Assembly (NCBI RefSeq): GCF_015354315.1
Contig: NZ_JADKYY010000012.1
Coordinates: 1-64,000, forward strand
Direction of reading: 5' to 3'
Source: Planobacterium oryzisoli
Lineage (GTDB): Bacteria; Bacteroidota; Bacteroidia; Flavobacteriales; Weeksellaceae
DNA: 64,000 nucleotides
This document shows, one piece after another, positions 1 through 64,000 of the stretch. Position numbers and translations under genes: made by a program. Position 1 is the first letter of the stretch. Every line of letters starts with the position of its first letter. The notes under the pieces are model-generated. The model was given only the letters and a program-made list of their open reading frames with translations, ran no database searches and was not told the origin of the DNA.

Positions 1-5
1 AAGAA

Positions 6-27
6 AAGGACGGCATAAACCGTCCTT
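6..27 (-). terminator. possible terminator hairpin for a minus-strand gene to the left
   Basis: An 8-bp perfect stem (6-13 with 20-27) has a 6-nt loop. Read on the minus strand it is followed by a short T-rich run at the window edge. Its gene, if any, lies outside the window. Confidence 0.35.
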
Positions 28-87
28 CTGCTTGGGCTAAAAACCCAAAATCTACTTTTTTAACCCCAATTGGCTAAAAACAAAAGA

Positions 88-124
88 CTGTCCTCATTTT
101 TAGTTATGGGGACAGCCTCTTTTT
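88..124 (+). terminator. rho-independent terminator just before selO
   Basis: A 9-bp stem (88-96 with 107-115, one G-U pair) with a 10-nt loop is followed by a T-rich tract at 118-124. It probably ends a gene lying left of the window. The T tract stops only 3 nt before the selO start codon. Confidence 0.7.
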
Positions 125-127
125 GCA

Positions 128-1672
128 ATGGATTTAACCAAAATTAAAGCACCGTTTCTGGAGGAATTCCCGGTAGACCGCAGCGGAAATCCTATGCAGC
201 GTTCCATCACTGACTATTTTGGAGCAGTGGTACCACCTGCAACGTTTGACAATCCGCACTTGGTGCACTTTAATGCCGCCCTTGGAGAGGAACTGGGTCT
301 GGGTACCCCGGAGAAGAAGGAAGATTATGCCCTGTTGCACGCGCAGTACAGCGCGCAGAACATTTCTCCCTATGCCACCGTTTACGGGGGGCACCAGTTC
401 GGCCGTTGGGCGGGACAGCTCGGAGACGGTAGAGCCCTTTTTCTGGGAGAAGTCACTAGCCCGGAGGGCATAGGCTGGGAACTGCAGTGGAAAGGAGCGG
501 GCGCCACTCCTTTCTCGCGCCATGCCGACGGACGGGCGGTTTTGCGCTCTACCATTCGGGAGTATCTGATCAGTGAGGCAATGCACCACCTTGGAGTTCC
601 CACTACGCGTTCCCTTAGTATTAGCCTTACGGGTGAAGAAGTGGTTCGGGATATCCTGTATTCGGGCAATCCCCAGCGTGAGCCCGGCGCACTGATGGTG
701 CGCGCAGCGCAGAGCTTTCTACGCTTCGGACATTTTGAGTACTGGAGCGCCCTAGGCGATCTACCCAAGCTCCAGCAGCTGGCCGATTATGTGCTTAGGC
801 GCTATTACCCGCTGGTCGGCCTGAAGGGAAAAGAAAGCTATGAGGCACTGTTTGACCAGATCTGCAGAAGAACGGCCGAGCTCGTAGTGGAATGGATGCG
901 CGTAGGTTTTACCCACGGAGTACTGAATACCGACAACATGTCGGTCCTTGGACTTGGAATCGATTATGGGCCGTATGCTTTTTTGGATGCCTACGATTTA
1001 AATTTTACGTCCAATACTACCGATTTACCGGGACGCCGCTATGCCTTCGGTCAGCAGGGCAAAATAGCGCAGTGGAACCTTTGGCAGCTGGCCAATGCAC
1101 TGTATCCTCTCCTGGGAGAATCCAAGGCTTTGGAAAGCGCGCTTGACAGGTTCCCGGAGTATTTTTGGAAACTGCATGATAGTATGGTACACCGAAAATT
1201 TGGTTTCGCAGAGCAGTCCTCCGATTCTGCCGCCTTGGTAGTGTCTATTCAGTCGTTCATGCAATCGCACGAGGCGGACTATACCCTGTTTTTTTATCTG
1301 CTGTCGGAGCAGAAAGACGAAGCGGCGGCAATGCGGGCCCTACCTGCGGCATTTTACCGGTCTCTTTCTCAGAATGACCTGACGCAACTTCAGCACCTTC
1401 TTCAGCGCTACTTTCAACTGCGCGGCATTCAGCAGGTCCCAAGGGAAACAGCGCAGAAGATCATGCAAGAGACCAACCCTTCCTACATTTTAAGAAACTA
1501 CATGCTTTATAATATCATAGAGGAAGTGGAAAAAGGAGAAATGGAGGGCTTCCGTACGGCATTCGAAAGACTTCAGAATCCCTACCAACGGTCCGCGGAC
1601 AGCGTGCCCGCGCTACGGCCGCACAAGTACGACGCTCTGCCTGGATGCACCATGCTCTCCTGCAGTTCGTGA
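128..1672 (+). CDS. selO: protein adenylyltransferase SelO (YdiU/UPF0061 family)
   Basis: A pseudokinase-fold enzyme that transfers AMP from ATP to Ser, Thr or Tyr of target proteins; the E. coli homologue is linked to redox stress. The family blocks are clear: a GHQFG...GQLGDGRA block near residue 88, KGAGATPFSRHADGRAVLRS near 121, and HGVLNTDNMS...DYGP near 265, the metal/nucleotide site. The C-terminus is the family's conserved Cys-Ser-Ser, where eukaryotic SelO carries selenocysteine. At 514 aa it is slightly longer than the E. coli protein. The ATG at 128 is used because homologues start with a similar acidic/proline-rich stretch. No promoter is evident between the upstream terminator and this ATG. 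Confidence 0.95.
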   Translation: MDLTKIKAPFLEEFPVDRSGNPMQRSITDYFGAVVPPATFDNPHLVHFNAALGEELGLGTPEKKEDYALLHAQYSAQNISPYATVYGGHQFGRWAGQLGDGRALFLGEVTSPEGIGWELQWKGAGATPFSRHADGRAVLRSTIREYLISEAMHHLGVPTTRSLSISLTGEEVVRDILYSGNPQREPGALMVRAAQSFLRFGHFEYWSALGDLPKLQQLADYVLRRYYPLVGLKGKESYEALFDQICRRTAELVVEWMRVGFTHGVLNTDNMSVLGLGIDYGPYAFLDAYDLNFTSNTTDLPGRRYAFGQQGKIAQWNLWQLANALYPLLGESKALESALDRFPEYFWKLHDSMVHRKFGFAEQSSDSAALVVSIQSFMQSHEADYTLFFYLLSEQKDEAAAMRALPAAFYRSLSQNDLTQLQHLLQRYFQLRGIQQVPRETAQKIMQETNPSYILRNYMLYNIIEEVEKGEMEGFRTAFERLQNPYQRSADSVPALRPHKYDALPGCTMLSCSS

Positions 1673-1695
1673 TGCCGTTAGCGGAATTTATTTTC

Positions 1696-1703
1696 TATTT
1701 TTG
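1696..1703 (+). promoter_or_regulatory. Bacteroidota -7 element TATTTTTG
   Basis: The sequence matches TAnnTTTG and lies 18 nt upstream of the GTG start at 1721. No good -33 TTTG is visible at the usual spacing. Confidence 0.5.
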
Positions 1704-1720
1704 CACCAAAACCCGAACTA

Positions 1721-2998
1721 GTGAAATTAGCAGGATCGCTCCGTCACACTGCCCAGAAGCTCATTCCCAGCGGAAGGTTCCAATGGTTGTTTTTTCTTCT
1801 CACGCTTTTTTCTTACCTGGCTCTTGCCTACAGCGTAGCCTATCCCTATTCCATTGTCTTTGATCCGCGTATCCCCTGGGACGCCTATCTTAGTTTTGAT
1901 AACCGCGCCGTAGTTCTTACTGGTGGGGGTTATGAGCGGCATCCCCTTTCGGTTCATTTTTTTCAGGCCGTACGCGAGCTGGCGCTTTTTCTCTCCGAGG
2001 GAAAATTCGATGCGGTGTTCCGCGTGGTGCTTTCCTTTTCAAGTACTTTAGCCGTGGCATTGTCCGTTCTCTATGTGCTAAAGTATGCACTGGATATTCT
2101 AGAACTTGACCGTTTAGGTGCAAGTATTGTCTCGCTCTTGTTTGCAGGTTTTTCCACCGTGCTGTTCCTTAGTTTCACGCCCGAAACCTATACCTACAGT
2201 ATGTTGTTTTTGGTGGGGTATGTCTATCTGGTGGCCCTGGCCATGCGGCAGGGAACAGGACCCTCCTTTCTTCTTCTGAGTATCTCGAGTGTTCTTATTG
2301 CGGGGATGACAATCACCAACATAGTGAAAGTATTTATCCCGGTTCTTTTCACAAAAGATTTTTTCCGGAGCTGGAAACGGTTTTTTTCCTCCGTTCTTTA
2401 CTCGCTTCTTGCGGCGGGAATATTTGTTATTCTCTACCTTTACAGGCTGAATTTCGATATTCAGCGCGTACTGGATAAGTCCCTGCAGCAGTATGAAAAA
2501 TTTTCCCAGCCCAAGAGTATACCCATTTCCGATATGGTATTTTCCTGGTTTTACGGCGGCAATATCCTTTTGCCTCAATTCGAGCTTCGGGACTACCACA
2601 ATGGGAAAGGTTTTGAATTTAAAGCCCTGTTTTTGGACTTATACGACGGTTTTGGGGTTTATGTGGCCTTGGGTATACTGCTTGCGTTTGTGCTTTGGAG
2701 CGTGGTGGTAAACTTCCGTGAGAAGATGGTAGGCATTTTAGGGCTCATGCTGCTGGTGGATGTAGTGATCCACTGCGGGCTGCAGTTTGGCCTTCATACG
2801 TCCTATATCTACGGAGGGCATTTTGTGTTTATTTATCCCTTGCTACTAGGCTACCTTCTTAAAAGGTACAAGATAAAAAAAGAGCTTTATCCCAAGCTGC
2901 TGCTGGGAATGGCGTTCTTGGTATTTTATTTTTGGACCAACAACGTGTATCGTTTGGGAGAATTTTTCTCGTTTCTAGAGCTGTATTACAAAGAATAG
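1721..2998 (+). CDS. polytopic inner-membrane protein, possible GT-C-like fold
   Basis: A 425-aa protein with about ten hydrophobic segments. An Asp and a His-Pro pair in the first long loop (residues about 60-75) and the aromatic Pro-Glu-Thr-Tyr loop near 153 recall polyprenol-dependent GT-C glycosyltransferases and DUF6080-type Bacteroidota proteins, but I see no decisive motif. The start is GTG at 1721, chosen because it lies just after a -7 element and opens into a basic amphipathic stretch before the first membrane segment. It is transcribed alone, convergent with the SPOR gene, which ends 6 nt away. The membrane location is secure; the function is inference. Confidence 0.8.
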   Translation: MKLAGSLRHTAQKLIPSGRFQWLFFLLTLFSYLALAYSVAYPYSIVFDPRIPWDAYLSFDNRAVVLTGGGYERHPLSVHFFQAVRELALFLSEGKFDAVFRVVLSFSSTLAVALSVLYVLKYALDILELDRLGASIVSLLFAGFSTVLFLSFTPETYTYSMLFLVGYVYLVALAMRQGTGPSFLLLSISSVLIAGMTITNIVKVFIPVLFTKDFFRSWKRFFSSVLYSLLAAGIFVILYLYRLNFDIQRVLDKSLQQYEKFSQPKSIPISDMVFSWFYGGNILLPQFELRDYHNGKGFEFKALFLDLYDGFGVYVALGILLAFVLWSVVVNFREKMVGILGLMLLVDVVIHCGLQFGLHTSYIYGGHFVFIYPLLLGYLLKRYKIKKELYPKLLLGMAFLVFYFWTNNVYRLGEFFSFLELYYKE

Positions 2999-3004
2999 CC
3001 TTGC

Positions 3005-3535
3005 CTATTTGGCTTCTACACAGAAAACGCGGTACTGTACTGCAACTGCAGACCTGAAAGCGCTTCTGATTCGGGCTAAATCAGAGGCGGCGGACTGACG
3101 GGAAATATAGCTTCCTGCTAGGATCTTGTAATTAGGACGAAGAGACGCATCGGTCTCTACTTTAATTCCTGGGAAACGGCTCCTGAAGTTGGCTTTCACC
3201 TGATTGGCTTCCGCATTACTCTTTACCACCGCAACCTGAATTTTGTACCCAAGAATACGGGGGTTCTGTTTGCATATTTCCGCTCTGGACAGCGGTCTGG
3301 ACGGGGTATTATTTACCACTCGAGGTGTAGAGGGAGTGTATTCGGCATTGTCTTTCGCCTTTTCCATTAGTTCGCACTTCTCTTGCAGATCGGATAAGGA
3401 CTTTTGAATTTTAGCATCCATAGAAACCGTTAAGGGAGTACCGGAAATCGTATCAGTGGTGCGGACCTGTTGCCCCTGAAGGTGGAGGGAACCCATAAGG
3501 GTAAGTACCGCAAGAATTCGTAGCGAAAATTTCAT
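3005..3535 (-). CDS. secreted SPOR-domain protein
   Basis: A 176-aa protein with a cleavable signal peptide (residues about 1-21, ending Leu-Gln-Gly-Gln). A short helical, Cys-containing middle part is followed by a C-terminal SPOR domain from about residue 105: a GYKIQVAV strand, a helix, a second repeat KILAGSYISR and a helix. SPOR domains bind denuded glycan strands of septal peptidoglycan, so a cell-envelope or division role is likely. It has its own promoter and is divergent from the act operon. The stop codon directly faces the end of the membrane-protein gene. Confidence 0.85.
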   Translation of the reverse strand: MKFSLRILAVLTLMGSLHLQGQQVRTTDTISGTPLTVSMDAKIQKSLSDLQEKCELMEKAKDNAEYTPSTPRVVNNTPSRPLSRAEICKQNPRILGYKIQVAVVKSNAEANQVKANFRSRFPGIKVETDASLRPNYKILAGSYISRQSAASDLARIRSAFRSAVAVQYRVFCVEAK

Positions 3536-3551
3536 TAAAACAGTGTTTATG

Positions 3552-3582
3552 CAAATTTACTACAAATAAAAATCATACCAAA
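3552..3582 (-). promoter_or_regulatory. promoter of the SPOR gene (TTTG-N19-TAAATTTG)
   Basis: On the minus strand, TTTG (3582-3579) is followed after exactly 19 nt by TAAATTTG (3559-3552). This is a full match to the Bacteroidota -33/-7 consensus. The start codon lies about 17 nt downstream. Confidence 0.8.
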
Positions 3583-3641
3583 TGCTATTATTTAGAACTG
3601 TTATAAATTAAATCAAAAGGCTTTTGGCTGCTTTTATTACG

Positions 3642-3673
3642 TTGTTAAATTGTTGTTAAAAAGCTTACTTTTG
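3642..3673 (+). promoter_or_regulatory. promoter of the act operon (TTG-N21-TACTTTTG)
   Basis: A -7 element TACTTTTG (3666-3673) is preceded by TTG (3642-3644) with a 21-nt spacer. The predicted start site is near 3680, giving a leader of about 43 nt before actA. Confidence 0.65.
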
Positions 3674-3722
3674 CAGAATTGAATGTATACTCATCAATTT
3701 TTACTAACCCAAGATTATTTAA

Positions 3723-5093
3723 ATGATTAGTTGGAGAAAGCATTACAAAAGGGGTTTACTGGCGATAACTTTATTGCTTACAACCACCGCTTCAGTCCAC
3801 GCTCAGGACGGGGATCCTAAGAACGGAGAAAAACTTTTCAAAGCACAATGTGCCGCATGCCACGCCCTGGATAAACAGATGGTAGGTCCGGCATTAGGCG
3901 GTGTGGTGGAACGCTTGAAAACCGAACAAAATCTGGATATTGACTGGTTGCGAAGCTGGATCAAGGACAACGAAGCACTTCGGGCCTCTGGAGATAAATA
4001 TGCCAATGAGGTATATGAAAAATTCAATAAGACGCCAATGACTCCGTTTCCGAATCTCTCGGACAAGGACATTGACGATATTTTGGCCTATACCACTAAT
4101 CCGCCTGCTCCAGAACCTGCAGCTGCCGCAGAGGGCGGGGCTTCGCAGGCCGACACTATCGCTGCATTAGAGGAGGCTAGAAAACAAAGCGATAATTCTA
4201 AGATTCTTTTAATCTCCCTGGGTTTTATAGCTGCACTGCTTCTATGGCTTCTTCTTAGGCTGCGTCAGCTCGTGAAGCTTAGCCAAAGCCAGGAGCTTGC
4301 AGAACTCGATCAGACGAGAATTCACAGCATTGGGGATTTTTATTCCAAATACAAGTTGGTAGGTCAGGGATTGCTTGGGCTACTGGCGCTTTTTGCTTTC
4401 TACGGGGTATGGAACTGGACAATGGATATTGGGGTCTATAAGGGCTACAAACCAGAGCAGCCTATTTACTTTTCGCATAAAATCCATGCGGGAGACAACA
4501 AAATTGATTGCCAGCTTTGCCACTCCTCAGCCAAATACGGAAAAGTATCGGAAATTCCTTCCATGAATGTGTGTATGAACTGCCACCGGAACATCTCTGA
4601 GTACAACGGAGCGTATCTGGAGCCAGGAAAAGACAAGGCATTCTACGACGGGGAAATCCAGAAAATATATGCTGCCACCGGTTGGGATCCGGAAAGCCAG
4701 TCCTATAAAAACAAGCCGCAGCCGGTAGAATGGGTGCGCATCCACAACATGCCGGATTTCGTGTATTTCAACCACGCCCAGCACGTCGTTGCCGGGGAAC
4801 AGGCGATTCTAAATTCCCACAACAAGAAAAACCCTAACGATCAGATTGACGTTGTATGTAAAGCGTGCCACGGTCAGGTAGATACCATGAATGTTGTATC
4901 CATGGCCAATGACTTTACAATGGGCTGGTGTATAGAGTGTCACCGAACGACTGAGGTCGATATGAATAATGGATATAACAAGGAATACTTCCAAAATCTT
5001 CACGACAAGCTGAAGAAACAGTATCCGAAATCCGAAGGTAAGATCACTGTAGATGCAATCGGAGGTCTTGAGTGTGGTAAGTGTCATTATTAA
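3723..5093 (+). CDS. actA: alternative complex III subunit A: monoheme cytochrome c fused to pentaheme cytochrome
   Basis: Electron-output subunit of the quinol:electron-acceptor oxidoreductase ACIII. A signal peptide (about 1-28) leads into a class-I cytochrome c domain with CAACH at 43-47 and a likely axial Met at 106. An Ala/Pro linker, one membrane helix (about 161-180) and a second (about 214-232) follow. A periplasmic part then carries five CXXCH motifs at 263, 284, 379, 403 and 451, so there are six c-type hemes in all. Family knowledge places the pentaheme part next to ActB, passing electrons out of the iron-sulfur chain. It is the first gene of actABCDEF, 22 nt before actB. The extra N-terminal heme domain is the notable point. 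Confidence 0.95.
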   Translation: MISWRKHYKRGLLAITLLLTTTASVHAQDGDPKNGEKLFKAQCAACHALDKQMVGPALGGVVERLKTEQNLDIDWLRSWIKDNEALRASGDKYANEVYEKFNKTPMTPFPNLSDKDIDDILAYTTNPPAPEPAAAAEGGASQADTIAALEEARKQSDNSKILLISLGFIAALLLWLLLRLRQLVKLSQSQELAELDQTRIHSIGDFYSKYKLVGQGLLGLLALFAFYGVWNWTMDIGVYKGYKPEQPIYFSHKIHAGDNKIDCQLCHSSAKYGKVSEIPSMNVCMNCHRNISEYNGAYLEPGKDKAFYDGEIQKIYAATGWDPESQSYKNKPQPVEWVRIHNMPDFVYFNHAQHVVAGEQAILNSHNKKNPNDQIDVVCKACHGQVDTMNVVSMANDFTMGWCIECHRTTEVDMNNGYNKEYFQNLHDKLKKQYPKSEGKITVDAIGGLECGKCHY

Positions 5094-5115
5094 TAACGAA
5101 AAATCAGAAGTATAA

Positions 5116-8100
5116 ATGGCTTCAAATAAAATACAATTCAGAAGTATTCACGAACTTAAAGACCCGGCACTTAACCATAAGCTGGCTCAGAAGGAATTTC
5201 AGGACGAAATTCCGGTGGACGAATTTTTGGAAGATGCAAACAACTCCCAGAGCAGTTCTACCTCCAGGAGAGACTTCTTAAAACTACTTGGATTTTCCAC
5301 AGCGGCCGTAACGCTTGCTGCGTGTGAGGCTCCGGTGATAAAGACAATTCCTTACGTAGTTAAGCCCCACGATATCATTCCTGGCGTACCTAACTACTAC
5401 GCAACTTCGTATTTTGATGGTGCAGACTTTGCCAGCGTACTGGTAAAGACCCGTGAAGGGCGGCCGATAAAAATCGAGCCGAACCCTGCTGCAGGAGCCT
5501 TGGGTAAAACCAGTGCCCGTGTACAGGCAGGAGTGCTTTCTCTATACGACAACGATAAAGTAAAACAACCGAAATTAAACGGTAAGGACGAGACCTACGA
5601 TAAAGTCGATGACTATGTAATTAAAGCACTTAACGAATCGCAGGCTGGAGGGAAACGTATTGTACTATTATCCCACTCTTATCCTTCACCAACGTTTAAA
5701 AAGCTCTTTGCTGAGTTCCAGGCGAAGTATCCTACCGCAGAACTGGTAACCTACGATGCATTACCGCACGCTGCGGCTCTTGAAGCAGCCGTGGAAGTTT
5801 TTGGCACGCGCGCACTTCCAGTATACGATCTTTCCCAAACCGAACTGGTCGTTTCTTTCCAGGCGGATTTCCTGGGCGACTACAACACAGGAGGTCTGGA
5901 AACATCCTATGCACTGGCCAAAACGCCGGGACCGAATATGCTTCGCCATATTCAGGTGGAATCCAACCTTTCTTTAACGGGTGCAAATGCCGATGAGCGC
6001 ATCCGTCTTAAGCCAAGTGCTGTGAACAAGCTTCTTGTAGATGTGTACAACGCACTAAACGGAGGATCTGCAAGTGGCCAGGCAGCGCAGATCGCGAAAG
6101 AACTTTCTGAAAAAGGCTCGAAAGCCGTTGTATTTGCAGACGGATCAAAGGCTGCCTACGTACTGGCACACGTTATCAATCAGAAACTCGCCTCGCAAGC
6201 ATTTACAGGCAAGGCCAGTACTCTGAGAGAATTTGACGCTAAGCGCTATGAGGAATTCCTGGGATGGCTTAATGCCGGACAGGTAGGAGTCTTAATTGCA
6301 CACCGCGTCAATCCGGTATACTCTTCAGCGAAGGGAGCGGAGTTCCAGAAACTACTGGAAAAAGCGACCCACGTGGTTGCAGTTACCGATAAGAAAAACG
6401 AAATGTATAAGGCTGCCAAGGTGGTTATTCCTTCCACCCACTGGTTAGAATCTTGGGGAGATCTTTCTCCGCAAAGCGGAGTGTACGCCCTTATGCAGCC
6501 TACTATTTCCAAAGTATACAAGCCTAGACAGATTGAAGAATCCCTACTGGTTTGGTTAAACGGAAAAGGCCACGAAAACAATAATTTCTACAATTATCTA
6601 AAGGCAAGCGCTACTACCCTTCTCGGGGATGTATCTTTTAATAAGGCGCTTTATAATGGTCTGAATCAAGTAGCTTCAACCGCTACGCTGAGTTACGCCG
6701 GCGGCAACGCGCAAGGCGCAGTAGCGGAGCTGTCGCGATTCAAGGCTTCCGATCTGGAACTTGTCCTGTATACTAGTACCGCGATCGGAGACGGAACCCA
6801 AGCCAACAACCCTTGGCTGCAGGAACTGCCGGATCCAATTACGCGTCTATCCTGGGATAATTACCTGACGGTATCTCCAAAGGATGCGGAACGTCTGGGA
6901 CTGGTAAACGACCTGAACGGAAGGATGCAGCTTGATGGCTCGGTAGTGAACGTAAAGGTAGGAAATACCACCCTTAATAATGTTCCTGTATTCATTCAGC
7001 CAGGACAGGCCGAAGGTTCTTTAGGACTTGCTTTGGGATACGGTAAAAAAGATTCCGGCAAAGTAGCCGAAACAGGAATCAACGCATACCCACTCTTTGA
7101 CGGTATGAACACCACCCTGTCCGGAGTTTCTCTTGAAAAAGTGGGCGATATGCATGAGTTCGCCGGCATGCAGCTTCAGAACACCCTGATGGGACGCTAC
7201 GAAATTGCACGTGAAGTTCCTTTAGAATCGTTCCTGAATGTAGCATTCGACGACAAGCAGAATGGATGGAATAAGCCACTCGAATACCACACATTGACAG
7301 AGTCTACTCCTGCTGGAAAAATTACTCTTTGGGATGAGTTTGACGATACGGACGGACCACACTTTAACCTCTCCGTAGATTTGAATGCCTGTACCGGATG
7401 TGGAGCTTGTATCATAGCGTGTCAAGCCGAAAACAATGTCCCTGTTGTAGGTAAGGAAGAAATCAGAATGTCTAGAGATATGTACTGGCTGCGTATCGAC
7501 AGATACTACTCCGCAAGAGAAAAAATCACCACTAAGGAGCAGATTGACCGCAACCTTAATGTGCCGCAGGTGTACGATATCCTTATCGACCCGGCAGAGA
7601 ACCCAGATGTGATCTTCCACCCGGTAATGTGTCAGCACTGTAACCACGCACCATGCGAGACTGTATGTCCGGTGGCTGCAACTTCCCATGGTAAGCAGGG
7701 TCAGAACCAAATGGCCTACAACCGTTGTGTGGGTACAAGATACTGCGCGAATAACTGTCCGTACAAAGTGAGACGTTTCAACTGGTTCAATTACGCGCAG
7801 AACGATAAGTTTGACTTCAATATGAACAACGACCTTGGTCGAATGGTACTTAACCCAGACGTGGTAGTAAGAACCCGTGGGGTTATGGAAAAATGCTCTA
7901 TGTGTATTCAGATGACCCAGAACACTATTCTTGAAGCCAAGAAAGAGGGCCGCAGAATAGTAGACGGTGAATTCCAGACAGCATGTTCCAAAGCATGTTC
8001 TACAGGAGCTATGCAGTTTGGCGATATGAACGACAAGGACTCTCAGGTTCGCAAACTATTTACAAGCAACAGAAGATATACGCTGCTTGAAGAGATTGGA

Positions 8101-8160
8101 ACCAAGCCGAATGTCTTCTACCATACCAAAGTCAGAAACAGAAAAGAAAACAAAGTTTAA
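5116..8160 (+). CDS. actB: alternative complex III subunit B, iron-sulfur/molybdopterin-like protein
   Basis: A 1014-aa periplasmic ACIII subunit. A twin-arginine motif RRDFLK sits at 51-56 in a long N-region, followed by a hydrophobic stretch ending in a lipobox-like LAAC (Cys70). The large middle part resembles the molybdopterin oxidoreductase fold but is thought to bind no cofactor in ACIII. The C-terminal quarter is a ferredoxin-like unit with four cysteine groups: CxxCxxC starting at 759, a second from 839, and further groups near 871 and 927-960. These would hold Fe-S clusters carrying electrons from quinol towards ActA. It lies between actA and actC. Confidence 0.95.
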   Translation: MASNKIQFRSIHELKDPALNHKLAQKEFQDEIPVDEFLEDANNSQSSSTSRRDFLKLLGFSTAAVTLAACEAPVIKTIPYVVKPHDIIPGVPNYYATSYFDGADFASVLVKTREGRPIKIEPNPAAGALGKTSARVQAGVLSLYDNDKVKQPKLNGKDETYDKVDDYVIKALNESQAGGKRIVLLSHSYPSPTFKKLFAEFQAKYPTAELVTYDALPHAAALEAAVEVFGTRALPVYDLSQTELVVSFQADFLGDYNTGGLETSYALAKTPGPNMLRHIQVESNLSLTGANADERIRLKPSAVNKLLVDVYNALNGGSASGQAAQIAKELSEKGSKAVVFADGSKAAYVLAHVINQKLASQAFTGKASTLREFDAKRYEEFLGWLNAGQVGVLIAHRVNPVYSSAKGAEFQKLLEKATHVVAVTDKKNEMYKAAKVVIPSTHWLESWGDLSPQSGVYALMQPTISKVYKPRQIEESLLVWLNGKGHENNNFYNYLKASATTLLGDVSFNKALYNGLNQVASTATLSYAGGNAQGAVAELSRFKASDLELVLYTSTAIGDGTQANNPWLQELPDPITRLSWDNYLTVSPKDAERLGLVNDLNGRMQLDGSVVNVKVGNTTLNNVPVFIQPGQAEGSLGLALGYGKKDSGKVAETGINAYPLFDGMNTTLSGVSLEKVGDMHEFAGMQLQNTLMGRYEIAREVPLESFLNVAFDDKQNGWNKPLEYHTLTESTPAGKITLWDEFDDTDGPHFNLSVDLNACTGCGACIIACQAENNVPVVGKEEIRMSRDMYWLRIDRYYSAREKITTKEQIDRNLNVPQVYDILIDPAENPDVIFHPVMCQHCNHAPCETVCPVAATSHGKQGQNQMAYNRCVGTRYCANNCPYKVRRFNWFNYAQNDKFDFNMNNDLGRMVLNPDVVVRTRGVMEKCSMCIQMTQNTILEAKKEGRRIVDGEFQTACSKACSTGAMQFGDMNDKDSQVRKLFTSNRRYTLLEEIGTKPNVFYHTKVRNRKENKV

Positions 8161-8178
8161 ATAATAATAAGGTAACAG

Positions 8179-9573
8179 ATGTCACACTACGAAGCCCCGA
8201 TTAGGGAACCTTTAATTATTGGTCACAAAACTTATCACGATATCACAGAAGATATCGCCCGACCTATTGAGGAAAGAGCTGGAAAACTTTGGTGGATCTC
8301 ATTCTACGCAGCACTGGTTCTTTTCATTTACGGATTTGGATGCATCGCCTATACCATTGGTACAGGTATCGGTGCGTGGGGTCTGAACCGGACTATCAAC
8401 TGGGGTTGGGATATTACCAACTTTGTATGGTGGGTAGGTATCGGTCACGCAGGAACGCTGATCTCTGCGGTACTCTTATTATTTAGACAGCGCTGGAGAA
8501 TGTCCGTAAACCGTTCTGCAGAGGCGATGACAATTTTTGCCGTAGTACAGGCGGCCATCTTCCCGGTGATTCACATGGGTAGAGTATGGGTAGGCTACTG
8601 GGTTTTCCCTATTCCTAACCAGTACGGATCGCTTTGGACCAACTTCAACTCCCCACTTCTTTGGGACGTATTTGCAATTTCTACCTATTTCTCTGTATCC
8701 ACGGTATTTTGGTTCATGGGACTTATTCCGGACTTTGCTATGATTCGTGACCGCGCAAAAACCCCTTGGACCAGAAAGATCTATACCTTCCTGGCGTTTG
8801 GATGGGGTGGAAAGGCCAAGCACTGGCAGCGCTTTGAAGAACTTTCTCTAGTTCTTGCGGGTCTTGCCACACCACTTGTATTCTCGGTACACACCACGGT
8901 ATCTTTCGACTTTGCTACTTCGGTTATCAAAGGATGGCATTCCACAATTTATCCTCCGTACTTTGTTGCGGGAGCGATCTTCTCCGGATTTGCCATGGTA
9001 CAGACTCTTCTTTTGGTAGCTCGGAAAGTAGCCAATCTGGAAGACTACATTACCATGTACCATATTGAAATCATGAACATCGTTATTATTGTAACAGGAG
9101 GTATGGTAACGGTAGCGTACGCGGTAGAATATTTCATCGCCTGGTACTCAGGAAGTAGATACGAAGACTTTGCATACCTTACGCCGGGAGCAGCTACAGG
9201 GCCATACTGGTGGGCGTTCTGGTCACTAATTATCTGTAACCTGGTCGTACCTGCTTCGTTTTGGTTCAAGAAGCTTAGAACCAATATCATTTGGACATTC
9301 TTCGTAGCCCTTATCATTAACATCGGTATGTGGTTCGAACGTTTCGATATTATCGTAATTAACCTTTCCAGAGACTATTTACCAAGTGCATGGACCATGT
9401 TTATGCCAACCATTATCGATGTGGGAGTCTACTTAGGAACAATCGGGTTCTTCGGAGTACTTTTCCTACTCTATGCCAGAACATTCCCTGTCATTGCACA
9501 GGCCGAGCTTAAGTCTATTTTGAAAATTTCAGGTGAAACTTATAAAGCAAAAGAAGGAGATGAGCACCACTAA
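8179..9573 (+). CDS. actC: alternative complex III subunit C, NrfD/PsrC-like quinol-oxidising membrane subunit
   Basis: A 464-aa integral membrane protein with about ten helices arranged as two NrfD-like bundles. Members of this family carry the quinol site on the periplasmic side and a possible proton pathway. The His-rich and acidic residues within helices (for example the GHAGTL segment near residue 92 and HTTVSFDFA near 236) fit the family. It overlaps actD by 14 nt, indicating translational coupling. ActF later in the operon is its structural counterpart. Confidence 0.95.
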   Translation: MSHYEAPIREPLIIGHKTYHDITEDIARPIEERAGKLWWISFYAALVLFIYGFGCIAYTIGTGIGAWGLNRTINWGWDITNFVWWVGIGHAGTLISAVLLLFRQRWRMSVNRSAEAMTIFAVVQAAIFPVIHMGRVWVGYWVFPIPNQYGSLWTNFNSPLLWDVFAISTYFSVSTVFWFMGLIPDFAMIRDRAKTPWTRKIYTFLAFGWGGKAKHWQRFEELSLVLAGLATPLVFSVHTTVSFDFATSVIKGWHSTIYPPYFVAGAIFSGFAMVQTLLLVARKVANLEDYITMYHIEIMNIVIIVTGGMVTVAYAVEYFIAWYSGSRYEDFAYLTPGAATGPYWWAFWSLIICNLVVPASFWFKKLRTNIIWTFFVALIINIGMWFERFDIIVINLSRDYLPSAWTMFMPTIIDVGVYLGTIGFFGVLFLLYARTFPVIAQAELKSILKISGETYKAKEGDEHH

Positions 9574-10081
9574 AACCATATACGGCCTCTACGCCGACGA
9601 CGACGATTTGATGAATGGTGTGAAAGCATTCAGAGAAAAGGGAATTGAAATTGCCGAAGTGTATACACCTTTTCCTGTCCATGGGCTGGATAAGGCACTA
9701 GGCCTGAAAAAGACCCGGATTTCCGACGCCGCATTCCTATACGCAGTGTATGGGGTAACCATTGGAGCGCTCACTACCTGGTATATGATGAACCACGACT
9801 GGCCACAGAATATCGGGGGGAAACCTGCCTTTTGGTGGGCCCATAATATGCCTGCTTTTGTGGTACCTATGTTCGAGCTTATGGTATTCTGTGCAGCGCA
9901 CATGATGTCTCTTACCTTCCTGTACCGGAACAAGATGTACCCTGGAGCTCCGGCGCAGAATCCTGATCCCCGTACTACAGACGACAAATTCATGATGGAG
10001 TTTGTAAGCGACGATGTGGAAAAAATTAAGCAGCTTCTCGTTGAAACCGGAGCTGAAGAAATAACCGTAAAAGACGCTTAA
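9560..10081 (+). CDS. actD: alternative complex III subunit D (DUF3341)
   Basis: A 173-aa subunit with a cytoplasmic N-terminal domain beginning MSTTKTIYGLYADDDDL, two membrane helices (about 55-75 and 100-120) and a short polar tail. The ATG at 9560 is chosen over the in-frame ATG at 9533. Homologues begin with this sequence, and a purine-rich AAGGAG lies directly before it. It overlaps the end of actC by 14 nt and is followed by actE after one base. Confidence 0.9.
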   Translation: MSTTKTIYGLYADDDDLMNGVKAFREKGIEIAEVYTPFPVHGLDKALGLKKTRISDAAFLYAVYGVTIGALTTWYMMNHDWPQNIGGKPAFWWAHNMPAFVVPMFELMVFCAAHMMSLTFLYRNKMYPGAPAQNPDPRTTDDKFMMEFVSDDVEKIKQLLVETGAEEITVKDA

Positions 10082-10082
10082 A

Positions 10083-10751
10083 ATGAAAAGAAATATTGTA
10101 AAGGTATCTGCTGCTATAGCTTTTGCGAGTTTTATGCTACTTTCTTGCGGCAAAGGAAACCCTCCACTGGTATACTTCCCGGACATGTACTTTCCGGTAG
10201 CGTATGATCCACTTCAAAAGGCGGAGGATCCCTACAGCAAGCACGATAATGAAATTCCGGCATTTGTAAAGCAGAACGGTGCCACCGGTCTAGCGCCTGT
10301 TGAAGGAACCGTAGCCCAGAATAAAGACGGCGTTTTTGCGGAAAGTTTACTTCCTAAGAACGTGGACGAATACAACGCCGGGTACGATGCTTCCAAAGCA
10401 GTTAATACAACACCGCTTACCACCGTAGCGGAGAAAGACTTAGAGAGAGGAAAAGTGCTTTTCGACCGTACTTGCGCGGCCTGTCACGGCACAGCAGGGG
10501 ACGGTCAGGGGCCTATCGTAGCAAGTGGTGCCTACGCAGGTGTGCCTAATTTTGCAGACCGTGAGTTGACAGTAGGCTCCGTTCACTACGTTATTGTCAA
10601 TGGACGAAACGCCATGGGGTCCTACGCTGGACAACTCAACGCTGGTGACCGCTGGAGAGTGGCTATGTATGTAATGAACGCATTTAAAGGGGGCATGACT
10701 ACCTCTGCCGCTATGCCAGCAGCTACCACTGATTCAACCGCTACTCAATAA
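10083..10751 (+). CDS. actE: alternative complex III subunit E, monoheme cytochrome c lipoprotein
   Basis: A 222-aa lipoprotein: signal peptide with lipobox LLSC (Cys22), an extended linker that in known ACIII structures wraps the complex, then a cytochrome c domain with CAACH at 131-135 and probable axial Met178. The C-terminal tail is Ala/Thr-rich and probably disordered. With the six hemes of ActA this gives seven CXXCH motifs in the complex. The gene starts one base after actD. Confidence 0.93.
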   Translation: MKRNIVKVSAAIAFASFMLLSCGKGNPPLVYFPDMYFPVAYDPLQKAEDPYSKHDNEIPAFVKQNGATGLAPVEGTVAQNKDGVFAESLLPKNVDEYNAGYDASKAVNTTPLTTVAEKDLERGKVLFDRTCAACHGTAGDGQGPIVASGAYAGVPNFADRELTVGSVHYVIVNGRNAMGSYAGQLNAGDRWRVAMYVMNAFKGGMTTSAAMPAATTDSTATQ

Positions 10752-10765
10752 TAAAAAGCAAGAAA

Positions 10766-12097
10766 ATGTATAGTTTTTCACCTAAATTAAGATTAACTTC
10801 TATAATTCTTATCATTGCAGGACTCGCAGTGTTTGCTGCAGGATATTTTATTAATAAAAGCTACGACAGTGCAGCCGTTGAGCACATGATGGAGGAGGTC
10901 TTTGCTTCCGGTCATACCGCACCGACGCACTCCAGTGAGATGGTAGGTCCTCAAGACCACGATTCCCACCTGGCCCATGCCATTATGCAGGTAGGAAACC
11001 AGCCCCTTGCAGCAATGCATTTTGTCGCTGTATTTTTCTTTGCCGCTGCCTGCTGCGCACTCTTCTTTTATTCCATCCAACATGCAGCGCACGCCGGATG
11101 GTCGGTAATTATTCTAAGAGTAATGGAAGCCATTGCTTCTTTTATTCCATGGGCAGGAGCCGTAGTAGTGCTTATTATGATTCTCAATGTACTGCACATT
11201 GGACATCTATTCCACTGGATGCACGAGAGTTTGACCGATCCTACTTCCCCGGATTTTGACGTAATCCTTTACGAGAAGAAGAAATTCTTAAATACTCCAT
11301 GGTACGCGGTGCGCACCATCCTCTATGTGGTAGGTGCCAGCTTCTTTGCTTGGAAACTTCGTGCGCAGTCACGCAAAGTGGACCAGACAAAATCCAAAAG
11401 AGACTATCAGATGCTGTACCGCTGGTCGGTAGGATATATTGCTTTCTTTGGCTTCGCATCGGTTGGTTGGGCGTGGGACTGGCTCATGTCTATTGACCCG
11501 CACTGGTATTCTACTATGTATGTTTGGTATGCAATGGTGAGCTGTCTTGCTACCGCTGTGGCCCTTATAATAGTAGTAAGTGTGTATTTGAAGAAGAAGG
11601 GATTCCTTCCAGAATTCAATGACAACCACTTACACGATTTAGGTAAATTCCTTTTTGCCACCTCGATGCTATGGACCTACACCTGGTTTTGTCAGTTTAT
11701 GCTTTACTGGTACGCCAACGTGCCGGAGGAAGTGAACTACTTCTTTGGTCGCTTTGAGCATTACAGCGCTACGTTCCTACCAATGCTTATTTTAAACTTT
11801 GTCATTCCGTTACTGGTAATGGTTAGCTCCAGCATCAAAAGAAATTATACGGTGGTAACCGTTATGGCTGTTGTGGTTATTATAGGACATATCGTGGACT
11901 ACTTCAACATGGTGATGCCTGGAACGGTAGGACCGTACTGGGATAATATTGCAGTACTACTCCTTGTAGTAGGAGCCGTAGTGTTCTTCGTTGGGCTCTT
12001 TATCTTTGCGGTAATGACCATGCTTTCCAAGCTGAAACTGATTCCTGAAGGCAACCCGTTCCTGCATGAATCCAAGATATTTGAATATCCGTTCTAA
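10766..12097 (+). CDS. actF: alternative complex III subunit F, NrfD-like membrane subunit
   Basis: A 443-aa polytopic protein with about ten helices, related to ActC but shorter. An insertion after the first helix (residues about 35-75) is His/Asp-rich and probably periplasmic. It is the last gene of the operon, with a strong terminator 24 nt after its stop. In F. johnsoniae and many other Bacteroidota, cytochrome oxidase genes follow at this point; here they do not. Confidence 0.93.
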   Translation: MYSFSPKLRLTSIILIIAGLAVFAAGYFINKSYDSAAVEHMMEEVFASGHTAPTHSSEMVGPQDHDSHLAHAIMQVGNQPLAAMHFVAVFFFAAACCALFFYSIQHAAHAGWSVIILRVMEAIASFIPWAGAVVVLIMILNVLHIGHLFHWMHESLTDPTSPDFDVILYEKKKFLNTPWYAVRTILYVVGASFFAWKLRAQSRKVDQTKSKRDYQMLYRWSVGYIAFFGFASVGWAWDWLMSIDPHWYSTMYVWYAMVSCLATAVALIIVVSVYLKKKGFLPEFNDNHLHDLGKFLFATSMLWTYTWFCQFMLYWYANVPEEVNYFFGRFEHYSATFLPMLILNFVIPLLVMVSSSIKRNYTVVTVMAVVVIIGHIVDYFNMVMPGTVGPYWDNIAVLLLVVGAVVFFVGLFIFAVMTMLSKLKLIPEGNPFLHESKIFEYPF

Positions 12098-12121
12098 GAA
12101 CTTTAGTGGTATCAATATTAG

Positions 12122-12148
12122 TCCCGGCAAATTGCCGGGATTTTTTTT
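12122..12148 (+). terminator. terminator of the act operon
   Basis: A GC-rich near-perfect inverted repeat (12122-12130 with 12132-12140) is followed by eight T residues (12141-12148). Confidence 0.93.
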
Positions 12149-12171
12149 AATTTTGTTTAAAACACAACAAC

Positions 12172-13323
12172 ATGAACTTTAAACGTATTTTCCTGGTACT
12201 GACGTTGCTGCTGCTTTCAGCATGTAAGAAGGACGCTGTCGACGCTTCCTCTACAAAGGCGTTTCAAAGCAGTATTAACGATATGGCTTCAGAGCTTACT
12301 ACCCTGGAGCAGGTAAAATTCAATGAGGCACTGTACATACTTAAAACCTTTGGCGTAGAGGAAGGCAACGATGTACAGAGGCTCGAAGCCCTCGGTAAGC
12401 TGTTAAACGGAATGAAAGTTCCGCAGATACTGGCGCTTGCCGATCAAATAGCCCAGAAAAACGGGATCGACTGGTCCAGTACCGGACCTCCATCTCTAGG
12501 CGAGATGAATATTTTTGGCAACGCAGAGGCCATGCAATTTGACCCCAACGATATTAAAGCTTCTTCACTCAATCTAACCACCTTTGAGACGATGAAGGAC
12601 TCTATTCTGGGTCCAAAAGCAATACAGGTGGTACCACGCCTGGTAGACGCTCAAGGCAAACCGATCGAGTTCTCCGGTGCGGGGCTGGAGACTGTAATGG
12701 AGGTCTTTTCGGAAGGCAACCGCGTTCTTACATCCAAGAACCTTATGCAGGATAATGACTTTGCAGGATTTACTCTACGTATGGCTTCCCTACCGCCGGA
12801 GAAAGTGCTCGGAGACCGGGTGGATATTACCGTTACCGTTAAGACCACAGGGAAGAACTACCGCATGTCCAAAGTAGGAGTACCCATAAACCGCAAAGCG
12901 ATGTTAATGCCTCAGGTAGCAGAACCTGCTGCAGATTCGCTACAGAGTGCAGGACCCGAGCCAGGCTCGGATCCGCTGAGCGACAGCGGACAGCCAGGGA
13001 GTAGTGCCGGGGATCCCAAAACTACGGTAACACGGTTTTTAAACCTTCTCAACAGTCAGAACCTACGTGCAGCATACGAAGTCTCCAAAAATCCTACGTG
13101 GGGATCCTATGAGAGCTTCTCAAATGCCAACAGTGGGTTTGGTGCGGTACGTAGTGTCAATGTGAAAAGTATTTCCACCGTAAACAGTTCTCCTAGTAAT
13201 TCCACCGTAGGAGCTACCTACGATGTGACGGATAAAAACGGAAGAACAACTTCCCTTCAGGTTGTGTTCGGACTGGAAAATGTGGACGGGGAGTGGATGA
13301 TAACCTCTTATAAAATCAACTAA
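12172..13323 (+). CDS. lipoprotein with N-terminal DUF6694-like helical domain and C-terminal NTF2-like domain
   Basis: A 383-aa lipoprotein with lipobox LSAC (Cys18). Residues about 25-110 are helical with the ASSTKAFQSSINDM pattern of DUF6694-type lipoproteins. The middle (110-250) is a beta-rich region of unknown fold. After a Pro/Ser/Gly-rich linker (about 245-285), the end resembles an NTF2/DUF4878-like cone fold (PKTTVTRFLNLLNSQNLRAA start). Its TAA overlaps the apt ATG by one base, so the two genes are coupled, although no shared function is obvious. Confidence 0.75.
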   Translation: MNFKRIFLVLTLLLLSACKKDAVDASSTKAFQSSINDMASELTTLEQVKFNEALYILKTFGVEEGNDVQRLEALGKLLNGMKVPQILALADQIAQKNGIDWSSTGPPSLGEMNIFGNAEAMQFDPNDIKASSLNLTTFETMKDSILGPKAIQVVPRLVDAQGKPIEFSGAGLETVMEVFSEGNRVLTSKNLMQDNDFAGFTLRMASLPPEKVLGDRVDITVTVKTTGKNYRMSKVGVPINRKAMLMPQVAEPAADSLQSAGPEPGSDPLSDSGQPGSSAGDPKTTVTRFLNLLNSQNLRAAYEVSKNPTWGSYESFSNANSGFGAVRSVNVKSISTVNSSPSNSTVGATYDVTDKNGRTTSLQVVFGLENVDGEWMITSYKIN

Positions 13324-13865
13324 TGGGTGAGAATAATTCCCTGATTCAGCGTCTGGAAAAGGCAATCGTTAACGTTGCTGATTTTCCAAAAGAAGGAATA
13401 CAGTTTAAAGATATTACCCCTGTTTTTCTCGATCCTCAGCTCTATCGGGATGTGATAAAAGCGCTGGCAGACTTCAGCCGTGGTAAGGTGGATGCCGTCT
13501 GTGGGATCGAAAGCAGAGGCTACCTCTTTGGGATCGCAGTGGCCATGGAACTAAATGTACCTTTTATTCTAATCCGTAAGCAAGGCAAACTGCCGCCTCC
13601 TTTTGTCTCCGAGAAATACGAGCTGGAGTATGGATTCGCCGAGATCGAAATGCGCCAGGGACAGCTTCAAAAGGGCCAAAGGGTTCTTATTCATGACGAT
13701 TTACTCGCAACAGGGGGAACTACTCAAGCGGCTGCAAAGCTGGTGGAGTCGCAGGGAGCGCAGGTCGCGCAGTTCAGCTTTTTAATTGCCCTGGAGTTTT
13801 TACAGGGCCAAAAACGTCTCGAGCAGTTCGGGGCACCCATCTACAATATCCTTAACTACCAGTAG
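13323..13865 (+). CDS. apt: adenine phosphoribosyltransferase
   Basis: Converts adenine and PRPP to AMP in purine salvage. A 180-aa type I phosphoribosyltransferase with the PRPP loop VLIHDDLLATGGTTQAA (about 120-136) and the FKDITPVF and ESRGYLFG motifs typical of Apt. Length and start match the family. The start codon shares a base with the preceding stop. Confidence 0.95.
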   Translation: MGENNSLIQRLEKAIVNVADFPKEGIQFKDITPVFLDPQLYRDVIKALADFSRGKVDAVCGIESRGYLFGIAVAMELNVPFILIRKQGKLPPPFVSEKYELEYGFAEIEMRQGQLQKGQRVLIHDDLLATGGTTQAAAKLVESQGAQVAQFSFLIALEFLQGQKRLEQFGAPIYNILNYQ

Positions 13866-13895
13866 GGCGCAGGGCTAAATATCCCATAAACAAAT

Positions 13896-13926
13896 TTTGT
13901 ATATCACTAATAAACAGTTAAATTTG
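13896..13926 (+). promoter_or_regulatory. promoter TTTG-N19-TAAATTTG
   Basis: TTTG (13896-13899), exactly 19 nt, then TAAATTTG (13919-13926). This full consensus match lies 18 nt before the start of the TPR gene and probably drives that gene and ribH. Confidence 0.85.
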
Positions 13927-13944
13927 CACCTCACTTAAATAATT

Positions 13945-14652
13945 ATGGCAAACGAAAGTACGAATTCAAAAAACCCACTGGAAGGAAAGGAAACGGTAGA
14001 GTTTTTTAAAGATCTTGATAAAGAGGCACTGCAAACCGAACGTTTTGTAGAGCGTAATGCAAAGACGCTTGCTACAATTTTTGGTGTTTTGGTCCTTGGC
14101 GTATTGGGTTATTTTGCCTACCAGCAGTTTGTGATTGCTCCGAAAAACGACGAGGCAACCAAGAGCTACCTCTCGGCAATCAACCAGCTTGCCACCGGAA
14201 ATAACGTGGATGCTTTGGGTGGAAAATCCGCTGCAAACCCAGGATTTTTGGGAACCTACAAGAATTTCCCAGGTACGGATGCTGCCGAGCTCTCTGCGTA
14301 CAATGCAGGTCTTCTTCGTTTCAAAGAAGGGAAGTTTCAGGAAGCCTACAACCTTTTGGATGAGTTCAGTTCGGACAATGATATTCTGATGGCTCTAAAG
14401 TATGGGGCAATGGCCGATGCAGCTGCCAATTTAAATAAGCCACAGGAGGCAATGGATTTACTGAAAAAAGCGTCTTCTGCATCAGAGGATCCGTATACAT
14501 CGTACTACTTTACAAAGAAAGCAGGTCTTTTATCTCTGGGTCTTAAGAACAAGGAAGAAGCGAAAAAACATTTTCTGTTAATAGAAGAAAAATACCAGGA
14601 ATACGACAACGGAATGAGCGATGCGTATATCGAAATGGTGAAAAATTATTAA
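13945..14652 (+). CDS. membrane-anchored tetratricopeptide protein (YfgM-like)
   Basis: A 235-aa protein with a cytoplasmic N-terminal stretch, a single membrane helix (about 43-65) and an extracytoplasmic domain of TPR-like helices (about 75-230). The single-anchor/TPR layout recalls YfgM, an ancillary partner of the Sec machinery or PpiD, but that match is by architecture only. It is the first gene of a two-gene unit with ribH, one base apart. The promoter is a perfect consensus. Confidence 0.8.
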   Translation: MANESTNSKNPLEGKETVEFFKDLDKEALQTERFVERNAKTLATIFGVLVLGVLGYFAYQQFVIAPKNDEATKSYLSAINQLATGNNVDALGGKSAANPGFLGTYKNFPGTDAAELSAYNAGLLRFKEGKFQEAYNLLDEFSSDNDILMALKYGAMADAAANLNKPQEAMDLLKKASSASEDPYTSYYFTKKAGLLSLGLKNKEEAKKHFLLIEEKYQEYDNGMSDAYIEMVKNY

Positions 14653-14653
14653 A

Positions 14654-15136
14654 ATGGCGACAGTTAATCTATCTAACTACCAGCCACTACACTTAAGCGA
14701 TGCCGATGGGATTTCCATCGGCATTGTAGTTGCCGAGTGGAACAGTTTTATAACGCACAACCTGCGGGATGCTGCACTGGAAATTCTACACAAAGAAGGG
14801 GTAAAAAAGGAAAATATCGAAGTGTTCTCCGTACCTGGAGCCTTTGAATTGAGCTACGCCTCCAAAAGGCTGTGTGAGAGTAAAAGATACGATGCGGTAA
14901 TAGCTATTGGATGCGTAATACGTGGTGAGACCCCCCACTTTGACTTCGTTTGCTCTGCCGTAGCGCAGGGAATTACCGACTGTAACATCCTAACCCAAAC
15001 CCCTGCGGTCTTTTGTGTCCTTACCGACGATACCAAAGAGCAGTCCCTGGCGCGCAGCGGTGGGAATCTGGGTAACAAAGGGGTAGAGGCTGCGGTAACG
15101 GCTCTAGAAATGGTACGCTTTCAGCGCCTGCTCTAA
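14654..15136 (+). CDS. ribH: 6,7-dimethyl-8-ribityllumazine synthase
   Basis: Penultimate step of riboflavin synthesis, condensing the pyrimidinedione with dihydroxybutanone phosphate. A 160-aa protein with the substrate loops EWN (28-30), PGAFE (61-65) and GCVIRGETPHFDFVC (86-100), where His95 is the catalytic base. It follows the TPR gene by one base, a pairing I have seen in other Flavobacteriia. No other rib gene is in the window. Confidence 0.96.
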   Translation: MATVNLSNYQPLHLSDADGISIGIVVAEWNSFITHNLRDAALEILHKEGVKKENIEVFSVPGAFELSYASKRLCESKRYDAVIAIGCVIRGETPHFDFVCSAVAQGITDCNILTQTPAVFCVLTDDTKEQSLARSGGNLGNKGVEAAVTALEMVRFQRLL

Positions 15137-15176
15137 TGCGCTCGCCGGGTAAGGCGCCCAATGGTTCTTTGCCCGC

Positions 15177-16451
15177 CTACTCTTCTCTTCCCAGATTCTG
15201 AAATTTCGCCTTCATCGTGGGATTGTTGTGGGTGAGTTTCTTTATGGTAAGATCCTCCGCTTTTTCATTGGCCAGTCGAAGGTTGTTCTCGGAAGAAAGG
15301 AGCGCGGCCTTTGTTTTTTCCAGTTCTTTGATGGTTTTATCAATGCCCTCAATAGCATCGCGGAATTTGCGGCTCGCCAGATCGTAATTCCGGGCAAAAC
15401 CCTCCTTGAACTTATTTATTTTTTCTTCAAAATGGGTAATGTCAATGTTCTGGCTTCGGACTAGAGCCAGCTCCGCTTTGTACTTTGCGGAATTCATTGC
15501 GGCATTACGTAGGATGGTAATTATCGGAATGAAAAACTGTGGACGGACTACGTACATTTTCGGAAATCTATAACCCATGTCCACAATACCGGTGTTGTAG
15601 AGTTCGCTGTCTGTTTCCAGAAGTGAGACCAGGACTGCATATTCGCACTTCTTTTCACAACGGTCCTTATCCAGTTTTGCCAGAAAATCTTCATTGCGCT
15701 TCTTAGTGGAAGTTTCCTCGTTTTCGTTTTTCATCTCGAACATAATGGAAATGATTTCGTTCCCCTCCGGGTCCAGCTCACGGTAAATGAAATCCCCTTT
15801 GGTGCCGCTGCGCGCATCGTTGTCCTTTTCAAAATAAGCATTGGGAAATGCAGTAGCCCGAAGCTTATTAAACTCAATTTCGCAGTGCTGCTCCAAACTC
15901 TCGCCCAACATTTTAGTGGAGAGTTTTAGCTTCATGTCTTTAACGCGGGCGATTTCCTCCTCCTTGTACTTTATTATGGCATCTTTGCTTTTGAGCTCGG
16001 ACTCGTAATGCTGCTCCAGGGTGGCCTTGAGGTTTTGGGCCTCGAGATCTTTGGTTTTTAATTCACTTAGAAGCTTGTCGCGCTGCCTTTCAAGTTCTTT
16101 GGTACTTTGCGAGAGAGTTAGCTGGTTCTCCGTGTGGATCTTTTCCAGACGGGCTTTTAGCTCTTGAATGGCAGAATCCTTATCGGCCAGTTTTTCTATA
16201 AGCTGGGTTTTGCTGTCGGCTTTTAATGCGGCGATTTCCTGGTCTTTCTTTGCGATGTGCTCCTGCAGCATGTTTTTAATTTTTTCCTCTGCTAGGGCTA
16301 TAGCGGTTTGCTTTTCCCGCTGCGCAGAGTCCAGACGCGACTCTAGCTCCTCCTGGAAGTGATGGTCCCGGACCTGCTTGAGGATTTCAGCATAGCCGGC
16401 TTCATCTACTTTAAATGCTTTATGACAGTGGGGACAGATTATTTCATTCAT
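15177..16451 (-). CDS. DUF2130 coiled-coil protein
   Basis: A 424-aa cytoplasmic protein. It begins with a zinc-ribbon-like CPHCHKAF (near residue 5), then a coiled coil rich in Glu/Lys/Gln (about 20-190), then the globular DUF2130 domain (about 190-330, including [10 protein letters not shown] and a [15 protein letters not shown] segment), and a final coiled coil. The function is unknown; the globular part has been compared with nuclease-like folds, which I cannot verify. An in-frame ATG exists at 16499, but 16451 fits homologues that start MNEIICP. A weak -7-like element lies near 16542-16549. Confidence 0.85.
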
Positions 16452-16613
16452 AGAGGGTGGAATTTTCTGCAATGGGTAGCACCGCGGTGGGTGCTCCAAT
16501 GGTTTTTGCTATATTGCTAGGGTAAGATAATACATGTACCGCAAATAAAAAAGGTATTCTCTTAATTCAATACAGGAAAAGAGTATTTTTTTTCACTAAT
16601 TTGGTTCAAAGCA

Positions 16614-17144
16614 ATGAAAATAATTTTCGTAGCCCTATTGTGGGCTTTTTTTTCAGGAATTCTTTCCTTCCCATTTCTAGGTACTTTCAGCGTCCTGGAG
16701 AATAGGTCTTTTCTTCCGTCAACGGCGCAGCAAAGAACGCCTACCGACCGCTTTTATGTATATAAGGTCGTAGATGGGGATACCTTTTGGATGCGTGCCC
16801 GAAGTGGGGAGCAAATTAAAGTCCGGCTGATCGGTATCGATGCTCCGGAGACTCGCAATACTGCTTATAAAAAGAAGGGCTATTACGGGCAAGAAGCCTC
16901 GGCCTATCTGCAGCGGCTCATCGGAAATAAGTGGGTTAAGATTGCCCTGGACGTGCAACCTAAAGACCGTTATGGACGACTGCTGGCGTATGTATTCACC
17001 CTGGACGGAACCTTTGTAAACGGAGCGCTCGTTAAAGGGGGGTATGCGGTGACATCCACATTTCCTCCCAATGTCCGGTATGCGCAGCAGTTTGTAGCGT
17101 GGGAGCGCCAGGCGCGAAGGGAAAAGAAAGGAATGTTCCAATAA
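16614..17144 (+). CDS. thermonuclease-family (SNase-like) exported nuclease
   Basis: A 176-aa protein with an N-terminal hydrophobic export or anchor segment (about 1-25) and an OB-fold SNase domain from about 47. The conserved pieces are VVDGDTF, RLIGIDAPE (catalytic Arg and metal-binding Asp) and DRYGRLLAYVF (second catalytic Arg), ending with the KKGMFQ helix. Expected activity is Ca-dependent cleavage of DNA or RNA outside the cytoplasm. It stands alone. A TAATTTG-like sequence lies about 20 nt upstream, one base shorter than the -7 consensus. Confidence 0.9.
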   Translation: MKIIFVALLWAFFSGILSFPFLGTFSVLENRSFLPSTAQQRTPTDRFYVYKVVDGDTFWMRARSGEQIKVRLIGIDAPETRNTAYKKKGYYGQEASAYLQRLIGNKWVKIALDVQPKDRYGRLLAYVFTLDGTFVNGALVKGGYAVTSTFPPNVRYAQQFVAWERQARREKKGMFQ

Positions 17145-17255
17145 TTCCAATCTGCCTGTGGGCGGTATATATTCCAAAAACAGTACGGGAATAGGGCTAT
17201 TAACAAACCTATCGGTGCACTATGGAAGCGAAGTAGGTGCCGGTAGTATGGCGCC

Positions 17256-17276
17256 AAGTAGGATTGGCCTACTTTT
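17256..17276 (+). terminator. weak terminator-like hairpin after the nuclease gene
   Basis: A 7-bp perfect stem (17256-17262 with 17268-17274) with a 5-nt loop and only four T residues at its end. The rest of 17145-17345 shows no gene. Confidence 0.35.
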
Positions 17277-17345
17277 CGATGCCAAATATTTTGTATTTTT
17301 AACTCCCTTAAGAGTACGGACCATTAGCAAACAAAACCACACGAT

Positions 17346-18197
17346 ATGAAATGGACACAGGACAGAAGCGGTAACGTCGAGGACCGACGCGGAGCAGGAG
17401 GCGGAGGCCTTTTGGGCGGAGGCCTTATTACCATGATCATTGCCGCAGTAGTATATTTTCTGGGAGGTGACCCTTCTGCGGTACTAAACTCGGGGCTGGG
17501 CAGCGGAATGCAGCAGACCGAGCAGCGGGACCTCACTGCCGAAGAGATGAAAGTACAGGAATTTATCAGTATGCTCACGGTGGAGAACGAGCAGACCTGG
17601 GAAAAAATATTTGCCGAAAATTCCATGCAGTACCGCCCGGCTAAAGTCATCTTGTTCTCGGGCGTCACCCAATCGGGGTGCGGAACGGCGCAGGCCGCTA
17701 TGGGTCCTTTTTACTGTCCGAACGACGAGTCGGTATATATGGACCTTAGCTTCTTTAAAGAATTGGAAAGCCGCTTCGGCGCTCAAGTAACGGAATTCTC
17801 GGTTGCCTATGTGCTTGCCCACGAAATGGGACACCATGTACAGAATATACTTGGAACACTGCAGAAAACAGAGCAGCTTAGAAGAAGCGGTAACTATACT
17901 GAGGCGGAGATGAACCGCGTCTCGGTGGCCACAGAACTGCAGGCGGATTTTTACGCCGGACTCTGGGCGCGGTATACCGATAACCGCGAACAGTTTCTCG
18001 AGCCTGGGGATATTGACGCTGCCATCAGTGCGGCGCAGGCCGTAGGAGACGATAATATTATGCAGCGTTCTCAAGGCTATGTGCAGCAGGAAGCGTTCAC
18101 GCACGGAAGTTCCGCGCAGCGGAAGCAGTGGTTTCTGAAAGGGTATGAGTCCGGAGATATACGCCAAGGGAACACATTCGATCAGTTGCTTCGCTAA
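17346..18197 (+). CDS. neutral zinc metallopeptidase, YpfJ family
   Basis: A 283-aa protein. The N-terminus (1-60) is Gly-rich and carries one membrane helix (about 27-41). The zinc peptidase domain includes HEMGHH, with zinc ligands His159 and His163 and catalytic Glu160, and a later ATELQADFYAG motif supplying the third ligand. Two Cys flank a GPFYCP motif, as in the family. Substrate unknown. It is followed 15 nt later by the TonB-C-like gene. Confidence 0.9.
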   Translation: MKWTQDRSGNVEDRRGAGGGGLLGGGLITMIIAAVVYFLGGDPSAVLNSGLGSGMQQTEQRDLTAEEMKVQEFISMLTVENEQTWEKIFAENSMQYRPAKVILFSGVTQSGCGTAQAAMGPFYCPNDESVYMDLSFFKELESRFGAQVTEFSVAYVLAHEMGHHVQNILGTLQKTEQLRRSGNYTEAEMNRVSVATELQADFYAGLWARYTDNREQFLEPGDIDAAISAAQAVGDDNIMQRSQGYVQQEAFTHGSSAQRKQWFLKGYESGDIRQGNTFDQLLR

Positions 18198-18212
18198 ATT
18201 CTGCGCTAATTC

Positions 18213-18827
18213 ATGAACTATTTTTTGAGTCTGTTTATTTCACTATTGTGTGTTCAATTCTTCTCGGCACAGCAGAATGTCCATTTTAAATCCGTAAACA
18301 GTACCTACCAAGCGCATAAGACTGAATTATATGCCGAGTTTAAACGGCTCTATGAGACGCTCTCTCCCCAGCAGCGACCCTTCCTAGTGGAAGAACTGCA
18401 GCAGGTGGAGCAAAAAATGGACAGCCTGGAGAATGCAGGCTACATTAACTCGCTGATAATAACAAAAATAGAGGAAGATCTGTCTGGTCCAAGCAGTACC
18501 CGTACCGCTCCTCTAAAAGATTCCGTTGGAAAAGAGGTCATTGTGCCGCAGTATCCGGGGGGAATACCTGCGCTGAGAAAGGAAGTGGCGGAGCTATTCT
18601 ATATGGATGCCACAGGGCTGCCTCCGACGCTTTCCACCCGTGTGCATTTTGAAGTAGATACATTGGGCGCCGTGCGCTTTGCAAAAGCCGAAGGGGAAAA
18701 CCTGCTGTTCAACCGACAGGCGGAAATTGCCTTATACCGACTCTCGGGAACTTTTGTACCTGCTTCACAGGGAAGTGAGAAGATTCCCTACCGTTTCCAA
18801 ATGCCGTTTACCATGCGCTTCGAATGA
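18213..18827 (+). CDS. secreted TonB C-terminal-like protein
   Basis: A 204-aa protein with a signal peptide (about 1-19, ...FFSAQQ). A helical region is followed by a TonB-C-like domain from about 108: a YPGG turn, a VHFEVDTLGAV strand, a NRQAEIALYRL helix and a final strand pair. It lacks the membrane anchor and Pro-rich arm of a true TonB, so it probably does not transduce energy itself. It overlaps the next gene by 4 nt. Confidence 0.75.
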   Translation: MNYFLSLFISLLCVQFFSAQQNVHFKSVNSTYQAHKTELYAEFKRLYETLSPQQRPFLVEELQQVEQKMDSLENAGYINSLIITKIEEDLSGPSSTRTAPLKDSVGKEVIVPQYPGGIPALRKEVAELFYMDATGLPPTLSTRVHFEVDTLGAVRFAKAEGENLLFNRQAEIALYRLSGTFVPASQGSEKIPYRFQMPFTMRFE

Positions 18828-19711
18828 AAAGTTCTGCCAACCGCGAAAAGTGGATTCTACTGATTGCCCTGACCCTGATCTGGGGCTCGTCCTTCATTTT
18901 GATAAAAAAGTCCCTGATCTACTACACTCCGTATCAGGTGGGAGGTCTGCGCGTACTTATTGCCGGACTGCTGCTTCTGCCCCTGGCGATAAAGCACGTG
19001 AAAAAATTCCCCCGCGCGCAGCTTAAATACCTGCTGGTGGCTGCCTTCAGCGGCAACTTTATTCCGATGTTTCTCTTTCCCATTGCAGAAACCCGCCTAT
19101 CTAGCAGTGTGGCAGGAATTGTCAACTCGATGGTGCCGATTTTCGTCATTATTCTGGGAGTACTTTTTTACCGCACCAAAACTACCCTGGGTCAGGGCAT
19201 AGGTACACTGATTAGTTTTGTTGGGGTATGTATCCTTGCTTTAGGCAACCGGGCGGAGGGACAGCTGGAGATTGTACCCCTGTTGCTGCTGCTTTTAGCC
19301 ACGCTGCTTTATGCCATCAACGGACTCACCGTAAAGACCCATCTCTACCAGATAGAACCCAAGATACTCTCGGCATTTGTCTTTGGATTTGTCCTTACCG
19401 TTCCTTCTGCTCTTACCTTAGTGTTTTCAGGATTCTTTACTACAGAAAACCTTTCCGCTGCGAAAGTGCCCGGGATGCTTTATGTAGCAATGCTTTCGGT
19501 GTTTGGAACGGGCCTTGCGATGATGCTCAACTACCGGCTTTTGCGCGTGTCCAGCGCCCTGTTTGCCTCAACGGTGACGCTTCTAATGCCCATCGTGGCG
19601 CTCTTTTGGGGGGTAATCGATGGGGAAACCATCACCCTTTTGCAGATTCTTGGGGGCATTATAATCATTGCCGGGCTGCTGCTTTTGCGTTCCTCGGGGA
19701 AAAAAACATAG
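18824..19711 (+). CDS. EamA/DMT-family transporter
   Basis: A 295-aa protein with ten predicted membrane helices in two EamA repeats. The first begins LIWGSSFILIKKSL, the typical start of these exporters, and the second starts near residue 150. Substrates in the family are small metabolites such as amino acids. It overlaps the upstream gene by ATGA and is convergent with the TPR gene, 9 nt apart. Confidence 0.88.
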   Translation: MKSSANREKWILLIALTLIWGSSFILIKKSLIYYTPYQVGGLRVLIAGLLLLPLAIKHVKKFPRAQLKYLLVAAFSGNFIPMFLFPIAETRLSSSVAGIVNSMVPIFVIILGVLFYRTKTTLGQGIGTLISFVGVCILALGNRAEGQLEIVPLLLLLLATLLYAINGLTVKTHLYQIEPKILSAFVFGFVLTVPSALTLVFSGFFTTENLSAAKVPGMLYVAMLSVFGTGLAMMLNYRLLRVSSALFASTVTLLMPIVALFWGVIDGETITLLQILGGIIIIAGLLLLRSSGKKT

Positions 19712-19720
19712 GACAGAGCC

Positions 19721-21091
19721 TTATTTCTTCTTGGATTTGGTCTTAAGTACCGCCGACTGAATGTATGGATACTTGCTTTCCATGTCCTGGATTAAACTGG
19801 CGTCCAGCTCCAAGGCCTTTTCTAAGGCTTGCACTCCTTTGGCCGGCGCTTTTAGCTGGTGGTAGCAGTGACCTAGTTGGTAGTAAAGCTCTGCGCGGGA
19901 ATGCAGTCTAAGCGCTTCGATAAGAACTTCCAAGGCTTTTTCGAACTCACCCACAAGCATCAATACTTCGGTGTACGCATACCAGTTGTAGAACCTCTGG
20001 GGCTCCTCTCTAACCAGGGTCTGCAGACAGCGCAAACTTTCTTCGAAGCGCCCTGCATCGATGTACAGAAAAGCCAGACGCTTTTGGTAGTCCAAGTTTC
20101 CGGCGTTAAGTAGCGCCGCCTCGCTAGCAAAATGCAAGGCCTCACGCATCGCACCCAGTTCCTCGTAGAGATAACTCTGTTCCATTAGGGCTAAATAAAA
20201 CTGCGGGTCTTCAATGACGGCCTTTTGAAAGGCGCCCAGTGCCTGGGGCAGTTTTTTGAGTTCCTTATAGCAGAGACCGATCTTGTAGTAGGTAAAAGCC
20301 TTTGTGTATTCAAGCTCCAACATCTCCTGATAGACCTCGATGGCCTTAGCAAATTGCCCAAGGGCTTCGTAGCATGCCGCCTTATTGGCATATACGCCCA
20401 CGGCCGAGGAGTTAATGGCAATCAAATAATCGAACGAGCGTATGGCCTGTTCGTAGTTCTTGCTGTTGAAATGAAACTGACCGTGTTCGTGCCAGGCGGT
20501 TTCGCTGAACGGAAACTCGTCCAGATACGTATCCAAAAATGCCAGAGCTTCGGAAGGTTTCTTCAGGTCCTGATAACAAAGCATCGTGTTTTCCAGGGCA
20601 TAGTCGTCCTGGGGGTCCGCTTTAAGCGCATTTTGGTAGTGTTTCAGGGCATTGAACGGATCGCCCAGGTTCACGTACTCATCGCCCATAAAATTGTGCA
20701 GAAAGTTCTCCTCTTCCTCTGTAGCGAGCGCCAGCTGGCAGTACTCTATAGCCCTGCGGGGATTCCCCAGGTTCGAGTAGTACTTGGCGCAGCACACCAA
20801 ATAGTCGGTGGACTCCATACTGCTCTCCCTGAGCTCCTCCATCAGCGCGCGCGCCGTGGTGTAGTCCTCCTGCTCCAAGAGCACTTCAAACTGCTTGATT
20901 TTAATCTCCAGAGAACTGGGATGAATGGATAGACCGTATTTCACCGCCATATGGGCGTAGGAAATATCCCCCAATTCAAGATAGTAAATGATGATGTCTT
21001 CAATCTCACCCGAGTCGAAATACAGGTGCTCTCCTTCTTCGATCATCTGTTCGAACCGTTGTGCCAGTTCGTTTTCAAAAAATTCTTCCAA
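19721..21091 (-). CDS. cytoplasmic tetratricopeptide-repeat protein
   Basis: A 456-aa protein with no signal peptide, made of about 11 TPR units from residue about 90 (for example ALKHYQNALKADPQ, AIRSFDYLIAIN, ALGAFQKAVIEDPQ). It ends in a basic KSKKK tail. It is a likely protein-protein scaffold of unknown partners. The only start matching the acidic N-terminus is TTG at 21091, preceded by a purine run; I find no in-frame ATG nearby upstream. glmM lies upstream on the same strand, 80 nt away. Confidence 0.83.
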   Translation of the reverse strand: MEEFFENELAQRFEQMIEEGEHLYFDSGEIEDIIIYYLELGDISYAHMAVKYGLSIHPSSLEIKIKQFEVLLEQEDYTTARALMEELRESSMESTDYLVCCAKYYSNLGNPRRAIEYCQLALATEEEENFLHNFMGDEYVNLGDPFNALKHYQNALKADPQDDYALENTMLCYQDLKKPSEALAFLDTYLDEFPFSETAWHEHGQFHFNSKNYEQAIRSFDYLIAINSSAVGVYANKAACYEALGQFAKAIEVYQEMLELEYTKAFTYYKIGLCYKELKKLPQALGAFQKAVIEDPQFYLALMEQSYLYEELGAMREALHFASEAALLNAGNLDYQKRLAFLYIDAGRFEESLRCLQTLVREEPQRFYNWYAYTEVLMLVGEFEKALEVLIEALRLHSRAELYYQLGHCYHQLKAPAKGVQALEKALELDASLIQDMESKYPYIQSAVLKTKSKKK

Positions 21092-21171
21092 TAGTATGTC
21101 TCTCTCTTTTCAATATGCAAAACTGCGTTCTGCACTTCGAAAAGCGCTTATTATAATTCTGGGACCCTTTG

Positions 21172-22554
21172 TTAAATAAAGGAGCGTATTTCTGCGATGA
21201 TTCGGTCCCCTAGTGCATCGGCTAGCTCCTGGGATTTGGCCTCGGTGTAGATTCGGATGATCGGCTCGGTATTGGATTTTCTAAGGTGTACCCAGCTGTC
21301 CTGAAAATCAATCTTTACTCCGTCTACCGTGGAAACCCTATCATTTAGATACTTCTGCTGCATTTTTGTTAAAAGCAGGTCCACATCAATATCTGGGGTT
21401 AACTCTATTTTCTTCTTGCCCATAAAATACGCAGGGTATCCCGCACGCAGCTCGGAAAGACTTTTTCCGCTCTTGGCCATATGGGTAAGAATCAGCGCGG
21501 CGCCCACCAGGGAGTCCCTGCCATAATGCAGCTCCGGATAAATGATTCCTCCGTTGCCCTCTCCGCCAATTAGGGCGCCACTGCTTTTCATCAGTTCCAC
21601 AACGTTTACCTCGCCGACGGCACTTGCCTGGTAGGTAGAACCGTGACTCTTTGCAATATCGGACAGAGCGCGGCTGGAGGATAGATTCGATACCGCTACT
21701 CCCGGCGTGTGGGAAAGCAGATAGTCGGCCACTGCTACCAGCGTATATTCCTCACCGAACATTTCTCCGTGCTCGTCCACTAAAGCGAGACGGTCCACAT
21801 CGGGGTCTACCACAATTCCTAAATCAGCGTTTTCTTTCTTTACCAAAGCGCAGATCTCGGTAAGGTGCTCTTTCAAAGGCTCGGGGTTGTGCGGGAAATG
21901 CCCGGTGGGTTCTCCGTAGAGGGAGACCACTTCGCAGCCCATCCTTTCAAGAAGCGGTGGAATGGATATACCTCCGGTGGAATTCACGCTGTCGACCACT
22001 ACCTTGAATTTTTTCTCCCGTACCGCCTCTGCATCTACCCGGTCCAGAGAAAGTACCTTATCGATATGAATGCCAATTGCATCGTCTCTTTTGGTATAGC
22101 TCCCTAAGTCGTCTACCAGTGCAAAGGAAAAATCGGGATCCTCGGCCAGTTCTAAAACTTTGGCGCCGTCCGAGGCGCTTATAAATTCGCCTTTTTCATT
22201 GAGCAGTTTCAGGGCGTTCCACTCCTTGGGATTGTGCGAGGCGGTAAGAATGATACCCCCCTGGGCACCAAGCTCCGGTACCATTACCTCCACGGTAGGG
22301 GTGGTGGAGAGTCCCAGGTCAATTACATTAATACCCAGACCCTGCAGTGTGGCCCGTACCAGATCCGAGACCATAGCTCCGGAAATTCTGGCGTCGCGCC
22401 CAATAACCACGGTAGAAGAGGAATTTCCGCTGCGCTGCTGCAGCCAGCTGCCGTAGGCAGCACTGAATTTCACTATATCCAGTGGCGTTAGGTTTTCTCC
22501 GGCCCGGCCTCCGATTGTTCCACGGAAACCCGAAATACTTTTTATTAATGGCAT
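21172..22554 (-). CDS. glmM: phosphoglucosamine mutase (phosphohexomutase family)
   Basis: Converts glucosamine-6-phosphate to glucosamine-1-phosphate for peptidoglycan and LPS. A 460-aa alpha-D-phosphohexomutase with the phosphoserine loop TASHNP (Ser106), the metal loop DPDVDR (about 250), a sugar loop around GEGNGG and the C-terminal phosphate-binding RKSNTEPIIRIY. The Bacteroidota type is annotated as GlmM; a phosphomannomutase activity is possible. A -7 element lies about 30 nt upstream. Confidence 0.9.
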   Translation of the reverse strand: MPLIKSISGFRGTIGGRAGENLTPLDIVKFSAAYGSWLQQRSGNSSSTVVIGRDARISGAMVSDLVRATLQGLGINVIDLGLSTTPTVEVMVPELGAQGGIILTASHNPKEWNALKLLNEKGEFISASDGAKVLELAEDPDFSFALVDDLGSYTKRDDAIGIHIDKVLSLDRVDAEAVREKKFKVVVDSVNSTGGISIPPLLERMGCEVVSLYGEPTGHFPHNPEPLKEHLTEICALVKKENADLGIVVDPDVDRLALVDEHGEMFGEEYTLVAVADYLLSHTPGVAVSNLSSSRALSDIAKSHGSTYQASAVGEVNVVELMKSSGALIGGEGNGGIIYPELHYGRDSLVGAALILTHMAKSGKSLSELRAGYPAYFMGKKKIELTPDIDVDLLLTKMQQKYLNDRVSTVDGVKIDFQDSWVHLRKSNTEPIIRIYTEAKSQELADALGDRIIAEIRSFI

Positions 22555-22583
22555 ATGAATATTCTGTCTTTAGTGTACTGCTG

Positions 22584-22591
22584 CAAAATTA
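22584..22591 (-). promoter_or_regulatory. -7 element TAATTTTG of glmM
   Basis: Minus-strand match to TAnnTTTG, 30 nt before the glmM start. No -33 TTTG at normal spacing. Confidence 0.5.
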
Positions 22592-22644
22592 CGAAACTGC
22601 AGTGGGATTACCGCTTGGTGCAGGTTTAATTTTCTTTCACACTA

Positions 22645-22806
22645 CTAGCAGCCGCATCCCTTACTGCAGGAAGCGCCGTTTTTGTTTTTACTGCGCGAAA
22701 AAAAGTGCTTCCACACGTAGCGACCGCTTAGAAATAGTGCTAGAAAAACAAGTAACACCGTAAGTATTTGCTGAAGAAGTAAATTGGTTTCCATACGCTT
22801 TATCAT
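22645..22806 (-). CDS. FeoB-associated Cys-tailed small membrane protein
   Basis: A 53-aa protein with one membrane helix (residues about 9-27) and a basic stretch, then a Cys-rich end with the pattern Cys-Ser-Lys-Gly-Cys-Gly-Cys. This is the layout of the FeoB-associated Cys-rich family, thought to assist ferrous iron uptake. The ATG at 22806 begins 2 nt after the feoB stop; a second in-frame ATG at 22794 is also possible. Length and position directly after feoB support the assignment. Confidence 0.8.
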   Translation of the reverse strand: MIKRMETNLLLQQILTVLLVFLALFLSGRYVWKHFFSRSKNKNGASCSKGCGC

Positions 22807-22808
22807 AA

Positions 22809-24845
22809 TTATTTTAGTAGCTGGTAGGCCAGCATGGCGGCAATATAGGCCAGTCCGCTCATTCCTATCAGTTGCAGTAGGGTCCAGCGCCAGCTGCGCG
22901 TTTCGCGGTATACCACTGCTATGGTGGAGATACACTGCATGGCAAAGGCATAGTAAATAAGCACCGATATTCCGGTGGCAAAGCTAAATACCTTGGTGCC
23001 GTCCTCTCTGGTATCGCTGCGCATCTTATCAATAATGCGCCCTTCCTCCACGTCCTCATCAAGGCTGTACAGGGTAGCCATCGTTCCTACAAACACTTCC
23101 CGTGCAGCAAAACTCGAGAGCACCGAAACTCCCATTTTCCAGTCGTAGCCCAGCGGAGCTACCGCCGGTTCAATGAATTTACCCATCTGCGCCAGATAGG
23201 AATCGTCCAGATGCACCTCTGTATCCACCCATTGGGAAGAATCCTTCGAAGGCCCCAGATAACTAAGCACCCAGAGTATAATACTGACGGCAAAAATGAC
23301 CTTACCGGCGCCCGAGATAAAGTCCCACACCTTTTCCAGCACTATACGCAGATCGTACAGAAACTGCGGCATTTTGTAGGGCGGGAGGTCCAGTATCAGA
23401 TAGGTCTTTACGTTTTGTTTTATGGACTTTTTCAAGAGAAACGCGGAGGCCATGGCCGTTACGAATCCCAAAAGATACATCACCATAAGGGCAAGGGCCC
23501 GTTGGTCAATGCCCAGGATATAATCTTGGGGAATAATAAGGGCAATGATGATGGTGTAGACCGGAAGCCGTGCGGCGCAGGTCATAAAGGGGGTGACAAG
23601 GATCGTTATAAGACGCTCCTTGGTGTTTTCAATATTTCGTGTGCCCATGATGGCCGGAATGGCGCAGGCTACTCCCGAGATCAGCGGTACGATGCTTTTG
23701 CCTCCAATTCCAAACGGCCGGAGCATGCGGTCCATGAGAAATACCACACGGGCCATATACCCCGAATCTTCCAACAAATAGAGAAGATAGAGCAGGATGC
23801 CGATTTGGGGGGCAAAAATCACAATTCCTCCAATTCCCGGAACGATACCTTCGGCCAGCAAGCTGCGAAGCGGCCCTTCGGCCATGTTTGCAGATATAAA
23901 TTCCGAAAGCGATACAAAAAGCCCGTCGATCCAGTTCATGGGGATCTCCGCCATGAAAAAGACCAGCTGGAACATTAAAAGCAGAACGGCCAGAAAGACC
24001 ACGTAGCCCCAGAATTTATGTACCAGAATGGAATCGATTTTCTCGGTTAAAAGCTCTTTACGGCCGGGTGTTTTGGTCGTGATTTTATCCAGTATCTGGG
24101 CGATATGCTGGTACCGCCGCACGGTCTCCTGTGTCTGCAGCCTCTTGGGAACCGCGCACTTAGATTCCTGGTCGTTTAGTTTTTCTTCCAGGGCCTCGAG
24201 TCGTCCCAAATACGTCTCCGAAGAGAGAAGGGTCCATACCTTATAATGGTTATTCTCTTTGGTTTGTGAGGCAATCCGCTCCACCAGAGCCTTCTGCTCC
24301 AGAGGAATGGCAAAGGTTATCCCACTATGCTGAGAAAACTTCCCTTCATCAATCGCCTTTTTTATAGCTTCAATCCCTTCGCGGTCCTTGGCATTGGTTA
24401 AAAGAATCTCCACGCCAAGTAGCTTCGAGAGCGCCTCGGTGTCGATCGTAAGACCCCTGCGCCGGGCTTCGTCGATTTGGTTTATAACCAGAAGCGTAGG
24501 AATTCCCAGGTCCTGGATCTGCTGAAAAAGAAGAAGTCCTCTTTTCAGGTTCAGGGCATCCAGCACATAGACCACGCCGGAATATTCGTGCGCCTGGTCC
24601 AAAAGGTATTTGGTAAAAATGGCCTCGTCCTGGGAATCCGGATAAATGCTGTAGGATCCCGGAAGGTCGATGATTTCCACTTCCTTTCCGTTAAAGAGGT
24701 AGCGTCCCGAATGGCTCGCTACGGTGACTCCTGCATAGTTTCCGGTCTTCTGGCTTTTGTTACAGAGTGCATTGAATAGGGTGGATTTTCCCACATTGGG
24801 ATTGCCCACAAGAAGTATTTGCGCTCCTGGAGATGGTGTCTGCAT
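22809..24845 (-). CDS. feoB: ferrous iron transporter FeoB
   Basis: A 678-aa inner-membrane Fe(II) transporter. The N-terminal G domain has GNPNVGKST (P-loop, about 14-22), DLPGSYS (G3) and NQID (G4), followed by a helical GDI-like region. The membrane part carries two Gate repeats with Cys-containing helices (VACAIPAIMGTR and the FMTCAARLPVY segment). It overlaps feoA by two bases and is followed by the Cys-tailed small protein, forming feoA-feoB-partner. Confidence 0.96.
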   Translation of the reverse strand: MQTPSPGAQILLVGNPNVGKSTLFNALCNKSQKTGNYAGVTVASHSGRYLFNGKEVEIIDLPGSYSIYPDSQDEAIFTKYLLDQAHEYSGVVYVLDALNLKRGLLLFQQIQDLGIPTLLVINQIDEARRRGLTIDTEALSKLLGVEILLTNAKDREGIEAIKKAIDEGKFSQHSGITFAIPLEQKALVERIASQTKENNHYKVWTLLSSETYLGRLEALEEKLNDQESKCAVPKRLQTQETVRRYQHIAQILDKITTKTPGRKELLTEKIDSILVHKFWGYVVFLAVLLLMFQLVFFMAEIPMNWIDGLFVSLSEFISANMAEGPLRSLLAEGIVPGIGGIVIFAPQIGILLYLLYLLEDSGYMARVVFLMDRMLRPFGIGGKSIVPLISGVACAIPAIMGTRNIENTKERLITILVTPFMTCAARLPVYTIIIALIIPQDYILGIDQRALALMVMYLLGFVTAMASAFLLKKSIKQNVKTYLILDLPPYKMPQFLYDLRIVLEKVWDFISGAGKVIFAVSIILWVLSYLGPSKDSSQWVDTEVHLDDSYLAQMGKFIEPAVAPLGYDWKMGVSVLSSFAAREVFVGTMATLYSLDEDVEEGRIIDKMRSDTREDGTKVFSFATGISVLIYYAFAMQCISTIAVVYRETRSWRWTLLQLIGMSGLAYIAAMLAYQLLK

Positions 24846-25099
24846 TATCGTATCGCTTCAACTTTTATAAATTCGGCTTCCTCTACCCGTAAGGCTATGC
24901 GTGTGCGCTCCTGGCCGTATTCAATGTACAGCGGACCGCGAAACGGCGCCTGATAAAGTATGATAAAAGGAGTTCCCGGCAGAAGGCCCATTTCGATAAT
25001 CTTATTGGGCATGGTGAGTTCCGGATTTTCGTAGTCCACAACGAGCCCCGCACAACGCAGAGGGAAACGGCTTAAAAGGGTAGAAGGTCTTGATTCCAA
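24845..25099 (-). CDS. feoA: ferrous iron transport protein FeoA
   Basis: An SH3-like cytoplasmic partner of FeoB. The conserved ENPELTMPNKIIEMGLLPGT segment and the following beta-strands (PLYIEYGQERTRIALR) are present. There is no ATG upstream of the domain. A TTG at 25120 would lie inside the -7 element, and the ATG at 25012 would delete the first strands. The TTG at 25099 is therefore the most likely start, giving 84 aa and a leader of only about 12 nt. The TAA overlaps the feoB ATG. Confidence 0.85.
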   Translation of the reverse strand: MESRPSTLLSRFPLRCAGLVVDYENPELTMPNKIIEMGLLPGTPFIILYQAPFRGPLYIEYGQERTRIALRVEEAEFIKVEAIR

Positions 25100-25117
25100 C
25101 GGCCAGAATTTAGAGTG

Positions 25118-25125
25118 CAAATATA
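25118..25125 (-). promoter_or_regulatory. -7 element TATATTTG of the feo operon
   Basis: Minus-strand perfect match to TAnnTTTG. A weak TTTA lies 19 nt further upstream in place of TTTG. The predicted start site is about 25112. Confidence 0.6.
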
Positions 25126-25160
25126 CATTATTTATATTAAATCTAAATAAGAAAGCACAA

Positions 25161-25180
25161 AGCAGGTCCTAAGACCTGCT
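25161..25180 (-). terminator. terminator hairpin after the GLPGLI gene
   Basis: An 8-bp perfect stem (25161-25168 with 25173-25180) and 4-nt loop lies 37 nt after the stop at 25218. The T run on the minus side is interrupted. Confidence 0.5.
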
Positions 25181-25217
25181 CTGCACAATTGACTAACTTA
25201 ATTTAATAGGGTACTGA

Positions 25218-26102
25218 TTACTTTTTTGTTTTGGCAGGAGCGCTGCGCTCAATGCTGTTGTTGTTTTCGTTTAAGAATTTCTTGAGCTGCTCCTCCTGAT
25301 TCTTAAGCATTTGTGCTACGGAAGTCCCGTCCGGCATCTTTGCATCGTGGGGAACCTGTGCGAGCTGCGAACGTATGGATCCGAACGGATCTTTACGGTA
25401 GGCCTCGTACATCTGTTCAAAACGCTTTCTCTCCACCATTAGTGTCTCGCCGCGTCCGCCACCGAATTCCTTCTGCATCTTCTCGGAGTAGGAAATTTCC
25501 TGAAAATCCGCAACCGGCTTATTGCCTTTCAGCTCCCAGGAATAGTGGTTTTCACTGTCGGAGATCTTTACGATCAGCCCCGGAAGTCCGTGGAACTTAT
25601 AGGGTCCGTCCGGCATAGGAAGCTCCGTGGAGAACCATGCGGTCCAGCTTCTTCCTCCGAACTGCGTGGTGGCTTTCTGCGCGGAATATTCTCCAATCAT
25701 GGATTTTTCTTCCTGAATTTTCCAATCGAGCTTAAGCTTTTCTTCGTAACCGACCACGTCCTGAAGGATCTGGTCGGTATAACGGATATCCATGGAAGGA
25801 TAGGTCTTGGTAATTTTATAACTGAATTTCGGCGTCTTGAACATCTTGGAGAGGTCTTTGAACGTACCGCTCTTACGCATCTTTTCCATCTCTACTTCCA
25901 GCAGAGAGTCCTGCGACACCATAAGAAAATCACGGTATAGAGACTTGTCCTTAGTGACGTCCAGAATGGTCATCGTCTTATGCAGCGAATCCACCTCCAC
26001 GCCTGGACGGTAGGTAAGTTCGTAGAAAAAACGGTTGGCACTCACTTGGGCTGTGACCCCAAGGGCGACCATAAACAGACAAAGCGCTAGTATTCTTTTC
26101 AT
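25218..26102 (-). CDS. GLPGLI family secreted protein
   Basis: A 294-aa protein with a signal peptide (about 1-22, ...VTAQVSA). The central block contains QKATTQFGGRSWTAWF and the family signature GLPGLI (near residue 180), followed by a charged C-terminal helical tail. The family is nearly confined to Bacteroidota and has no proven function; members are extracytoplasmic. Here it stands alone, not next to a TonB-type receptor, unlike the copy at 33652. It has its own terminator. Confidence 0.9.
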   Translation of the reverse strand: MKRILALCLFMVALGVTAQVSANRFFYELTYRPGVEVDSLHKTMTILDVTKDKSLYRDFLMVSQDSLLEVEMEKMRKSGTFKDLSKMFKTPKFSYKITKTYPSMDIRYTDQILQDVVGYEEKLKLDWKIQEEKSMIGEYSAQKATTQFGGRSWTAWFSTELPMPDGPYKFHGLPGLIVKISDSENHYSWELKGNKPVADFQEISYSEKMQKEFGGGRGETLMVERKRFEQMYEAYRKDPFGSIRSQLAQVPHDAKMPDGTSVAQMLKNQEEQLKKFLNENNNSIERSAPAKTKK

Positions 26103-26168
26103 TGATTTCTGATTTTACTCAATAGGTAGAGAATCCAATCCGCTTGTTACAGAAAAGCCTAAAGTTTT

Positions 26169-26939
26169 TCAGCGGCCCTCTCCGTAGGTGCTTCCAAAGT
26201 GCGTACGCGCAATGGAGCGGCTCATAAGGCGGTAAAGTTCCAAAAGATGTCCTTCCAAAAGCGCCTCGTGGCGCGCGAGCACCACCTGGTCTCCCCGTAC
26301 GGCAGGGCCGGTCTGGGCGGTGCGGGGGTCCAGCGTGTGGATTTTTTTTACCGTCTGGTCAATGAGGGGAAGAAAATGCCGGAACTCCAGGCCGTGGGCG
26401 CTGCAGAGCTCTTTGGTCAGAGTAAACAGATGATTCACAAAATTACTGCACAGTACGGCGCTTACATGCAGGTACTGGCGCTGGCTGTAGGTGGTGCGCG
26501 TAACCTTGGAAGAAATGCCCAGGGCCATACGCTGCAGAGCCGCAAAGTCCTTCTCCAGGGGCGCCTCAATGAAAAAAGGTATCTGGGAATAGTCCAGGGC
26601 TGCCTGCCGGGAGAAAGTCTGCATAGGATAGAAGCAGGCTTTTCTGTAGGGACCTTTTAGAACTTCCACAGGAAGCGATCCACTGGTATGGGCCACCAGA
26701 ACCTCTGGATCGGTGATAAGCATGGAGACCTCTTCCAGGGAAGAGTCCGAGACACAAAGCAGATACAGATCGGCCTTCTCCAAATGCGTACTGGAGACAT
26801 CAATCCCCGTGGCCTCCTTAAAGTTTTTCAGCGCTGCGGTATTTCGGCCATAAATTTGCTTGAGGTCTATGCCGCTTTTTATAAAGGCGTGGGCCAGGTG
26901 CCAGGCGACATTTCCTGTCCCCAGAATTACAGTTCTCAT
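26169..26939 (-). CDS. Rossmann-fold protein with DUF2520 domain
   Basis: A 256-aa protein. A GTGNVAWHLA nucleotide loop at the N-terminus (residues 7-16) begins an F420/NADP-oxidoreductase-like Rossmann domain (1-130). A helical DUF2520 domain (about 130-250) with the QRQYLHVSAVLCSNFVNHL helix follows. This matches predicted short-chain dehydrogenases related to ketopantoate reductase-like proteins; the substrate is unknown. Start and length agree with homologues. Confidence 0.87.
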   Translation of the reverse strand: MRTVILGTGNVAWHLAHAFIKSGIDLKQIYGRNTAALKNFKEATGIDVSSTHLEKADLYLLCVSDSSLEEVSMLITDPEVLVAHTSGSLPVEVLKGPYRKACFYPMQTFSRQAALDYSQIPFFIEAPLEKDFAALQRMALGISSKVTRTTYSQRQYLHVSAVLCSNFVNHLFTLTKELCSAHGLEFRHFLPLIDQTVKKIHTLDPRTAQTGPAVRGDQVVLARHEALLEGHLLELYRLMSRSIARTHFGSTYGEGR

Positions 26940-27054
26940 CCCGCTAATTTAAGGAATTAGTAGCCTTTTCTGCCCGCTTTAGGCTGTTTTTTACAAAACT
27001 CGACTGTGTTGGAGCATAAAGTATTGGAGAATAATTTTAACTTTAGGACCGATA

Positions 27055-27639
27055 ATGAATCCAAAGAACCAGAAGCAAAAGTCTAGCGAAAAAGACCAGA
27101 ACATTGTGGCGCTACTCTCTAAGAGCAGCAGCCACAACGAAGGCATGAAGCTTCTGATGGACAGCTACCAGAGCAGACTGTACTGGCATATCAGACGGTT
27201 TGTGGTGGATCCCGATGCCACGGAGGATATCCTGCAGGATACTTTTATCAAAGTCTACCAGAATTTCCACCAGTTCAAACAGGATTCCCAACTCTATACC
27301 TGGCTGTATCGAATTGCCACCAACGAGGCGCTGCAGTATATAAACAAACAGAAACGCATGCAGAAATCCTCTCAGGACGTGGAAAAGGATCTGGAAAATC
27401 TCGTAGCGCACAACGCATCAAGTGATGCGGAAGAAATACAGGTCCTGCTGCAGAAGGCCATCCAGTCGCTTCCCGAGAAGCAGAAGTTGGTGTTTTCCAT
27501 GCGCTACTATGAGGAAATGCCCTACGAGGAGATGAGTCAGGTACTGGATATGTCGGTAAGTACGCTGAAAACCAACTACCACTATGCCAAGCAGAAGGTA
27601 GAAGACTATATAAAACTACACTTCCACGATCTGGACTGA
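27055..27639 (+). CDS. ECF-type RNA polymerase sigma factor
   Basis: A 194-aa sigma-70 family factor. Region 2 (about 30-100) has DATEDILQDTFIKVYQN and the -10-binding SQLYTWLYRIATNEALQYI helix. Region 4 (about 135-185) has LPEKQKLVFSMRYYEEMPYEEMSQVLDMS. It is the first gene of a triad with a single-pass membrane protein and a Spy-like protein, the layout of envelope-stress ECF systems. A near-consensus TAACTTTA lies just upstream (27038-27045). Confidence 0.92.
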   Translation: MNPKNQKQKSSEKDQNIVALLSKSSSHNEGMKLLMDSYQSRLYWHIRRFVVDPDATEDILQDTFIKVYQNFHQFKQDSQLYTWLYRIATNEALQYINKQKRMQKSSQDVEKDLENLVAHNASSDAEEIQVLLQKAIQSLPEKQKLVFSMRYYEEMPYEEMSQVLDMSVSTLKTNYHYAKQKVEDYIKLHFHDLD

Positions 27640-27669
27640 TCCGGGAAGTTTACCGAAAAAAAAGAGAAG

Positions 27670-28230
27670 ATGAAAGAGTTTAACATCGAAGAATTAGAAA
27701 GAAAGAACATATACCAGGCTCCGGAGGGGGTGTTTGAGCGTATACAGAGTACTGTGCTCTCTCAGGTAGAGGCTACTTCGCCTAGGAGCCAGCCGAAGCG
27801 CTTTTCCCTAAAGTCTTATACCAGATATGCGGCAGCGGCCGTACTGGCCCTAGTTTTTGGACTGGGCCTCTATACGCTGCAGACCCAGGAGCAGTTTGAT
27901 CAGGAAAAAATTGATCGGGAATTTAAATTAAGCGTGGCCGGAGCGTCTTTGGAAAACAGCAACGAGCCTCTTGCCGTGGAAGAAAATTCCAAAGAGGCGC
28001 CAGGGGAGGTTTTAACTTCTCCGCCCGCAGCTAATCCAACCCATACAACGGTTCTAACTGCTGCGCGCACTACTTCGGTAAAGGCCGCTCCGGTTCAGGC
28101 AAGAGCTAAAACCACCAAACCGCTGAAAACAGAGGCTGCAGTAGAGCAGATATTGACCTCGTTTTCTTCCGCGGAACTGGCCGAGCTCTCCAGTGATGCC
28201 GAACTTGATGTGTATTTGGATCTGTATTAA
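27670..28230 (+). CDS. probable anti-sigma factor, single-pass membrane protein
   Basis: A 186-aa protein with a short cytoplasmic N-terminal part (1-55) containing EELERKNIYQAPEGVFERIQ, one membrane helix (about 56-72) and a Pro/Ala/Thr-rich periplasmic part ending in a short acidic helix. Position directly after the sigma gene and this topology suggest it sequesters the sigma factor. It has no ZAS motif, so the call rests on context. Confidence 0.7.
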   Translation: MKEFNIEELERKNIYQAPEGVFERIQSTVLSQVEATSPRSQPKRFSLKSYTRYAAAAVLALVFGLGLYTLQTQEQFDQEKIDREFKLSVAGASLENSNEPLAVEENSKEAPGEVLTSPPAANPTHTTVLTAARTTSVKAAPVQARAKTTKPLKTEAAVEQILTSFSSAELAELSSDAELDVYLDLY

Positions 28231-28239
28231 TTAATAATT

Positions 28240-28869
28240 GTGATGAAACAAATTGTATTAACCCTTTTGCTTGTATTTACCCTGGGAACGCTCAGCCAAG
28301 CGCAGAGCATCTCGGTGGAAAAATGGCAGCAGGCGGATAGCCAGGAGCGAAAAAGTATGCTCAAGGACATGAGCCCCGAGCAGAAAAAGCTTTTCTATAA
28401 GGATCTTAGAGAAAACATGCTGGTAGAGGAACTAAAAGTGCCCGCCAAAGACCGGGAATCCTTCAAGAGGATGTACTCGGAGTATCAGGACTCCCAGCGC
28501 AGAATAAAAGAGGACTTCAGTCATGATTTCGATCCGGACAAACTCTCCGACCAACAGGCCCGTGAAAAGCTGGAAGAGAGTTTTCGGTACGGAGAGCGGA
28601 TGATTGATACCCGAAGAGAATATGCACGCAAAATGCAGGGAGTAATAGGACCGCAGCAGGTGCTTAAAATGTTCAAGCACGAGGGCGAGATGCGCGATCG
28701 GATGCTGGAGCGAAGAATACAAAGCCGCGTAGAGCAGACTGCTCCGGGAAGCGGCATGCGCAACAGTAATTCCGGAGAGTTCCGGTCTTCCCCACAGCAC
28801 ATGCAATCCGGTCAGAGGCCTATGCTACGTACGCCTGCTCCTTCGGGAATGCGCAGCGGAAGCAGATAA
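28240..28869 (+). CDS. periplasmic Spy/CpxP-like helical protein
   Basis: A 209-aa protein with a signal peptide (about 1-22, ...SQAQS). The helical region, with MSPEQKKLFYKDLR, KLSDQQAREKLEES and VIGPQQVLKMFKHEGEMRDRM, resembles LTxxQ-type Spy/CpxP chaperones. The C-terminal 40 residues are Ser/Gly/Met/Pro-rich and probably disordered. It is likely an output or sensor of the sigma system. It starts 9 nt after the anti-sigma gene and a terminator follows. Confidence 0.72.
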   Translation: MMKQIVLTLLLVFTLGTLSQAQSISVEKWQQADSQERKSMLKDMSPEQKKLFYKDLRENMLVEELKVPAKDRESFKRMYSEYQDSQRRIKEDFSHDFDPDKLSDQQAREKLEESFRYGERMIDTRREYARKMQGVIGPQQVLKMFKHEGEMRDRMLERRIQSRVEQTAPGSGMRNSNSGEFRSSPQHMQSGQRPMLRTPAPSGMRSGSR

Positions 28870-28905
28870 TCAACCCATAATAGTTTATTTTTTTAATGTG
28901 AGACG

Positions 28906-28937
28906 GCCCCGGTGAATTTTCATCGGGGCTGTTTTTT
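28906..28937 (+). terminator. terminator of the sigma-factor triad
   Basis: A 10-bp stem (28906-28915 with 28920-28929, one G-U) with a 4-nt loop, then six T residues (28932-28937). Confidence 0.9.
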
Positions 28938-28995
28938 GGATTCTGTCCCGAAAGGACGATGAGCGGAACAAATAAAAAATTCCATTAAAAAAACC

Positions 28996-29003
28996 TATTT
29001 TTG
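28996..29003 (+). promoter_or_regulatory. -7 element TATTTTTG of lepA
   Basis: A match to TAnnTTTG followed by GCAC, 17 nt before the lepA start. No clear -33 element. Confidence 0.55.
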
Positions 29004-29020
29004 CACTTCGAACAAAACCA

Positions 29021-30817
29021 ATGAAAAACATTCGTAATTTCTGCATCATTGCACATATTGACCACGGTAAATCCACTTTGGCAGACCGCCTCTTGGAATA
29101 TACCAATACGGTGACCCAGCGCGAACTTCAAACCCAGACCCTGGACGATATGGATCTGGAGCGCGAGCGGGGGATTACCATTAAGTCCCACGCCATTCAG
29201 ATGGATTACGAGTTTGAGGGTGAAAAATACACCCTGAACCTGATTGATACGCCCGGGCACGTGGATTTTTCCTACGAAGTCTCCCGCTCCATCGCCGCCT
29301 GTGAAGGAGCACTTTTAATCGTTGATGCGGCACAAAGTATACAGGCCCAGACCATTTCCAATCTCTACCTGGCCCTGGAAAACGATCTGGAGATTATTCC
29401 TATTCTGAATAAAATAGATCTTCCTTCCGCAAATCCCGAAGAGGTTACTGATGAGATCGTGAACCTTCTGGGGTGCAGCCCCCAGGACGTATTGCGCGTC
29501 TCGGGAAAAACCGGAGAGGGCGTTAGGGATCTTTTAGAACAGATTGTAAAGCGTATCCCTGCCCCAAAGGGCGATCCCGATGCGCCCCTGCAGGCCCTGA
29601 TTTTTGACTCGGTCTATAACCCCTTCCGTGGAATAGAGGCCTATTTTAAAGTGGTGAACGGAAGCATTAAAAAAGGTCAGAAAGTACAGTTCATGGCTAC
29701 GGGTAAGACCTACGAAGCGGACGAGGTAGGGACCTTAAAACTCAAGCAGGCACCCAAGTCGCAGATTCTTACCGGTGATGTGGGGTATATAATTTCCGGA
29801 ATAAAAGATGCCCGCGAGGTCAAAGTGGGCGATACCATAACGGCGACAGAAAACCCCGCCACCGTGGCTATTGAAGGGTTTGAGGAGGTAAAACCCATGG
29901 TATTTGCCGGAATCTATCCGATTGAATCCGAAGACTTTGAGGAGCTGCGCACCTCACTGGAGAAACTGCGTCTGAACGACGCCTCCCTGGTGTTTGAAGC
30001 GGAGAGTTCGGCGGCCCTGGGCTTTGGATTCCGATGCGGATTCTTAGGAATGCTCCATATGGAGATCGTCCAGGAACGTCTGGACCGGGAATTTGACATG
30101 AACGTCATTACCACCGTTCCCAACGTGTCCTACCACGGGTATTCCAAGAAAGAACCCGACACGCCTATTCTTATCAATAACCCTTCGGAGATGATAGACC
30201 CTACGATTCTGGACCGTGTGGAGGAGCCTTTCATCAAGGCCTCCATAATAACCAAGTCCGACTACGTGGGAGCGGTAATGACCCTGTGTATTGAAAAACG
30301 CGGAGAAATCGTAAACCAGAGTTATCTGACGGCCGAACGCGTGGAGCTGGTCTTTAATATGCCTCTTTCCGAGGTGGTTTTTGATTTCTACGACCGGTTG
30401 AAATCCATCTCCAAAGGCTACGCTTCGTTTGACTACCATCCGATCGGGTTCCGCGCCTCGAAACTCGTAAAGATGGATATCCTTATCAACGGTGACATGG
30501 TCGATGCCCTCTCTTCACTCATCCACGAGAGCAATGCCTACTACATCGGAAAGAAAATGTGCGAGAAGCTCCGCGAACTTATACCGCGTCAGCAGTTCGA
30601 TATCGCCGTACAGGCGGCCCTGGGAACCAAAGTAATTGCCCGTGAAACCATCAAGGCACTAAGAAAAGACGTTACTGCCAAGTGTTACGGTGGGGATATT
30701 TCCCGGAAACGAAAGCTTCTGGAAAAACAGAAGGAAGGAAAGAAAAAAATGAAGCAGATCGGCCGCGTGGAAGTACCCCAATCGGCATTTATGGCGGTTC
30801 TGAAGCTGAACGATTAA
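29021..30817 (+). CDS. lepA: elongation factor 4 (LepA), ribosomal back-translocase GTPase
   Basis: A 598-aa translational GTPase. The G domain has AHIDHGKST (P-loop), the [10 protein letters not shown] switch, DTPGHVDF (G3) and NKIDLP (G4). Domain II and EF-G-like domains III and V follow, and the C-terminus is the LepA-specific domain (for example [13 protein letters not shown]...[16 protein letters not shown]). Length is standard. It is monocistronic, with its own -7 element and a strong terminator. Confidence 0.97.
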
Positions 30818-30845
30818 CCCCCAAAGAATTTATTATTCCCTATAA

Positions 30846-30878
30846 AAAGGATGCTTTTACTAAAAGGCATCCTTTTTT
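30846..30878 (+). terminator. terminator of lepA
   Basis: A 9-bp stem (30846-30854 with 30867-30875), extended inwards by A-T pairs, ends in a run of T (30873-30878). Confidence 0.9.
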
Positions 30879-30950
30879 AGGACCGTAAGGTACTTGGCCC
30901 CGCTGTAACATTTGGACGCTACAGAGTACTAATGTCTAAAAAAACAATCC

Positions 30951-33644
30951 ATGAAACACACGCTGCTTTTGCTCACGTTCTTTTTCTCCGCACTCTTCTA
31001 TGGACAGAGCACCCTGAAAGGAAAAGTTACCGATGAGGACGGCTCCGGGGTCGGAAGCGCTTCGGTAACGGTAGAAGAGCCTGGAAAAGATGCCATCATC
31101 GCCTATGCCCTGACCAACTCCAAGGGGGAATACACCCTTACTTTTACCTCCGAGCAGAGTCAGGTGGATGTAAAGGTAAAGGCATTCAACCACCGAAGTA
31201 CCCTTAAGGTGGTGAGTAACAGCTCTCAGAATGTGGATTTTACCATTCAGACGGAAGCGACCGAAATCAAAGAGGTAAAACTAAAAACCCGCCTTATTAC
31301 CAAGCGCGGAGATACCATTGCCTACGATTTGAACGAGTTCGACAGCAAAAGCGACCGTACCCTCTCCGATGTACTAAAGAAGATACCGGGGATCGAGGTC
31401 AACAGCAGTGGCGCCATCCTCTACCAGGGGGAGCCTATCAATAAATTCTACGTCAACGGAAAGGACCTTATGGAAGGGGGCTACGGCACCGTGGTCAATG
31501 CGCTTCCCAAAGACGCGGTACAGAAAATGGAGGTGATGGAAAACCACCAGCCCATTAAATCCCTGCAGGATAAAATCCCTTCGGAGAATGCTGCCATTAA
31601 TATCAAACTTAAAAATAAAGTCACCATGACCGGGCGCGGAGAAGTAGGCGTGGGCATGGATCCGCTGCTTTGGAACGTGAAACTCACCCCCATGTTCTTT
31701 GGACAGAAAAACCAGTGGGTACTGAACTACAAAGCCAACAACAGTGGGGAATCGGTAGAAAACGAACGCAATATCCTGGCCTTTGGTTCGCGCTTTGAGG
31801 GCACGCGCCGCCAGGCCGCCCAGCGCAGCTGGCTGGGTGTGGACCGCGCCCAGGTGCCCAATGTCCCGGAAAAGCGCTACCTCTTAAACAATGTACATTA
31901 CCTCTCGGCCAACCTACTTACCAGTCCTTTCAAGGACAAAGAGTGGGAACTTAAAGTAAATGCCAGCTACTCCAATAATTCCATTGAGCGCTCCTCCTTC
32001 CGCGAGACCATCTACGAGCCCTCGGAGTATTTTCCTTCAGGCGCCAGTGCACGCACGGACCTGAGCAACGATTTCTACGCACAATCGGCCAAGGGGGAAG
32101 TGATTTTAACAAAGAACGCCAAGAAAGGGTTCTTTAAAAATACCACTACCTGGAACGGTTTCTGGAACGACGACCGCGGCATGGGACGCATCGTAGACTC
32201 CCGCACGGGAACCATCTCCATGGACCAGAAACTCAAGTCCCCAAGCGGAATGTTCCAGAACTCCTTAAGTACCATCATACCTTTTAAAGACAAAATGGTC
32301 AACGTGATGAGCTACATTAGCCACCAAAAGGACCGGCAAAACCTCTCGGCAGAATATGAGAATTTCCAGGATTTCGAAGACTATTTCGGGCAGAACTTCT
32401 CCAGATTAGACCAGCAGCTCGAACTTCAGACCACCAATATCAACCACTCGGCCTCGGTAGGCTTTAACGTGAAGCGCTGGACCCTTTCCCCGGAAGTAGG
32501 ACTCAATATGTCCCTTAACGAGATGAATTCCCTCCTGGAAGGAGACGGCGTAGCCCTGGGAGAGGACTTTAGAAACGATATGCGTTGGAACGAGCTGAAT
32601 CCCTACACCCAGCTGGGAATTAACTACAAAGGAGGGGGACTGAATATGAATATCACCCTACCGATGAATTTCTACGGCATCACCTACAAGGACCAGATCC
32701 GAAACACCTCTCAGGACATCAGCAGAAGTGTCTTTGAACCGAGCTTCTGGGGAAGCTACGATTTCACGTCCTTCTGGAAGCTCTGGGCCTTTGCCAATGT
32801 AAACTATAATTTTGGGGATTTTGGTTCCCTTTATTCGGGGAACATTCTCAGCTCCCCGCAGAATATCGGAAACAACGACAACCTGCTTCCTGAGACCCGC
32901 AGTACCACCATCGCTCCGCGCCTGGAGTACCGCAATCCACTGAACAACCTGTTTTTCAATCTGCGCTACGCCCAAAGCAGCGTGAAGCGTAACCTTATTG
33001 CGCGTACTACCATCTTCTCCTCCGGAGCCAATATCAGTGAATTGGAATACTTTGACAATACCACGCGCTCCTCCAACCAAAGCGCAGAGATTGGTAAGTA
33101 TTTTCCTAAGTTTAAGACCAACCTTTCCACTACGGTCTCCAACCGCGATAATAACGGTTATTCCCTGCTTGTAAACCAGTCCACCGGGGAGAGCAATTTG
33201 ATTGAAACCGAGACCAACGGACAGAGCTGGAGCCTGAAATTCAACAACAGCTATTTCTCCTGGATGAGTGTGGACTACAGCCTTTCGATGAACTGGAATA
33301 AGAACAAGAACCTTTTCTACGGCAATGAGATAAAAACCTCCGGATGGAGCCATAATCTGGCGGCGTACTTCTACCCTATTGAAAACCACACCATTGGATT
33401 CTTCTGGGACGAGGGCACCACCTCACAACTGGATGAGAGCTTTAGAAACTCTTTCTACGATCTTTCCTACCAGTTCTCCTGGGCTAAGAAGAAGATGGAT
33501 TTCGAGGTGAAATGGCTAAATATTGCCGGTACCAAAGTCTACGAGCAGATTTCCTACAACACGAGTCTTCTCTCCACTACGCGAAGCAGTATGCAGATAC
33601 GTCCAAGCCAAGTCCTGTTTACTGTGAAGTTTAACTTTAAATAA
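30951..33644 (+). CDS. TonB-receptor-like outer-membrane beta-barrel with carboxypeptidase-like N-domain
   Basis: An 897-aa outer-membrane protein. A signal peptide (about 1-20) precedes a carboxypeptidase-regulatory-like beta sandwich (about 21-105: LKGKVTDEDGSGV...). A plug-like domain (about 110-220, with LKKIPGIEVNSSG and the FYVNGKDLMEGG segment) is followed by a large beta-barrel ending in aromatic-rich FTVKFNFK. The architecture is that of Bacteroidota barrel proteins paired with GLPGLI partners; the ligand is unknown. The GLPGLI gene starts 7 nt after it, so they form one unit. Confidence 0.88.
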   Translation: MKHTLLLLTFFFSALFYGQSTLKGKVTDEDGSGVGSASVTVEEPGKDAIIAYALTNSKGEYTLTFTSEQSQVDVKVKAFNHRSTLKVVSNSSQNVDFTIQTEATEIKEVKLKTRLITKRGDTIAYDLNEFDSKSDRTLSDVLKKIPGIEVNSSGAILYQGEPINKFYVNGKDLMEGGYGTVVNALPKDAVQKMEVMENHQPIKSLQDKIPSENAAINIKLKNKVTMTGRGEVGVGMDPLLWNVKLTPMFFGQKNQWVLNYKANNSGESVENERNILAFGSRFEGTRRQAAQRSWLGVDRAQVPNVPEKRYLLNNVHYLSANLLTSPFKDKEWELKVNASYSNNSIERSSFRETIYEPSEYFPSGASARTDLSNDFYAQSAKGEVILTKNAKKGFFKNTTTWNGFWNDDRGMGRIVDSRTGTISMDQKLKSPSGMFQNSLSTIIPFKDKMVNVMSYISHQKDRQNLSAEYENFQDFEDYFGQNFSRLDQQLELQTTNINHSASVGFNVKRWTLSPEVGLNMSLNEMNSLLEGDGVALGEDFRNDMRWNELNPYTQLGINYKGGGLNMNITLPMNFYGITYKDQIRNTSQDISRSVFEPSFWGSYDFTSFWKLWAFANVNYNFGDFGSLYSGNILSSPQNIGNNDNLLPETRSTTIAPRLEYRNPLNNLFFNLRYAQSSVKRNLIARTTIFSSGANISELEYFDNTTRSSNQSAEIGKYFPKFKTNLSTTVSNRDNNGYSLLVNQSTGESNLIETETNGQSWSLKFNNSYFSWMSVDYSLSMNWNKNKNLFYGNEIKTSGWSHNLAAYFYPIENHTIGFFWDEGTTSQLDESFRNSFYDLSYQFSWAKKKMDFEVKWLNIAGTKVYEQISYNTSLLSTTRSSMQIRPSQVLFTVKFNFK

Positions 33645-33651
33645 TCCACCT

Positions 33652-34518
33652 ATGCAACGAGCTGCCCTACTTCTTATTGTTCTCTTTTCCTCGGCCCTTT
33701 CTTCCCAGACGCGCGCCATCTACGAGTACCGCTTTGCGATTGATTCCACCCGAAAGGACAGCGTGGTAAGTGAGCTGATGTATCTGGATATATCCGAGAA
33801 GGGCAGTAAATTCTACAGCAAGCAGGCCCACGACAGTGATTCCCTTGCAGCGGCGGAGGTAAGAAAACAGATCGCCTCGAAATCCTCTAACATACAGATC
33901 AAGCGCTCGGGACAGAGTGCCGTGGGCTTTGAAGTGGAAAAAACGCCCCAGAAAGAGGTGTATCTCCTAACCACTGTGGGGCGTGACTACTTCCGGGTCA
34001 AAGACGAGCGAGAGCTCTCCTGGACAATCCATCCCGAGACCGCCGTGCATGAAGAGCTTAAAATACAGAAGGCCACCACGCAGTTTGCAGGAAGGGAGTG
34101 GACCGCCTGGTTTAGTCCCGAGGTACCGATTGCGGAAGGTCCCTACAAGTTCCACGGACTTCCGGGACTGATTATAAAGCTTGAGACCAAAGACCAATCG
34201 CATAGCTTTACCCTCAAAGGCCTTAGGAAATCCCCGGGTTCTTCGGCCGACATGTCCCTTCCCCAGGGCGTGGAGGTGCCGTTCTTCTCGCGCAAACCCA
34301 TCGAAGTGGACCGCAAACAGTACAACAAACACCTTGAGCAGTACCGAAAGGATCCCGTGCAGGGCATGCGTGAGATGCTCTCTCAGCCTAATTCCAAGGT
34401 GGTAATCAATGTAGGGGGCGTGGAGTACTCAAATCCCCAGGACATACTGCGTCAGATGGAGAAGAGCGCAAAAGAGCGCGAGAAGAAACGCAACAATCCA
34501 ATAGAGCTGGAAAACTAA
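33652..34518 (+). CDS. GLPGLI family secreted protein, partner of the outer-membrane barrel
   Basis: A 288-aa protein with a signal peptide (about 1-19) and a core with QKATTQFAGREWTAWF and GLPGLI (near residue 172). The C-terminal tail is basic and Asn-rich. It is clearly paralogous to the proteins at 25218 and 47207 through this core. Immediate linkage to the barrel gene suggests a periplasmic or surface partner of that receptor; this is inference from gene order. Confidence 0.9.
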   Translation: MQRAALLLIVLFSSALSSQTRAIYEYRFAIDSTRKDSVVSELMYLDISEKGSKFYSKQAHDSDSLAAAEVRKQIASKSSNIQIKRSGQSAVGFEVEKTPQKEVYLLTTVGRDYFRVKDERELSWTIHPETAVHEELKIQKATTQFAGREWTAWFSPEVPIAEGPYKFHGLPGLIIKLETKDQSHSFTLKGLRKSPGSSADMSLPQGVEVPFFSRKPIEVDRKQYNKHLEQYRKDPVQGMREMLSQPNSKVVINVGGVEYSNPQDILRQMEKSAKEREKKRNNPIELEN

Positions 34519-34582
34519 TTCCTTTCTTTTACTTCCCTCTAGTAGGAAGGAACTTCGTATTTTAGCTGGATAATAAGCTGCT

Positions 34583-35101
34583 ATGTCCTATAAATCCAAG
34601 CTACACGCCGTAAAGGCTTTTGTATTTGATGTCGACGGGGTCTTTACCGACGGAAGTGTATACTTACTTCCGGGGGGTCATATGTCTCGCGTAATGACCG
34701 TTTTGGACGGGTACGCCGTGGTAAAAGCCGTAAAGCTGGGCTACCCGATTGGGGTGATCACCGGAGGAGACGATGCGATGGTGCGCCACCGACTGGAGTA
34801 TCTGGGAATTACCGATTACTACCCCAAGTCCCACGACAAGATGCAGGATTTTAAATCCTTTCTTTCCAAACATTCCCTTGCGCCATCGGACATTCTTACG
34901 ATGGGGGACGATCTTCCGGACTACGAGATGATGCGCTCCTCTCTGCTTGCGACCTGCCCGAGTAATGCCGTGGCGGAGATAAAAGCGATCTGTCAGTACG
35001 TATCGCCCTACGGGGGAGGGAAAGGTGCGGTGCGCGATGTCATTGAGCAGGTGCTTAAAGTGCAGGGACACTGGCAATTAGATAACACGCAATCTGTTTA
35101 G
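34583..35101 (+). CDS. KdsC-like HAD phosphatase (3-deoxy-manno-octulosonate 8-phosphate phosphatase)
   Basis: A 172-aa C0-type HAD phosphatase with FDVDGVFTDG (Asp16 nucleophile, Asp18), the ITGGDDAMV motif II and MGDDLPDYEMM motif IV. Length and lack of a cap fit KdsC, which removes phosphate from KDO-8-P in LPS core synthesis. In Bacteroidota KdsC-like proteins are often next to maf, as here, one base upstream. KdsC specificity is likely but not proven. Confidence 0.85.
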   Translation: MSYKSKLHAVKAFVFDVDGVFTDGSVYLLPGGHMSRVMTVLDGYAVVKAVKLGYPIGVITGGDDAMVRHRLEYLGITDYYPKSHDKMQDFKSFLSKHSLAPSDILTMGDDLPDYEMMRSSLLATCPSNAVAEIKAICQYVSPYGGGKGAVRDVIEQVLKVQGHWQLDNTQSV

Positions 35102-35102
35102 T

Positions 35103-35672
35103 ATGTACCGCCTTCTTCTTGCTTCCCAGTCCCCACGCCGTCAGGAGCTGCTTTCCTCCCTGGGCTTTTCCTTTAACGTGGTCTCTACCGGGACCGAGGA
35201 GCTTTACCCCCAGGACCTTCCCGCAGCAGAAATTGCGCCCTATCTCTCTGAGCTCAAGGCTCGGGAATATGGCCCCCTGGAACGCGGAGATCTGCTTCTT
35301 ACGGCCGATACGGTAGTAGTGCAAAAGGAGCGCATTTTGGAAAAACCTCTGGATGCAGCCCACGCCCAGGAAATGCTCTTACTGCTCAGCGGCTCTTCCC
35401 ACCAGGTCTATACCTCCTTTACCCTTAGATCTACAGATGCTTCCAGTACCTACACCGACCGGGCCACTGTGCATTTTGATACCTTTTCCCCAGAAGAAAT
35501 ACAGTACTACATCGCCCGCTATAAACCCTTTGACAAAGCCGGAAGCTACGGCATACAGGAATGGCTGGGAATGAGTAAAGTGACAGGGATTGAAGGCAGT
35601 TTCTACACCATCATGGGGCTTCCTACCCATTTGGTGTACTGCCATCTATCCCCGTATTTTCCGCTGGGCTAA
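35103..35672 (+). CDS. maf: Maf-family nucleoside triphosphate pyrophosphatase
   Basis: A 189-aa Maf/HAM1-fold house-cleaning enzyme that hydrolyses non-canonical NTPs, probably dTTP/UTP and modified forms. It has the signature LASQSPRRQELLSSLG at residues 6-21, ADTVV near 68 and DKAGSYGIQ near 142. It is coupled to the KdsC-like gene and convergent with tnaA, 6 nt apart. Confidence 0.93.
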   Translation: MYRLLLASQSPRRQELLSSLGFSFNVVSTGTEELYPQDLPAAEIAPYLSELKAREYGPLERGDLLLTADTVVVQKERILEKPLDAAHAQEMLLLLSGSSHQVYTSFTLRSTDASSTYTDRATVHFDTFSPEEIQYYIARYKPFDKAGSYGIQEWLGMSKVTGIEGSFYTIMGLPTHLVYCHLSPYFPLG

Positions 35673-35678
35673 ACCCGA

Positions 35679-37055
35679 TTACACCGGGGAGAGTTGTACG
35701 GTAAAATGGCGCATGATGGGCGCTTCCTCTATAATCCGATAGCCTTTAGTGATCTCATCGCGGCGCGCAAATACGTTTTCCACGGCCTGCGCCACATAAT
35801 CCATATGGTTATTGGTATAGGTTCGCCGGGGGATGGCAAGACGGACAAACTCGGTCTGCGGATAGCGGTTTTCCCGGGTAAGGGGATCGCGGTCGGCTAG
35901 GATGGCCCCGATTTCTACGCCGCGTATGCCTGCCTCCCGATAGAGTTCCAGCGCCAGGGTCTGGGCCGGGAACTGCTCCCGGGGTACATGGGGCAGGAAT
36001 TTCAGTGCATCGATAAACACGGCATGGCCGCCAATGGGATTCTGAAGCGGTACACCGCTTTTTAAAAGACGCTCCCCGAGATACTCTACCTGCGAAATCC
36101 TGGAATGCAGATAGCCGTGCTCGGTGGCTTCATCCAGTCCCACGGCAAGGGCCGCCATATCGCGTCCGCTCATTCCTCCGTAGGTTACAAACCCCTCGTA
36201 GACAATAACCAGCGTGGAGGCTTTATCGTAGAGCGCCTTATCACGCAGGGCAATGAATCCTCCGATATTTACCAGTCCGTCCTTCTTGGAGCTCATGGTC
36301 ATTCCGTCTCCGTAGGAGAACATCTCGCGGCAGATCTCCTTAATGGAGCGCTCCTTTTGACCTTCTTCCCGCTGCTGGATAAAGTAGGCGTTCTCGGCAA
36401 AGCGTGCCGCATCAAAAAACAGGGGAATGGAAAATTCTTTGCAGAGGGCACTTACCTGGCGTATGTTTTCCAGCGATACAGGCTGTCCTCCAGAGGTATT
36501 GCACGTTATGGTAATTAGGCAAAAGGGTATTTGCTCTTTGGGGGTGGAGGTAAATTCCTTGCGCAGTTTTTCAAGGCTCAGATTGCCCTTGAATGGATGG
36601 GGGCTGGAGGTATCAAAGGCCTGGTCCACCGTGCAGTCCACGGCCGTGGCTTTTCGAAACTCGATATGGCCCTTGGTGGTGTCAAAATGGGAATTTCCCG
36701 GTACCCGGTCCCCTTCTTTGACCAGAACCGAGAACAGTACGTTTTCGGCGGCCCTTCCCTGGTGGGTGGGAAGAAGATGTGCAAATCCAGTGATGCGCTC
36801 CACGGTATCTTTCAGCTCGTGGAAGGAGCGCGAGCCTGCGTAGCTCTCATCGCCACGCATCAGGGCCGCCCACTGCAGATCGCTCATAGCGCCTGTGCCG
36901 CTGTCGGTGAGAAGATCAACAAAGACCTGCTCGCTGCGGAGGTTAAATAAGTTGTATCCCGCACTTTTAATCCACTCAGAACGCTGCTCTTGGGTGGAGG
37001 GGAAAATGGGCTCGACCATTTTGATGCGGTAGGGTTCGGCGTAAGGTAGTTTCAT
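35679..37055 (-). CDS. tnaA: tryptophanase (L-tryptophan indole-lyase)
   Basis: A PLP enzyme splitting tryptophan into indole, pyruvate and ammonia. A 458-aa beta-eliminating lyase with the PLP Lys in MSSKKD (Lys258), catalytic Tyr72 in DESYAGS and the THQGR loop (97-101). Tyrosine phenol-lyase is the close alternative. At the two positions that separate the enzymes this protein has Asp125 (FDTTKGH; TPL has Thr) and Ile in GVEIG (TPL has Arg), both the tryptophanase residues. No tnaC-like leader or tnaB permease is next to it. Confidence 0.92.
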   Translation of the reverse strand: MKLPYAEPYRIKMVEPIFPSTQEQRSEWIKSAGYNLFNLRSEQVFVDLLTDSGTGAMSDLQWAALMRGDESYAGSRSFHELKDTVERITGFAHLLPTHQGRAAENVLFSVLVKEGDRVPGNSHFDTTKGHIEFRKATAVDCTVDQAFDTSSPHPFKGNLSLEKLRKEFTSTPKEQIPFCLITITCNTSGGQPVSLENIRQVSALCKEFSIPLFFDAARFAENAYFIQQREEGQKERSIKEICREMFSYGDGMTMSSKKDGLVNIGGFIALRDKALYDKASTLVIVYEGFVTYGGMSGRDMAALAVGLDEATEHGYLHSRISQVEYLGERLLKSGVPLQNPIGGHAVFIDALKFLPHVPREQFPAQTLALELYREAGIRGVEIGAILADRDPLTRENRYPQTEFVRLAIPRRTYTNNHMDYVAQAVENVFARRDEITKGYRIIEEAPIMRHFTVQLSPV

Positions 37056-37128
37056 AACAAATGGGTATTTAGGTGCTGTTTGAAATAAGAGTTTAGAGAC
37101 GGGAGTTCTTGGGAACTAAAGTCTGTGC

Positions 37129-37746
37129 TTATTCCGGCGCCTTAAATACCGCCTCGTCCGAATGGAAGCCTGCAACGCCACCGCTCACTGCAAATTTCAT
37201 GGCCGAAGCCGCCGACATAGTGTGGATGCGGCGTATGTCCTCTTTTCGAGAGATAATTACCCATCCGGAAATGGCGTAGGAATGCGGAAGGTACACCGCG
37301 CAGTGCGAGGCGTCGAATTCCCCGGACATATCCTCCTGGGTTAAGAACCCAATCCGCCAGGTCTCCGGACTTTCCTCAGTGCGTACCCAGACCGGTACGT
37401 TGAATTTCTTCTTGTCTCCTACAAACGAAGACATCACATCCTTGGTGGGCGTGTAGATATGCCGTACTCCGGGAATGCGCTCTAAGGTTCGGTCTACCTT
37501 AGAGAAAAGCCGCTGCCCGAAGACAATTTTATTGCTTATATAGCCTATAGTGATAAGTCCCGAAAGCACCAGAAGAAACGTGATGCCGGGATAGAGCTTT
37601 TCCGAGAGGTAGGGGATGCTTTGGTCGATGGAAGAGACCAGATACCACAGTACCATAACCGTCAGGGTGGTCGGCCCCACAATCAGCAGCCCCTGAAAGA
37701 GGTGCTTTAGAAGGGTACGGGCTATATGTCTGCGGGACAGGTTCAT
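37129..37746 (-). CDS. DUF502 family membrane protein
   Basis: A 205-aa protein with two membrane helices (about 18-36 and 51-72) and a soluble C-terminal domain with the family motifs YTPTKDVMSSFVG and HCAVYLPHSYAISGWVIISR. Function unknown; homologues occur widely in bacteria and plants (LCV-like). It lies 10 nt after the miaE gene on the same strand. Confidence 0.87.
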   Translation of the reverse strand: MNLSRRHIARTLLKHLFQGLLIVGPTTLTVMVLWYLVSSIDQSIPYLSEKLYPGITFLLVLSGLITIGYISNKIVFGQRLFSKVDRTLERIPGVRHIYTPTKDVMSSFVGDKKKFNVPVWVRTEESPETWRIGFLTQEDMSGEFDASHCAVYLPHSYAISGWVIISRKEDIRRIHTMSAASAMKFAVSGGVAGFHSDEAVFKAPE

Positions 37747-37756
37747 GGGATCGGGG

Positions 37757-38335
37757 TTATCCGTGTATAGTTTCTTTGGTGCCGTATCCCTTGATTACCT
37801 CGGCCTCATATTCGAGCCACTCTTCCCAGCGCTTATTTACTTTATCGGGATCTCCCAGCTGGCGTGCAAAGCCTATAAAGGTCGTATAGTGATTCGCCTC
37901 GGAAATCATCAGTTCGCGGTAGAATACCTTTAGTTCCTCGTCCTTTATGGTTTCGGTTAGCACCTTGAAACGCTCGCAGCTCCGGGCCTCGATCATGGCC
38001 GCAAAAAGCATACGGTCGATGATAAGGTTCTCGCGACTGCCCTGAACGATGAATTTCGCCAGATCGTTCACGTAGTCGTCCTTCCTGGCGCGTCCCAGAA
38101 CATACCCACGGGCTTTTATAATCTCATGGACCTGCTGAAAATGCTCCAATTCTTCCTGGGCAATGGAAAGAAGTTCCGAGACGATTTCGGGATGCTCGGG
38201 AAGCATGGTGATCAGGGTAATGGAGTTGGTGGCGGCCTTTTGCTCGCACCAGGCGTGGTCGGTTAGTATTTCCTCCAGATTTGACTCTGCGATATTGGCC
38301 CAACGGGGATCGGTGGGTAGCTTTAATTTAAACAT
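37757..38335 (-). CDS. miaE: tRNA-(ms2io6A37)-hydroxylase MiaE
   Basis: A 192-aa ferritin-like diiron hydroxylase that hydroxylates the isopentenyl group of ms2i6A37 in tRNA. The diiron carboxylate/His ligands are visible as EEILTDHAWCEQKA, AQEELEHFQQVHE, EARSCERF and SEANHYTTF. The substrate is made by MiaA and MiaB, and the start of miaB is at the right end of this window. It is in tandem with the DUF502 gene. Confidence 0.92.
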   Translation of the reverse strand: MFKLKLPTDPRWANIAESNLEEILTDHAWCEQKAATNSITLITMLPEHPEIVSELLSIAQEELEHFQQVHEIIKARGYVLGRARKDDYVNDLAKFIVQGSRENLIIDRMLFAAMIEARSCERFKVLTETIKDEELKVFYRELMISEANHYTTFIGFARQLGDPDKVNKRWEEWLEYEAEVIKGYGTKETIHG

Positions 38336-38487
38336 GGCTTTTTAACTCTTCTTAGAAAGTTTAAAAATAGCATATATTTTTCAGAATTTTTTTTCCTATT
38401 TATATGTTTCAGTAGATTTCAGTGGGTTTAGAGGTTCTTGGCACTCCAATTGAGAAGTAGTTGGTATAACAAATAAAAAAATAAATT

Positions 38488-38733
38488 ATGAAAGCAACTA
38501 CCACTCTAGTAAAAAGAAAGTTCGAGAAACTTACGCTTCTTATGATCATGTTCTTCTCCAGTGTATACGCATTAGCTCAAGAAGCAACCGATGCGGCAGT
38601 AGATATTACTACCACTGAAACCACGACAACTACTACGGAAGAATGGTTCACTAACCCACTGTACTGGGTTCTGGGTGCACTTCTTTTAATAATTCTTATT
38701 GCCGTAGTTGCAAGAAATAATAAAAGAGACTAG
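38488..38733 (+). CDS. small single-pass membrane protein with Thr-rich linker
   Basis: An 81-aa protein with an N-terminal signal-like helix (about 14-31, ...VYALAQ), a Thr/Glu-rich stretch (about 35-50), a second hydrophobic helix (about 56-75) and a basic end. It resembles small conserved Flavobacteriia proteins of unknown role. Supported by the preceding A-rich leader and a strong terminator right after it. Confidence 0.7.
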   Translation: MKATTTLVKRKFEKLTLLMIMFFSSVYALAQEATDAAVDITTTETTTTTTEEWFTNPLYWVLGALLLIILIAVVARNNKRD

Positions 38734-38763
38734 ATAGTAAACCAAAACAATAGCCTTATATAT

Positions 38764-38798
38764 GCTACTGCGGGATTTTTCTCGCAGTAGCTTTTTTT
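38764..38798 (+). terminator. terminator of the 81-aa protein, overlapping the acyltransferase stop codon
   Basis: A 9-bp perfect stem (38764-38772 with 38783-38791) and seven T residues (38792-38798). The minus-strand acyltransferase stop (38765-38767) lies inside the stem. The other side has no T tract, so it works in one direction. Confidence 0.9.
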
Positions 38799-39865
38799 AT
38801 GCGCTGCAGCACGTTCCATCCGAAGCTATCGTAGCGCTTCAAAACAAGTGCTATACCGTAAGCGAGCAGCGCATTTACTACAAAGGCAAGAATAAGGAGC
38901 ACTGGCCATGGGAGTAGTTCTTCCAAAGGTACCACCATAAAATAAATAAGCGAGGAACTGATCCCTTGCGCAAAATAAAAGAATATGGCGTTCTGCCCTA
39001 TGAAAGTAACAACCGAGGCCCTAGAAATTTTTACCCGGTTGTACAGATAGAAAAGAAGCAGCAGTGAGGGTGCGATCCACAGCACGTACGGAAGGCGTGG
39101 AGGGAACTTCTGTTTGTTTATAAGGTAAAAGTATTCTGTGCCCTTGACATAAAACAGTAGCCCAAGGCTAAGGATAGAGGCCGTAGCTAAAATCAGTCCC
39201 CAGGTCCTGGAGAGTTTTCTTCCTTTTAGAAGGTTTGCTAAAAGGAAAATCCCCAGATACAGCGCTACATACCCGACCTGCCCGGAAGGATAAAGCCATG
39301 GGAAAAGTGCATAGATTGCGGTAAGTCCCAGGCAAACGGCTACAATCCACTCCACGTGGCGCGGGAAAAACCGAAGGACAAGAACACCAAAGACGGTAAG
39401 GATGAAATAGACTTTCAGGTACCAGAAGCTTCCCATTACTACCGGAAAACTATCGGCATTGGTATAGCTGTGTACCCACCAGTTCCCTAGGTTCTGCCAC
39501 TGCGGATAATAAGAGAGCGAGCGTGGAACGTACTTTTCTCCGAAGATCTGAAACATTTCTTTAAAGGCTGCTTCCCCAAAAAAAGAAAGGCCCACAACTT
39601 TTATAAGATAGTCCAGGACAAACAATAGGCCCACAAAGAGCATGTAGGTAATCTGTAGCTTTAAGAGCCGCATGAGGGTTTTGTCTACATTCCCTCCTGA
39701 GGTGATACCGCTCAGGGCATAGAACAGCGGCACGTCGATAAGAAGCGATAAGATCCTTAGTTCCGTCGGAACATAGAACTGTCCGGACCAAAAGACCGTA
39801 TGGATGAAAATTACCGAGAGGGTGGCTATGCCTTTGGCGTAGTCGATAAAGAGGTCGCGCTTCAT
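38765..39865 (-). CDS. acyltransferase-3 family membrane protein
   Basis: A 366-aa protein with about ten membrane helices, beginning DLFIDYAKGIATLSVIFIHT. The His of the IHT motif is the typical active-site residue of O-acyltransferases that modify sugars or lipids. The substrate is unknown and no polysaccharide locus is nearby. A -7 element TATTTTTG lies on the minus strand at 39888-39895, 23 nt before the ATG. Confidence 0.85.
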   Translation of the reverse strand: MKRDLFIDYAKGIATLSVIFIHTVFWSGQFYVPTELRILSLLIDVPLFYALSGITSGGNVDKTLMRLLKLQITYMLFVGLLFVLDYLIKVVGLSFFGEAAFKEMFQIFGEKYVPRSLSYYPQWQNLGNWWVHSYTNADSFPVVMGSFWYLKVYFILTVFGVLVLRFFPRHVEWIVAVCLGLTAIYALFPWLYPSGQVGYVALYLGIFLLANLLKGRKLSRTWGLILATASILSLGLLFYVKGTEYFYLINKQKFPPRLPYVLWIAPSLLLLFYLYNRVKISRASVVTFIGQNAIFFYFAQGISSSLIYFMVVPLEELLPWPVLLILAFVVNALLAYGIALVLKRYDSFGWNVLQRIKKATARKIPQ

Positions 39866-39887
39866 AGTACTTAAGGAAGAATTTTAT

Positions 39888-39895
39888 CAAAAATA
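39888..39895 (-). promoter_or_regulatory. -7 element TATTTTTG of the acyltransferase gene
   Basis: Minus-strand match to TAnnTTTG, 23 nt before the start codon; -33 element not clear. Confidence 0.5.
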
Positions 39896-40009
39896 GGAAA
39901 TGTTCTTCTTGCTGCGGATTATTTTTTTTTGTGGGTCCGAGAGAAGGGACCTTTATACATGTGTTACCGGAATTACTTAAAATATTGGAGTGCTAGGTTT
40001 TAATTCAAA

Positions 40010-40026
40010 TATTTTTGTTATTTTTG
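40010..40026 (+). promoter_or_regulatory. two tandem -7 elements before rplU
   Basis: TATTTTTG occurs at 40010-40017 and again at 40019-40026, the second followed by GCAC as at other promoters here. They lie 43-59 nt before the rplU ATG and may give two start sites 9 nt apart. Confidence 0.55.
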
Positions 40027-40068
40027 CACACTCAAATAAGATTATTAACACTTAAAATTTATAAACAA

Positions 40069-40650
40069 ATGTTTGCAATTGTAGAGATAGCAGGGCTTCA
40101 ATACAAAGTTGAGCAAGACCAGAAGTTGTTTGTAAACCGTTTGAAAGGAGACAAAGGTGCGAAAGTATCTTTCGATAAAGTGCTTCTTACAGTAAACGGT
40201 AAAGCAACGGTTGGCGCCCCGGCTGTAGATGGTATCACTGTAGATGCTGAAATCGTAGATCACGTCCAAGCGGACAAAGTAATCATCTTCAAGAAGAAAA
40301 GAAGAAAAGGATACGCTAAGAAAAACGGTCACAGACAACAGTTAACCCAGATTGTAATTACCGGAATTACAGGTTTCGATAACAAGAAGTCTGAAAAGAA
40401 GGAAAACAAGAAGTCTGAAGCAGTAGCTACAGGGAACGCCGATTCGGATACTGTAAACTTCAGCGAAGACCACGAGCTAAACTACCACCTTAAAAAGCAC
40501 AGTCTTTCTCAGTCTAAAGACAACAGAGAAACACTAACGACTTTAGCAGGTGAGTACAAAACCGCAGAAGGAAAAAACGTTCTTACGCATCAAGAGGTCG
40601 ATACTCTTATCGAAAAGAACATTTCCCAGTTTAAAGAATTAAAAAAATAA
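40069..40650 (+). CDS. rplU: 50S ribosomal protein bL21 with long C-terminal extension
   Basis: A 193-aa protein. Residues 1-100 are a normal bL21 (start MFAIVEIAGLQYKV, end GHRQQLTQIVITGI), binding 23S rRNA with bL20. A Lys/Ser-rich linker (about 107-122) and a further domain of about 70 residues (NLNYH...NISQFKELKK type) follow. Ordinary bL21 is about 103 aa; Flavobacteriia often carry such tails. The ATG at 40069 fits the conserved N-terminus, while an in-frame upstream start at 40015 would lie at the promoter. rpmA follows 27 nt later. Confidence 0.95.
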   Translation: MFAIVEIAGLQYKVEQDQKLFVNRLKGDKGAKVSFDKVLLTVNGKATVGAPAVDGITVDAEIVDHVQADKVIIFKKKRRKGYAKKNGHRQQLTQIVITGITGFDNKKSEKKENKKSEAVATGNADSDTVNFSEDHELNYHLKKHSLSQSKDNRETLTTLAGEYKTAEGKNVLTHQEVDTLIEKNISQFKELKK

Positions 40651-40677
40651 CAAACCCCTTAAATACCTAATTAAGAA

Positions 40678-40935
40678 ATGGCACATAAAAAAGGAGTTGG
40701 TAGTTCCAAGAACGGTAGAGAATCGCATTCCAAAAGATTGGGTGTGAAAATCTTCGGTGGACAGGACGCAATCGCAGGAAACATCATTGTAAGACAGAGA
40801 GGTACGCAACACCACCCAGGTGACAACGTGGGTATTGGTAAAGACCACACCCTGTTTGCATTGGTAGACGGAAAAGTAGTTTTCAGAAAGAAAGCAAACA
40901 ACAGATCGTTCGTATCTGTAGAGCCTAACGCGTAA
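40678..40935 (+). CDS. rpmA: 50S ribosomal protein bL27
   Basis: An 85-aa ribosomal protein at the peptidyl-transferase centre, starting [20 protein letters not shown]. It has no N-terminal propeptide of the Firmicutes type. It follows rplU as in most bacteria and is closed by a strong terminator. Confidence 0.97.
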
Positions 40936-40966
40936 GACCGCGTATAGGTTAGACTATACCATAAAG

Positions 40967-40998
40967 AAAGATTCCATGTAAATGGGATCTTTTTTTTT
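40967..40998 (+). terminator. terminator of rplU-rpmA
   Basis: An 11-bp stem (40967-40977 with 40982-40992, one G-U) with loop GTAA, running into a T tract that ends at 40998. Confidence 0.9.
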
Positions 40999-41076
40999 GT
41001 TCCTTACAGCAAAGAAAAAGGCTAAGAAGTATAATTATTGTATTTTTATGCCACTAATATCCCGTGATAACTCCTG

Positions 41077-42159
41077 ATGGACACTGTTTTACTACTTCTC
41101 TCGGCGCTTTTAATCCTTCTTAGCGTCCTGCCTTTTGTTCCCAACCAACACTGGGTATTCCGCGCTGCAGAATTTATAAAACTCCAACTGTTTTTACTCC
41201 AGGTGGTGGTTTTTGGTTTGGTCTGGGCGCTGGTGCCTCCCACCTGGCCCGTTCTTCTGCTGCAGGGAGTGCATCTAGTAGTCATTGGGTACCACCTTTG
41301 CCTTTTGCTTCGGTATACCAAATTCTGGAAAAATACCAAGCACACGCCTACAAAGCGCGCCTCAGAGTCTGTATCGCTTATCTCGTGTAATGTGTGTCAG
41401 TTCAACACGCAGTACGAGCGCTTCACAGACTTTGTCCTAGCAGAGGATCCCGATATACTATTAACGATGGAATCCGATGAGAAATGGGGTAGGGCGCTTG
41501 AAACGCTAAAGGACAAGTACCCGACTTTTCATGACGTGCCCTTAAACAATACCTACGGCATGCATTTTCTAACGCGCCTTAAGGTCCATTCGGTAAAGAC
41601 GCATTTTTTTGTGTCTTCGGATATTCCCAGCATAGAGGCCGAGCTCGAAACCCCCGACGGACAGCGCTTTGTATTCTTCGGCGTGCATCCCCCACCACCC
41701 AGCCCTACGGAAGAGCCTACCTCTAAAGAGCGCGATGGGGATCTTTTAAGCGTAGCAAAATGCGTTCGGGATATGAAGCTTCCGGTAGTGGTCACCGGAG
41801 ACTTTAACAACGTGGCCTGGGGGAAAACCTCCATTCTCTTTAAAAAGACCAGTGAGCTCATTGATGCGCGCATCGGCAGGGGCATCCTTGCGACTTTCCA
41901 TGCGGACTACTTGTTTTTTCGGGCGCCGCTGGACCTGCTCTTCCACAGCGCCGATATCTTCATTAAAAAGCTCTTTATATACCCGACCGTAGGATCCGAC
42001 CATTTTCCGGTAGGCTGCCGATTCTACATCGATAGAATCTCCATGAAACAGGTAAAGGATATCAAGACTCTCGAACAAGATGAAAAAGAGGAAGTAGAAG
42101 AGCTTATCCAAAATGGTAAAGGGGAGCATAGTCCCAATCGGGATCCGCACAGAAAGTAG
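41077..42159 (+). CDS. membrane-anchored endonuclease/exonuclease/phosphatase (EEP) family protein
   Basis: A 360-aa protein with three hydrophobic segments (about 1-80) followed by an EEP domain (about 95-330). The catalytic residues are visible in CNVCQFN, the ME pair of LLTMESDEKW, VTGDFNN and the final SDHFPV. The C-terminal 40 residues are highly charged. Substrate (phosphodiester or lipid) unknown. The following 42160-42416 shows no gene, only a weak TTGCC/GGCAA hairpin near 42335-42360. Confidence 0.87.
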   Translation: MDTVLLLLSALLILLSVLPFVPNQHWVFRAAEFIKLQLFLLQVVVFGLVWALVPPTWPVLLLQGVHLVVIGYHLCLLLRYTKFWKNTKHTPTKRASESVSLISCNVCQFNTQYERFTDFVLAEDPDILLTMESDEKWGRALETLKDKYPTFHDVPLNNTYGMHFLTRLKVHSVKTHFFVSSDIPSIEAELETPDGQRFVFFGVHPPPPSPTEEPTSKERDGDLLSVAKCVRDMKLPVVVTGDFNNVAWGKTSILFKKTSELIDARIGRGILATFHADYLFFRAPLDLLFHSADIFIKKLFIYPTVGSDHFPVGCRFYIDRISMKQVKDIKTLEQDEKEEVEELIQNGKGEHSPNRDPHRK

Positions 42160-42416
42160 TCACTTCAGCACATGTGGGTGCCTTTAAAGTCTATTGATTT
42201 TTTCATTTATTCAGCGTATGGGCATTTTCTATGCCACTTCCGTTTTCGTATTGGTTGTACTTTAACGAATGTTCTTATCTAGAGCTACGCTCTCTCCCAT
42301 TACTTCTTAAAAAACTATAAGAAATGTTAAACGCCTAATTGCCCCATCTCTGTGGCAAGGTAATTGGTCTTAGGTTATTAACCAAAAAAAATATTAAACA
42401 TTAAAAAATTTACATT

Positions 42417-42956
42417 ATGGAAAATCAACCGTACAGACCAGAATTTAGAAGTGATTATGTATCAAGAGTGTTTAAAGACAGAGACGAGGCCGACAGAGCC
42501 TACAGTGATCTGTATGAAAGAGGATACACTCAGGACGATATCAATGTAATGATGTCCGACGAGACCAGAGACCGTTACTTTACCAACTCAGAGCATGATA
42601 GTGAACTAGGGGACAAAGTAGCCGAAAACGCAGGAAAGGGATCACTGATCGGAGGAGGTATTGGAGCTGTTGTAGGAGCAGTGGCTGCCATTGGAACTAA
42701 TGTTATATTTCCTGGATTAGGGCTTATTGTAGCTGGTCCACTTGCTGCTGGGCTTGCAGGCGCAGGCGCAGGAGCTGCAACGGGGGGACTTGTAGGTGCA
42801 CTTACCGGTACCGGCGTGCCTGAAGATGAGGCAAAAAGATATGAATCTGAAATAAAAGACGGAGGTATTTATATGGGTTACAAGCCGAAATCAGAAGAGG
42901 ATGCCCGAGTTACTTACGACCGTTGGTACAACGACGATACAGAAGCGAGACTGTAA
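42417..42956 (+). CDS. glycine-zipper general-stress-type protein (YflT-like N-domain)
   Basis: A 179-aa protein. Residues 10-50 (SRVFKDRDEADRAYSDLYERGYTQDDINV) resemble the general stress protein 17M/YflT domain. The middle (about 72-135) is a Gly/Ala-rich double hydrophobic glycine zipper that probably inserts in a membrane. The end is acidic. Such proteins are usually induced by stress; I see no specific promoter. A terminator follows. Confidence 0.75.
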   Translation: MENQPYRPEFRSDYVSRVFKDRDEADRAYSDLYERGYTQDDINVMMSDETRDRYFTNSEHDSELGDKVAENAGKGSLIGGGIGAVVGAVAAIGTNVIFPGLGLIVAGPLAAGLAGAGAGAATGGLVGALTGTGVPEDEAKRYESEIKDGGIYMGYKPKSEEDARVTYDRWYNDDTEARL

Positions 42957-42975
42957 ATAGTACATCAATAAACTA

Positions 42976-43009
42976 ACCGGTACAGGATAATTCTTGTGCC
43001 GGTTTTTTT
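42976..43009 (+). terminator. terminator of the glycine-zipper gene
   Basis: A 10-bp stem (42976-42985 with 42994-43003, including G-U pairs) followed by seven T residues (43003-43009). Confidence 0.88.
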
Positions 43010-43064
43010 AATTGATGAAATTGTCACGACAATTAAGTACAAAGCGTAATCTCCTGATGCTCCC

Positions 43065-43373
43065 TTGTGGATTCTTGGAAGTAAGCGAAAGATTGAATTC
43101 ACGGAAAAAGTTCTCGACAAATTTTCTGATAACATTGATTGGAAATCTCTTTCAAATAACGAAAATCTACCAATTTCAGAATCGTTACTAGATAGATACA
43201 TAACTAAATGGAATTGGAACAATTTATCTTCAAATCCTAATCTACCTATTTGTGAATCTTTTGTAAATAAATATTCATCATTGATTGATTGGGGTTCGCT
43301 ATCTTTAAATCGAAGTTTACCTTTGCACCATTTTTATTCATGCTGCTACAACCATGTTCCATATCTTAAATGA
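43065..43373 (+). pseudogene. fragment of a DW-SLS-N-LP repeat protein
   Basis: A 102-codon frame opened only by TTG, with a stop just upstream (43047-43049). It holds about two and a half copies of a repeat of about 24 residues: acidic-Asp-Trp-x-x-Leu-Ser-x-Asn-x-x-Leu-Pro, then a helix ending in Tyr. These repeats occur in long Bacteroidota proteins of unknown role. The repeat breaks down at the end (CCYNHVPYLK), where the frame runs into a 14-bp inverted repeat. There is no start ATG and no signal peptide, so I read it as a remnant. The composition is AT-rich. Confidence 0.5.
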
Positions 43374-43393
43374 AAAATGTGGAACATGGTTGT
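43348..43393. repeat. 14-bp perfect inverted repeat
   Basis: Arms 43348-43361 and 43380-43393 are perfectly complementary, with an 18-nt AT-rich spacer. It overlaps the end of the repeat-protein fragment. No T tract follows, so it is not a clear terminator. Confidence 0.75.
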
Positions 43394-43482
43394 TTACATA
43401 GCCTTTAAATCCGTGAGTTAAAAAACAGATACATGAAAGTTTTTTAAGTCTCATTAGCTGTTTAAAAAGGTATTAACATCTG

Positions 43483-43941
43483 TTACGAAATAATTTCTTT
43501 TTCAAAACAGATGCTACTTTCCACATTTGCGTATTGTCCATAGTTAGGAATGATTTGAAAATCATTTTTCTTATACAGACCAATAGCTTCAATCATTTTG
43601 TTACCGGTTTCTAAAATACATTTATTATAACCTAATTCCTTTGCCCAAAGTTGTAATTCTAATAGGATTATTCCTGCAATTCCATTCCCTCGTTTATCTG
43701 CAGGAACAAACATCCTTTTAATTTCCATAATTCCTTCTTCATAATCTTTCATAGCTCCGCATCCTACAGCAATTCCATCAGCATCGTAAGCTAAGACAAC
43801 ATTTCTAATCTTGTCTATTTTGTTGTATTGAGCAAAGAACTCATTTGTATCTCCATTTTTACTCGCCAAATCTTTATCAAGTTCTAAGACTAAGTTTTGA
43901 AAATCTACATTATCGGAATTTGTTCTTTTTATGATATGCAT
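43483..43941 (-). CDS. GNAT family N-acetyltransferase
   Basis: A 152-aa protein with the GNAT fold: central strand and CoA-loop RMFVPADKRGNGIAG (Arg/Gly-x-Gly) and a later ETGNKMIEAIGLYKKNDF helix. The acceptor is unknown. AT-rich codon use, as in its surroundings. The start ATG at 43941 fits family length. Confidence 0.87.
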   Translation of the reverse strand: MHIIKRTNSDNVDFQNLVLELDKDLASKNGDTNEFFAQYNKIDKIRNVVLAYDADGIAVGCGAMKDYEEGIMEIKRMFVPADKRGNGIAGIILLELQLWAKELGYNKCILETGNKMIEAIGLYKKNDFQIIPNYGQYANVESSICFEKEIIS

Positions 43942-43995
43942 ATGTACGTCTTCAAACTAAATTTCACATTCTTCTTTAAAGTCTTTCAGTTAGAA

Positions 43996-44535
43996 TTACT
44001 TCTTCTCCAAAAGGTAGAGCTTATAGCCGTTAAACGCCATGCTTGGCACCAAACCACCCTCTAAAACCATGGTTTTTCTGGACGCATCGACCACCGTTAT
44101 ATAATTACTGGAATGAAACTGAATGTAGTTCTCCCTCTCATTTGAGCTGGGATTCTTCCCATATTTCATTTTGTAGTCCACAAAATTCTCCTTTTCACCG
44201 GAGCTATACACTGGTCGAAATTTCTCTCTTTTTGAGTTGAACTCAATTTCCATAGAACCGCAGCCTCCAAAATCAGCAGTACTTTCAGGCGCTGGATCAT
44301 TCTCAAAATCCTCATACGTACCTTTGTACACACCCACAATCTTCCACGTGCCATCTAAGCGGTCGGGATCTATTTTCCCTTTGGCTTTACTTACCGTCCA
44401 GCTAATGCCCTCTACGGTTCCTTTAACAACTTTGTAACCGGCTGTAGCAAAGGTTTTAACTACTTTACCCGCAGTTGATACCACACAGGACTCTAAAATA
44501 AAGAAAGCTAGTAACAATAGGATAATCTTTTTCAT
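43996..44535 (-). CDS. small lipoprotein of unknown function
   Basis: A 179-aa lipoprotein with lipobox LESC (Cys17). A hydrophobic/basic stretch (about 22-55) is followed by a beta-rich domain with LDGTWKIVGVYKG and MEIEFNSKREKF, resembling lipocalin-like strands. I recognise no named family. It sits between GNAT and amt on the opposite strand from amt. Confidence 0.7.
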   Translation of the reverse strand: MKKIILLLLAFFILESCVVSTAGKVVKTFATAGYKVVKGTVEGISWTVSKAKGKIDPDRLDGTWKIVGVYKGTYEDFENDPAPESTADFGGCGSMEIEFNSKREKFRPVYSSGEKENFVDYKMKYGKNPSSNERENYIQFHSSNYITVVDASRKTMVLEGGLVPSMAFNGYKLYLLEKK

Positions 44536-44807
44536 CTTGATTGTTTTTGGATTATAAGAATGCTTATTTCAATTCTTAAAGCAACTAGCATCAATTATCT
44601 CGCCTTTATTCTCACCCAAGTCAAGTAAAATACCCTTTTAAAGAATTGTTTGTGGTTTTCATATTAACACAAAAACCATCTAGAGAAACTCCCCTTTATT
44701 ATAATTTTATACACAAACTATAAAAGATAAAATCGGGGTTAATATGAATTTTTTATTAAAATTTTCAATATACCCCCTTAAAATTAATCCTTATATTTTA
44801 AAAAACA
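44536..44807. other. AT-rich intergenic stretch before amt
   Basis: I see no gene, RNA or clear repeat here. The amt promoter begins directly after it. Confidence 0.5.
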
Positions 44808-44815
44808 TATATTTG
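44808..44815 (+). promoter_or_regulatory. -7 element TATATTTG of amt
   Basis: A perfect match to TAnnTTTG, 22 nt before the ATG at 44837. It decides the start, because an upstream in-frame ATG at 44744 lies before this promoter. Confidence 0.6.
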
Positions 44816-44836
44816 CTTAAAATTACTGATAAAAAC

Positions 44837-46201
44837 ATGGGGGTACTAGAAAATAAAAAGAAAATTACTGCAAAGTGGTATGTTGCATTTTCCTTAATTT
44901 CTGTTCTTGCTATTTCGGCATTATTTATTCCTGACTCAAATGACTCGACTCCTGATCCAAGACGATTTTTAACTGAGAAAGATATCGTCCCTTCGGACAT
45001 AGCTTGGGTGTTGTCCGCAGCAGGACTGGTTCTTTTAATGACTCCAGGACTTTCATTTTTTTATGGCGGTATGGTTGGAAAGAAAAACATTATTTCAACC
45101 ATGCTTCAAAGTTTTGTTTCTCTTGGTGTAATCTCCATTCTTTGGCTTGCCGTTGGATTTTCCCTATCATTTGGAGAATCTTTAGGCATCACCTTAGCAG
45201 GTGAGCATTACGGCCTTATTGGAAACGCACTCTCCTATCCTTTCTTTTTAAATGTACCACTGGTTCCACATAAGGACATGGCACCAACCATTCCCTTTGT
45301 ATTGTTTGCTTTATTTCAAATGAAATTCGCGGTTATAACCCCTGCACTTATCACCGGATCATTCGCAGAGCGTGTACGTTTTATTGCGTACTTACTTTTC
45401 ATTGTTTTGTTTTCTCTTTTAATTTACTCTCCGCTCTGTCATATGGTGTGGCATCCAAATGGACTGCTAAACAAGTTCTTTGGTATTAAAGATTTCGCAG
45501 GGGGTACCGTGGTTCATATCAGCGCTGGCTTCGCAGCACTTGCAGGTGCATTAAAACTAGGAAGAAGAACCAGTCCACACCATGAGCCCTCCAACATTCC
45601 ATTTGTAATCCTAGGAACAGGCATGCTTTGGTTTGGATGGTTTGGCTTTAACGCAGGGTCAGCCTTATCAGCAAGTCCAACCGCTGCGCTTGCATTTGGA
45701 ACAACCACCATCGCTTCAGCGTCTGCTATGATGACTTACATCTTTTTTGATCGAATCAATGGGCGAAAAATATCCGCTGTTAGCGCATGCATTGGCGCAG
45801 TGGTAGGCCTTGTGGCCATCACACCTGCCGCTGGATTTGTTACAATTCCTGAAAGTTTGTTTATTGGATTCATTTCGGCTATCACTTCAAACCTCATGGT
45901 GAACTGGAAAAAACTTAAAAAAATAGACGATACGCTGGATGTTTTTGCTTGCCATGGTGTTGGCGGTATTATGGGAATGATTTTAACCGCTGTTTTTGCG
46001 CACGGTGAAAATGCCAGTCTTTTACATGGAGGCTTTTGGGTATTCCTTCATCACATGGCAGCTCTTATCCTTGTATGCGTATTTTGCCTTTTTGGCGCTT
46101 TGGTCATTTACGAAATCACCAACCGACTTATTCCACTAAGAGTTTCCAGCACTTCAGAAGAGCTTGGACTCGATCTCTCTCAACACGATGAAAAACTGTA
46201 G
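44837..46201 (+). CDS. amt: ammonium transporter Amt
   Basis: A 454-aa Amt/Rh channel with 11 helices plus an N-terminal signal-like segment. The family features are visible: GGMVGKKNIISTMLQS, GSFAERVRF, the pore-His segment GGTVVHISAGFAAL and the second pore His in DTLDVFACHGVGGIMG. No P-II regulator gene is adjacent. The longer frame from 44744 is rejected because it would start upstream of the promoter. A broken gene and an islet follow. Confidence 0.94.
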   Translation: MGVLENKKKITAKWYVAFSLISVLAISALFIPDSNDSTPDPRRFLTEKDIVPSDIAWVLSAAGLVLLMTPGLSFFYGGMVGKKNIISTMLQSFVSLGVISILWLAVGFSLSFGESLGITLAGEHYGLIGNALSYPFFLNVPLVPHKDMAPTIPFVLFALFQMKFAVITPALITGSFAERVRFIAYLLFIVLFSLLIYSPLCHMVWHPNGLLNKFFGIKDFAGGTVVHISAGFAALAGALKLGRRTSPHHEPSNIPFVILGTGMLWFGWFGFNAGSALSASPTAALAFGTTTIASASAMMTYIFFDRINGRKISAVSACIGAVVGLVAITPAAGFVTIPESLFIGFISAITSNLMVNWKKLKKIDDTLDVFACHGVGGIMGMILTAVFAHGENASLLHGGFWVFLHHMAALILVCVFCLFGALVIYEITNRLIPLRVSSTSEELGLDLSQHDEKL

Positions 46202-46227
46202 CATATATTTTTGATTTTTAAGGAAGG

Positions 46228-46261
46228 CCGCCAAAGAGTAAAATCTGAGGCGGTTTTTTTT
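46228..46261 (+). terminator. terminator of amt
   Basis: A CCGCC/GGCGG stem (46228-46232 with 46249-46253) with an A-rich interior, followed by eight T residues (46254-46261). Confidence 0.8.
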
Positions 46262-46538
46262 CTCACAATTTTAAATTTCTTCGATTATAAAAACAATAGG
46301 ATTTGGGATTAATCATACCCAACAAAATTAAGACTGTACGCTATTTTTACTCCAAAACTACATACTATTCATTGTTGTAAAACCCATACATATCGGCGTT
46401 TAAGCGAATTTTTTCACTTTATATTAAAAAGCAAAAAGAAACCTAAGAATTAATTTCTTAACCTTAACTAACTAGAAAACAAAGCCATTATGCGGTGCAT
46501 TTTTCTTTAGAGCTAAAATCAATTAAACCTTTTAAATC
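46262..46538. other. AT-rich intergenic stretch after amt
   Basis: No gene, RNA or good promoter found. It leads to the ATG of a 31-codon remnant. Confidence 0.5.
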
Positions 46539-46634
46539 ATGAGAAAAACCTTATTCATCTTTCCCCTTGTAGCGTCTTTAGCGCTTTTTCAGGCACAAGA
46601 AAACCTTAATTTTGGCGCCTCTTTTTATGTGTAA
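46539..46634 (+). pseudogene. 5' remnant of an exported-protein gene
   Basis: The ATG at 46539 opens 31 codons encoding a good signal peptide (hydrophobic core LFIFPLVASLALF, cleavage after QAQ) and about 12 mature residues before a stop. The mature start NLNFGASFYV looks like the first strand of an outer-membrane protein. Position after amt suggests a lost porin-type gene, cut where the tRNA-linked sequence begins. The identity is inference. Confidence 0.5.
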
Positions 46635-46670
46635 AATGGCAAAATTTGGGGTAAAATTTAGGGTAATAGG

Positions 46671-46705
46671 GAAAAGAAAAAGCACCTACAAAAGTCTGTA
46701 AGTGC
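46671..46705 (-). terminator. terminator beyond the tRNA-Asn 3' copy
   Basis: A 9-bp stem (46682-46690 with 46697-46705, one G-U) with a 6-nt loop. On the minus strand it is followed by an interrupted T tract (46681-46671). It probably was the original terminator of tRNA-Asn before insertion of the islet. Confidence 0.7.
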
Positions 46706-46722
46706 CTGATTTTCAACTGCTA

Positions 46723-46761
46723 CTCCTGCTAGGCTCGAACCAGCGACCCTCTGATTAACAG
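46723..46761 (-). repeat. 39-bp partial copy of tRNA-Asn (att-like direct repeat)
   Basis: Matches 48257-48295 with one difference (46731). It covers the anticodon loop, variable loop, T arm and most of the acceptor 3' strand. The T stem stays paired through G-U. No 5' half of a tRNA is present, so it is not a functional gene. This is the duplication left by integration at the 3' end of a tRNA gene. Confidence 0.88.
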
Positions 46762-46922
46762 AAGGCCAAGCCTACTTTTCATCTATTTGCATCCTGTTGT
46801 ATATCAATGAAATAGCAAATTTTTCCTTTCCGTCTTTTTCCCATTTTTTCATTGTTTCACACAAAATGTTTCAGTATTGTTTCAGGAGATTTGTTCATGG
46901 CAGAAGATTGCAAAGCTTGCAG

Positions 46923-46954
46923 TTTCTGCAATTTCTGCAGAATTGATATATTTG
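46923..46954 (+). promoter_or_regulatory. promoter of the small peptide gene
   Basis: A -7 element TATATTTG (46947-46954, perfect) with TTTC (46923-46926) 20 nt upstream as a one-mismatch -33. The predicted start site is near 46961. An imperfect palindrome (AATATG/CATATT arms, 46969-46989) lies in the leader. Confidence 0.6.
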
Positions 46955-47011
46955 TCCAACCTATAAATAATATGGACAATGGACATATTGTTCATTAGAA
47001 AATCTGTCCCA

Positions 47012-47143
47012 ATGAAAAAATCTGTTTTTAGATTAAGCGATACAAATCAACATGTCAATTACGACACATTTGATATTGCGGATGCAGACAACATGCGAAC
47101 TGTTAAGAAATTACCAGTTCTTGTAACAAGTGTATGTAACTAA
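47012..47143 (+). CDS. 43-aa peptide, candidate peptide precursor of unknown type
   Basis: A short gene with its own promoter and terminator. The first 32 residues are polar and acidic in the middle (DTFDIADADN), then basic Lys-Lys. The last ten residues are hydrophobic with a single Cys and end Val-Cys-Asn. This leader/core look is that of ribosomally made modified peptides, but there is no Gly-Gly cleavage site and no modifying enzyme next to it. I do not recognise the family. An in-frame ATG at 46979 would add 11 residues. A GLPGLI gene and a truncated C39-like gene follow on the same strand. Confidence 0.55.
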   Translation: MKKSVFRLSDTNQHVNYDTFDIADADNMRTVKKLPVLVTSVCN

Positions 47144-47149
47144 AACTTT

Positions 47150-47182
47150 AAAGGCTGTTTTTATTCAAGAAGCAGCCTTTTT
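47150..47182 (+). terminator. terminator after the peptide gene
   Basis: An 8-bp stem (47150-47157 with 47173-47180) ends in a run of T (47178-47182). It lies between the peptide gene and the GLPGLI gene, so it may give high peptide expression with partial read-through. Confidence 0.75.
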
Positions 47183-47206
47183 ACTTCAAATGACAATATT
47201 ACAATT

Positions 47207-48010
47207 ATGAAAAACTATTTTTTATTTATTTTTTTTACATTTAGCATTTTAAACGCTCAAAATATAACATTTATTTATGAAGTAAAGAATAAATCCAATC
47301 CTAACATTAAGGATTATTTCACAGAAAATTATTATTTAGATGTTTTGGGGTTACAATCGGTATTTCGTTCAGAAAAAGATAGAATTTCAGATTCGCTTGT
47401 TGAGAAGTCTGGTTATGGATTGGGACGTAAAATAAATTTTAATAATCAATTATACTCCTATAAAAATTTAGCGAACAAATCTGTTAGAAAAAATATAACG
47501 TCACCTTCCAATGATAATTATTTTATAAATATTACAGAACCTCTTAGATGGAAAATACAAACAGATACTATTAAAATTTCTCAATTTAATTGTCAAAAAG
47601 CAAATGTTTCATACGGTGGACGGAATTGGACAGCGTGGTTTACCTCAGATATTTCTATTTCTGATGGACCATACATCTTTTACGGATTACCAGGTTTAAT
47701 TATAAAAATGCAAGATGAGAGTCAAGACTATATCTTTAATATGATTGAAGTTATAAACTCTAATAAGAATAATATGTTTGCATTGAGAAATGGAAAAGAA
47801 ATTACGTGGGATACATATAGGAAATTACTGATAAACTATTATGACAATCCTTTTTCAGAAATTAAAACAATGGGGGTAAAATACCAGTCCGTAGACAGTA
47901 ATGGGCAGCCAATAAATGTAGATTTAAAAAGTTTAACAGAAAGTACCCAAAGACAAATAAAGAATTATAACAATCCATTGGAACTAAATCATAAAATAGA
48001 TTTTAAATAG
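47207..48010 (+). CDS. GLPGLI family secreted protein, islet copy
   Basis: A 267-aa protein with a signal peptide (about 1-17, ...ILNAQ) and the core GGRNWTAWF with GLPGLI (near residue 164). It is much more AT-rich and divergent than the copies at 25218 and 33652, so it was probably acquired rather than locally duplicated. It lies between the peptide gene and a truncated C39-like gene, inside the tRNA-bounded islet. Function unknown. Confidence 0.88.
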   Translation: MKNYFLFIFFTFSILNAQNITFIYEVKNKSNPNIKDYFTENYYLDVLGLQSVFRSEKDRISDSLVEKSGYGLGRKINFNNQLYSYKNLANKSVRKNITSPSNDNYFINITEPLRWKIQTDTIKISQFNCQKANVSYGGRNWTAWFTSDISISDGPYIFYGLPGLIIKMQDESQDYIFNMIEVINSNKNNMFALRNGKEITWDTYRKLLINYYDNPFSEIKTMGVKYQSVDSNGQPINVDLKSLTESTQRQIKNYNNPLELNHKIDFK

Positions 48011-48012
48011 TT

Positions 48013-48213
48013 ATGAATTTAGATAAGCTAACCAAAAAACTTAACGTAAATACTCAAGAATTTAAATTCCAATTCCAATCCCATCCCAATTATCCCTCTG
48101 CATTAGCATTAAGTGATACCTTAAACTTTTTAGGTATTGAAAATTCCGCTTATGAATTAGAGAAAGAATATTGGAATGAAATCCCAACCGAAGAATGTTT
48201 CAGGCAAAAATAG
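48013..48213 (+). pseudogene. truncated C39-peptidase-like N-terminal domain
   Basis: Sixty-six codons, of which the first 60 match the N-terminal C39-like domain of Bacteroidota membrane proteins that continue with vitamin K epoxide reductase and thioredoxin parts (key text SHPNYPSALALSDTLNFLGIEN). No catalytic Cys is seen in the normal place. The match stops near codon 60 and the frame ends in an unrelated CFRQK. Complete homologues are several hundred residues, so this is a 3' truncation at the islet edge, 2 nt after the GLPGLI gene. Confidence 0.65.
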
Positions 48214-48250
48214 AAAAAGGGTTTCACATTTCTGTAAAACCCTCTGTTTT
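48213..48250. terminator. bidirectional terminator at the tRNA 3' side
   Basis: A 7-bp stem (48218-48224 with 48237-48243) has a T run on the plus side (48247-48250) and a longer one on the minus side (complement of 48213-48217). It ends both the truncated gene and tRNA-Asn. Confidence 0.75.
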
Positions 48251-48254
48251 AAGC

Positions 48255-48327
48255 TCCTCCTGCTGGGCTCGAACCAGCGACCCTCTGATTAACAGTCAGA
48301 TGCTCTAACCAACTGAGCTAAGGAGGA
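48255..48327 (-). tRNA. tRNA-Asn (anticodon GTT)
   Basis: A 73-nt cloverleaf on the minus strand. The 7-bp acceptor stem pairs 48327-48321 with 48261-48255. The D arm is GCTC/GAGC, the anticodon GTT is at 48293-48291, and the T arm has TTCGAGC. No CCA is encoded. Its 3' part is duplicated at 46723-46761. Confidence 0.96.
48257..48295 (-). repeat. 39-bp att-like repeat inside tRNA-Asn
   Basis: Partner of 46723-46761, with one mismatch at 48265. The two copies bound about 1.5 kb of AT-rich DNA. Confidence 0.88.
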
Positions 48328-48401
48328 ATGCTCTATTGTTTTTAAGCGTGTGCAAATATAAGTCCTTTTTTGAATTTGCACAAATTATTTTTTAAAATTT
48401 T

Positions 48402-49739
48402 CTAGAATCTACCCGTAATCCACTTGAAGATATCGTTCCCGAAGATAAGTACCATTAACCCAAGTAAGAAGATTACGCCAATCATCTGTGCGTTTTCCAG
48501 CACCTTCTGAGGTACCGGTTTCCCTACGATCATCTCATAAAGGGTAAACATCACATGACCTCCGTCCAGTCCCGGGATAGGGATAAGGTTTAGGAAAGCA
48601 AGCCACACCGAGAACATCGCTGTGAAGCCCCAGAAAAATTCCCAGTTTATTTCTTCCGGCATTTGCTTAATGATCCCAATAGGACCAGAGACTTTCTTAT
48701 AGCCTTGGGTGGTGCTGTTAAATACAATCTTGAACTGTTTAATCTGCATTACCAGTACATCGATGGTGCGCTCAAGCCCTCTAGGAATAGCTTCCAAAAA
48801 GCCATATTTACGTCTAACCTGCGTTTTTTCAAGTTCTTGCACCATTTTACTTACGTCTGGTGCAAAGCCAAGTTTTCCGTCGGTAGAAACCTTTGCCGGC
48901 GTTGTAATTAGTGAATCCCCACGCTGTACCTGAAGAGTTATATCTTTATTCTTAGAGGAATCCAGTGCTAAAGAAAGCTCGTCAAAAAAACGAATGGGTT
49001 TGCCCTCTACTCCTACAATCTGATCACCTTTCTTAAGGCCCGCCTCCTGGGCGCTGCTTTTTGGAAGTATAGAGTCTACAACTGCGGGAAATCGCTGCGA
49101 AAAATAGGCGCGGGCCTCATTGGCTTTAAGTACTTCGGCTACCCCATGTTCGTTTACCGGGAAGGTGACTTCTTTTCCGTCTCTAAGAACAGTTACCTCA
49201 TCGGCAAAAAGCATATTTATTAGAGAGGTCTCAAAACGGGGCGTTTCTTTCCCGTCAATCTTTAGAATCTTATCGCCACTGCGAAGTCCTATTTTATGTC
49301 CTTCTGCAGTTACTGCTATTCCGTTTTCGAATTTGCTGTTGTCGTGGTACTGCTCACCGTTGAAGAAGGAAAGGGAGGAGTAGATGATCCAGGCGAGAAA
49401 GAAGTTTACAGTAACCCCACCGAGCATGATGATAAGTCTTTGCCAGGCCGGTTTGCTTCTGAATTCCCAAGGCTGCGCAGGTTTACTCAGCTGCTCCGTA
49501 TCCATACTCTCATCGACCATTCCGGCAATCTTTACGTAACCACCCAAAGGAAGCCAACCGATTCCGTATTCCGTACCGCCGATTTTCTTTTTGACCACCG
49601 AAAACCACGGGTCAAAGAAGAGATAGAACTTCTCAACGCGGGTTTTAAAATATTTAGCGGGGATAAAGTGACCCAGTTCGTGAAGAACAACAAGTATGGA
49701 GATGCTTAGAAAAAACTGAAATAGTTGGACAGCAGTCAT
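48402..49739 (-). CDS. rseP: site-2 intramembrane zinc protease RseP
   Basis: A 445-aa M50 protease that cleaves membrane-bound anti-sigma factors. The active site HELGH is at 20-24 in the first helix. A PDZ region (about 210-300, with AQEAGLKKGDQIVGVEGKP) and the second catalytic motif NLIPIPGLDGGH in the last third follow. It could release the ECF sigma factor at 27055 through its partner at 27670, though that link is inference. A perfect-consensus promoter lies upstream. Confidence 0.94.
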   Translation of the reverse strand: MTAVQLFQFFLSISILVVLHELGHFIPAKYFKTRVEKFYLFFDPWFSVVKKKIGGTEYGIGWLPLGGYVKIAGMVDESMDTEQLSKPAQPWEFRSKPAWQRLIIMLGGVTVNFFLAWIIYSSLSFFNGEQYHDNSKFENGIAVTAEGHKIGLRSGDKILKIDGKETPRFETSLINMLFADEVTVLRDGKEVTFPVNEHGVAEVLKANEARAYFSQRFPAVVDSILPKSSAQEAGLKKGDQIVGVEGKPIRFFDELSLALDSSKNKDITLQVQRGDSLITTPAKVSTDGKLGFAPDVSKMVQELEKTQVRRKYGFLEAIPRGLERTIDVLVMQIKQFKIVFNSTTQGYKKVSGPIGIIKQMPEEINWEFFWGFTAMFSVWLAFLNLIPIPGLDGGHVMFTLYEMIVGKPVPQKVLENAQMIGVIFLLGLMVLIFGNDIFKWITGRF

Positions 49740-49769
49740 TAATTAGGTTTAATAAAAATTAGAATTCTG

Positions 49770-49800
49770 CAAATGTACACATTATGAGAAGTATGCCAAA
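49770..49800 (-). promoter_or_regulatory. promoter of rseP (TTTG-N19-TACATTTG)
   Basis: Minus-strand TTTG (49800-49797), exactly 19 nt, then TACATTTG (49777-49770), 30 nt before the start codon. Confidence 0.85.
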
Positions 49801-49830
49801 GAAAAAAGGTTCTCCCAAAAGGAGAACCTT
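49800..49830 (-). terminator. terminator of the 146-aa protein gene
   Basis: A 10-bp perfect stem (49806-49815 with 49821-49830) with a 5-nt loop, followed on the minus strand by a T run (49807-49802). It sits just upstream of the rseP promoter. Confidence 0.88.
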
Positions 49831-49851
49831 ACATATAGAATTTATACTTTC

Positions 49852-50292
49852 TTAGAAATTGAAGGAAACACCAAGGCTACCGTTGTTTCCAAATTCACCA
49901 TAGATACCTACATTCTGGTTAAAGAAGTACCGAACACCTAAGTGGGCACCGATACCAAAATCCTTACCTAGAACACCTAAGTTAACTCCTGGATAGATAT
50001 CCCACTGTTCAGGAAGATTTAGTGGCTCCTGTAGGTGGAAGCCCAAACGTCCAAATAGAAACACATTATTGTCTTCGTTGTCGTCTTTATATCCGTCAAA
50101 ATATACGTTTGCACCTGCACCAATGGATACGATGCTACCTAAACCGTAGTCGTACGTTCCGGTGATACCTGTACCGTAACCCCAGCCGTTAAGACCGATC
50201 TGTAGTTTCTGATCTCCCTGACCGTCCCACGCCTGCGCAGAAACAGTACTTCCGAATAGTAGCATTGAGAATACTAAAACAAGCTTTTTCAT
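49852..50292 (-). CDS. small outer-membrane beta-barrel-like protein (DUF6646-like)
   Basis: A 146-aa protein with a signal peptide (about 1-19, ...TVSAQ). Alternating strands rich in Gly and aromatic residues (LQIGLNGWGYGTG, VSIGAGANVYFDG) end in a terminal Phe. This fits a small barrel or porin-like protein. Function unknown. A terminator follows. Confidence 0.78.
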   Translation of the reverse strand: MKKLVLVFSMLLFGSTVSAQAWDGQGDQKLQIGLNGWGYGTGITGTYDYGLGSIVSIGAGANVYFDGYKDDNEDNNVFLFGRLGFHLQEPLNLPEQWDIYPGVNLGVLGKDFGIGAHLGVRYFFNQNVGIYGEFGNNGSLGVSFNF

Positions 50293-50410
50293 AATTTTTT
50301 ATATTTTTATAAGTTCAAGGCCCTAAGTCCAAAAAAAGGGCCAACTTTGCCCTATTAAGCACGGAAATTTTGCATTCTGTAAATTTTGATAATAAAAAAC
50401 AATATTCTGT

Positions 50411-51169
50411 ATGCAGCAATTAAAAGTTAAAGGTCTGGAACTAAATACAGAATGGTACAATAAGAATGCGAACTTTACTTCTGTAGAAAATATCCTACAA
50501 AACGAATCGGCGGATCTCTTCTTGCTTCCGGAGATGTTTGCCACCGGGTTCTCGATGGAGCCCGAAGTGGTCGCGGACCGAAGCGAAGAGACCTTCGCGT
50601 TTTTAAAGAAAATGGCAACTAAGTACGGCACTGCTTTAAGTGGCACAGCCCCGGTGCACGAAGAGGGGAAGTTTTTCAACCGGATGTATTTTGTAACTCC
50701 TACCGATACCTACTTTTACGATAAGCGCCACCTATTCAGCTACTCGGGTGAGGATAAAGTGTACAGCAAGGGATCTTCTCGCAAAGTCATAGAATACAAA
50801 GGCCTGCGGTTCTTACTCCAGGTCTGCTACGACCTTCGGTTTCCGGTGTTCTCCCGTAATACAGACTCCTACGATGTGGTTCTTTATCTGGCCAATTGGC
50901 CGGTGCAACGCATCGATGCCTGGAATACCCTTTTAAAAGCACGCGCCATTGAAAACCAGGCGTACGTTATAGGGATAAACCGAACCGGAAAAGACGGAAA
51001 CGGTCTTGTATACGAATCCAGCTCCCACTGTTTTTTTGCCGACGGGACCGAAGTGGGAAGTATTAATGGCGGGCTGCTTAGCTGCACCCTGGAGAAGGAG
51101 AAACTTCAGGAGTTTCGCGAGAGATTCCGTTTTTTAGGCGATCAGGACACCTTCCACATTACTAACTAA
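50411..51169 (+). CDS. nitrilase-fold amidase, YafV/omega-amidase type
   Basis: A 252-aa C-N hydrolase with the Glu-Lys-Cys triad: Glu41 in LPEMF, Lys105 in YDKRHLF and Cys139 in CYDLRFP. This subgroup includes omega-amidases and YafV, which hydrolyse 2-oxoglutaramate-type amides in metabolite repair. Start at 50411 fits family length. It is followed 12 nt later by the heme lipoprotein gene, with no evident functional link. Confidence 0.9.
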   Translation: MQQLKVKGLELNTEWYNKNANFTSVENILQNESADLFLLPEMFATGFSMEPEVVADRSEETFAFLKKMATKYGTALSGTAPVHEEGKFFNRMYFVTPTDTYFYDKRHLFSYSGEDKVYSKGSSRKVIEYKGLRFLLQVCYDLRFPVFSRNTDSYDVVLYLANWPVQRIDAWNTLLKARAIENQAYVIGINRTGKDGNGLVYESSSHCFFADGTEVGSINGGLLSCTLEKEKLQEFRERFRFLGDQDTFHITN

Positions 51170-51181
51170 ATCCGCTTTACC

Positions 51182-51757
51182 ATGCGTACCCTGCTACTTT
51201 CTTTCCTAATGCTTTTAAGCGCCCTTCAGTGCACTAAAAAAAGCGACAGCATCGCTGCTTCATCCTCTGCAGTTAAAGAGTTTAGCGCCGCTGAAAGAGC
51301 GCAGCTACCCCTCGTTTCAAAAACATTTAAAGAGTCGCTTCTTAAAGAAGTCTCTACGCGGATGTCCTCTGAGGGTCCGGCTGCAGCGGTTGCCTACTGC
51401 CATGAGAATGCTCTTCCCCTTACCGATTCCATTGCTAAGGCGCACCAGCTAAAGATCTACCGCGTCTCGGATAAGCCCCGTAATAGTAAGAACGCGCCCT
51501 CCACTAGCGAACTCGCCCTTATTAACCATTATAAGGAGGCGCTTTTGGAAGGGAGGAAACTTAAAGATTCTCTATCCGCCGGAGTTTACTACAGTCCGCT
51601 GATTACCAGTGGAGCCTGTCTGAAGTGCCACGGCACTCCGGATAATCTAAGCCCGCAAGCCCTTGCCGTCATTAAAGAAAAATACCCTGCAGACAAAGCC
51701 GCAGGGTATAAGGAAGGGGAAGTGCGGGGACTGGTAGTAATCACCCCGCTTCCCTAA
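51182..51757 (+). CDS. DUF3365 (Tll0287-like) heme lipoprotein
   Basis: A 191-aa protein with a lipobox-type Cys17 (ALQC). The DUF3365 domain has AVAYCHENALPL and RVSDKPRNSKNAP, and a single c-type heme motif CLKCH near residue 147. Family members are PAS-like heme sensors or redox proteins in the periplasm. It is convergent with the thioredoxin gene, 4 nt apart. Confidence 0.87.
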   Translation: MRTLLLSFLMLLSALQCTKKSDSIAASSSAVKEFSAAERAQLPLVSKTFKESLLKEVSTRMSSEGPAAAVAYCHENALPLTDSIAKAHQLKIYRVSDKPRNSKNAPSTSELALINHYKEALLEGRKLKDSLSAGVYYSPLITSGACLKCHGTPDNLSPQALAVIKEKYPADKAAGYKEGEVRGLVVITPLP

Positions 51758-51761
51758 ATAT

Positions 51762-52061
51762 TTATTTGTATTGGGATAGCAGTCCCGTTAAGGTATTGAC
51801 ATCGTGCACACCGCTCTGCTTATAAAGAAGCTCGCCTTTCTTGAAAATTGCAAGGGTGGGTACGCCACGCACCCCGTACTCGGCAGCGATGGACGGGAAC
51901 TGGTCCACATCGATCTTTACAATACGGGCGGCGTCTCCGACCTGCTCTTTTACGCTCGTAAGCACGGAAGACTGCACTTTGCAGGGTTGGCACCAGGTGG
52001 CAAAAAAGTCGATCAGCACCGGGCGCTCCGATTCAATAAGTTCTTTAAATTTTGCTGACAT
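51762..52061 (-). CDS. thioredoxin
   Basis: A 99-aa thioredoxin fold with active site WCQPC (Cys24, Cys27) in place of the usual WCGPC, and the cis-Pro loop RGVPT. It is cytoplasmic, with no signal peptide. It is the last gene of the CstB-like operon, so it probably reduces persulfide or polysulfide made there. The Gln in the active site should shift its redox potential. Confidence 0.9.
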   Translation of the reverse strand: MSAKFKELIESERPVLIDFFATWCQPCKVQSSVLTSVKEQVGDAARIVKIDVDQFPSIAAEYGVRGVPTLAIFKKGELLYKQSGVHDVNTLTGLLSQYK

Positions 52062-52064
52062 AAT

Positions 52065-52262
52065 CTAAGTGTTTTTTTCTATCTTCGATGAAGGGCTGCA
52101 TCCTGATGAGCCACAACCCCATCCCATCACTCCCATGAGTAGGAAATACACTCCTACCGGAAGCATCCACGGGGCGCGGTCCATTACTGCAAGGAGCAGG
52201 AAAAAAAGTCCTGCACCTCCCAAGAGGGCCCTTCGAATCATAGTGTTGTTTAGTATTTTCAT
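52065..52262 (-). CDS. YgaP-like DUF2892 small membrane protein
   Basis: A 65-aa protein with two membrane helices (about 9-25 and 30-48) and a Cys-containing end (GWGCGSSGCSPS). It corresponds to the membrane part of YgaP, which carries a rhodanese domain in E. coli; here the rhodanese is the preceding separate gene, overlapping by ATGA. The start at 52262 is preferred over the in-frame ATG at 52289. Confidence 0.82.
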   Translation of the reverse strand: MKILNNTMIRRALLGGAGLFFLLLAVMDRAPWMLPVGVYFLLMGVMGWGCGSSGCSPSSKIEKNT

Positions 52263-52567
52263 TTCAGTTTTTGCTCTAGCGCATTCCACCCGCCTCCATT
52301 ATAGGCTTCGTAGCCCGCTGCTTTAAGCAGGCTTTTGGCCGAAGCCGAGCGCATGCCACTGGCGCAGCAAGTAATGACAGGTTTGGACTTATCCAGCTTA
52401 GAGAGCTGCGATTGCAGCTGCTGCAAGGGAATGTTTTTGGATTTTTTAATATGTCCGGATTTAAATTCCGCTGGACTGCGCACATCGATGATCTGCGCGC
52501 CACGTGCGGTAAGTTCCCCATAATCTACAGAACTTCCTTTAAAAAGGTTTTTTATAAAATTTAGCAT
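52259..52567 (-). CDS. single-domain cytoplasmic rhodanese
   Basis: A 102-aa sulfurtransferase with active-site Cys68 in CCASGMRS and the IDVRSPAEFKSGHI entry motif. It overlaps the YgaP-like gene by 4 nt, so the two may work as a split YgaP: a cytoplasmic persulfide carrier next to a membrane partner. Confidence 0.9.
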   Translation of the reverse strand: MLNFIKNLFKGSSVDYGELTARGAQIIDVRSPAEFKSGHIKKSKNIPLQQLQSQLSKLDKSKPVITCCASGMRSASAKSLLKAAGYEAYNGGGWNALEQKLK

Positions 52568-52584
52568 TTGTGTTTTTTTAGTTT

Positions 52585-53223
52585 CTATTGTATGTTTTCT
52601 TTATTCTCAATAATTAATACGACCGCACTGGAAGAAAGGGCCCGGAGCGTCGCCGGCTCCTGAGAGGGTAGTACTATTTGATCCCCTTCAGTATAGAGAC
52701 TCTGTTTGGAAGCTGTTAGCTCTAACTCCCCCTTAACCAGATAAAGAATGCTATCGCCTCCCGCAGCGAATTGGTAGCTCTTATCTTTTGACAAAAACAA
52801 CCGCTTGTGCGTAGCATCCTTACCGCTCCACAGAGCCGTGGCTTTGTTTTCAGTCTTAAAACCTGGAGGCTCAAAGAACAGGTTGTGAAGGCTGGTAGTA
52901 ATGCGGCCTAAATCCTTTCCGTCGTAGATGTTTTTCTCGCCCATCGCACGCAGTTTCTCTACCGCCTTGGCAGATTGCCTTCCGGTATTGCAGAAAACCA
53001 CAACGGGTTTGTCAACGGGGTGGAATGTACCAAACTGCTCAATATCCTTTAGCGGAAGATGCAGCGCTCCTTTAATGCTACCTTTCTCGAAATCTTCCTT
53101 TGAACGTACATCGAGAAGCAGAGCCCCCGACGCTAGCAGCGAGTCCAGCACTTTTCGCTCCACCACCTGCGCAGAAAGCACCAGTGGCAAAAGCAAAAAC
53201 AGCACTACTCCATACGTTCGCAT
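52585..53223 (-). CDS. exported rhodanese fused to a cupin-like domain
   Basis: A 212-aa protein with a signal peptide (about 1-18), a rhodanese domain (about 22-110, active Cys78 in CNTGRQS) and a C-terminal cupin-like beta-barrel (about 125-207) that lacks the usual His metal ligands. It would act in the periplasm on sulfane sulfur. It lies in the operon 13 nt after the CstB-like gene. Confidence 0.85.
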   Translation of the reverse strand: MRTYGVVLFLLLPLVLSAQVVERKVLDSLLASGALLLDVRSKEDFEKGSIKGALHLPLKDIEQFGTFHPVDKPVVVFCNTGRQSAKAVEKLRAMGEKNIYDGKDLGRITTSLHNLFFEPPGFKTENKATALWSGKDATHKRLFLSKDKSYQFAAGGDSILYLVKGELELTASKQSLYTEGDQIVLPSQEPATLRALSSSAVVLIIENKENIQ

Positions 53224-53236
53224 TTTTTAAAAGAGT

Positions 53237-54649
53237 TTAGGAGGACAGCTTGCTCTGGCAAACAAAATTACTCACTGGGACACTTCCGGTAGATTTGATG
53301 GCACCAAATCCTCCTTCCACTTCCGTGAAGTTGCGGATACCGCGCGCATTTAAGATGCTTGCCGCAATCATGCTTCGGTACCCTCCGGCGCAGTGCAAAA
53401 AGAAATGCGCTTCGGGATCCACCTCCGAGGCCCACTGAGCGATTTCATCGAGGGGTCTGCTGTAGGCCTCTTCTACGTGCTCTGCTGCGTATTCCGATGG
53501 TTTTCTAACATCCAGTACTTTGCTCTCTGGCGTATGCAGTCTACTGAACTCCTCAGCGGAGATCCTGCGCACCTGATCCGTCTCCTTACCTGCGTTTTTC
53601 CATGCCTCAAAACCGCCCTGCAGGTATCCAACCACCTGGTCGAATCCTACTCTGGAAAGCCTTGTAATGGCCTCTTCTTCGGTTCCTGGTTCACAGACCA
53701 AGAGTAGCGGCTGCTTTACATCGACAATCATAGCGCCTACCCAAGGGGCAAAGTCGCCTTTAAGACCAATGTTCACCGAATTGGGCACATAACCAATGTG
53801 GAAGTCTGCGGCGGGCCGCGTATCTAAGATAAGCGCTCCGGTATGCTCGGCGGCACTTTCGAAGTCTTCCGGGGAAAGTCCCTGCATGCCTTTTTTAAGA
53901 ACCTGTTCAAAGCTCTCATAGCCTTCCTTGTTCATGGCCACGTTCATACCGAAATATTTCGGTGGAGCGCTCAGCCCGTCCAGAACCGCTGCCATAAAAC
54001 TCTCCTTGTCTTTCTGATTCAGCGCGTAGTTGGTTTTTTTCTGATTTCCCAGCGTATCCTGCGTTTCCTTCTGCATGTTCTTCCCGCAGGCAGAGCCCGC
54101 TCCGTGCGCCGGGTATACCATCACCTCGTCCGGCAGGGGAAGGATTTTATTTGTTAGGCTCTCGTAAAGAAGTCCTGCCAGTTCCTCCTGGGTCATACTG
54201 GCTGCTTTTTGCGCCAGATCTGGACGTCCCACATCTCCTAAAAAGAGGGTGTCGCCGGAGAAAATAGCATGTTCCTTACCGTGCTCGTCCAGTAGCAGAT
54301 ACGTGGTGCTTTCCATGGTATGCCCTGGAGTGTGCATAGCTACGATCTGAATCTTTCCTAAAGGAAAAATCTCTCCGTCGTGGGCAATCTTCGCATCAAA
54401 CGAGGGCGATGCCGTTGGTCCGTAGACAATAGGTGCGCCTGTAGCTTTGGAAAGGTCCACATGGCCCGAGACAAAGTCCGCATGAAAATGCGTCTCAAAA
54501 ATGTATTTCAGCTTTACGCCGTCTTTTTCCAGTCGTTCCAGATAGGGCTGGATCTCGCGCAAAGGATCGATAATCGCTGCCTCGCCATCCGAAACAATGT
54601 AGTAGGCCCCCTGGGCAAGACATCCGGTATAAATTTGTTCTATTTTCAT
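53237..54649 (-). CDS. CstB-like persulfide dioxygenase: MBL domain plus two rhodanese domains
   Basis: A 470-aa protein. The N-terminal metallo-beta-lactamase fold has THFHADF (His54, His56, Asp58), HTPGH (His110) and SGDTLF (Asp133), the ETHE1-type non-heme iron site. Two rhodanese-like domains follow (about 255-350 and 365-460), and the last has Cys420 in CAGGYRS. This order matches CstB of Staphylococcus, which oxidises low-molecular-weight persulfides to thiosulfate. It is the first gene of an operon of rhodaneses and thioredoxin, under a TGTAAC-type operator. Confidence 0.92.
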   Translation of the reverse strand: MKIEQIYTGCLAQGAYYIVSDGEAAIIDPLREIQPYLERLEKDGVKLKYIFETHFHADFVSGHVDLSKATGAPIVYGPTASPSFDAKIAHDGEIFPLGKIQIVAMHTPGHTMESTTYLLLDEHGKEHAIFSGDTLFLGDVGRPDLAQKAASMTQEELAGLLYESLTNKILPLPDEVMVYPAHGAGSACGKNMQKETQDTLGNQKKTNYALNQKDKESFMAAVLDGLSAPPKYFGMNVAMNKEGYESFEQVLKKGMQGLSPEDFESAAEHTGALILDTRPAADFHIGYVPNSVNIGLKGDFAPWVGAMIVDVKQPLLLVCEPGTEEEAITRLSRVGFDQVVGYLQGGFEAWKNAGKETDQVRRISAEEFSRLHTPESKVLDVRKPSEYAAEHVEEAYSRPLDEIAQWASEVDPEAHFFLHCAGGYRSMIAASILNARGIRNFTEVEGGFGAIKSTGSVPVSNFVCQSKLSS

Positions 54650-54669
54650 ATCATCTGATTTTGTTAAGG

Positions 54670-54714
54670 CAAAGTTCCTTAAAAATACAAAAGGATTATG
54701 TAACCTAAATTACA
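54670..54714 (-). promoter_or_regulatory. operator TGTAAC-N4-ATTACA and -7 element before the CstB-like gene
   Basis: A 16-bp near-palindrome at 54699-54714 sits within an 11-bp perfect inverted repeat (54693-54703 with 54710-54720). A -7-like GAACTTTG is at 54677-54670 and no -33 TTTG is seen. The distance from -7 element to operator equals that before tauE, placing the operator near -43, a class II Crp/Fnr activator position. Confidence 0.72.
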
Positions 54715-54728
54715 TAATCCCTAGTCCG

Positions 54729-55118
54729 TTATTCCAGTACGTACTGTACGGCCACTCCGTCCGCTCCGGTGAGCTTTCCGCTGCTTCCCGAATCGTCCAT
54801 TTCCCAGGACAGGTCTTTGGTGCCAAAGAGCAGATTACCCGAAGAACTTACCGTCTGTCCCTTAAGCTCCACTTCCGGCTCCTGGTTCTTCTGCACTTTC
54901 ACCGCTACGCGGTCTCCCAAGGCAAAGTAGGTTACTTTTAGTACGTCGCCGGTTTCACTTCTAAAGGTTTTGGGCTCCTGCACATTGCTTACTTCGTTCG
55001 GGTCGGTAACTTTTACCTCCTCCTCTGTAGCTTCCGTAGCAGCGGTACTTTCCGCCTCGGTTTTTGTGCAGGCCACAAGCACTAGAAAAGCACTTGCTGC
55101 CAGTAGTATTTTTTTCAT
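54729..55118 (-). CDS. lipoprotein with MliC-like beta domain
   Basis: A 129-aa lipoprotein (lipobox LVAC, Cys17) with an acidic Thr/Glu-rich linker (20-50). The C-terminal beta-rich domain (FRSETGDVLKVTYFALGDRV...) resembles MliC-type lysozyme inhibitors but lacks the typical Cys pattern, so this is tentative. Its ATG overlaps the tauE stop by 4 nt; the palindrome before the CstB-like gene lies after it. Confidence 0.7.
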   Translation of the reverse strand: MKKILLAASAFLVLVACTKTEAESTAATEATEEEVKVTDPNEVSNVQEPKTFRSETGDVLKVTYFALGDRVAVKVQKNQEPEVELKGQTVSSSGNLLFGTKDLSWEMDDSGSSGKLTGADGVAVQYVLE

Positions 55119-55915
55119 AATAGAGAGTTTAAAAATAATTCTTTAATTATTATCCAGATGCCCATTACAAGAACGAACCATCCAAAAATAGGTTTTAGTT
55201 TACGTCCCTCAATTTTACGAGCCATTCTAACGCCCAGAAGGATTCCCACCACCGAAAGGGCGGTGAAGGAAAGTAGGAAGACCCAGTCTACTGCCACGCT
55301 GTCCAGTGAGGAGACAAATCCTATCAGGGAATTTATCGCAATGATAAAAAGCGAAGTGGCTACGGCCTGTTTCATGCGCATGCCTACCAGCATTACCAGG
55401 GCCGGAACGATTAAAAACCCGCCGCCGGCGCCAATAAATCCCGTGATGATTCCTACCAGAAGTCCCTGAGAAATTAGTAGCGTATCGCTTGAGACGTTCT
55501 GCACCTGAGGACGGATCCTTTCCTTCTTCTGTATCATCCTAATGGCCGAAAACAGCATCAGGGCAGCAAAGATTACCAGGATGAACATATCTTTGCTTAC
55601 CACCAGTCCGTAGCGGTTAAGGATATAGTCGGGAAGATGCGGAACGACCACCCTTCGCGAGAAGAGAATACCCAGTATGGAAGGTACCCCAAAGCGAAAC
55701 GCTGTGGTGAAATTCACCTGTCCCTGACGGATAAACCCTACCGAACCTACCGCGCTGGTGAATCCCACCACAAACAGGGAGAGTGTTGTGGCGCTCACTG
55801 CATCCATGGAAAATATATAGGCAAACACCGGAACGCTAAGGATGCTTCCTCCGCCTCCGATAAGTCCCATTACCAGCCCGATCACTACGGCCATTAAATA
55901 TCCCAGTATGTGCAT
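55115..55915 (-). CDS. tauE: TauE/SafE-family sulfite or sulfur-compound exporter
   Basis: A 266-aa protein with eight membrane helices in two repeats, each with the Gly-rich signature (LIGGGGSILSVPVF near residue 19 and GFIGAGGGFLIVPALV near 160). In Staphylococcus a tauE gene belongs to the cst regulon, and here it shares its operator type with the neighbouring CstB-like operon. Sulfite or thiosulfate export is the likely role. Confidence 0.9.
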   Translation of the reverse strand: MHILGYLMAVVIGLVMGLIGGGGSILSVPVFAYIFSMDAVSATTLSLFVVGFTSAVGSVGFIRQGQVNFTTAFRFGVPSILGILFSRRVVVPHLPDYILNRYGLVVSKDMFILVIFAALMLFSAIRMIQKKERIRPQVQNVSSDTLLISQGLLVGIITGFIGAGGGFLIVPALVMLVGMRMKQAVATSLFIIAINSLIGFVSSLDSVAVDWVFLLSFTALSVVGILLGVRMARKIEGRKLKPIFGWFVLVMGIWIIIKELFLNSLL

Positions 55916-55934
55916 ATCTTTACGCTTTTATCGG

Positions 55935-55979
55935 CAAAGGTAGCATCGGAGTTCCATAGGCAGTGTAACAAAGGTTACA
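55935..55979 (-). promoter_or_regulatory. operator TGTAAC-N4-GTTACA and -7 element TACCTTTG before tauE
   Basis: A perfect 16-bp palindrome at 55964-55979 and a consensus -7 element TACCTTTG (55942-55935). The spacing between them is identical to that before the CstB-like gene, and again no -33 TTTG is present. Confidence 0.78.
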
Positions 55980-56006
55980 GCAGTTGTTTTTAACGCTTTG
56001 CAGCAT

Positions 56007-56450
56007 TTAACCAATCTCTTTAATTGTATAGGAATTCTCGCCTACCTCCACTTTGTCGCCCGGCTGCTTACCTTTAAACTTGGCAAAGACCGGAGCGCCG
56101 TAGGAAAAACTCATTACCGGTGTTCCTTCGAAATCAAAGACCGGCACCGATACCCCTACAAAAAAGTACTTCGTATCGGTTAAAATGAGCGTCCCGTCCT
56201 CTATCTCCTGGTGGGTCTTAGAAAGTTCCTCATCGAGAAAAGCCATTTCCCGCTGCGCGTAATTGAGCAGTTTCTCAAAGCGCAGCTGCATGTCTTTTGC
56301 TTCGGCCTGACGCGAGAGGTCCTCAGGATCCAACGTGGAATCTTCATCGATATCCGAGGCAACGCGGTAGCGCTCCACTTGGTTTTTTAGATTTTCTATA
56401 ATTTTCTCCTGCTCGGCGCGGAGTCTGTCGAGTATTTCGCTTCTTTTCAT
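56007..56450 (-). CDS. GreA/GreB-like transcription factor
   Basis: A 147-aa protein with an N-terminal coiled coil (about 1-80, with acidic DIDEDSTLDPEDLSRQAEAKDMQ near its tip) and a C-terminal FKBP-like Gre domain (about 85-147). This architecture binds the RNA polymerase secondary channel. Sequence differs from canonical GreA, so whether it stimulates cleavage is open. A -7 element TAAATTTG is at 56484-56477, 27 nt before the ATG. Confidence 0.78.
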   Translation of the reverse strand: MKRSEILDRLRAEQEKIIENLKNQVERYRVASDIDEDSTLDPEDLSRQAEAKDMQLRFEKLLNYAQREMAFLDEELSKTHQEIEDGTLILTDTKYFFVGVSVPVFDFEGTPVMSFSYGAPVFAKFKGKQPGDKVEVGENSYTIKEIG

Positions 56451-56476
56451 AGCATTTTGATTTAGTGCTGTTCTAA

Positions 56477-56484
56477 CAAATTTA
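56477..56484 (-). promoter_or_regulatory. -7 element TAAATTTG of the GreA-like gene
   Basis: Minus-strand match to TAnnTTTG, 27 nt before the start; no clear -33. Confidence 0.55.
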
Positions 56485-56544
56485 CTAAAATAAACTAAGA
56501 TACCACCTCCTTCGCCCCTTTTGAAAGTGCCTGGGAACTGCCCC

Positions 56545-58566
56545 TTAGAAGGCTACTGTAAACCCGACACTTAGGCTTCTTCCAGGAGACAGGATCCGTT
56601 TTGTACGGTCCTGCGAAAGGGTGCGCGAAAGGTGCTCGGAGTACGCGGCATCAAACAGGTTGTAGACGCCCAGCTGGAAGGATGCGCCGGAAAAAACCGG
56701 GATGCGGGCCTCCAGATCTACTACATGGAACGCCTCGGTGGGAAGTTCTCCAAATTCCTTGGAGATTCTCTCCTGTTTTGCGCTGTAGCGGTATTTTACT
56801 GCGGCAGAGAATTTCTCCCAAGCGCCGTGGAGCTTTACCCGCCCGTCCAAAGGGGCTATTTCCGGCAGGGGCTCTCCAGAGTCAAAGTCTCTGGCATAAG
56901 TGTAGGCTATACCCACATCCACGCCTACGGCAGGAGTTATCTTATAGCCGGCCGAAAGGTCCATACCTGTTTTAAAGGCCTTTTCAATATTCTGGTACTG
57001 CCTAACGCCGGGACTGGTCATACTGTACTTTTTGATGTCCGATCGCTTTACCCCCGAGATATAATCCTCCAGGTAGGAGTAGAATGCGTTGGCCTGAAAA
57101 TATACATCCTGGGTCTTATAAGTAAAGATAAGGTCGCTCTGGTTATTGGTCTCTGGCCGAAGCTCGGGATTGCCCAGCATCTCGTAGCTGTCGTTTCCTA
57201 CCGTAAAGAGATTTATATAGCGCTCGGTAAGACTTGCGCTGCGCTGCGCCCTGCCTGCCCAAAGCGAGAGTACCGTATTGCGGCCAAGGCTCTGGCTGTA
57301 CCCGGCGCTAAGGGAGTGGTTTAGATCCTGGGGCGAGAGCTCTCTGTAGAGCTGGCGGAAAAGCTGTGAGGGCGCTAAAGTTCTTCCCGTATTATAGTCC
57401 ATGCGGTAGGAGAGGGAAAGACGCGAAGCGTGGTAATTCTGCTGAAGCTCTGCAAAAAATCCCAAATTTTCATTGGAGGAATCCTGCCAGGCACTTCCGT
57501 CACGGGGCTTCATCGTAGGAGGAGAAATCATCCGCAGATTCTCCGCCCCTTCTTTTTTATAATCCAGTCCTGCGTACAGAAGACCTTTCCCTAAACGAAA
57601 CTTCGCTTCGCTTCGCGCTCCGTAGGTTTTTGAAGCCACATCGGAGACCATCATCCCATTGGGAGTGCCCATGGAATGGTCTACATAACTGAGAAAAGAA
57701 CTAAAGTCCAGCCGCTCCAGGCGCCTGCCGTTCCATTCCATAGCATGGGATCCCTGAAGCATCCAGGTCTTGTCGTAGATAAGGTCCATGTTGAGTGCAG
57801 CAAACTCCACGTCCCGCCCCTGGTTGTTGCTCACCTGCAGCGCGCTGGAGTGCACCTCGTTCCATTGGGCGTTTAGCTTGCTGCCCACACTGTAGCGCAG
57901 GAATTTTGAGCGCACCGTGGCTCCATTGCCGTCCTTATAGGAATCGCCTTTCTGGTGGCTGCCGAAAATGTCCCAGACGATCTTTTTTCCGGAAAGGCTC
58001 GCTGCCGCCTCATTGCGGGTAATAGAGCCGTTGCTTTCAAAGGCAGCGGAATATCTGCCGCTAAGGCGTCGGGTATCGCGGTACTCGGCAGGCACGGTCT
58101 TAAAGTTGATGGTGCCCCCAAGGCTTGGTCCCGTCCGGAAATGGTAGGGTCCTTTGTAGATCTCTGCCTGCTCGATCATATTCATATTGATCTGGCTTAC
58201 CGCAGGGTCCATCCGGCTAGGACACGCGTTTATGGCATGGCCCATACCGTCGATAACAATGTTGAGCTGTTCGTATTTAAAGCCCCGAAGCACCGGATCG
58301 GTCGCGTAGTTTCCGGACTTGCGGATGCCGCTGAACTCGGGTCTGCTGGAGAGGAATTCCCCTGCGTCGTGGTTCAAGAAATCGGAGGTGGAAGTGTATA
58401 GTTTTTCCTGATGCTTGGTTTTAGGATTCAGCTTGGTGATGCGGACCATTTCAATGTCCTGCAGAGTGAGGCTGTCTTGGGACTGCCCATAGGCAAAAGC
58501 GCAGAAATAAACAGCACCTGCCAGGAGTCCTTTCTGTAGGACCCCATAAGAGTGTAGTGGTTTCAT
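56545..58566 (-). CDS. TonB-dependent copper receptor, OprC/NosA type
   Basis: A 673-aa outer-membrane receptor with a signal peptide (about 1-30). The plug domain (about 45-165) has the copper-receptor motif CPSRMDP (Cys115, Met119), equivalent to the CxxxM copper site of OprC, and the GPYHFRTGPSLGGTINFKT plug end. A 22-strand barrel ends in FTVAF. It imports copper in the family. It follows the Cys-rich small protein gene; a strong RNA hairpin lies 8 nt before its start. Confidence 0.9.
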   Translation of the reverse strand: MKPLHSYGVLQKGLLAGAVYFCAFAYGQSQDSLTLQDIEMVRITKLNPKTKHQEKLYTSTSDFLNHDAGEFLSSRPEFSGIRKSGNYATDPVLRGFKYEQLNIVIDGMGHAINACPSRMDPAVSQINMNMIEQAEIYKGPYHFRTGPSLGGTINFKTVPAEYRDTRRLSGRYSAAFESNGSITRNEAAASLSGKKIVWDIFGSHQKGDSYKDGNGATVRSKFLRYSVGSKLNAQWNEVHSSALQVSNNQGRDVEFAALNMDLIYDKTWMLQGSHAMEWNGRRLERLDFSSFLSYVDHSMGTPNGMMVSDVASKTYGARSEAKFRLGKGLLYAGLDYKKEGAENLRMISPPTMKPRDGSAWQDSSNENLGFFAELQQNYHASRLSLSYRMDYNTGRTLAPSQLFRQLYRELSPQDLNHSLSAGYSQSLGRNTVLSLWAGRAQRSASLTERYINLFTVGNDSYEMLGNPELRPETNNQSDLIFTYKTQDVYFQANAFYSYLEDYISGVKRSDIKKYSMTSPGVRQYQNIEKAFKTGMDLSAGYKITPAVGVDVGIAYTYARDFDSGEPLPEIAPLDGRVKLHGAWEKFSAAVKYRYSAKQERISKEFGELPTEAFHVVDLEARIPVFSGASFQLGVYNLFDAAYSEHLSRTLSQDRTKRILSPGRSLSVGFTVAF

Positions 58567-58573
58567 AAGGGAA

Positions 58574-58634
58574 GTGATTTAAATGATAAATGGGCTAATA
58601 GGGAGGCGCAAAGTGCCCCCGGCATTTAAATCAC
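58574..58634 (-). promoter_or_regulatory. intercistronic inverted-repeat RNA structure before the copper receptor
   Basis: A perfect 12-bp inverted repeat (58574-58585 with 58623-58634) encloses a second GC-rich hairpin (58601-58607 with 58615-58620, one bulge). It covers the stop codon of the upstream gene and ends 8 nt before the receptor ATG, so it could mask the ribosome site or protect the mRNA. No T tract follows on the minus side. Confidence 0.7.
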
Positions 58635-58994
58635 AGCCTCGGGAGGCTGACCCATAGGGGTGTAGTCCTGGAAAAATAGGCGCTGAGAGGGATGCCGTGG
58701 AACGGCTTGGGAAGAGTCTAAGGTATTCTCTTTATCCAGCGTTAATGAAGGTTCACTTAAGACATAATGAAATTCCAGACTTAGTTTGGTGAGTCCCAGC
58801 CGCGACTCTCCGTCCTGGGACTGCTCGCTCATCTGGCATTTACCCTCGCACTTGAGTTCCGGTTTGTCTTTATTCAGGCAGTAGGTCTCATAGTACGACT
58901 GGTTCAGGCGGTAGTCCATATAAATCAGCGCCTCCCCCTGACTAAAGAGAAAAACGCAGAATGTGGTTATAAAATAGAGTACGCCTTTATACAT
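58626..58994 (-). CDS. Cys-rich exported small protein linked to the copper receptor
   Basis: A 122-aa protein with an N-terminal hydrophobic export segment (about 4-22) and a central CLNKDKPELKCEGKC motif (Cys39, Cys49, Cys53) that could bind metal. The remainder is polar. Small proteins with this Cys-Asn-Lys-Asp...Cys...Gly-Lys-Cys pattern occur upstream of metal-type TonB receptors in other Bacteroidota. Upstream in-frame codons are not used, because the -7 element TACCTTTG at 59009-59002 puts the transcript start almost at this ATG. Confidence 0.75.
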   Translation of the reverse strand: MYKGVLYFITTFCVFLFSQGEALIYMDYRLNQSYYETYCLNKDKPELKCEGKCQMSEQSQDGESRLGLTKLSLEFHYVLSEPSLTLDKENTLDSSQAVPRHPSQRLFFQDYTPMGQPPEAVI

Positions 58995-59001
58995 TACTTC
59001 G

Positions 59002-59009
59002 CAAAGGTA
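59002..59009 (-). promoter_or_regulatory. -7 element TACCTTTG of the copper-receptor operon
   Basis: Minus-strand match to TAnnTTTG ending 7 nt before the ATG. The transcript would have almost no leader. Confidence 0.55.
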
Positions 59010-59133
59010 CGCAGTTGCAAATGCAGCGCGGTATGCGCAGGCGCACATTTGCCTTATGATACATATCAGTGGTGGGAACGGACTTTTTTGGTTTTGAATG
59101 AAATCACTACATTTAGATTCCAAATACAATGCT

Positions 59134-60666
59134 ATGTCCCGAAAAGAATCATTTATCAGTGAAGTACAGAGTGGATACCAAACCAAAGGAGCAGCCCTGG
59201 TGTTGGGTAAGGCCATGTTGGAAGGCGAGGTTTTAAAAGAAGCCCAGGTCTCCATCCCGCTTAAGACCATCAACCGGCACGGTCTCATTGCCGGTGCTAC
59301 CGGTACGGGTAAAACCAAGACGGTGCAGGTCTTTGCCGAGCAGCTCTCCCACCATGGAGTCCCTTCCCTGGTACTGGATATCAAAGGGGACTTTTCCGGG
59401 ATTGCCAAAGAGGGAGAGCGCAATGAAATCATCTCGGAGCGCTACGCAAAGACCGCTTTGGAGTGGAACCCGACCGCTTTTCCGGTGGAGCTTCTCACCA
59501 TTTCCCAGGAGCCGGGCGTTCGGCTTCGTGCTACGGTGACCGAGTTCGGGCCCTTGCTTCTTTCCAAGATCCTGCTTTTAAACGATACCCAAGCCAGTAT
59601 CATGTCCATCGTCTTCAAATACAGCGACGATTACGGACTGCCGCTGGTGGATCTGGAAGACCTTAAAAAACTCCTTCAGTACCTTACCCAGGACCCGGAA
59701 GGGAAAGCCCAGATGCAGCAAAGCTACGGGGCCATCTCTTCCGCTTCCTTGGGCGCAATCCTTCGCTCCATTGTGGCCCTGGAGCAGCAGGGCGCAGCCC
59801 TTCTTTTCGGGGAACCCAGCTTCCAGGTGGAAGACCTGGTCCAGCAGCGCGGGGGGAAAGGAGTGGTAAATATCCTTCGGGTGAGCGATATCCAAAGCCG
59901 CCCGCAGCTTTTCTCCACCTTCATGCTCTCACTCTTTGCCGAGATCTATATGAATTTCCCGGAAGAAGGCGATACGGGAAAACCCCGGCTGGTCCTGTTC
60001 ATTGACGAAGCGCACCTTATTTTCAAGGAGGCGTCGCGCACCCTTCTGGACCAGATCGAGACCATGGTAAAGCTCATCCGCTCTAAAGGCGTGGGGATTT
60101 ATTTTATTACCCAGATACCGGGCGATGTGCCGCAGGCCGTGCTCTCCCAGCTGGGCCTTAAAATCCAGCATGCCCTGAGAGGGTTTACCGCGAAAGACAA
60201 AAAAGAAATCGCCAAGGCGGTGGAAAACTATCCCGAAACAGAGTACTATGAGGCCTCTACACTGATCCAAAACCTAGGAATCGGAGAGGCCTTTGTAACG
60301 GCGCTCAGCGAGAAAGGTATCCCCACGCCCCTGGTCCATACCTATCTGATTTCGCCCGAGTCGCGGATGAATGTCCTAACGCAGGAGGAGGTTCTGGAAC
60401 TCACGCGCTCCTCGGAGCTTGCAGCGCGCTACGGAAAGGAAGTAAACAAGGAATCGGCCTACGAAATTCTGGTAGAGCGCATGGAAAAGGCTACTGCTCA
60501 GGCTCCTGAGCAGCAGAAACGTTCCACGCGCAAGGAAAAGCCCACGCCCGGAATGCTCGAAAGCGTTCTAAGCACGCGGGCCGGTCGGACCTTCACCAGT
60601 ACGCTGGCCCGGGAGGGTGCGAAATTCGTTTTGGGAATGCTGGGTCTTGGCCCACGCAGGCGGTAA
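59134..60666 (+). CDS. HerA-like ATPase, DUF853 (YjgR) family
   Basis: A 510-aa FtsK/HerA-superfamily ATPase with Walker A GATGTGKT (54-61), Walker B LVLFIDEAHLIF (about 290) and the arginine/sensor region GVGIYFITQIPGDVP. The DUF853 C-terminal part ends in RTFTSTLAREGAKFVLGMLG. It probably forms a hexamer acting on DNA or protein, with no known partner here (no NurA). The start at 59134 is preferred over 59098 because a near-consensus -7 (TACATTTA, 59108-59115) lies between them. Confidence 0.88.
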   Translation: MSRKESFISEVQSGYQTKGAALVLGKAMLEGEVLKEAQVSIPLKTINRHGLIAGATGTGKTKTVQVFAEQLSHHGVPSLVLDIKGDFSGIAKEGERNEIISERYAKTALEWNPTAFPVELLTISQEPGVRLRATVTEFGPLLLSKILLLNDTQASIMSIVFKYSDDYGLPLVDLEDLKKLLQYLTQDPEGKAQMQQSYGAISSASLGAILRSIVALEQQGAALLFGEPSFQVEDLVQQRGGKGVVNILRVSDIQSRPQLFSTFMLSLFAEIYMNFPEEGDTGKPRLVLFIDEAHLIFKEASRTLLDQIETMVKLIRSKGVGIYFITQIPGDVPQAVLSQLGLKIQHALRGFTAKDKKEIAKAVENYPETEYYEASTLIQNLGIGEAFVTALSEKGIPTPLVHTYLISPESRMNVLTQEEVLELTRSSELAARYGKEVNKESAYEILVERMEKATAQAPEQQKRSTRKEKPTPGMLESVLSTRAGRTFTSTLAREGAKFVLGMLGLGPRRR

Positions 60667-60678
60667 GCTGTAAATGTG

Positions 60679-60686
60679 TAAATTTG
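60679..60686 (+). promoter_or_regulatory. -7 element TAAATTTG before the exonuclease gene
   Basis: A match to TAnnTTTG, 17 nt before the ATG at 60704. Confidence 0.55.
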
Positions 60687-60703
60687 GGGTCAGTTAACAG
60701 CAC

Positions 60704-61918
60704 ATGTATTCGATTATAGATATTGAAGGGAACGGAGCGGCATACCGAAAAGAAAGCATCATAGAAATTGCCATCTACCGCTACGACGGAAGAAAAATTA
60801 CCGATCAGTTTATTTCGCTAGTAAATCCCGAGGCAGAGATAACCAGCTTCGTACAAAAACTCACCGGCATATCCCCCGCCATGGTGCGCAGCGCACCGAA
60901 ATTTCATGAGATTGCCCGCCGCGTGCTGGAAATCACGGAAGGAACCACTCTGGTGGGTCACAACATCGAATACGATTACCGCATGCTGCGACAGTCCTTT
61001 AAGCGCCTCGGCTACGACTATAAAATAGAAACCCTCGATACCATTCCCCTCTCCCAGGAGCTTTTGCCCGAAGCGGAGAGCTATGCTCTGGGAAAACTGG
61101 TCAAAGATCTGGGAATACCCCTGACCGACCACCACCGCGCCGCGGGGGATGCCCGGGCCACGCTGGATCTTTTTAAAGTACTGATGAGTAAGGACCGGAA
61201 AAACGAGATTATCCAGAAGCTGCACGAAAAAACCAACGCCAACACCTACGTCAATAAGGTGCGCGACCTAACCCAGGATCTTCCCGGGGAAAAAGGGATC
61301 GTGTATTTTCAGAATGCAGCAGGGACCATTCTCTACTCGAACTACGTGGATGATATCAATAAAGCCGCCAAAAAGCTGCTGCATTCCAAAGCAAAAAGGC
61401 TGGAGAAAGTGCAGAAAGACTCCGAGCAGATTCATTACGAGCTGGTAGGAGGGGAGCTAACGGCCGCTCTGCTGCTGTTATCCAAAGGGATACTAGACCG
61501 CGCGCCCAGCTCCTTTGGTCTCTATACTACCAAAAAGGGACTGAGCATTGAGCGCAAGACCCCGCAGAGAAAAACCGCGCCCCTCCTTGAATTTAAGTCC
61601 TATACCCAGGGCCTAAAAGCCTACAACTATATTAAAAGCCGCTTCTCCTCTACGCAGGAGCTTATAAGCTTTCTGGACCTGAGTACCCGTACAGAGCTCT
61701 GGACCTTCCCCGGAAGGATTCTTGGGGAAAGTGCGTTTCTGGTGCTTAAGCAGGGCCAGGCCGAATCGTTCGGGTTCTTCGAGCTGCATACCCAGATAAA
61801 TACACTGGCTAAAATTCAAAGCCTCTCCATGGAGCTTCCCCCCGAAGCCAAGCTAGAGAACCTTCTGAAAATGGCCCTCCTCAAAGGAGAAATCCATGCC
61901 ATGGGGCTCCCGGAGTGA
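60704..61918 (+). CDS. DnaQ-like exonuclease fused to a degenerate GIY-YIG/UvrC-like part
   Basis: A 404-aa protein. The N-terminal DEDDh exonuclease domain (1-170) has Asp6/Glu8 in DIEGNG, Asp91 in NIEYDYRML and His144/Asp149 in HHRAAGDA. From about 190, LPGEKGIVYFQNAAGTILYSNYVDDI follows the pattern of the UvrC N-terminal GIY-YIG nuclease, but the second tyrosine motif and the catalytic Arg are not recognisable. The last 150 residues are of unknown fold. It is a possible proofreading or repair nuclease. Confidence 0.85.
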   Translation: MYSIIDIEGNGAAYRKESIIEIAIYRYDGRKITDQFISLVNPEAEITSFVQKLTGISPAMVRSAPKFHEIARRVLEITEGTTLVGHNIEYDYRMLRQSFKRLGYDYKIETLDTIPLSQELLPEAESYALGKLVKDLGIPLTDHHRAAGDARATLDLFKVLMSKDRKNEIIQKLHEKTNANTYVNKVRDLTQDLPGEKGIVYFQNAAGTILYSNYVDDINKAAKKLLHSKAKRLEKVQKDSEQIHYELVGGELTAALLLLSKGILDRAPSSFGLYTTKKGLSIERKTPQRKTAPLLEFKSYTQGLKAYNYIKSRFSSTQELISFLDLSTRTELWTFPGRILGESAFLVLKQGQAESFGFFELHTQINTLAKIQSLSMELPPEAKLENLLKMALLKGEIHAMGLPE

Positions 61919-61936
61919 ATTTAACTTCCCGCAGCG

Positions 61937-61967
61937 TTGTCTAGTTGGTTGGTATCCACTATTTTTG
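61937..61967 (+). promoter_or_regulatory. promoter of lysA (TTG-N20-TATTTTTG)
   Basis: TTG (61937-61939), a 20-nt spacer, then TATTTTTG (61960-61967) followed by GCAC. The predicted start site is near 61973. Confidence 0.65.
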
Positions 61968-62053
61968 CACTCTAATTATACGCCTCAGTGGCTAGCATGG
62001 AAACTCCTTTTTTTTAGGATACTATGACGCCAGGCACCAATTTGCTTCAACCC

Positions 62054-63253
62054 ATGACAGACCAGGAACTTCTTCAGGCCGCAGCGACCTACCAGACGCC
62101 GCTCTATGTATACAATCTTGACCAGATTGCTCTGCGCTATAAAAAGCTCTCCGGAGCGTTCTCTGCAGATACCCGTTTTTTCTACGCGGCTAAAGCCCTG
62201 ACCAACATCAATGTACTTAAGTACATCGAGTCGCTGGGCGCGGGACTGGACTGCGTCTCCATCTACGAAGTACAGCTGGGCCTACGCGCAGGATTCTCTA
62301 AAGAGCGGATCCTCTTTACGCCCAACTGCGTGGATCTTCTCGAGATTGAAGAGGCCATGGGACTGGGCGTGCACATAAATATTGATAATATCTCCATTCT
62401 TGAACAGTTTGGAAACAAATACGCCGGATCCTATCCTATTTTCGTGCGTATCAATCCCCATATCTATGCCGGGGGAAACCACAAGATCTCCACCGGCCAT
62501 ATCGATTCAAAATTCGGAATTTCCATCCACCAGCTCCGCCATATCGAGCGTGTGATGCAGTCCACGGGACTTAATATCGAAGGACTGCATATGCATACGG
62601 GCAGTGAAATAAAAGACGCCGAGGTATTCTTGCAGGGACTGGAAATGATGTTCGAACTGTGCAGTCATTTTCCCAACCTCAAGTACCTGGATATGGGAAG
62701 TGGCTTTAAAGTTCCCTACCAACCTTCCGATATGGAAAGCGATGTCGAGAGTCTGGGCTCCAAAGTACAGGTGGCCGTGGAGGCGTTTTCCAAAGAAAGC
62801 GGAAAGAAGATGCAGATCTGGTTTGAGCCGGGAAAATACCTGGTGAGCGAATCGGGACACTTCCTGGTGAAGGCCAATGTTATTAAACAGACTACCGCTA
62901 CAGTGTTTGTCGGTGTAAACTCCGGGTTCAATCATCTGATCCGCCCGATGTTCTACGATTCCTACCATACAATAGAAAACATTTCCAACCCTTCAGGCCC
63001 GGAGCGTATCTACACGGTGGTAGGCCATATCTGCGAGACCGATACCTTTGCCTGGGACAGAAAACTCACCGAGGTACGCGAAGGCGATATCCTGGTGTTT
63101 CGAAATGCCGGAGCCTACGGTTTTGAGATGAGCTCGAACTTCAACTCACGCCTGCGCCCTGCCGAAGTACTGTACCACGACGGCGAGTTTCACCTGGCAC
63201 GGCGCCGCGAAACCTTTGAAGATCTGCTTCGAAACCAGATCGAAGTGCTGTAA
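62054..63253 (+). CDS. lysA: diaminopimelate decarboxylase
   Basis: Last step of lysine synthesis, decarboxylating meso-diaminopimelate. A 399-aa PLP enzyme of the alanine racemase-like fold with the PLP Lys47 in YAAKALTN, HTGSEI, the phosphate loop in EPGKYLV and the substrate Cys of CETDTFAWDR. The C-terminal GAYGFEMSSNFNSRLRPAEV is intact. An in-frame ATG at 62024 with a weak AGGA before it would add ten residues; 62054 fits homologues that begin with a short polar helix. Confidence 0.94.
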   Translation: MTDQELLQAAATYQTPLYVYNLDQIALRYKKLSGAFSADTRFFYAAKALTNINVLKYIESLGAGLDCVSIYEVQLGLRAGFSKERILFTPNCVDLLEIEEAMGLGVHINIDNISILEQFGNKYAGSYPIFVRINPHIYAGGNHKISTGHIDSKFGISIHQLRHIERVMQSTGLNIEGLHMHTGSEIKDAEVFLQGLEMMFELCSHFPNLKYLDMGSGFKVPYQPSDMESDVESLGSKVQVAVEAFSKESGKKMQIWFEPGKYLVSESGHFLVKANVIKQTTATVFVGVNSGFNHLIRPMFYDSYHTIENISNPSGPERIYTVVGHICETDTFAWDRKLTEVREGDILVFRNAGAYGFEMSSNFNSRLRPAEVLYHDGEFHLARRRETFEDLLRNQIEVL

Positions 63254-63367
63254 AACGGGTGCCGCTCAAGTAAAGTCTTACGTTTGCCTAATTGTTACGT
63301 GGGGGTTTTGCAGGGGATTTTCTTTGCATGGTACAGAGAATTTGTGCCATTCTGTCAGTTATTTTCC

Positions 63368-63375
63368 TATATTTG
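63368..63375 (+). promoter_or_regulatory. -7 element TATATTTG of miaB
   Basis: A perfect TAnnTTTG match followed by GCAC. A TTTG at 63341-63344 is 23 nt upstream, a little too far for the consensus. Confidence 0.55.
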
Positions 63376-63442
63376 CACCATCAGTATACTGCGTAGCAAA
63401 GGATGCTTGTGTTCTGATAATTAACGATTTAAACCCTAGAGT

Positions 63443-64000
63443 GTGGAGCAAAAATATATAGACGAATCCAAACAAGGCGAGGCCTACGCCATTGCCGAGA
63501 GGCCTGAAAATTCCAAAAAACTCTTTTTAGAGAGCTACGGATGCCAGATGAATTTCTCCGACAGTGAGATTGTGGCCTCCATTTTAAGTCAGCAGGGCTA
63601 CAATACCACTGCCAATGTAGAGGAAGCGGACCTTATCCTTCTTAATACGTGTTCCATTCGTGAGAAAGCCGAACAGACCGTGCGCATGCGTCTCTCCCAG
63701 TTCAAAAAACAAAAGGAGCAGAACCCTTCGTTAACAGTAGGTGTTCTAGGATGCATGGCCGAGCGCCTGAAAACCAAATTCCTCGAAGAAGAGCACCTGG
63801 TGGATTTGGTGGTTGGACCCGACGCCTACCGCGACCTTCCCAATTTGCTCAAGGAAACCGAAGGGGGCAGTGATGCGATCAATGTGATTCTCTCCAAAGA
63901 GGAAACCTATGCGGATATTTCTCCGGTGCGGCTGGGCGGAAACGGCGTGACGGCTTTTGTGACCATTACACGGGGCTGCGATAATATGTGCACCTTCTGT
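63443..64000 (+). CDS. miaB: tRNA ms2i6A37 methylthiotransferase MiaB, 5' part
   Basis: A radical-SAM enzyme that adds the methylthio group to i6A37 of tRNA. 186 codons are present and the gene runs off the right edge. The N-terminal methylthiotransferase domain has the three cluster cysteines in YGCQMN, NTCSIR and LGCMAER. The radical-SAM motif CDNMCTFC is the last thing visible. The start is GTG at 63443 (VEQKYIDES); I see no better ATG. It fits with miaE at 37757 acting later on the same nucleotide. Confidence 0.95.

Follow-up and report, generated by a model that had tools for sequence, protein, structure and literature searches.

A GLPGLI gene in the probable remnant of a microcin-like peptide locus at a tRNA-Asn gene of Planobacterium oryzisoli

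Does the short open reading frame (ORF) that precedes a GLPGLI gene and the beginning of a C39-like protein gene in Planobacterium oryzisoli (assembly GCF_015354315.1, contig NZ_JADKYY010000012.1) belong to a peptide system, as a preliminary description of this DNA proposed, and what might the GLPGLI protein do in such a system? We analyzed the whole stretch of 64,000 nt at positions 1 to 64,000 of the contig (called the window below), together with related loci and genomes. The segment of about 46762-48295 is most probably what is left of a microcin-like peptide locus gained by horizontal transfer. Its features and borders are as follows:

46719-46761, forward strand: left direct repeat (attL-like, 43 nt), a copy of the 3' half of tRNA-Asn with 95% identity to 48253-48295
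46947-46954, forward strand: promoter box of the -7 type, TATATTTG, which fits TAnnTTTG
47012-47143, forward strand: 43-codon ORF of the preliminary description, taken here as an out-of-frame chance ORF
47110-47139, forward strand: what is left of a Cys-rich, GLPGLI-paired peptide gene, the tail ITSSCNKCM-stop, out of frame with the 43-codon ORF
47150-47180, forward strand: hairpin and T-run resembling an intrinsic terminator (-15.5 kcal/mol), between the peptide position and the GLPGLI gene
47207-48010, forward strand: intact GLPGLI gene (267 aa; TIGR01200, PF09697)
48013-48192, forward strand: first 60 codons of a C39-like/VKOR/thioredoxin fusion gene, with the ORF running on to 48213 without further homology
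48253-48327, reverse strand: intact tRNA-Asn (GTT), of which 48253-48295 is the right repeat copy

The GLPGLI gene, the C39-like fragment, the hairpin and the -7 box named in the preliminary description are present, but it had missed the near-copy of tRNA-Asn on the left, which brackets the segment together with the intact tRNA gene. The G+C content of 46001-48000, 31.5%, is low for the window, where 28 of 32 bins have 44-53%. A relative (locus L018) lacks the insert and provides an empty site, to which the joined flanks of the window align unbroken. The direct repeats and this empty site show that about 1.5 kb was inserted at the tRNA-Asn gene, as in a tRNA-integrated genomic island. No Pfam match to an integrase was obtained among the three minus-strand ORFs of 46775-46995, and the remaining insert consists of the GLPGLI gene and the fusion stump; an integrase remnant at the left end was considered and rejected, the sole Pfam match being Na_H_antiporter at E 0.16. 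Just left of the tRNA repeat ends a 31-codon ORF (46539-46634, forward strand) that resembles a signal peptide with the start of a secreted protein; it has no match in Pfam or NCBIfam and is perhaps another truncated gene.

The GLPGLI gene that the preliminary description had placed here is intact and a full member of its family of unknown function, matching TIGR01200 at 136.8 bits over residues 2-211 (cut-off 50) and PF09697 (Porph_ging) at 40.7 bits, with the GLPGLI motif at residues 160-165. Its N-terminus, MKNYFLFIFFTFSILNAQ, is signal-like in appearance and forms a helix in the model. At E 1e-25, 269 of 316 genomes of the bacterial family contain a match to this protein, and the source genome holds four GLPGLI genes. 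The protein model, based on 38 sequences (pLDDT 87.4, pTM 0.83), superposes on the PNGase F-II N-terminal domain with Z 14.9 and an rmsd of 3.1 over 174 residues (Foldseek E 1e-8), the match spanning 17-212 of the model and 1-184 of the chain, and it is also similar to LolA, a periplasmic carrier (E 1.2e-4, Z 7.8). VioE, ependymin-related proteins, LolA and RseB are weaker matches with Z of about 6-8, where values below 8 may mean just a common arrangement. Likeness to PNGase F-II in sequence is faint (18.7 bits against a cut-off of 27.6; E 0.023), and in contrast to that enzyme the GLPGLI protein has no catalytic part (267 aa compared with about 540). A periplasmic cup for a hydrophobic or peptide ligand would be a reasonable reading of the modelled fold.

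Downstream, the preliminary description had correctly recognized the N-terminus of a C39-like protein of the type fused to VKOR and thioredoxin. The stump represents about 60 of the about 505 residues of its relatives, and homology ends at residue 60. Over these 60 residues it is 58-74% identical to the strong matches, most of which are open frames of 500-570 codons, and matches were found in 67 of 197 family genomes, the weaker ones descending to 33% identity. A full-length relative carries VKOR at 150-276 and thioredoxin at 349-493, both missing from the window gene, which is cut after residue 60, and the first 140 residues of that relative gave no Pfam match. The modelled N-terminus of the fusion (pLDDT 74.7) has a helix-and-sheet layout, and PCAT1 and HlyB appear among its weaker structural matches (ranks 32, 33 and 46), which makes a C39-like domain likely but does not prove it. 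Where the neighbouring ABC transporters read DCGPTC, five of the six fusion sequences shown, including that of the window, read PNYPS or PDYPS and the sixth PNYSS. Without the catalytic Cys, the C39-like domain of the fusion is probably not a peptidase. In another locus (L096) the VKOR fusion is split into ORFs of 306 and 185 codons.

We then compared the insert with the loci of its relatives. Among 20 loci fetched around relatives of the stump, 15 contain an ABC transporter with a C39 domain, 15 an HlyD protein, 10 a GLPGLI gene (found with the window protein) and five the ATP-grasp and SPASM maturases of the grasp-with-spasm type. The same loci carry short genes with the leader MKNLKKLSRxELKxxxGG and a Cys-rich core, and the one such peptide tested matches NF047798 ("bacteriocin-like protein"). 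In the loci of the best 80 of 581 relatives, which are mostly from Chryseobacterium but also from Elizabethkingia, Kaistella, Epilithonimonas, Bergeyella and others, the same maturases occur in 13 and the VKOR fusion in 10. The broader proposal of the preliminary description, that peptide, terminator, GLPGLI and C39/VKOR genes belong together, is borne out in living relatives but not for the 43-aa sequence of the window, where the peptide is dead. It had also supposed that the missing Gly-Gly site and partners were elsewhere or lost, and so came half-way to the explanation: relatives have a Gly-Gly leader, and their lack in the window is explained by decay and truncation.

The association of peptide and GLPGLI genes was then quantified. 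A pattern search covered 27 other loci that offered a usable ORF, all chosen by likeness to the window GLPGLI, and in 13 of them it found a peptide directly before GLPGLI, at a gap of 56-102 nt; two of 30 loci (L112 and L127) offered no such ORF. Three genomes of one or two contigs each (G217, G304 and G248) contain 46 leader genes, and for 13 of these a GLPGLI gene starts within 600 nt downstream on the same strand, compared with 0.09 expected; this count leaves out leaders below the cut-off and five GLPGLI matches above it (one each in G217 and G304, in frames longer than 550 codons, and three partial ones in G248). Across all loci examined, including those of the best 80 of 581 relatives, 44 of 90 leaders lie within 400 nt of a GLPGLI gene and 44 of 159 GLPGLI genes are preceded by a leader, and in the loci of the best 80 alone a detected leader precedes 12 of 103 GLPGLI genes. 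Conversely, 33 of the 46 leaders in the three genomes have no GLPGLI gene close by. As most GLPGLI genes have no detected leader upstream and most of these leaders have no GLPGLI nearby, GLPGLI cannot be an immunity family alone; it is a broad family, one branch of which is tied to peptides.

Within this branch the two genes change together. The 44 pairs, from loci including those of the best 80 of 581 relatives and picked by likeness to the window proteins, were reduced to 40 distinct pairs, for which core and GLPGLI distances are strongly correlated (Mantel r 0.888; 0 of 5000 permutations). The correlation persists among 29 representatives less than 70% identical in GLPGLI (r 0.808; 0 of 5000 permutations). 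When each GLPGLI is matched to its closest counterpart from a different locus, the two have the same class of peptide core in 39 of 40 cases, against at most 35 in permutations. Two loci, L096 and L099, hold three peptides each, every one with its own GLPGLI. As far as sequence comparison can tell, this shows that peptide-GLPGLI pairs persist as units, and linked genes would diverge together even without binding. The pairs of L096 form an array (1200-10500) that seems to be decaying and that contains genes resembling transposases.

These observations suggest how a living locus may operate, with every step drawn from gene content. The short peptide with its Gly-Gly leader would be made in excess over GLPGLI through terminator read-through, and its leader would be cut and the peptide exported by the C39-domain ABC transporter and its HlyD partner. 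The VKOR/thioredoxin protein would form the disulfides of the peptide, and the C39-like domain of the fusion, which has no catalytic Cys, may serve only to bind the leader. The paired GLPGLI protein would act as a periplasmic, LolA-like cup for its own peptide. The most likely role for GLPGLI is immunity, our first choice because the pairs are one-to-one, change in step and are not required by all leader peptides, but we put it forward tentatively, at slightly below an even chance. The fuller proposition is more doubtful, namely that in this GLPGLI branch every member is the cognate immunity protein of one particular disulfide-rich microcin with a Gly-Gly leader, within a system that is widespread among Chryseobacterium and its relatives, with dedicated VKOR/thioredoxin oxidation and a LolA-like cup fold common to the N-terminal domain of PNGase F-II. 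If it were true, the window GLPGLI would be an orphan immunity gene that has outlived its toxin gene.

By analogy with the handling of lipoproteins by LolA, GLPGLI might instead be a periplasmic escort, folding or maturation helper that receives the exported peptide from the ABC transporter prior to its release from the cell. The LolA-like fold and the exporter and oxidase genes that surround GLPGLI at some loci would suit such a helper, and a dedicated one would diverge with its peptide too. We nevertheless consider it rather unlikely, since the 33 leaders without a nearby GLPGLI indicate that it is not needed for export generally, and one GLPGLI for each of three peptides in L096 and L099 fits immunity better than a shared helper. 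A lower chance still is given to GLPGLI being a mere frequent neighbour of peptide genes in accessory regions, with no functional tie. The family is large (about 20-40 matches in each of three genomes) and most of its copies have no leader peptide beside them, as this explanation would have it, but the excess of 13 of 46 leaders over 0.09 expected, the fixed order with a terminator in between and the matched divergence make it unlikely.

Immunity remains our preferred role for the paired GLPGLI proteins, and the window probably shows what is left of one such pair. A tblastn search of the related peptides against 46762-47206 revealed EITSSCNKCM-stop at 47107-47139, outside the frame of the 43-codon ORF. 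Related peptides end in TSSCWKCM, TSTCMKCM, NSCNRCM and similar tails, and nine of 23 peptides of the GLPGLI-paired class have a CxxCx ending. A profile built on the nine C-terminal residues gives the window tail, which stands at the right distance from GLPGLI, 19.5 bits, a value attained by none of 5000 simulations, and true family tails have a median of 19.3 bits (range 2.6-23.0), so that it lies near the median. It also ranks first among the 4996 stop codons of the window, at 19.3 bits against 7.2 for the runner-up; the profile giving 19.5 bits left out the WGLxC cores (L107 and L109), which the one giving 19.3 bits took in. As a control, the region 20-130 nt before each of 117 GLPGLI genes without a detected leader was scanned, yielding four tails at 18.1-20.5 bits, one at 9.3 and then 5.2. 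Leader detection is thus incomplete, the tail scan having given four more paired peptides. A tblastn match ending 56-110 nt before GLPGLI was equalled by three of 2000 simulations, and without the position limit by 21 of 2000.

Less is preserved further upstream. The stretch just before the relic tail does not reach significance (equalled in 207 of 2000 simulations), no trace of a leader was found in any forward frame of the peptide region (266 of 300 as high), the whole-core profile gives a weak 2.2 bits (reached by 54 of 2000) and likeness to related peptide genes at the DNA level is not significant (264 of 300). These four results indicate that nothing of the peptide gene is recognizable beyond its final ~30 nt, and its frame is broken by stops at 46996, 47029, 47071 and 47104. 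On sequence grounds, the peptide gene in the window has evidently decayed. The simulations for ORF length, tail, tblastn, upstream stretch, leader trace, whole core, DNA-level likeness and terminators were first-order Markov chains, not exact shuffles. Another tail, ITSXCRKCL with an internal stop, lies 22 nt before the GLPGLI gene at 5995 in L145 and is possibly a second dead peptide gene.

The -7 box and the hairpin around the peptide position were reported accurately in the preliminary description. The Bacteroidetes -7 consensus is TAnnTTTG, and TATATTTG at 46947-46954 is its sole match on the forward strand of 46762-47206. In related pairs, TAnnTTTG occurs within 150 nt upstream in 14 of 40 (6.0 expected), and 29 of 40 have a hairpin plus T-run after the peptide (9.8 expected). 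The terminator scanner used for the related pairs allowed loops of up to 8 nt; owing to this limit it passed over the hairpin at 47150-47180 and gave another in the window.

The 43-codon ORF itself, which had been read as a peptide gene, is not supported as one: its length is expected by chance, no relative was found and it is in the wrong frame. An ATG ORF of at least 43 codons arises in 50% of 5000 first-order simulations of 46762-47206, and its codon score was reached by 39% of simulated sequences, a test of little weight, since it does not distinguish the GLPGLI gene either. The short-ORF search that had been advised returned no homologue, an outcome that the preliminary description had itself set down as counting against the peptide. 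The best non-self matches were E 0.042, inside a 328-codon frame, in 320 family genomes, none being convincing, and E 0.038, inside a 700-codon frame, in 395 order genomes that overlap the family set. Neither plasmids (best E 0.7, Sinorhizobium) nor phages (best E 5) gave a convincing match, and nothing under E 3.7 was found among 1439 small ORFs of 20 related loci. The Val-Cys-Asn tail remarked on earlier is a shifted reading of Cys-Asn-Lys-Cys-Met. That the ORF is a real, fast-evolving orphan gene that replaced the Gly-Gly peptide and is served by GLPGLI would agree with the -7 box, the terminator, the 63-nt gap to GLPGLI in the same layout as in relatives (peptide position, hairpin, GLPGLI) and a frame open over 54 codons, but it is very improbable given the chance length, the lack of homologues, a leader profile score of 0.4 bits and the significant signal in another frame. 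The window copy carries a caution: a short ORF may look convincing, with a promoter box before it and a terminator after it, and yet be a dead gene read in the wrong frame.

The rest of the system was then sought in the source genome, whose assembly has 20 contigs and is listed as 99.98% complete. No ABC transporter with a C39 part was found in it, as the eight matches at E 1e-10 all start at query residue 162 or later, and it gave no match to leader genes at E 0.5. A search with the fusion N-terminus as query found the stump alone. These three results support the reading of the locus as a relic with an orphan GLPGLI gene; the system in this genome probably no longer works, and GLPGLI is probably an orphan partner.

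Several parts of this picture are related to known systems. Double-glycine peptide export is known, and leader peptides of this kind have already been named in NCBIfam as NF047798 (leader_Chryseo, "bacteriocin-like protein") and NF047792 (CCPGW family putative bacteriocin), family names that do not mention GLPGLI. Relatives carry such peptides directly before GLPGLI, and the window relic tail matches the tails of this GLPGLI-paired class, whereas the window lacks the leader and the gene is broken. Likewise, the C39-domain ABC transporter and HlyD of the related loci correspond to PCAT double-glycine export, but this exporter is not in the insert and the ABC matches of the source genome have no C39 part. 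The maturases found in 5 of 20 and 13 of 80 (best 80 of 581) related loci with GLPGLI or the VKOR fusion are those of grasp-with-spasm graspetides (TIGR04192 and TIGR04193); in contrast, the insert has no maturase and its relic tail is of the Cys-rich type. Such maturase pairs stand with GLPGLI genes in L088, L091, L093, L094, L099 and 13 of L133-L212 (best 80 of 581), some of these loci having short Gly-Gly peptides outside the Cys-rich type, a hint that graspetides, too, may be accompanied by GLPGLI.

In the literature, GLPGLI genes are listed in a PhoP regulon in PMC9603813. VKOR appears in the available parts of neither PMC8939145 nor PMC10352776, and neither is among the papers found to name GLPGLI. 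A pairing of GLPGLI with secreted peptides was not found in the open-access literature searched, and its novelty is only as good as that search. The new points are that GLPGLI genes pair with peptides, that both diverge jointly and that a fold can be assigned; the window, for its part, is a case of ordinary decay. The repeated pairing with bacteriocin-like peptides offers a testable function for a branch of a common family of "unknown function", for which the papers searched proposed none. It also gives a partner, together with a likely oxidase and exporter, to peptides that had been annotated but left unexplained.

Two further GLPGLI genes lie in the window. One (33652-34518, forward strand) begins 7 nt after a gene for an 897-aa protein (30951-33644, forward strand) with an N-terminal carboxypeptidase-regulatory-like domain, and is another GLPGLI setting, in a genome in which no leader peptide was found. 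The other (25218-26102, reverse strand) is located beside the gene of a DUF2520 protein, near feoB.
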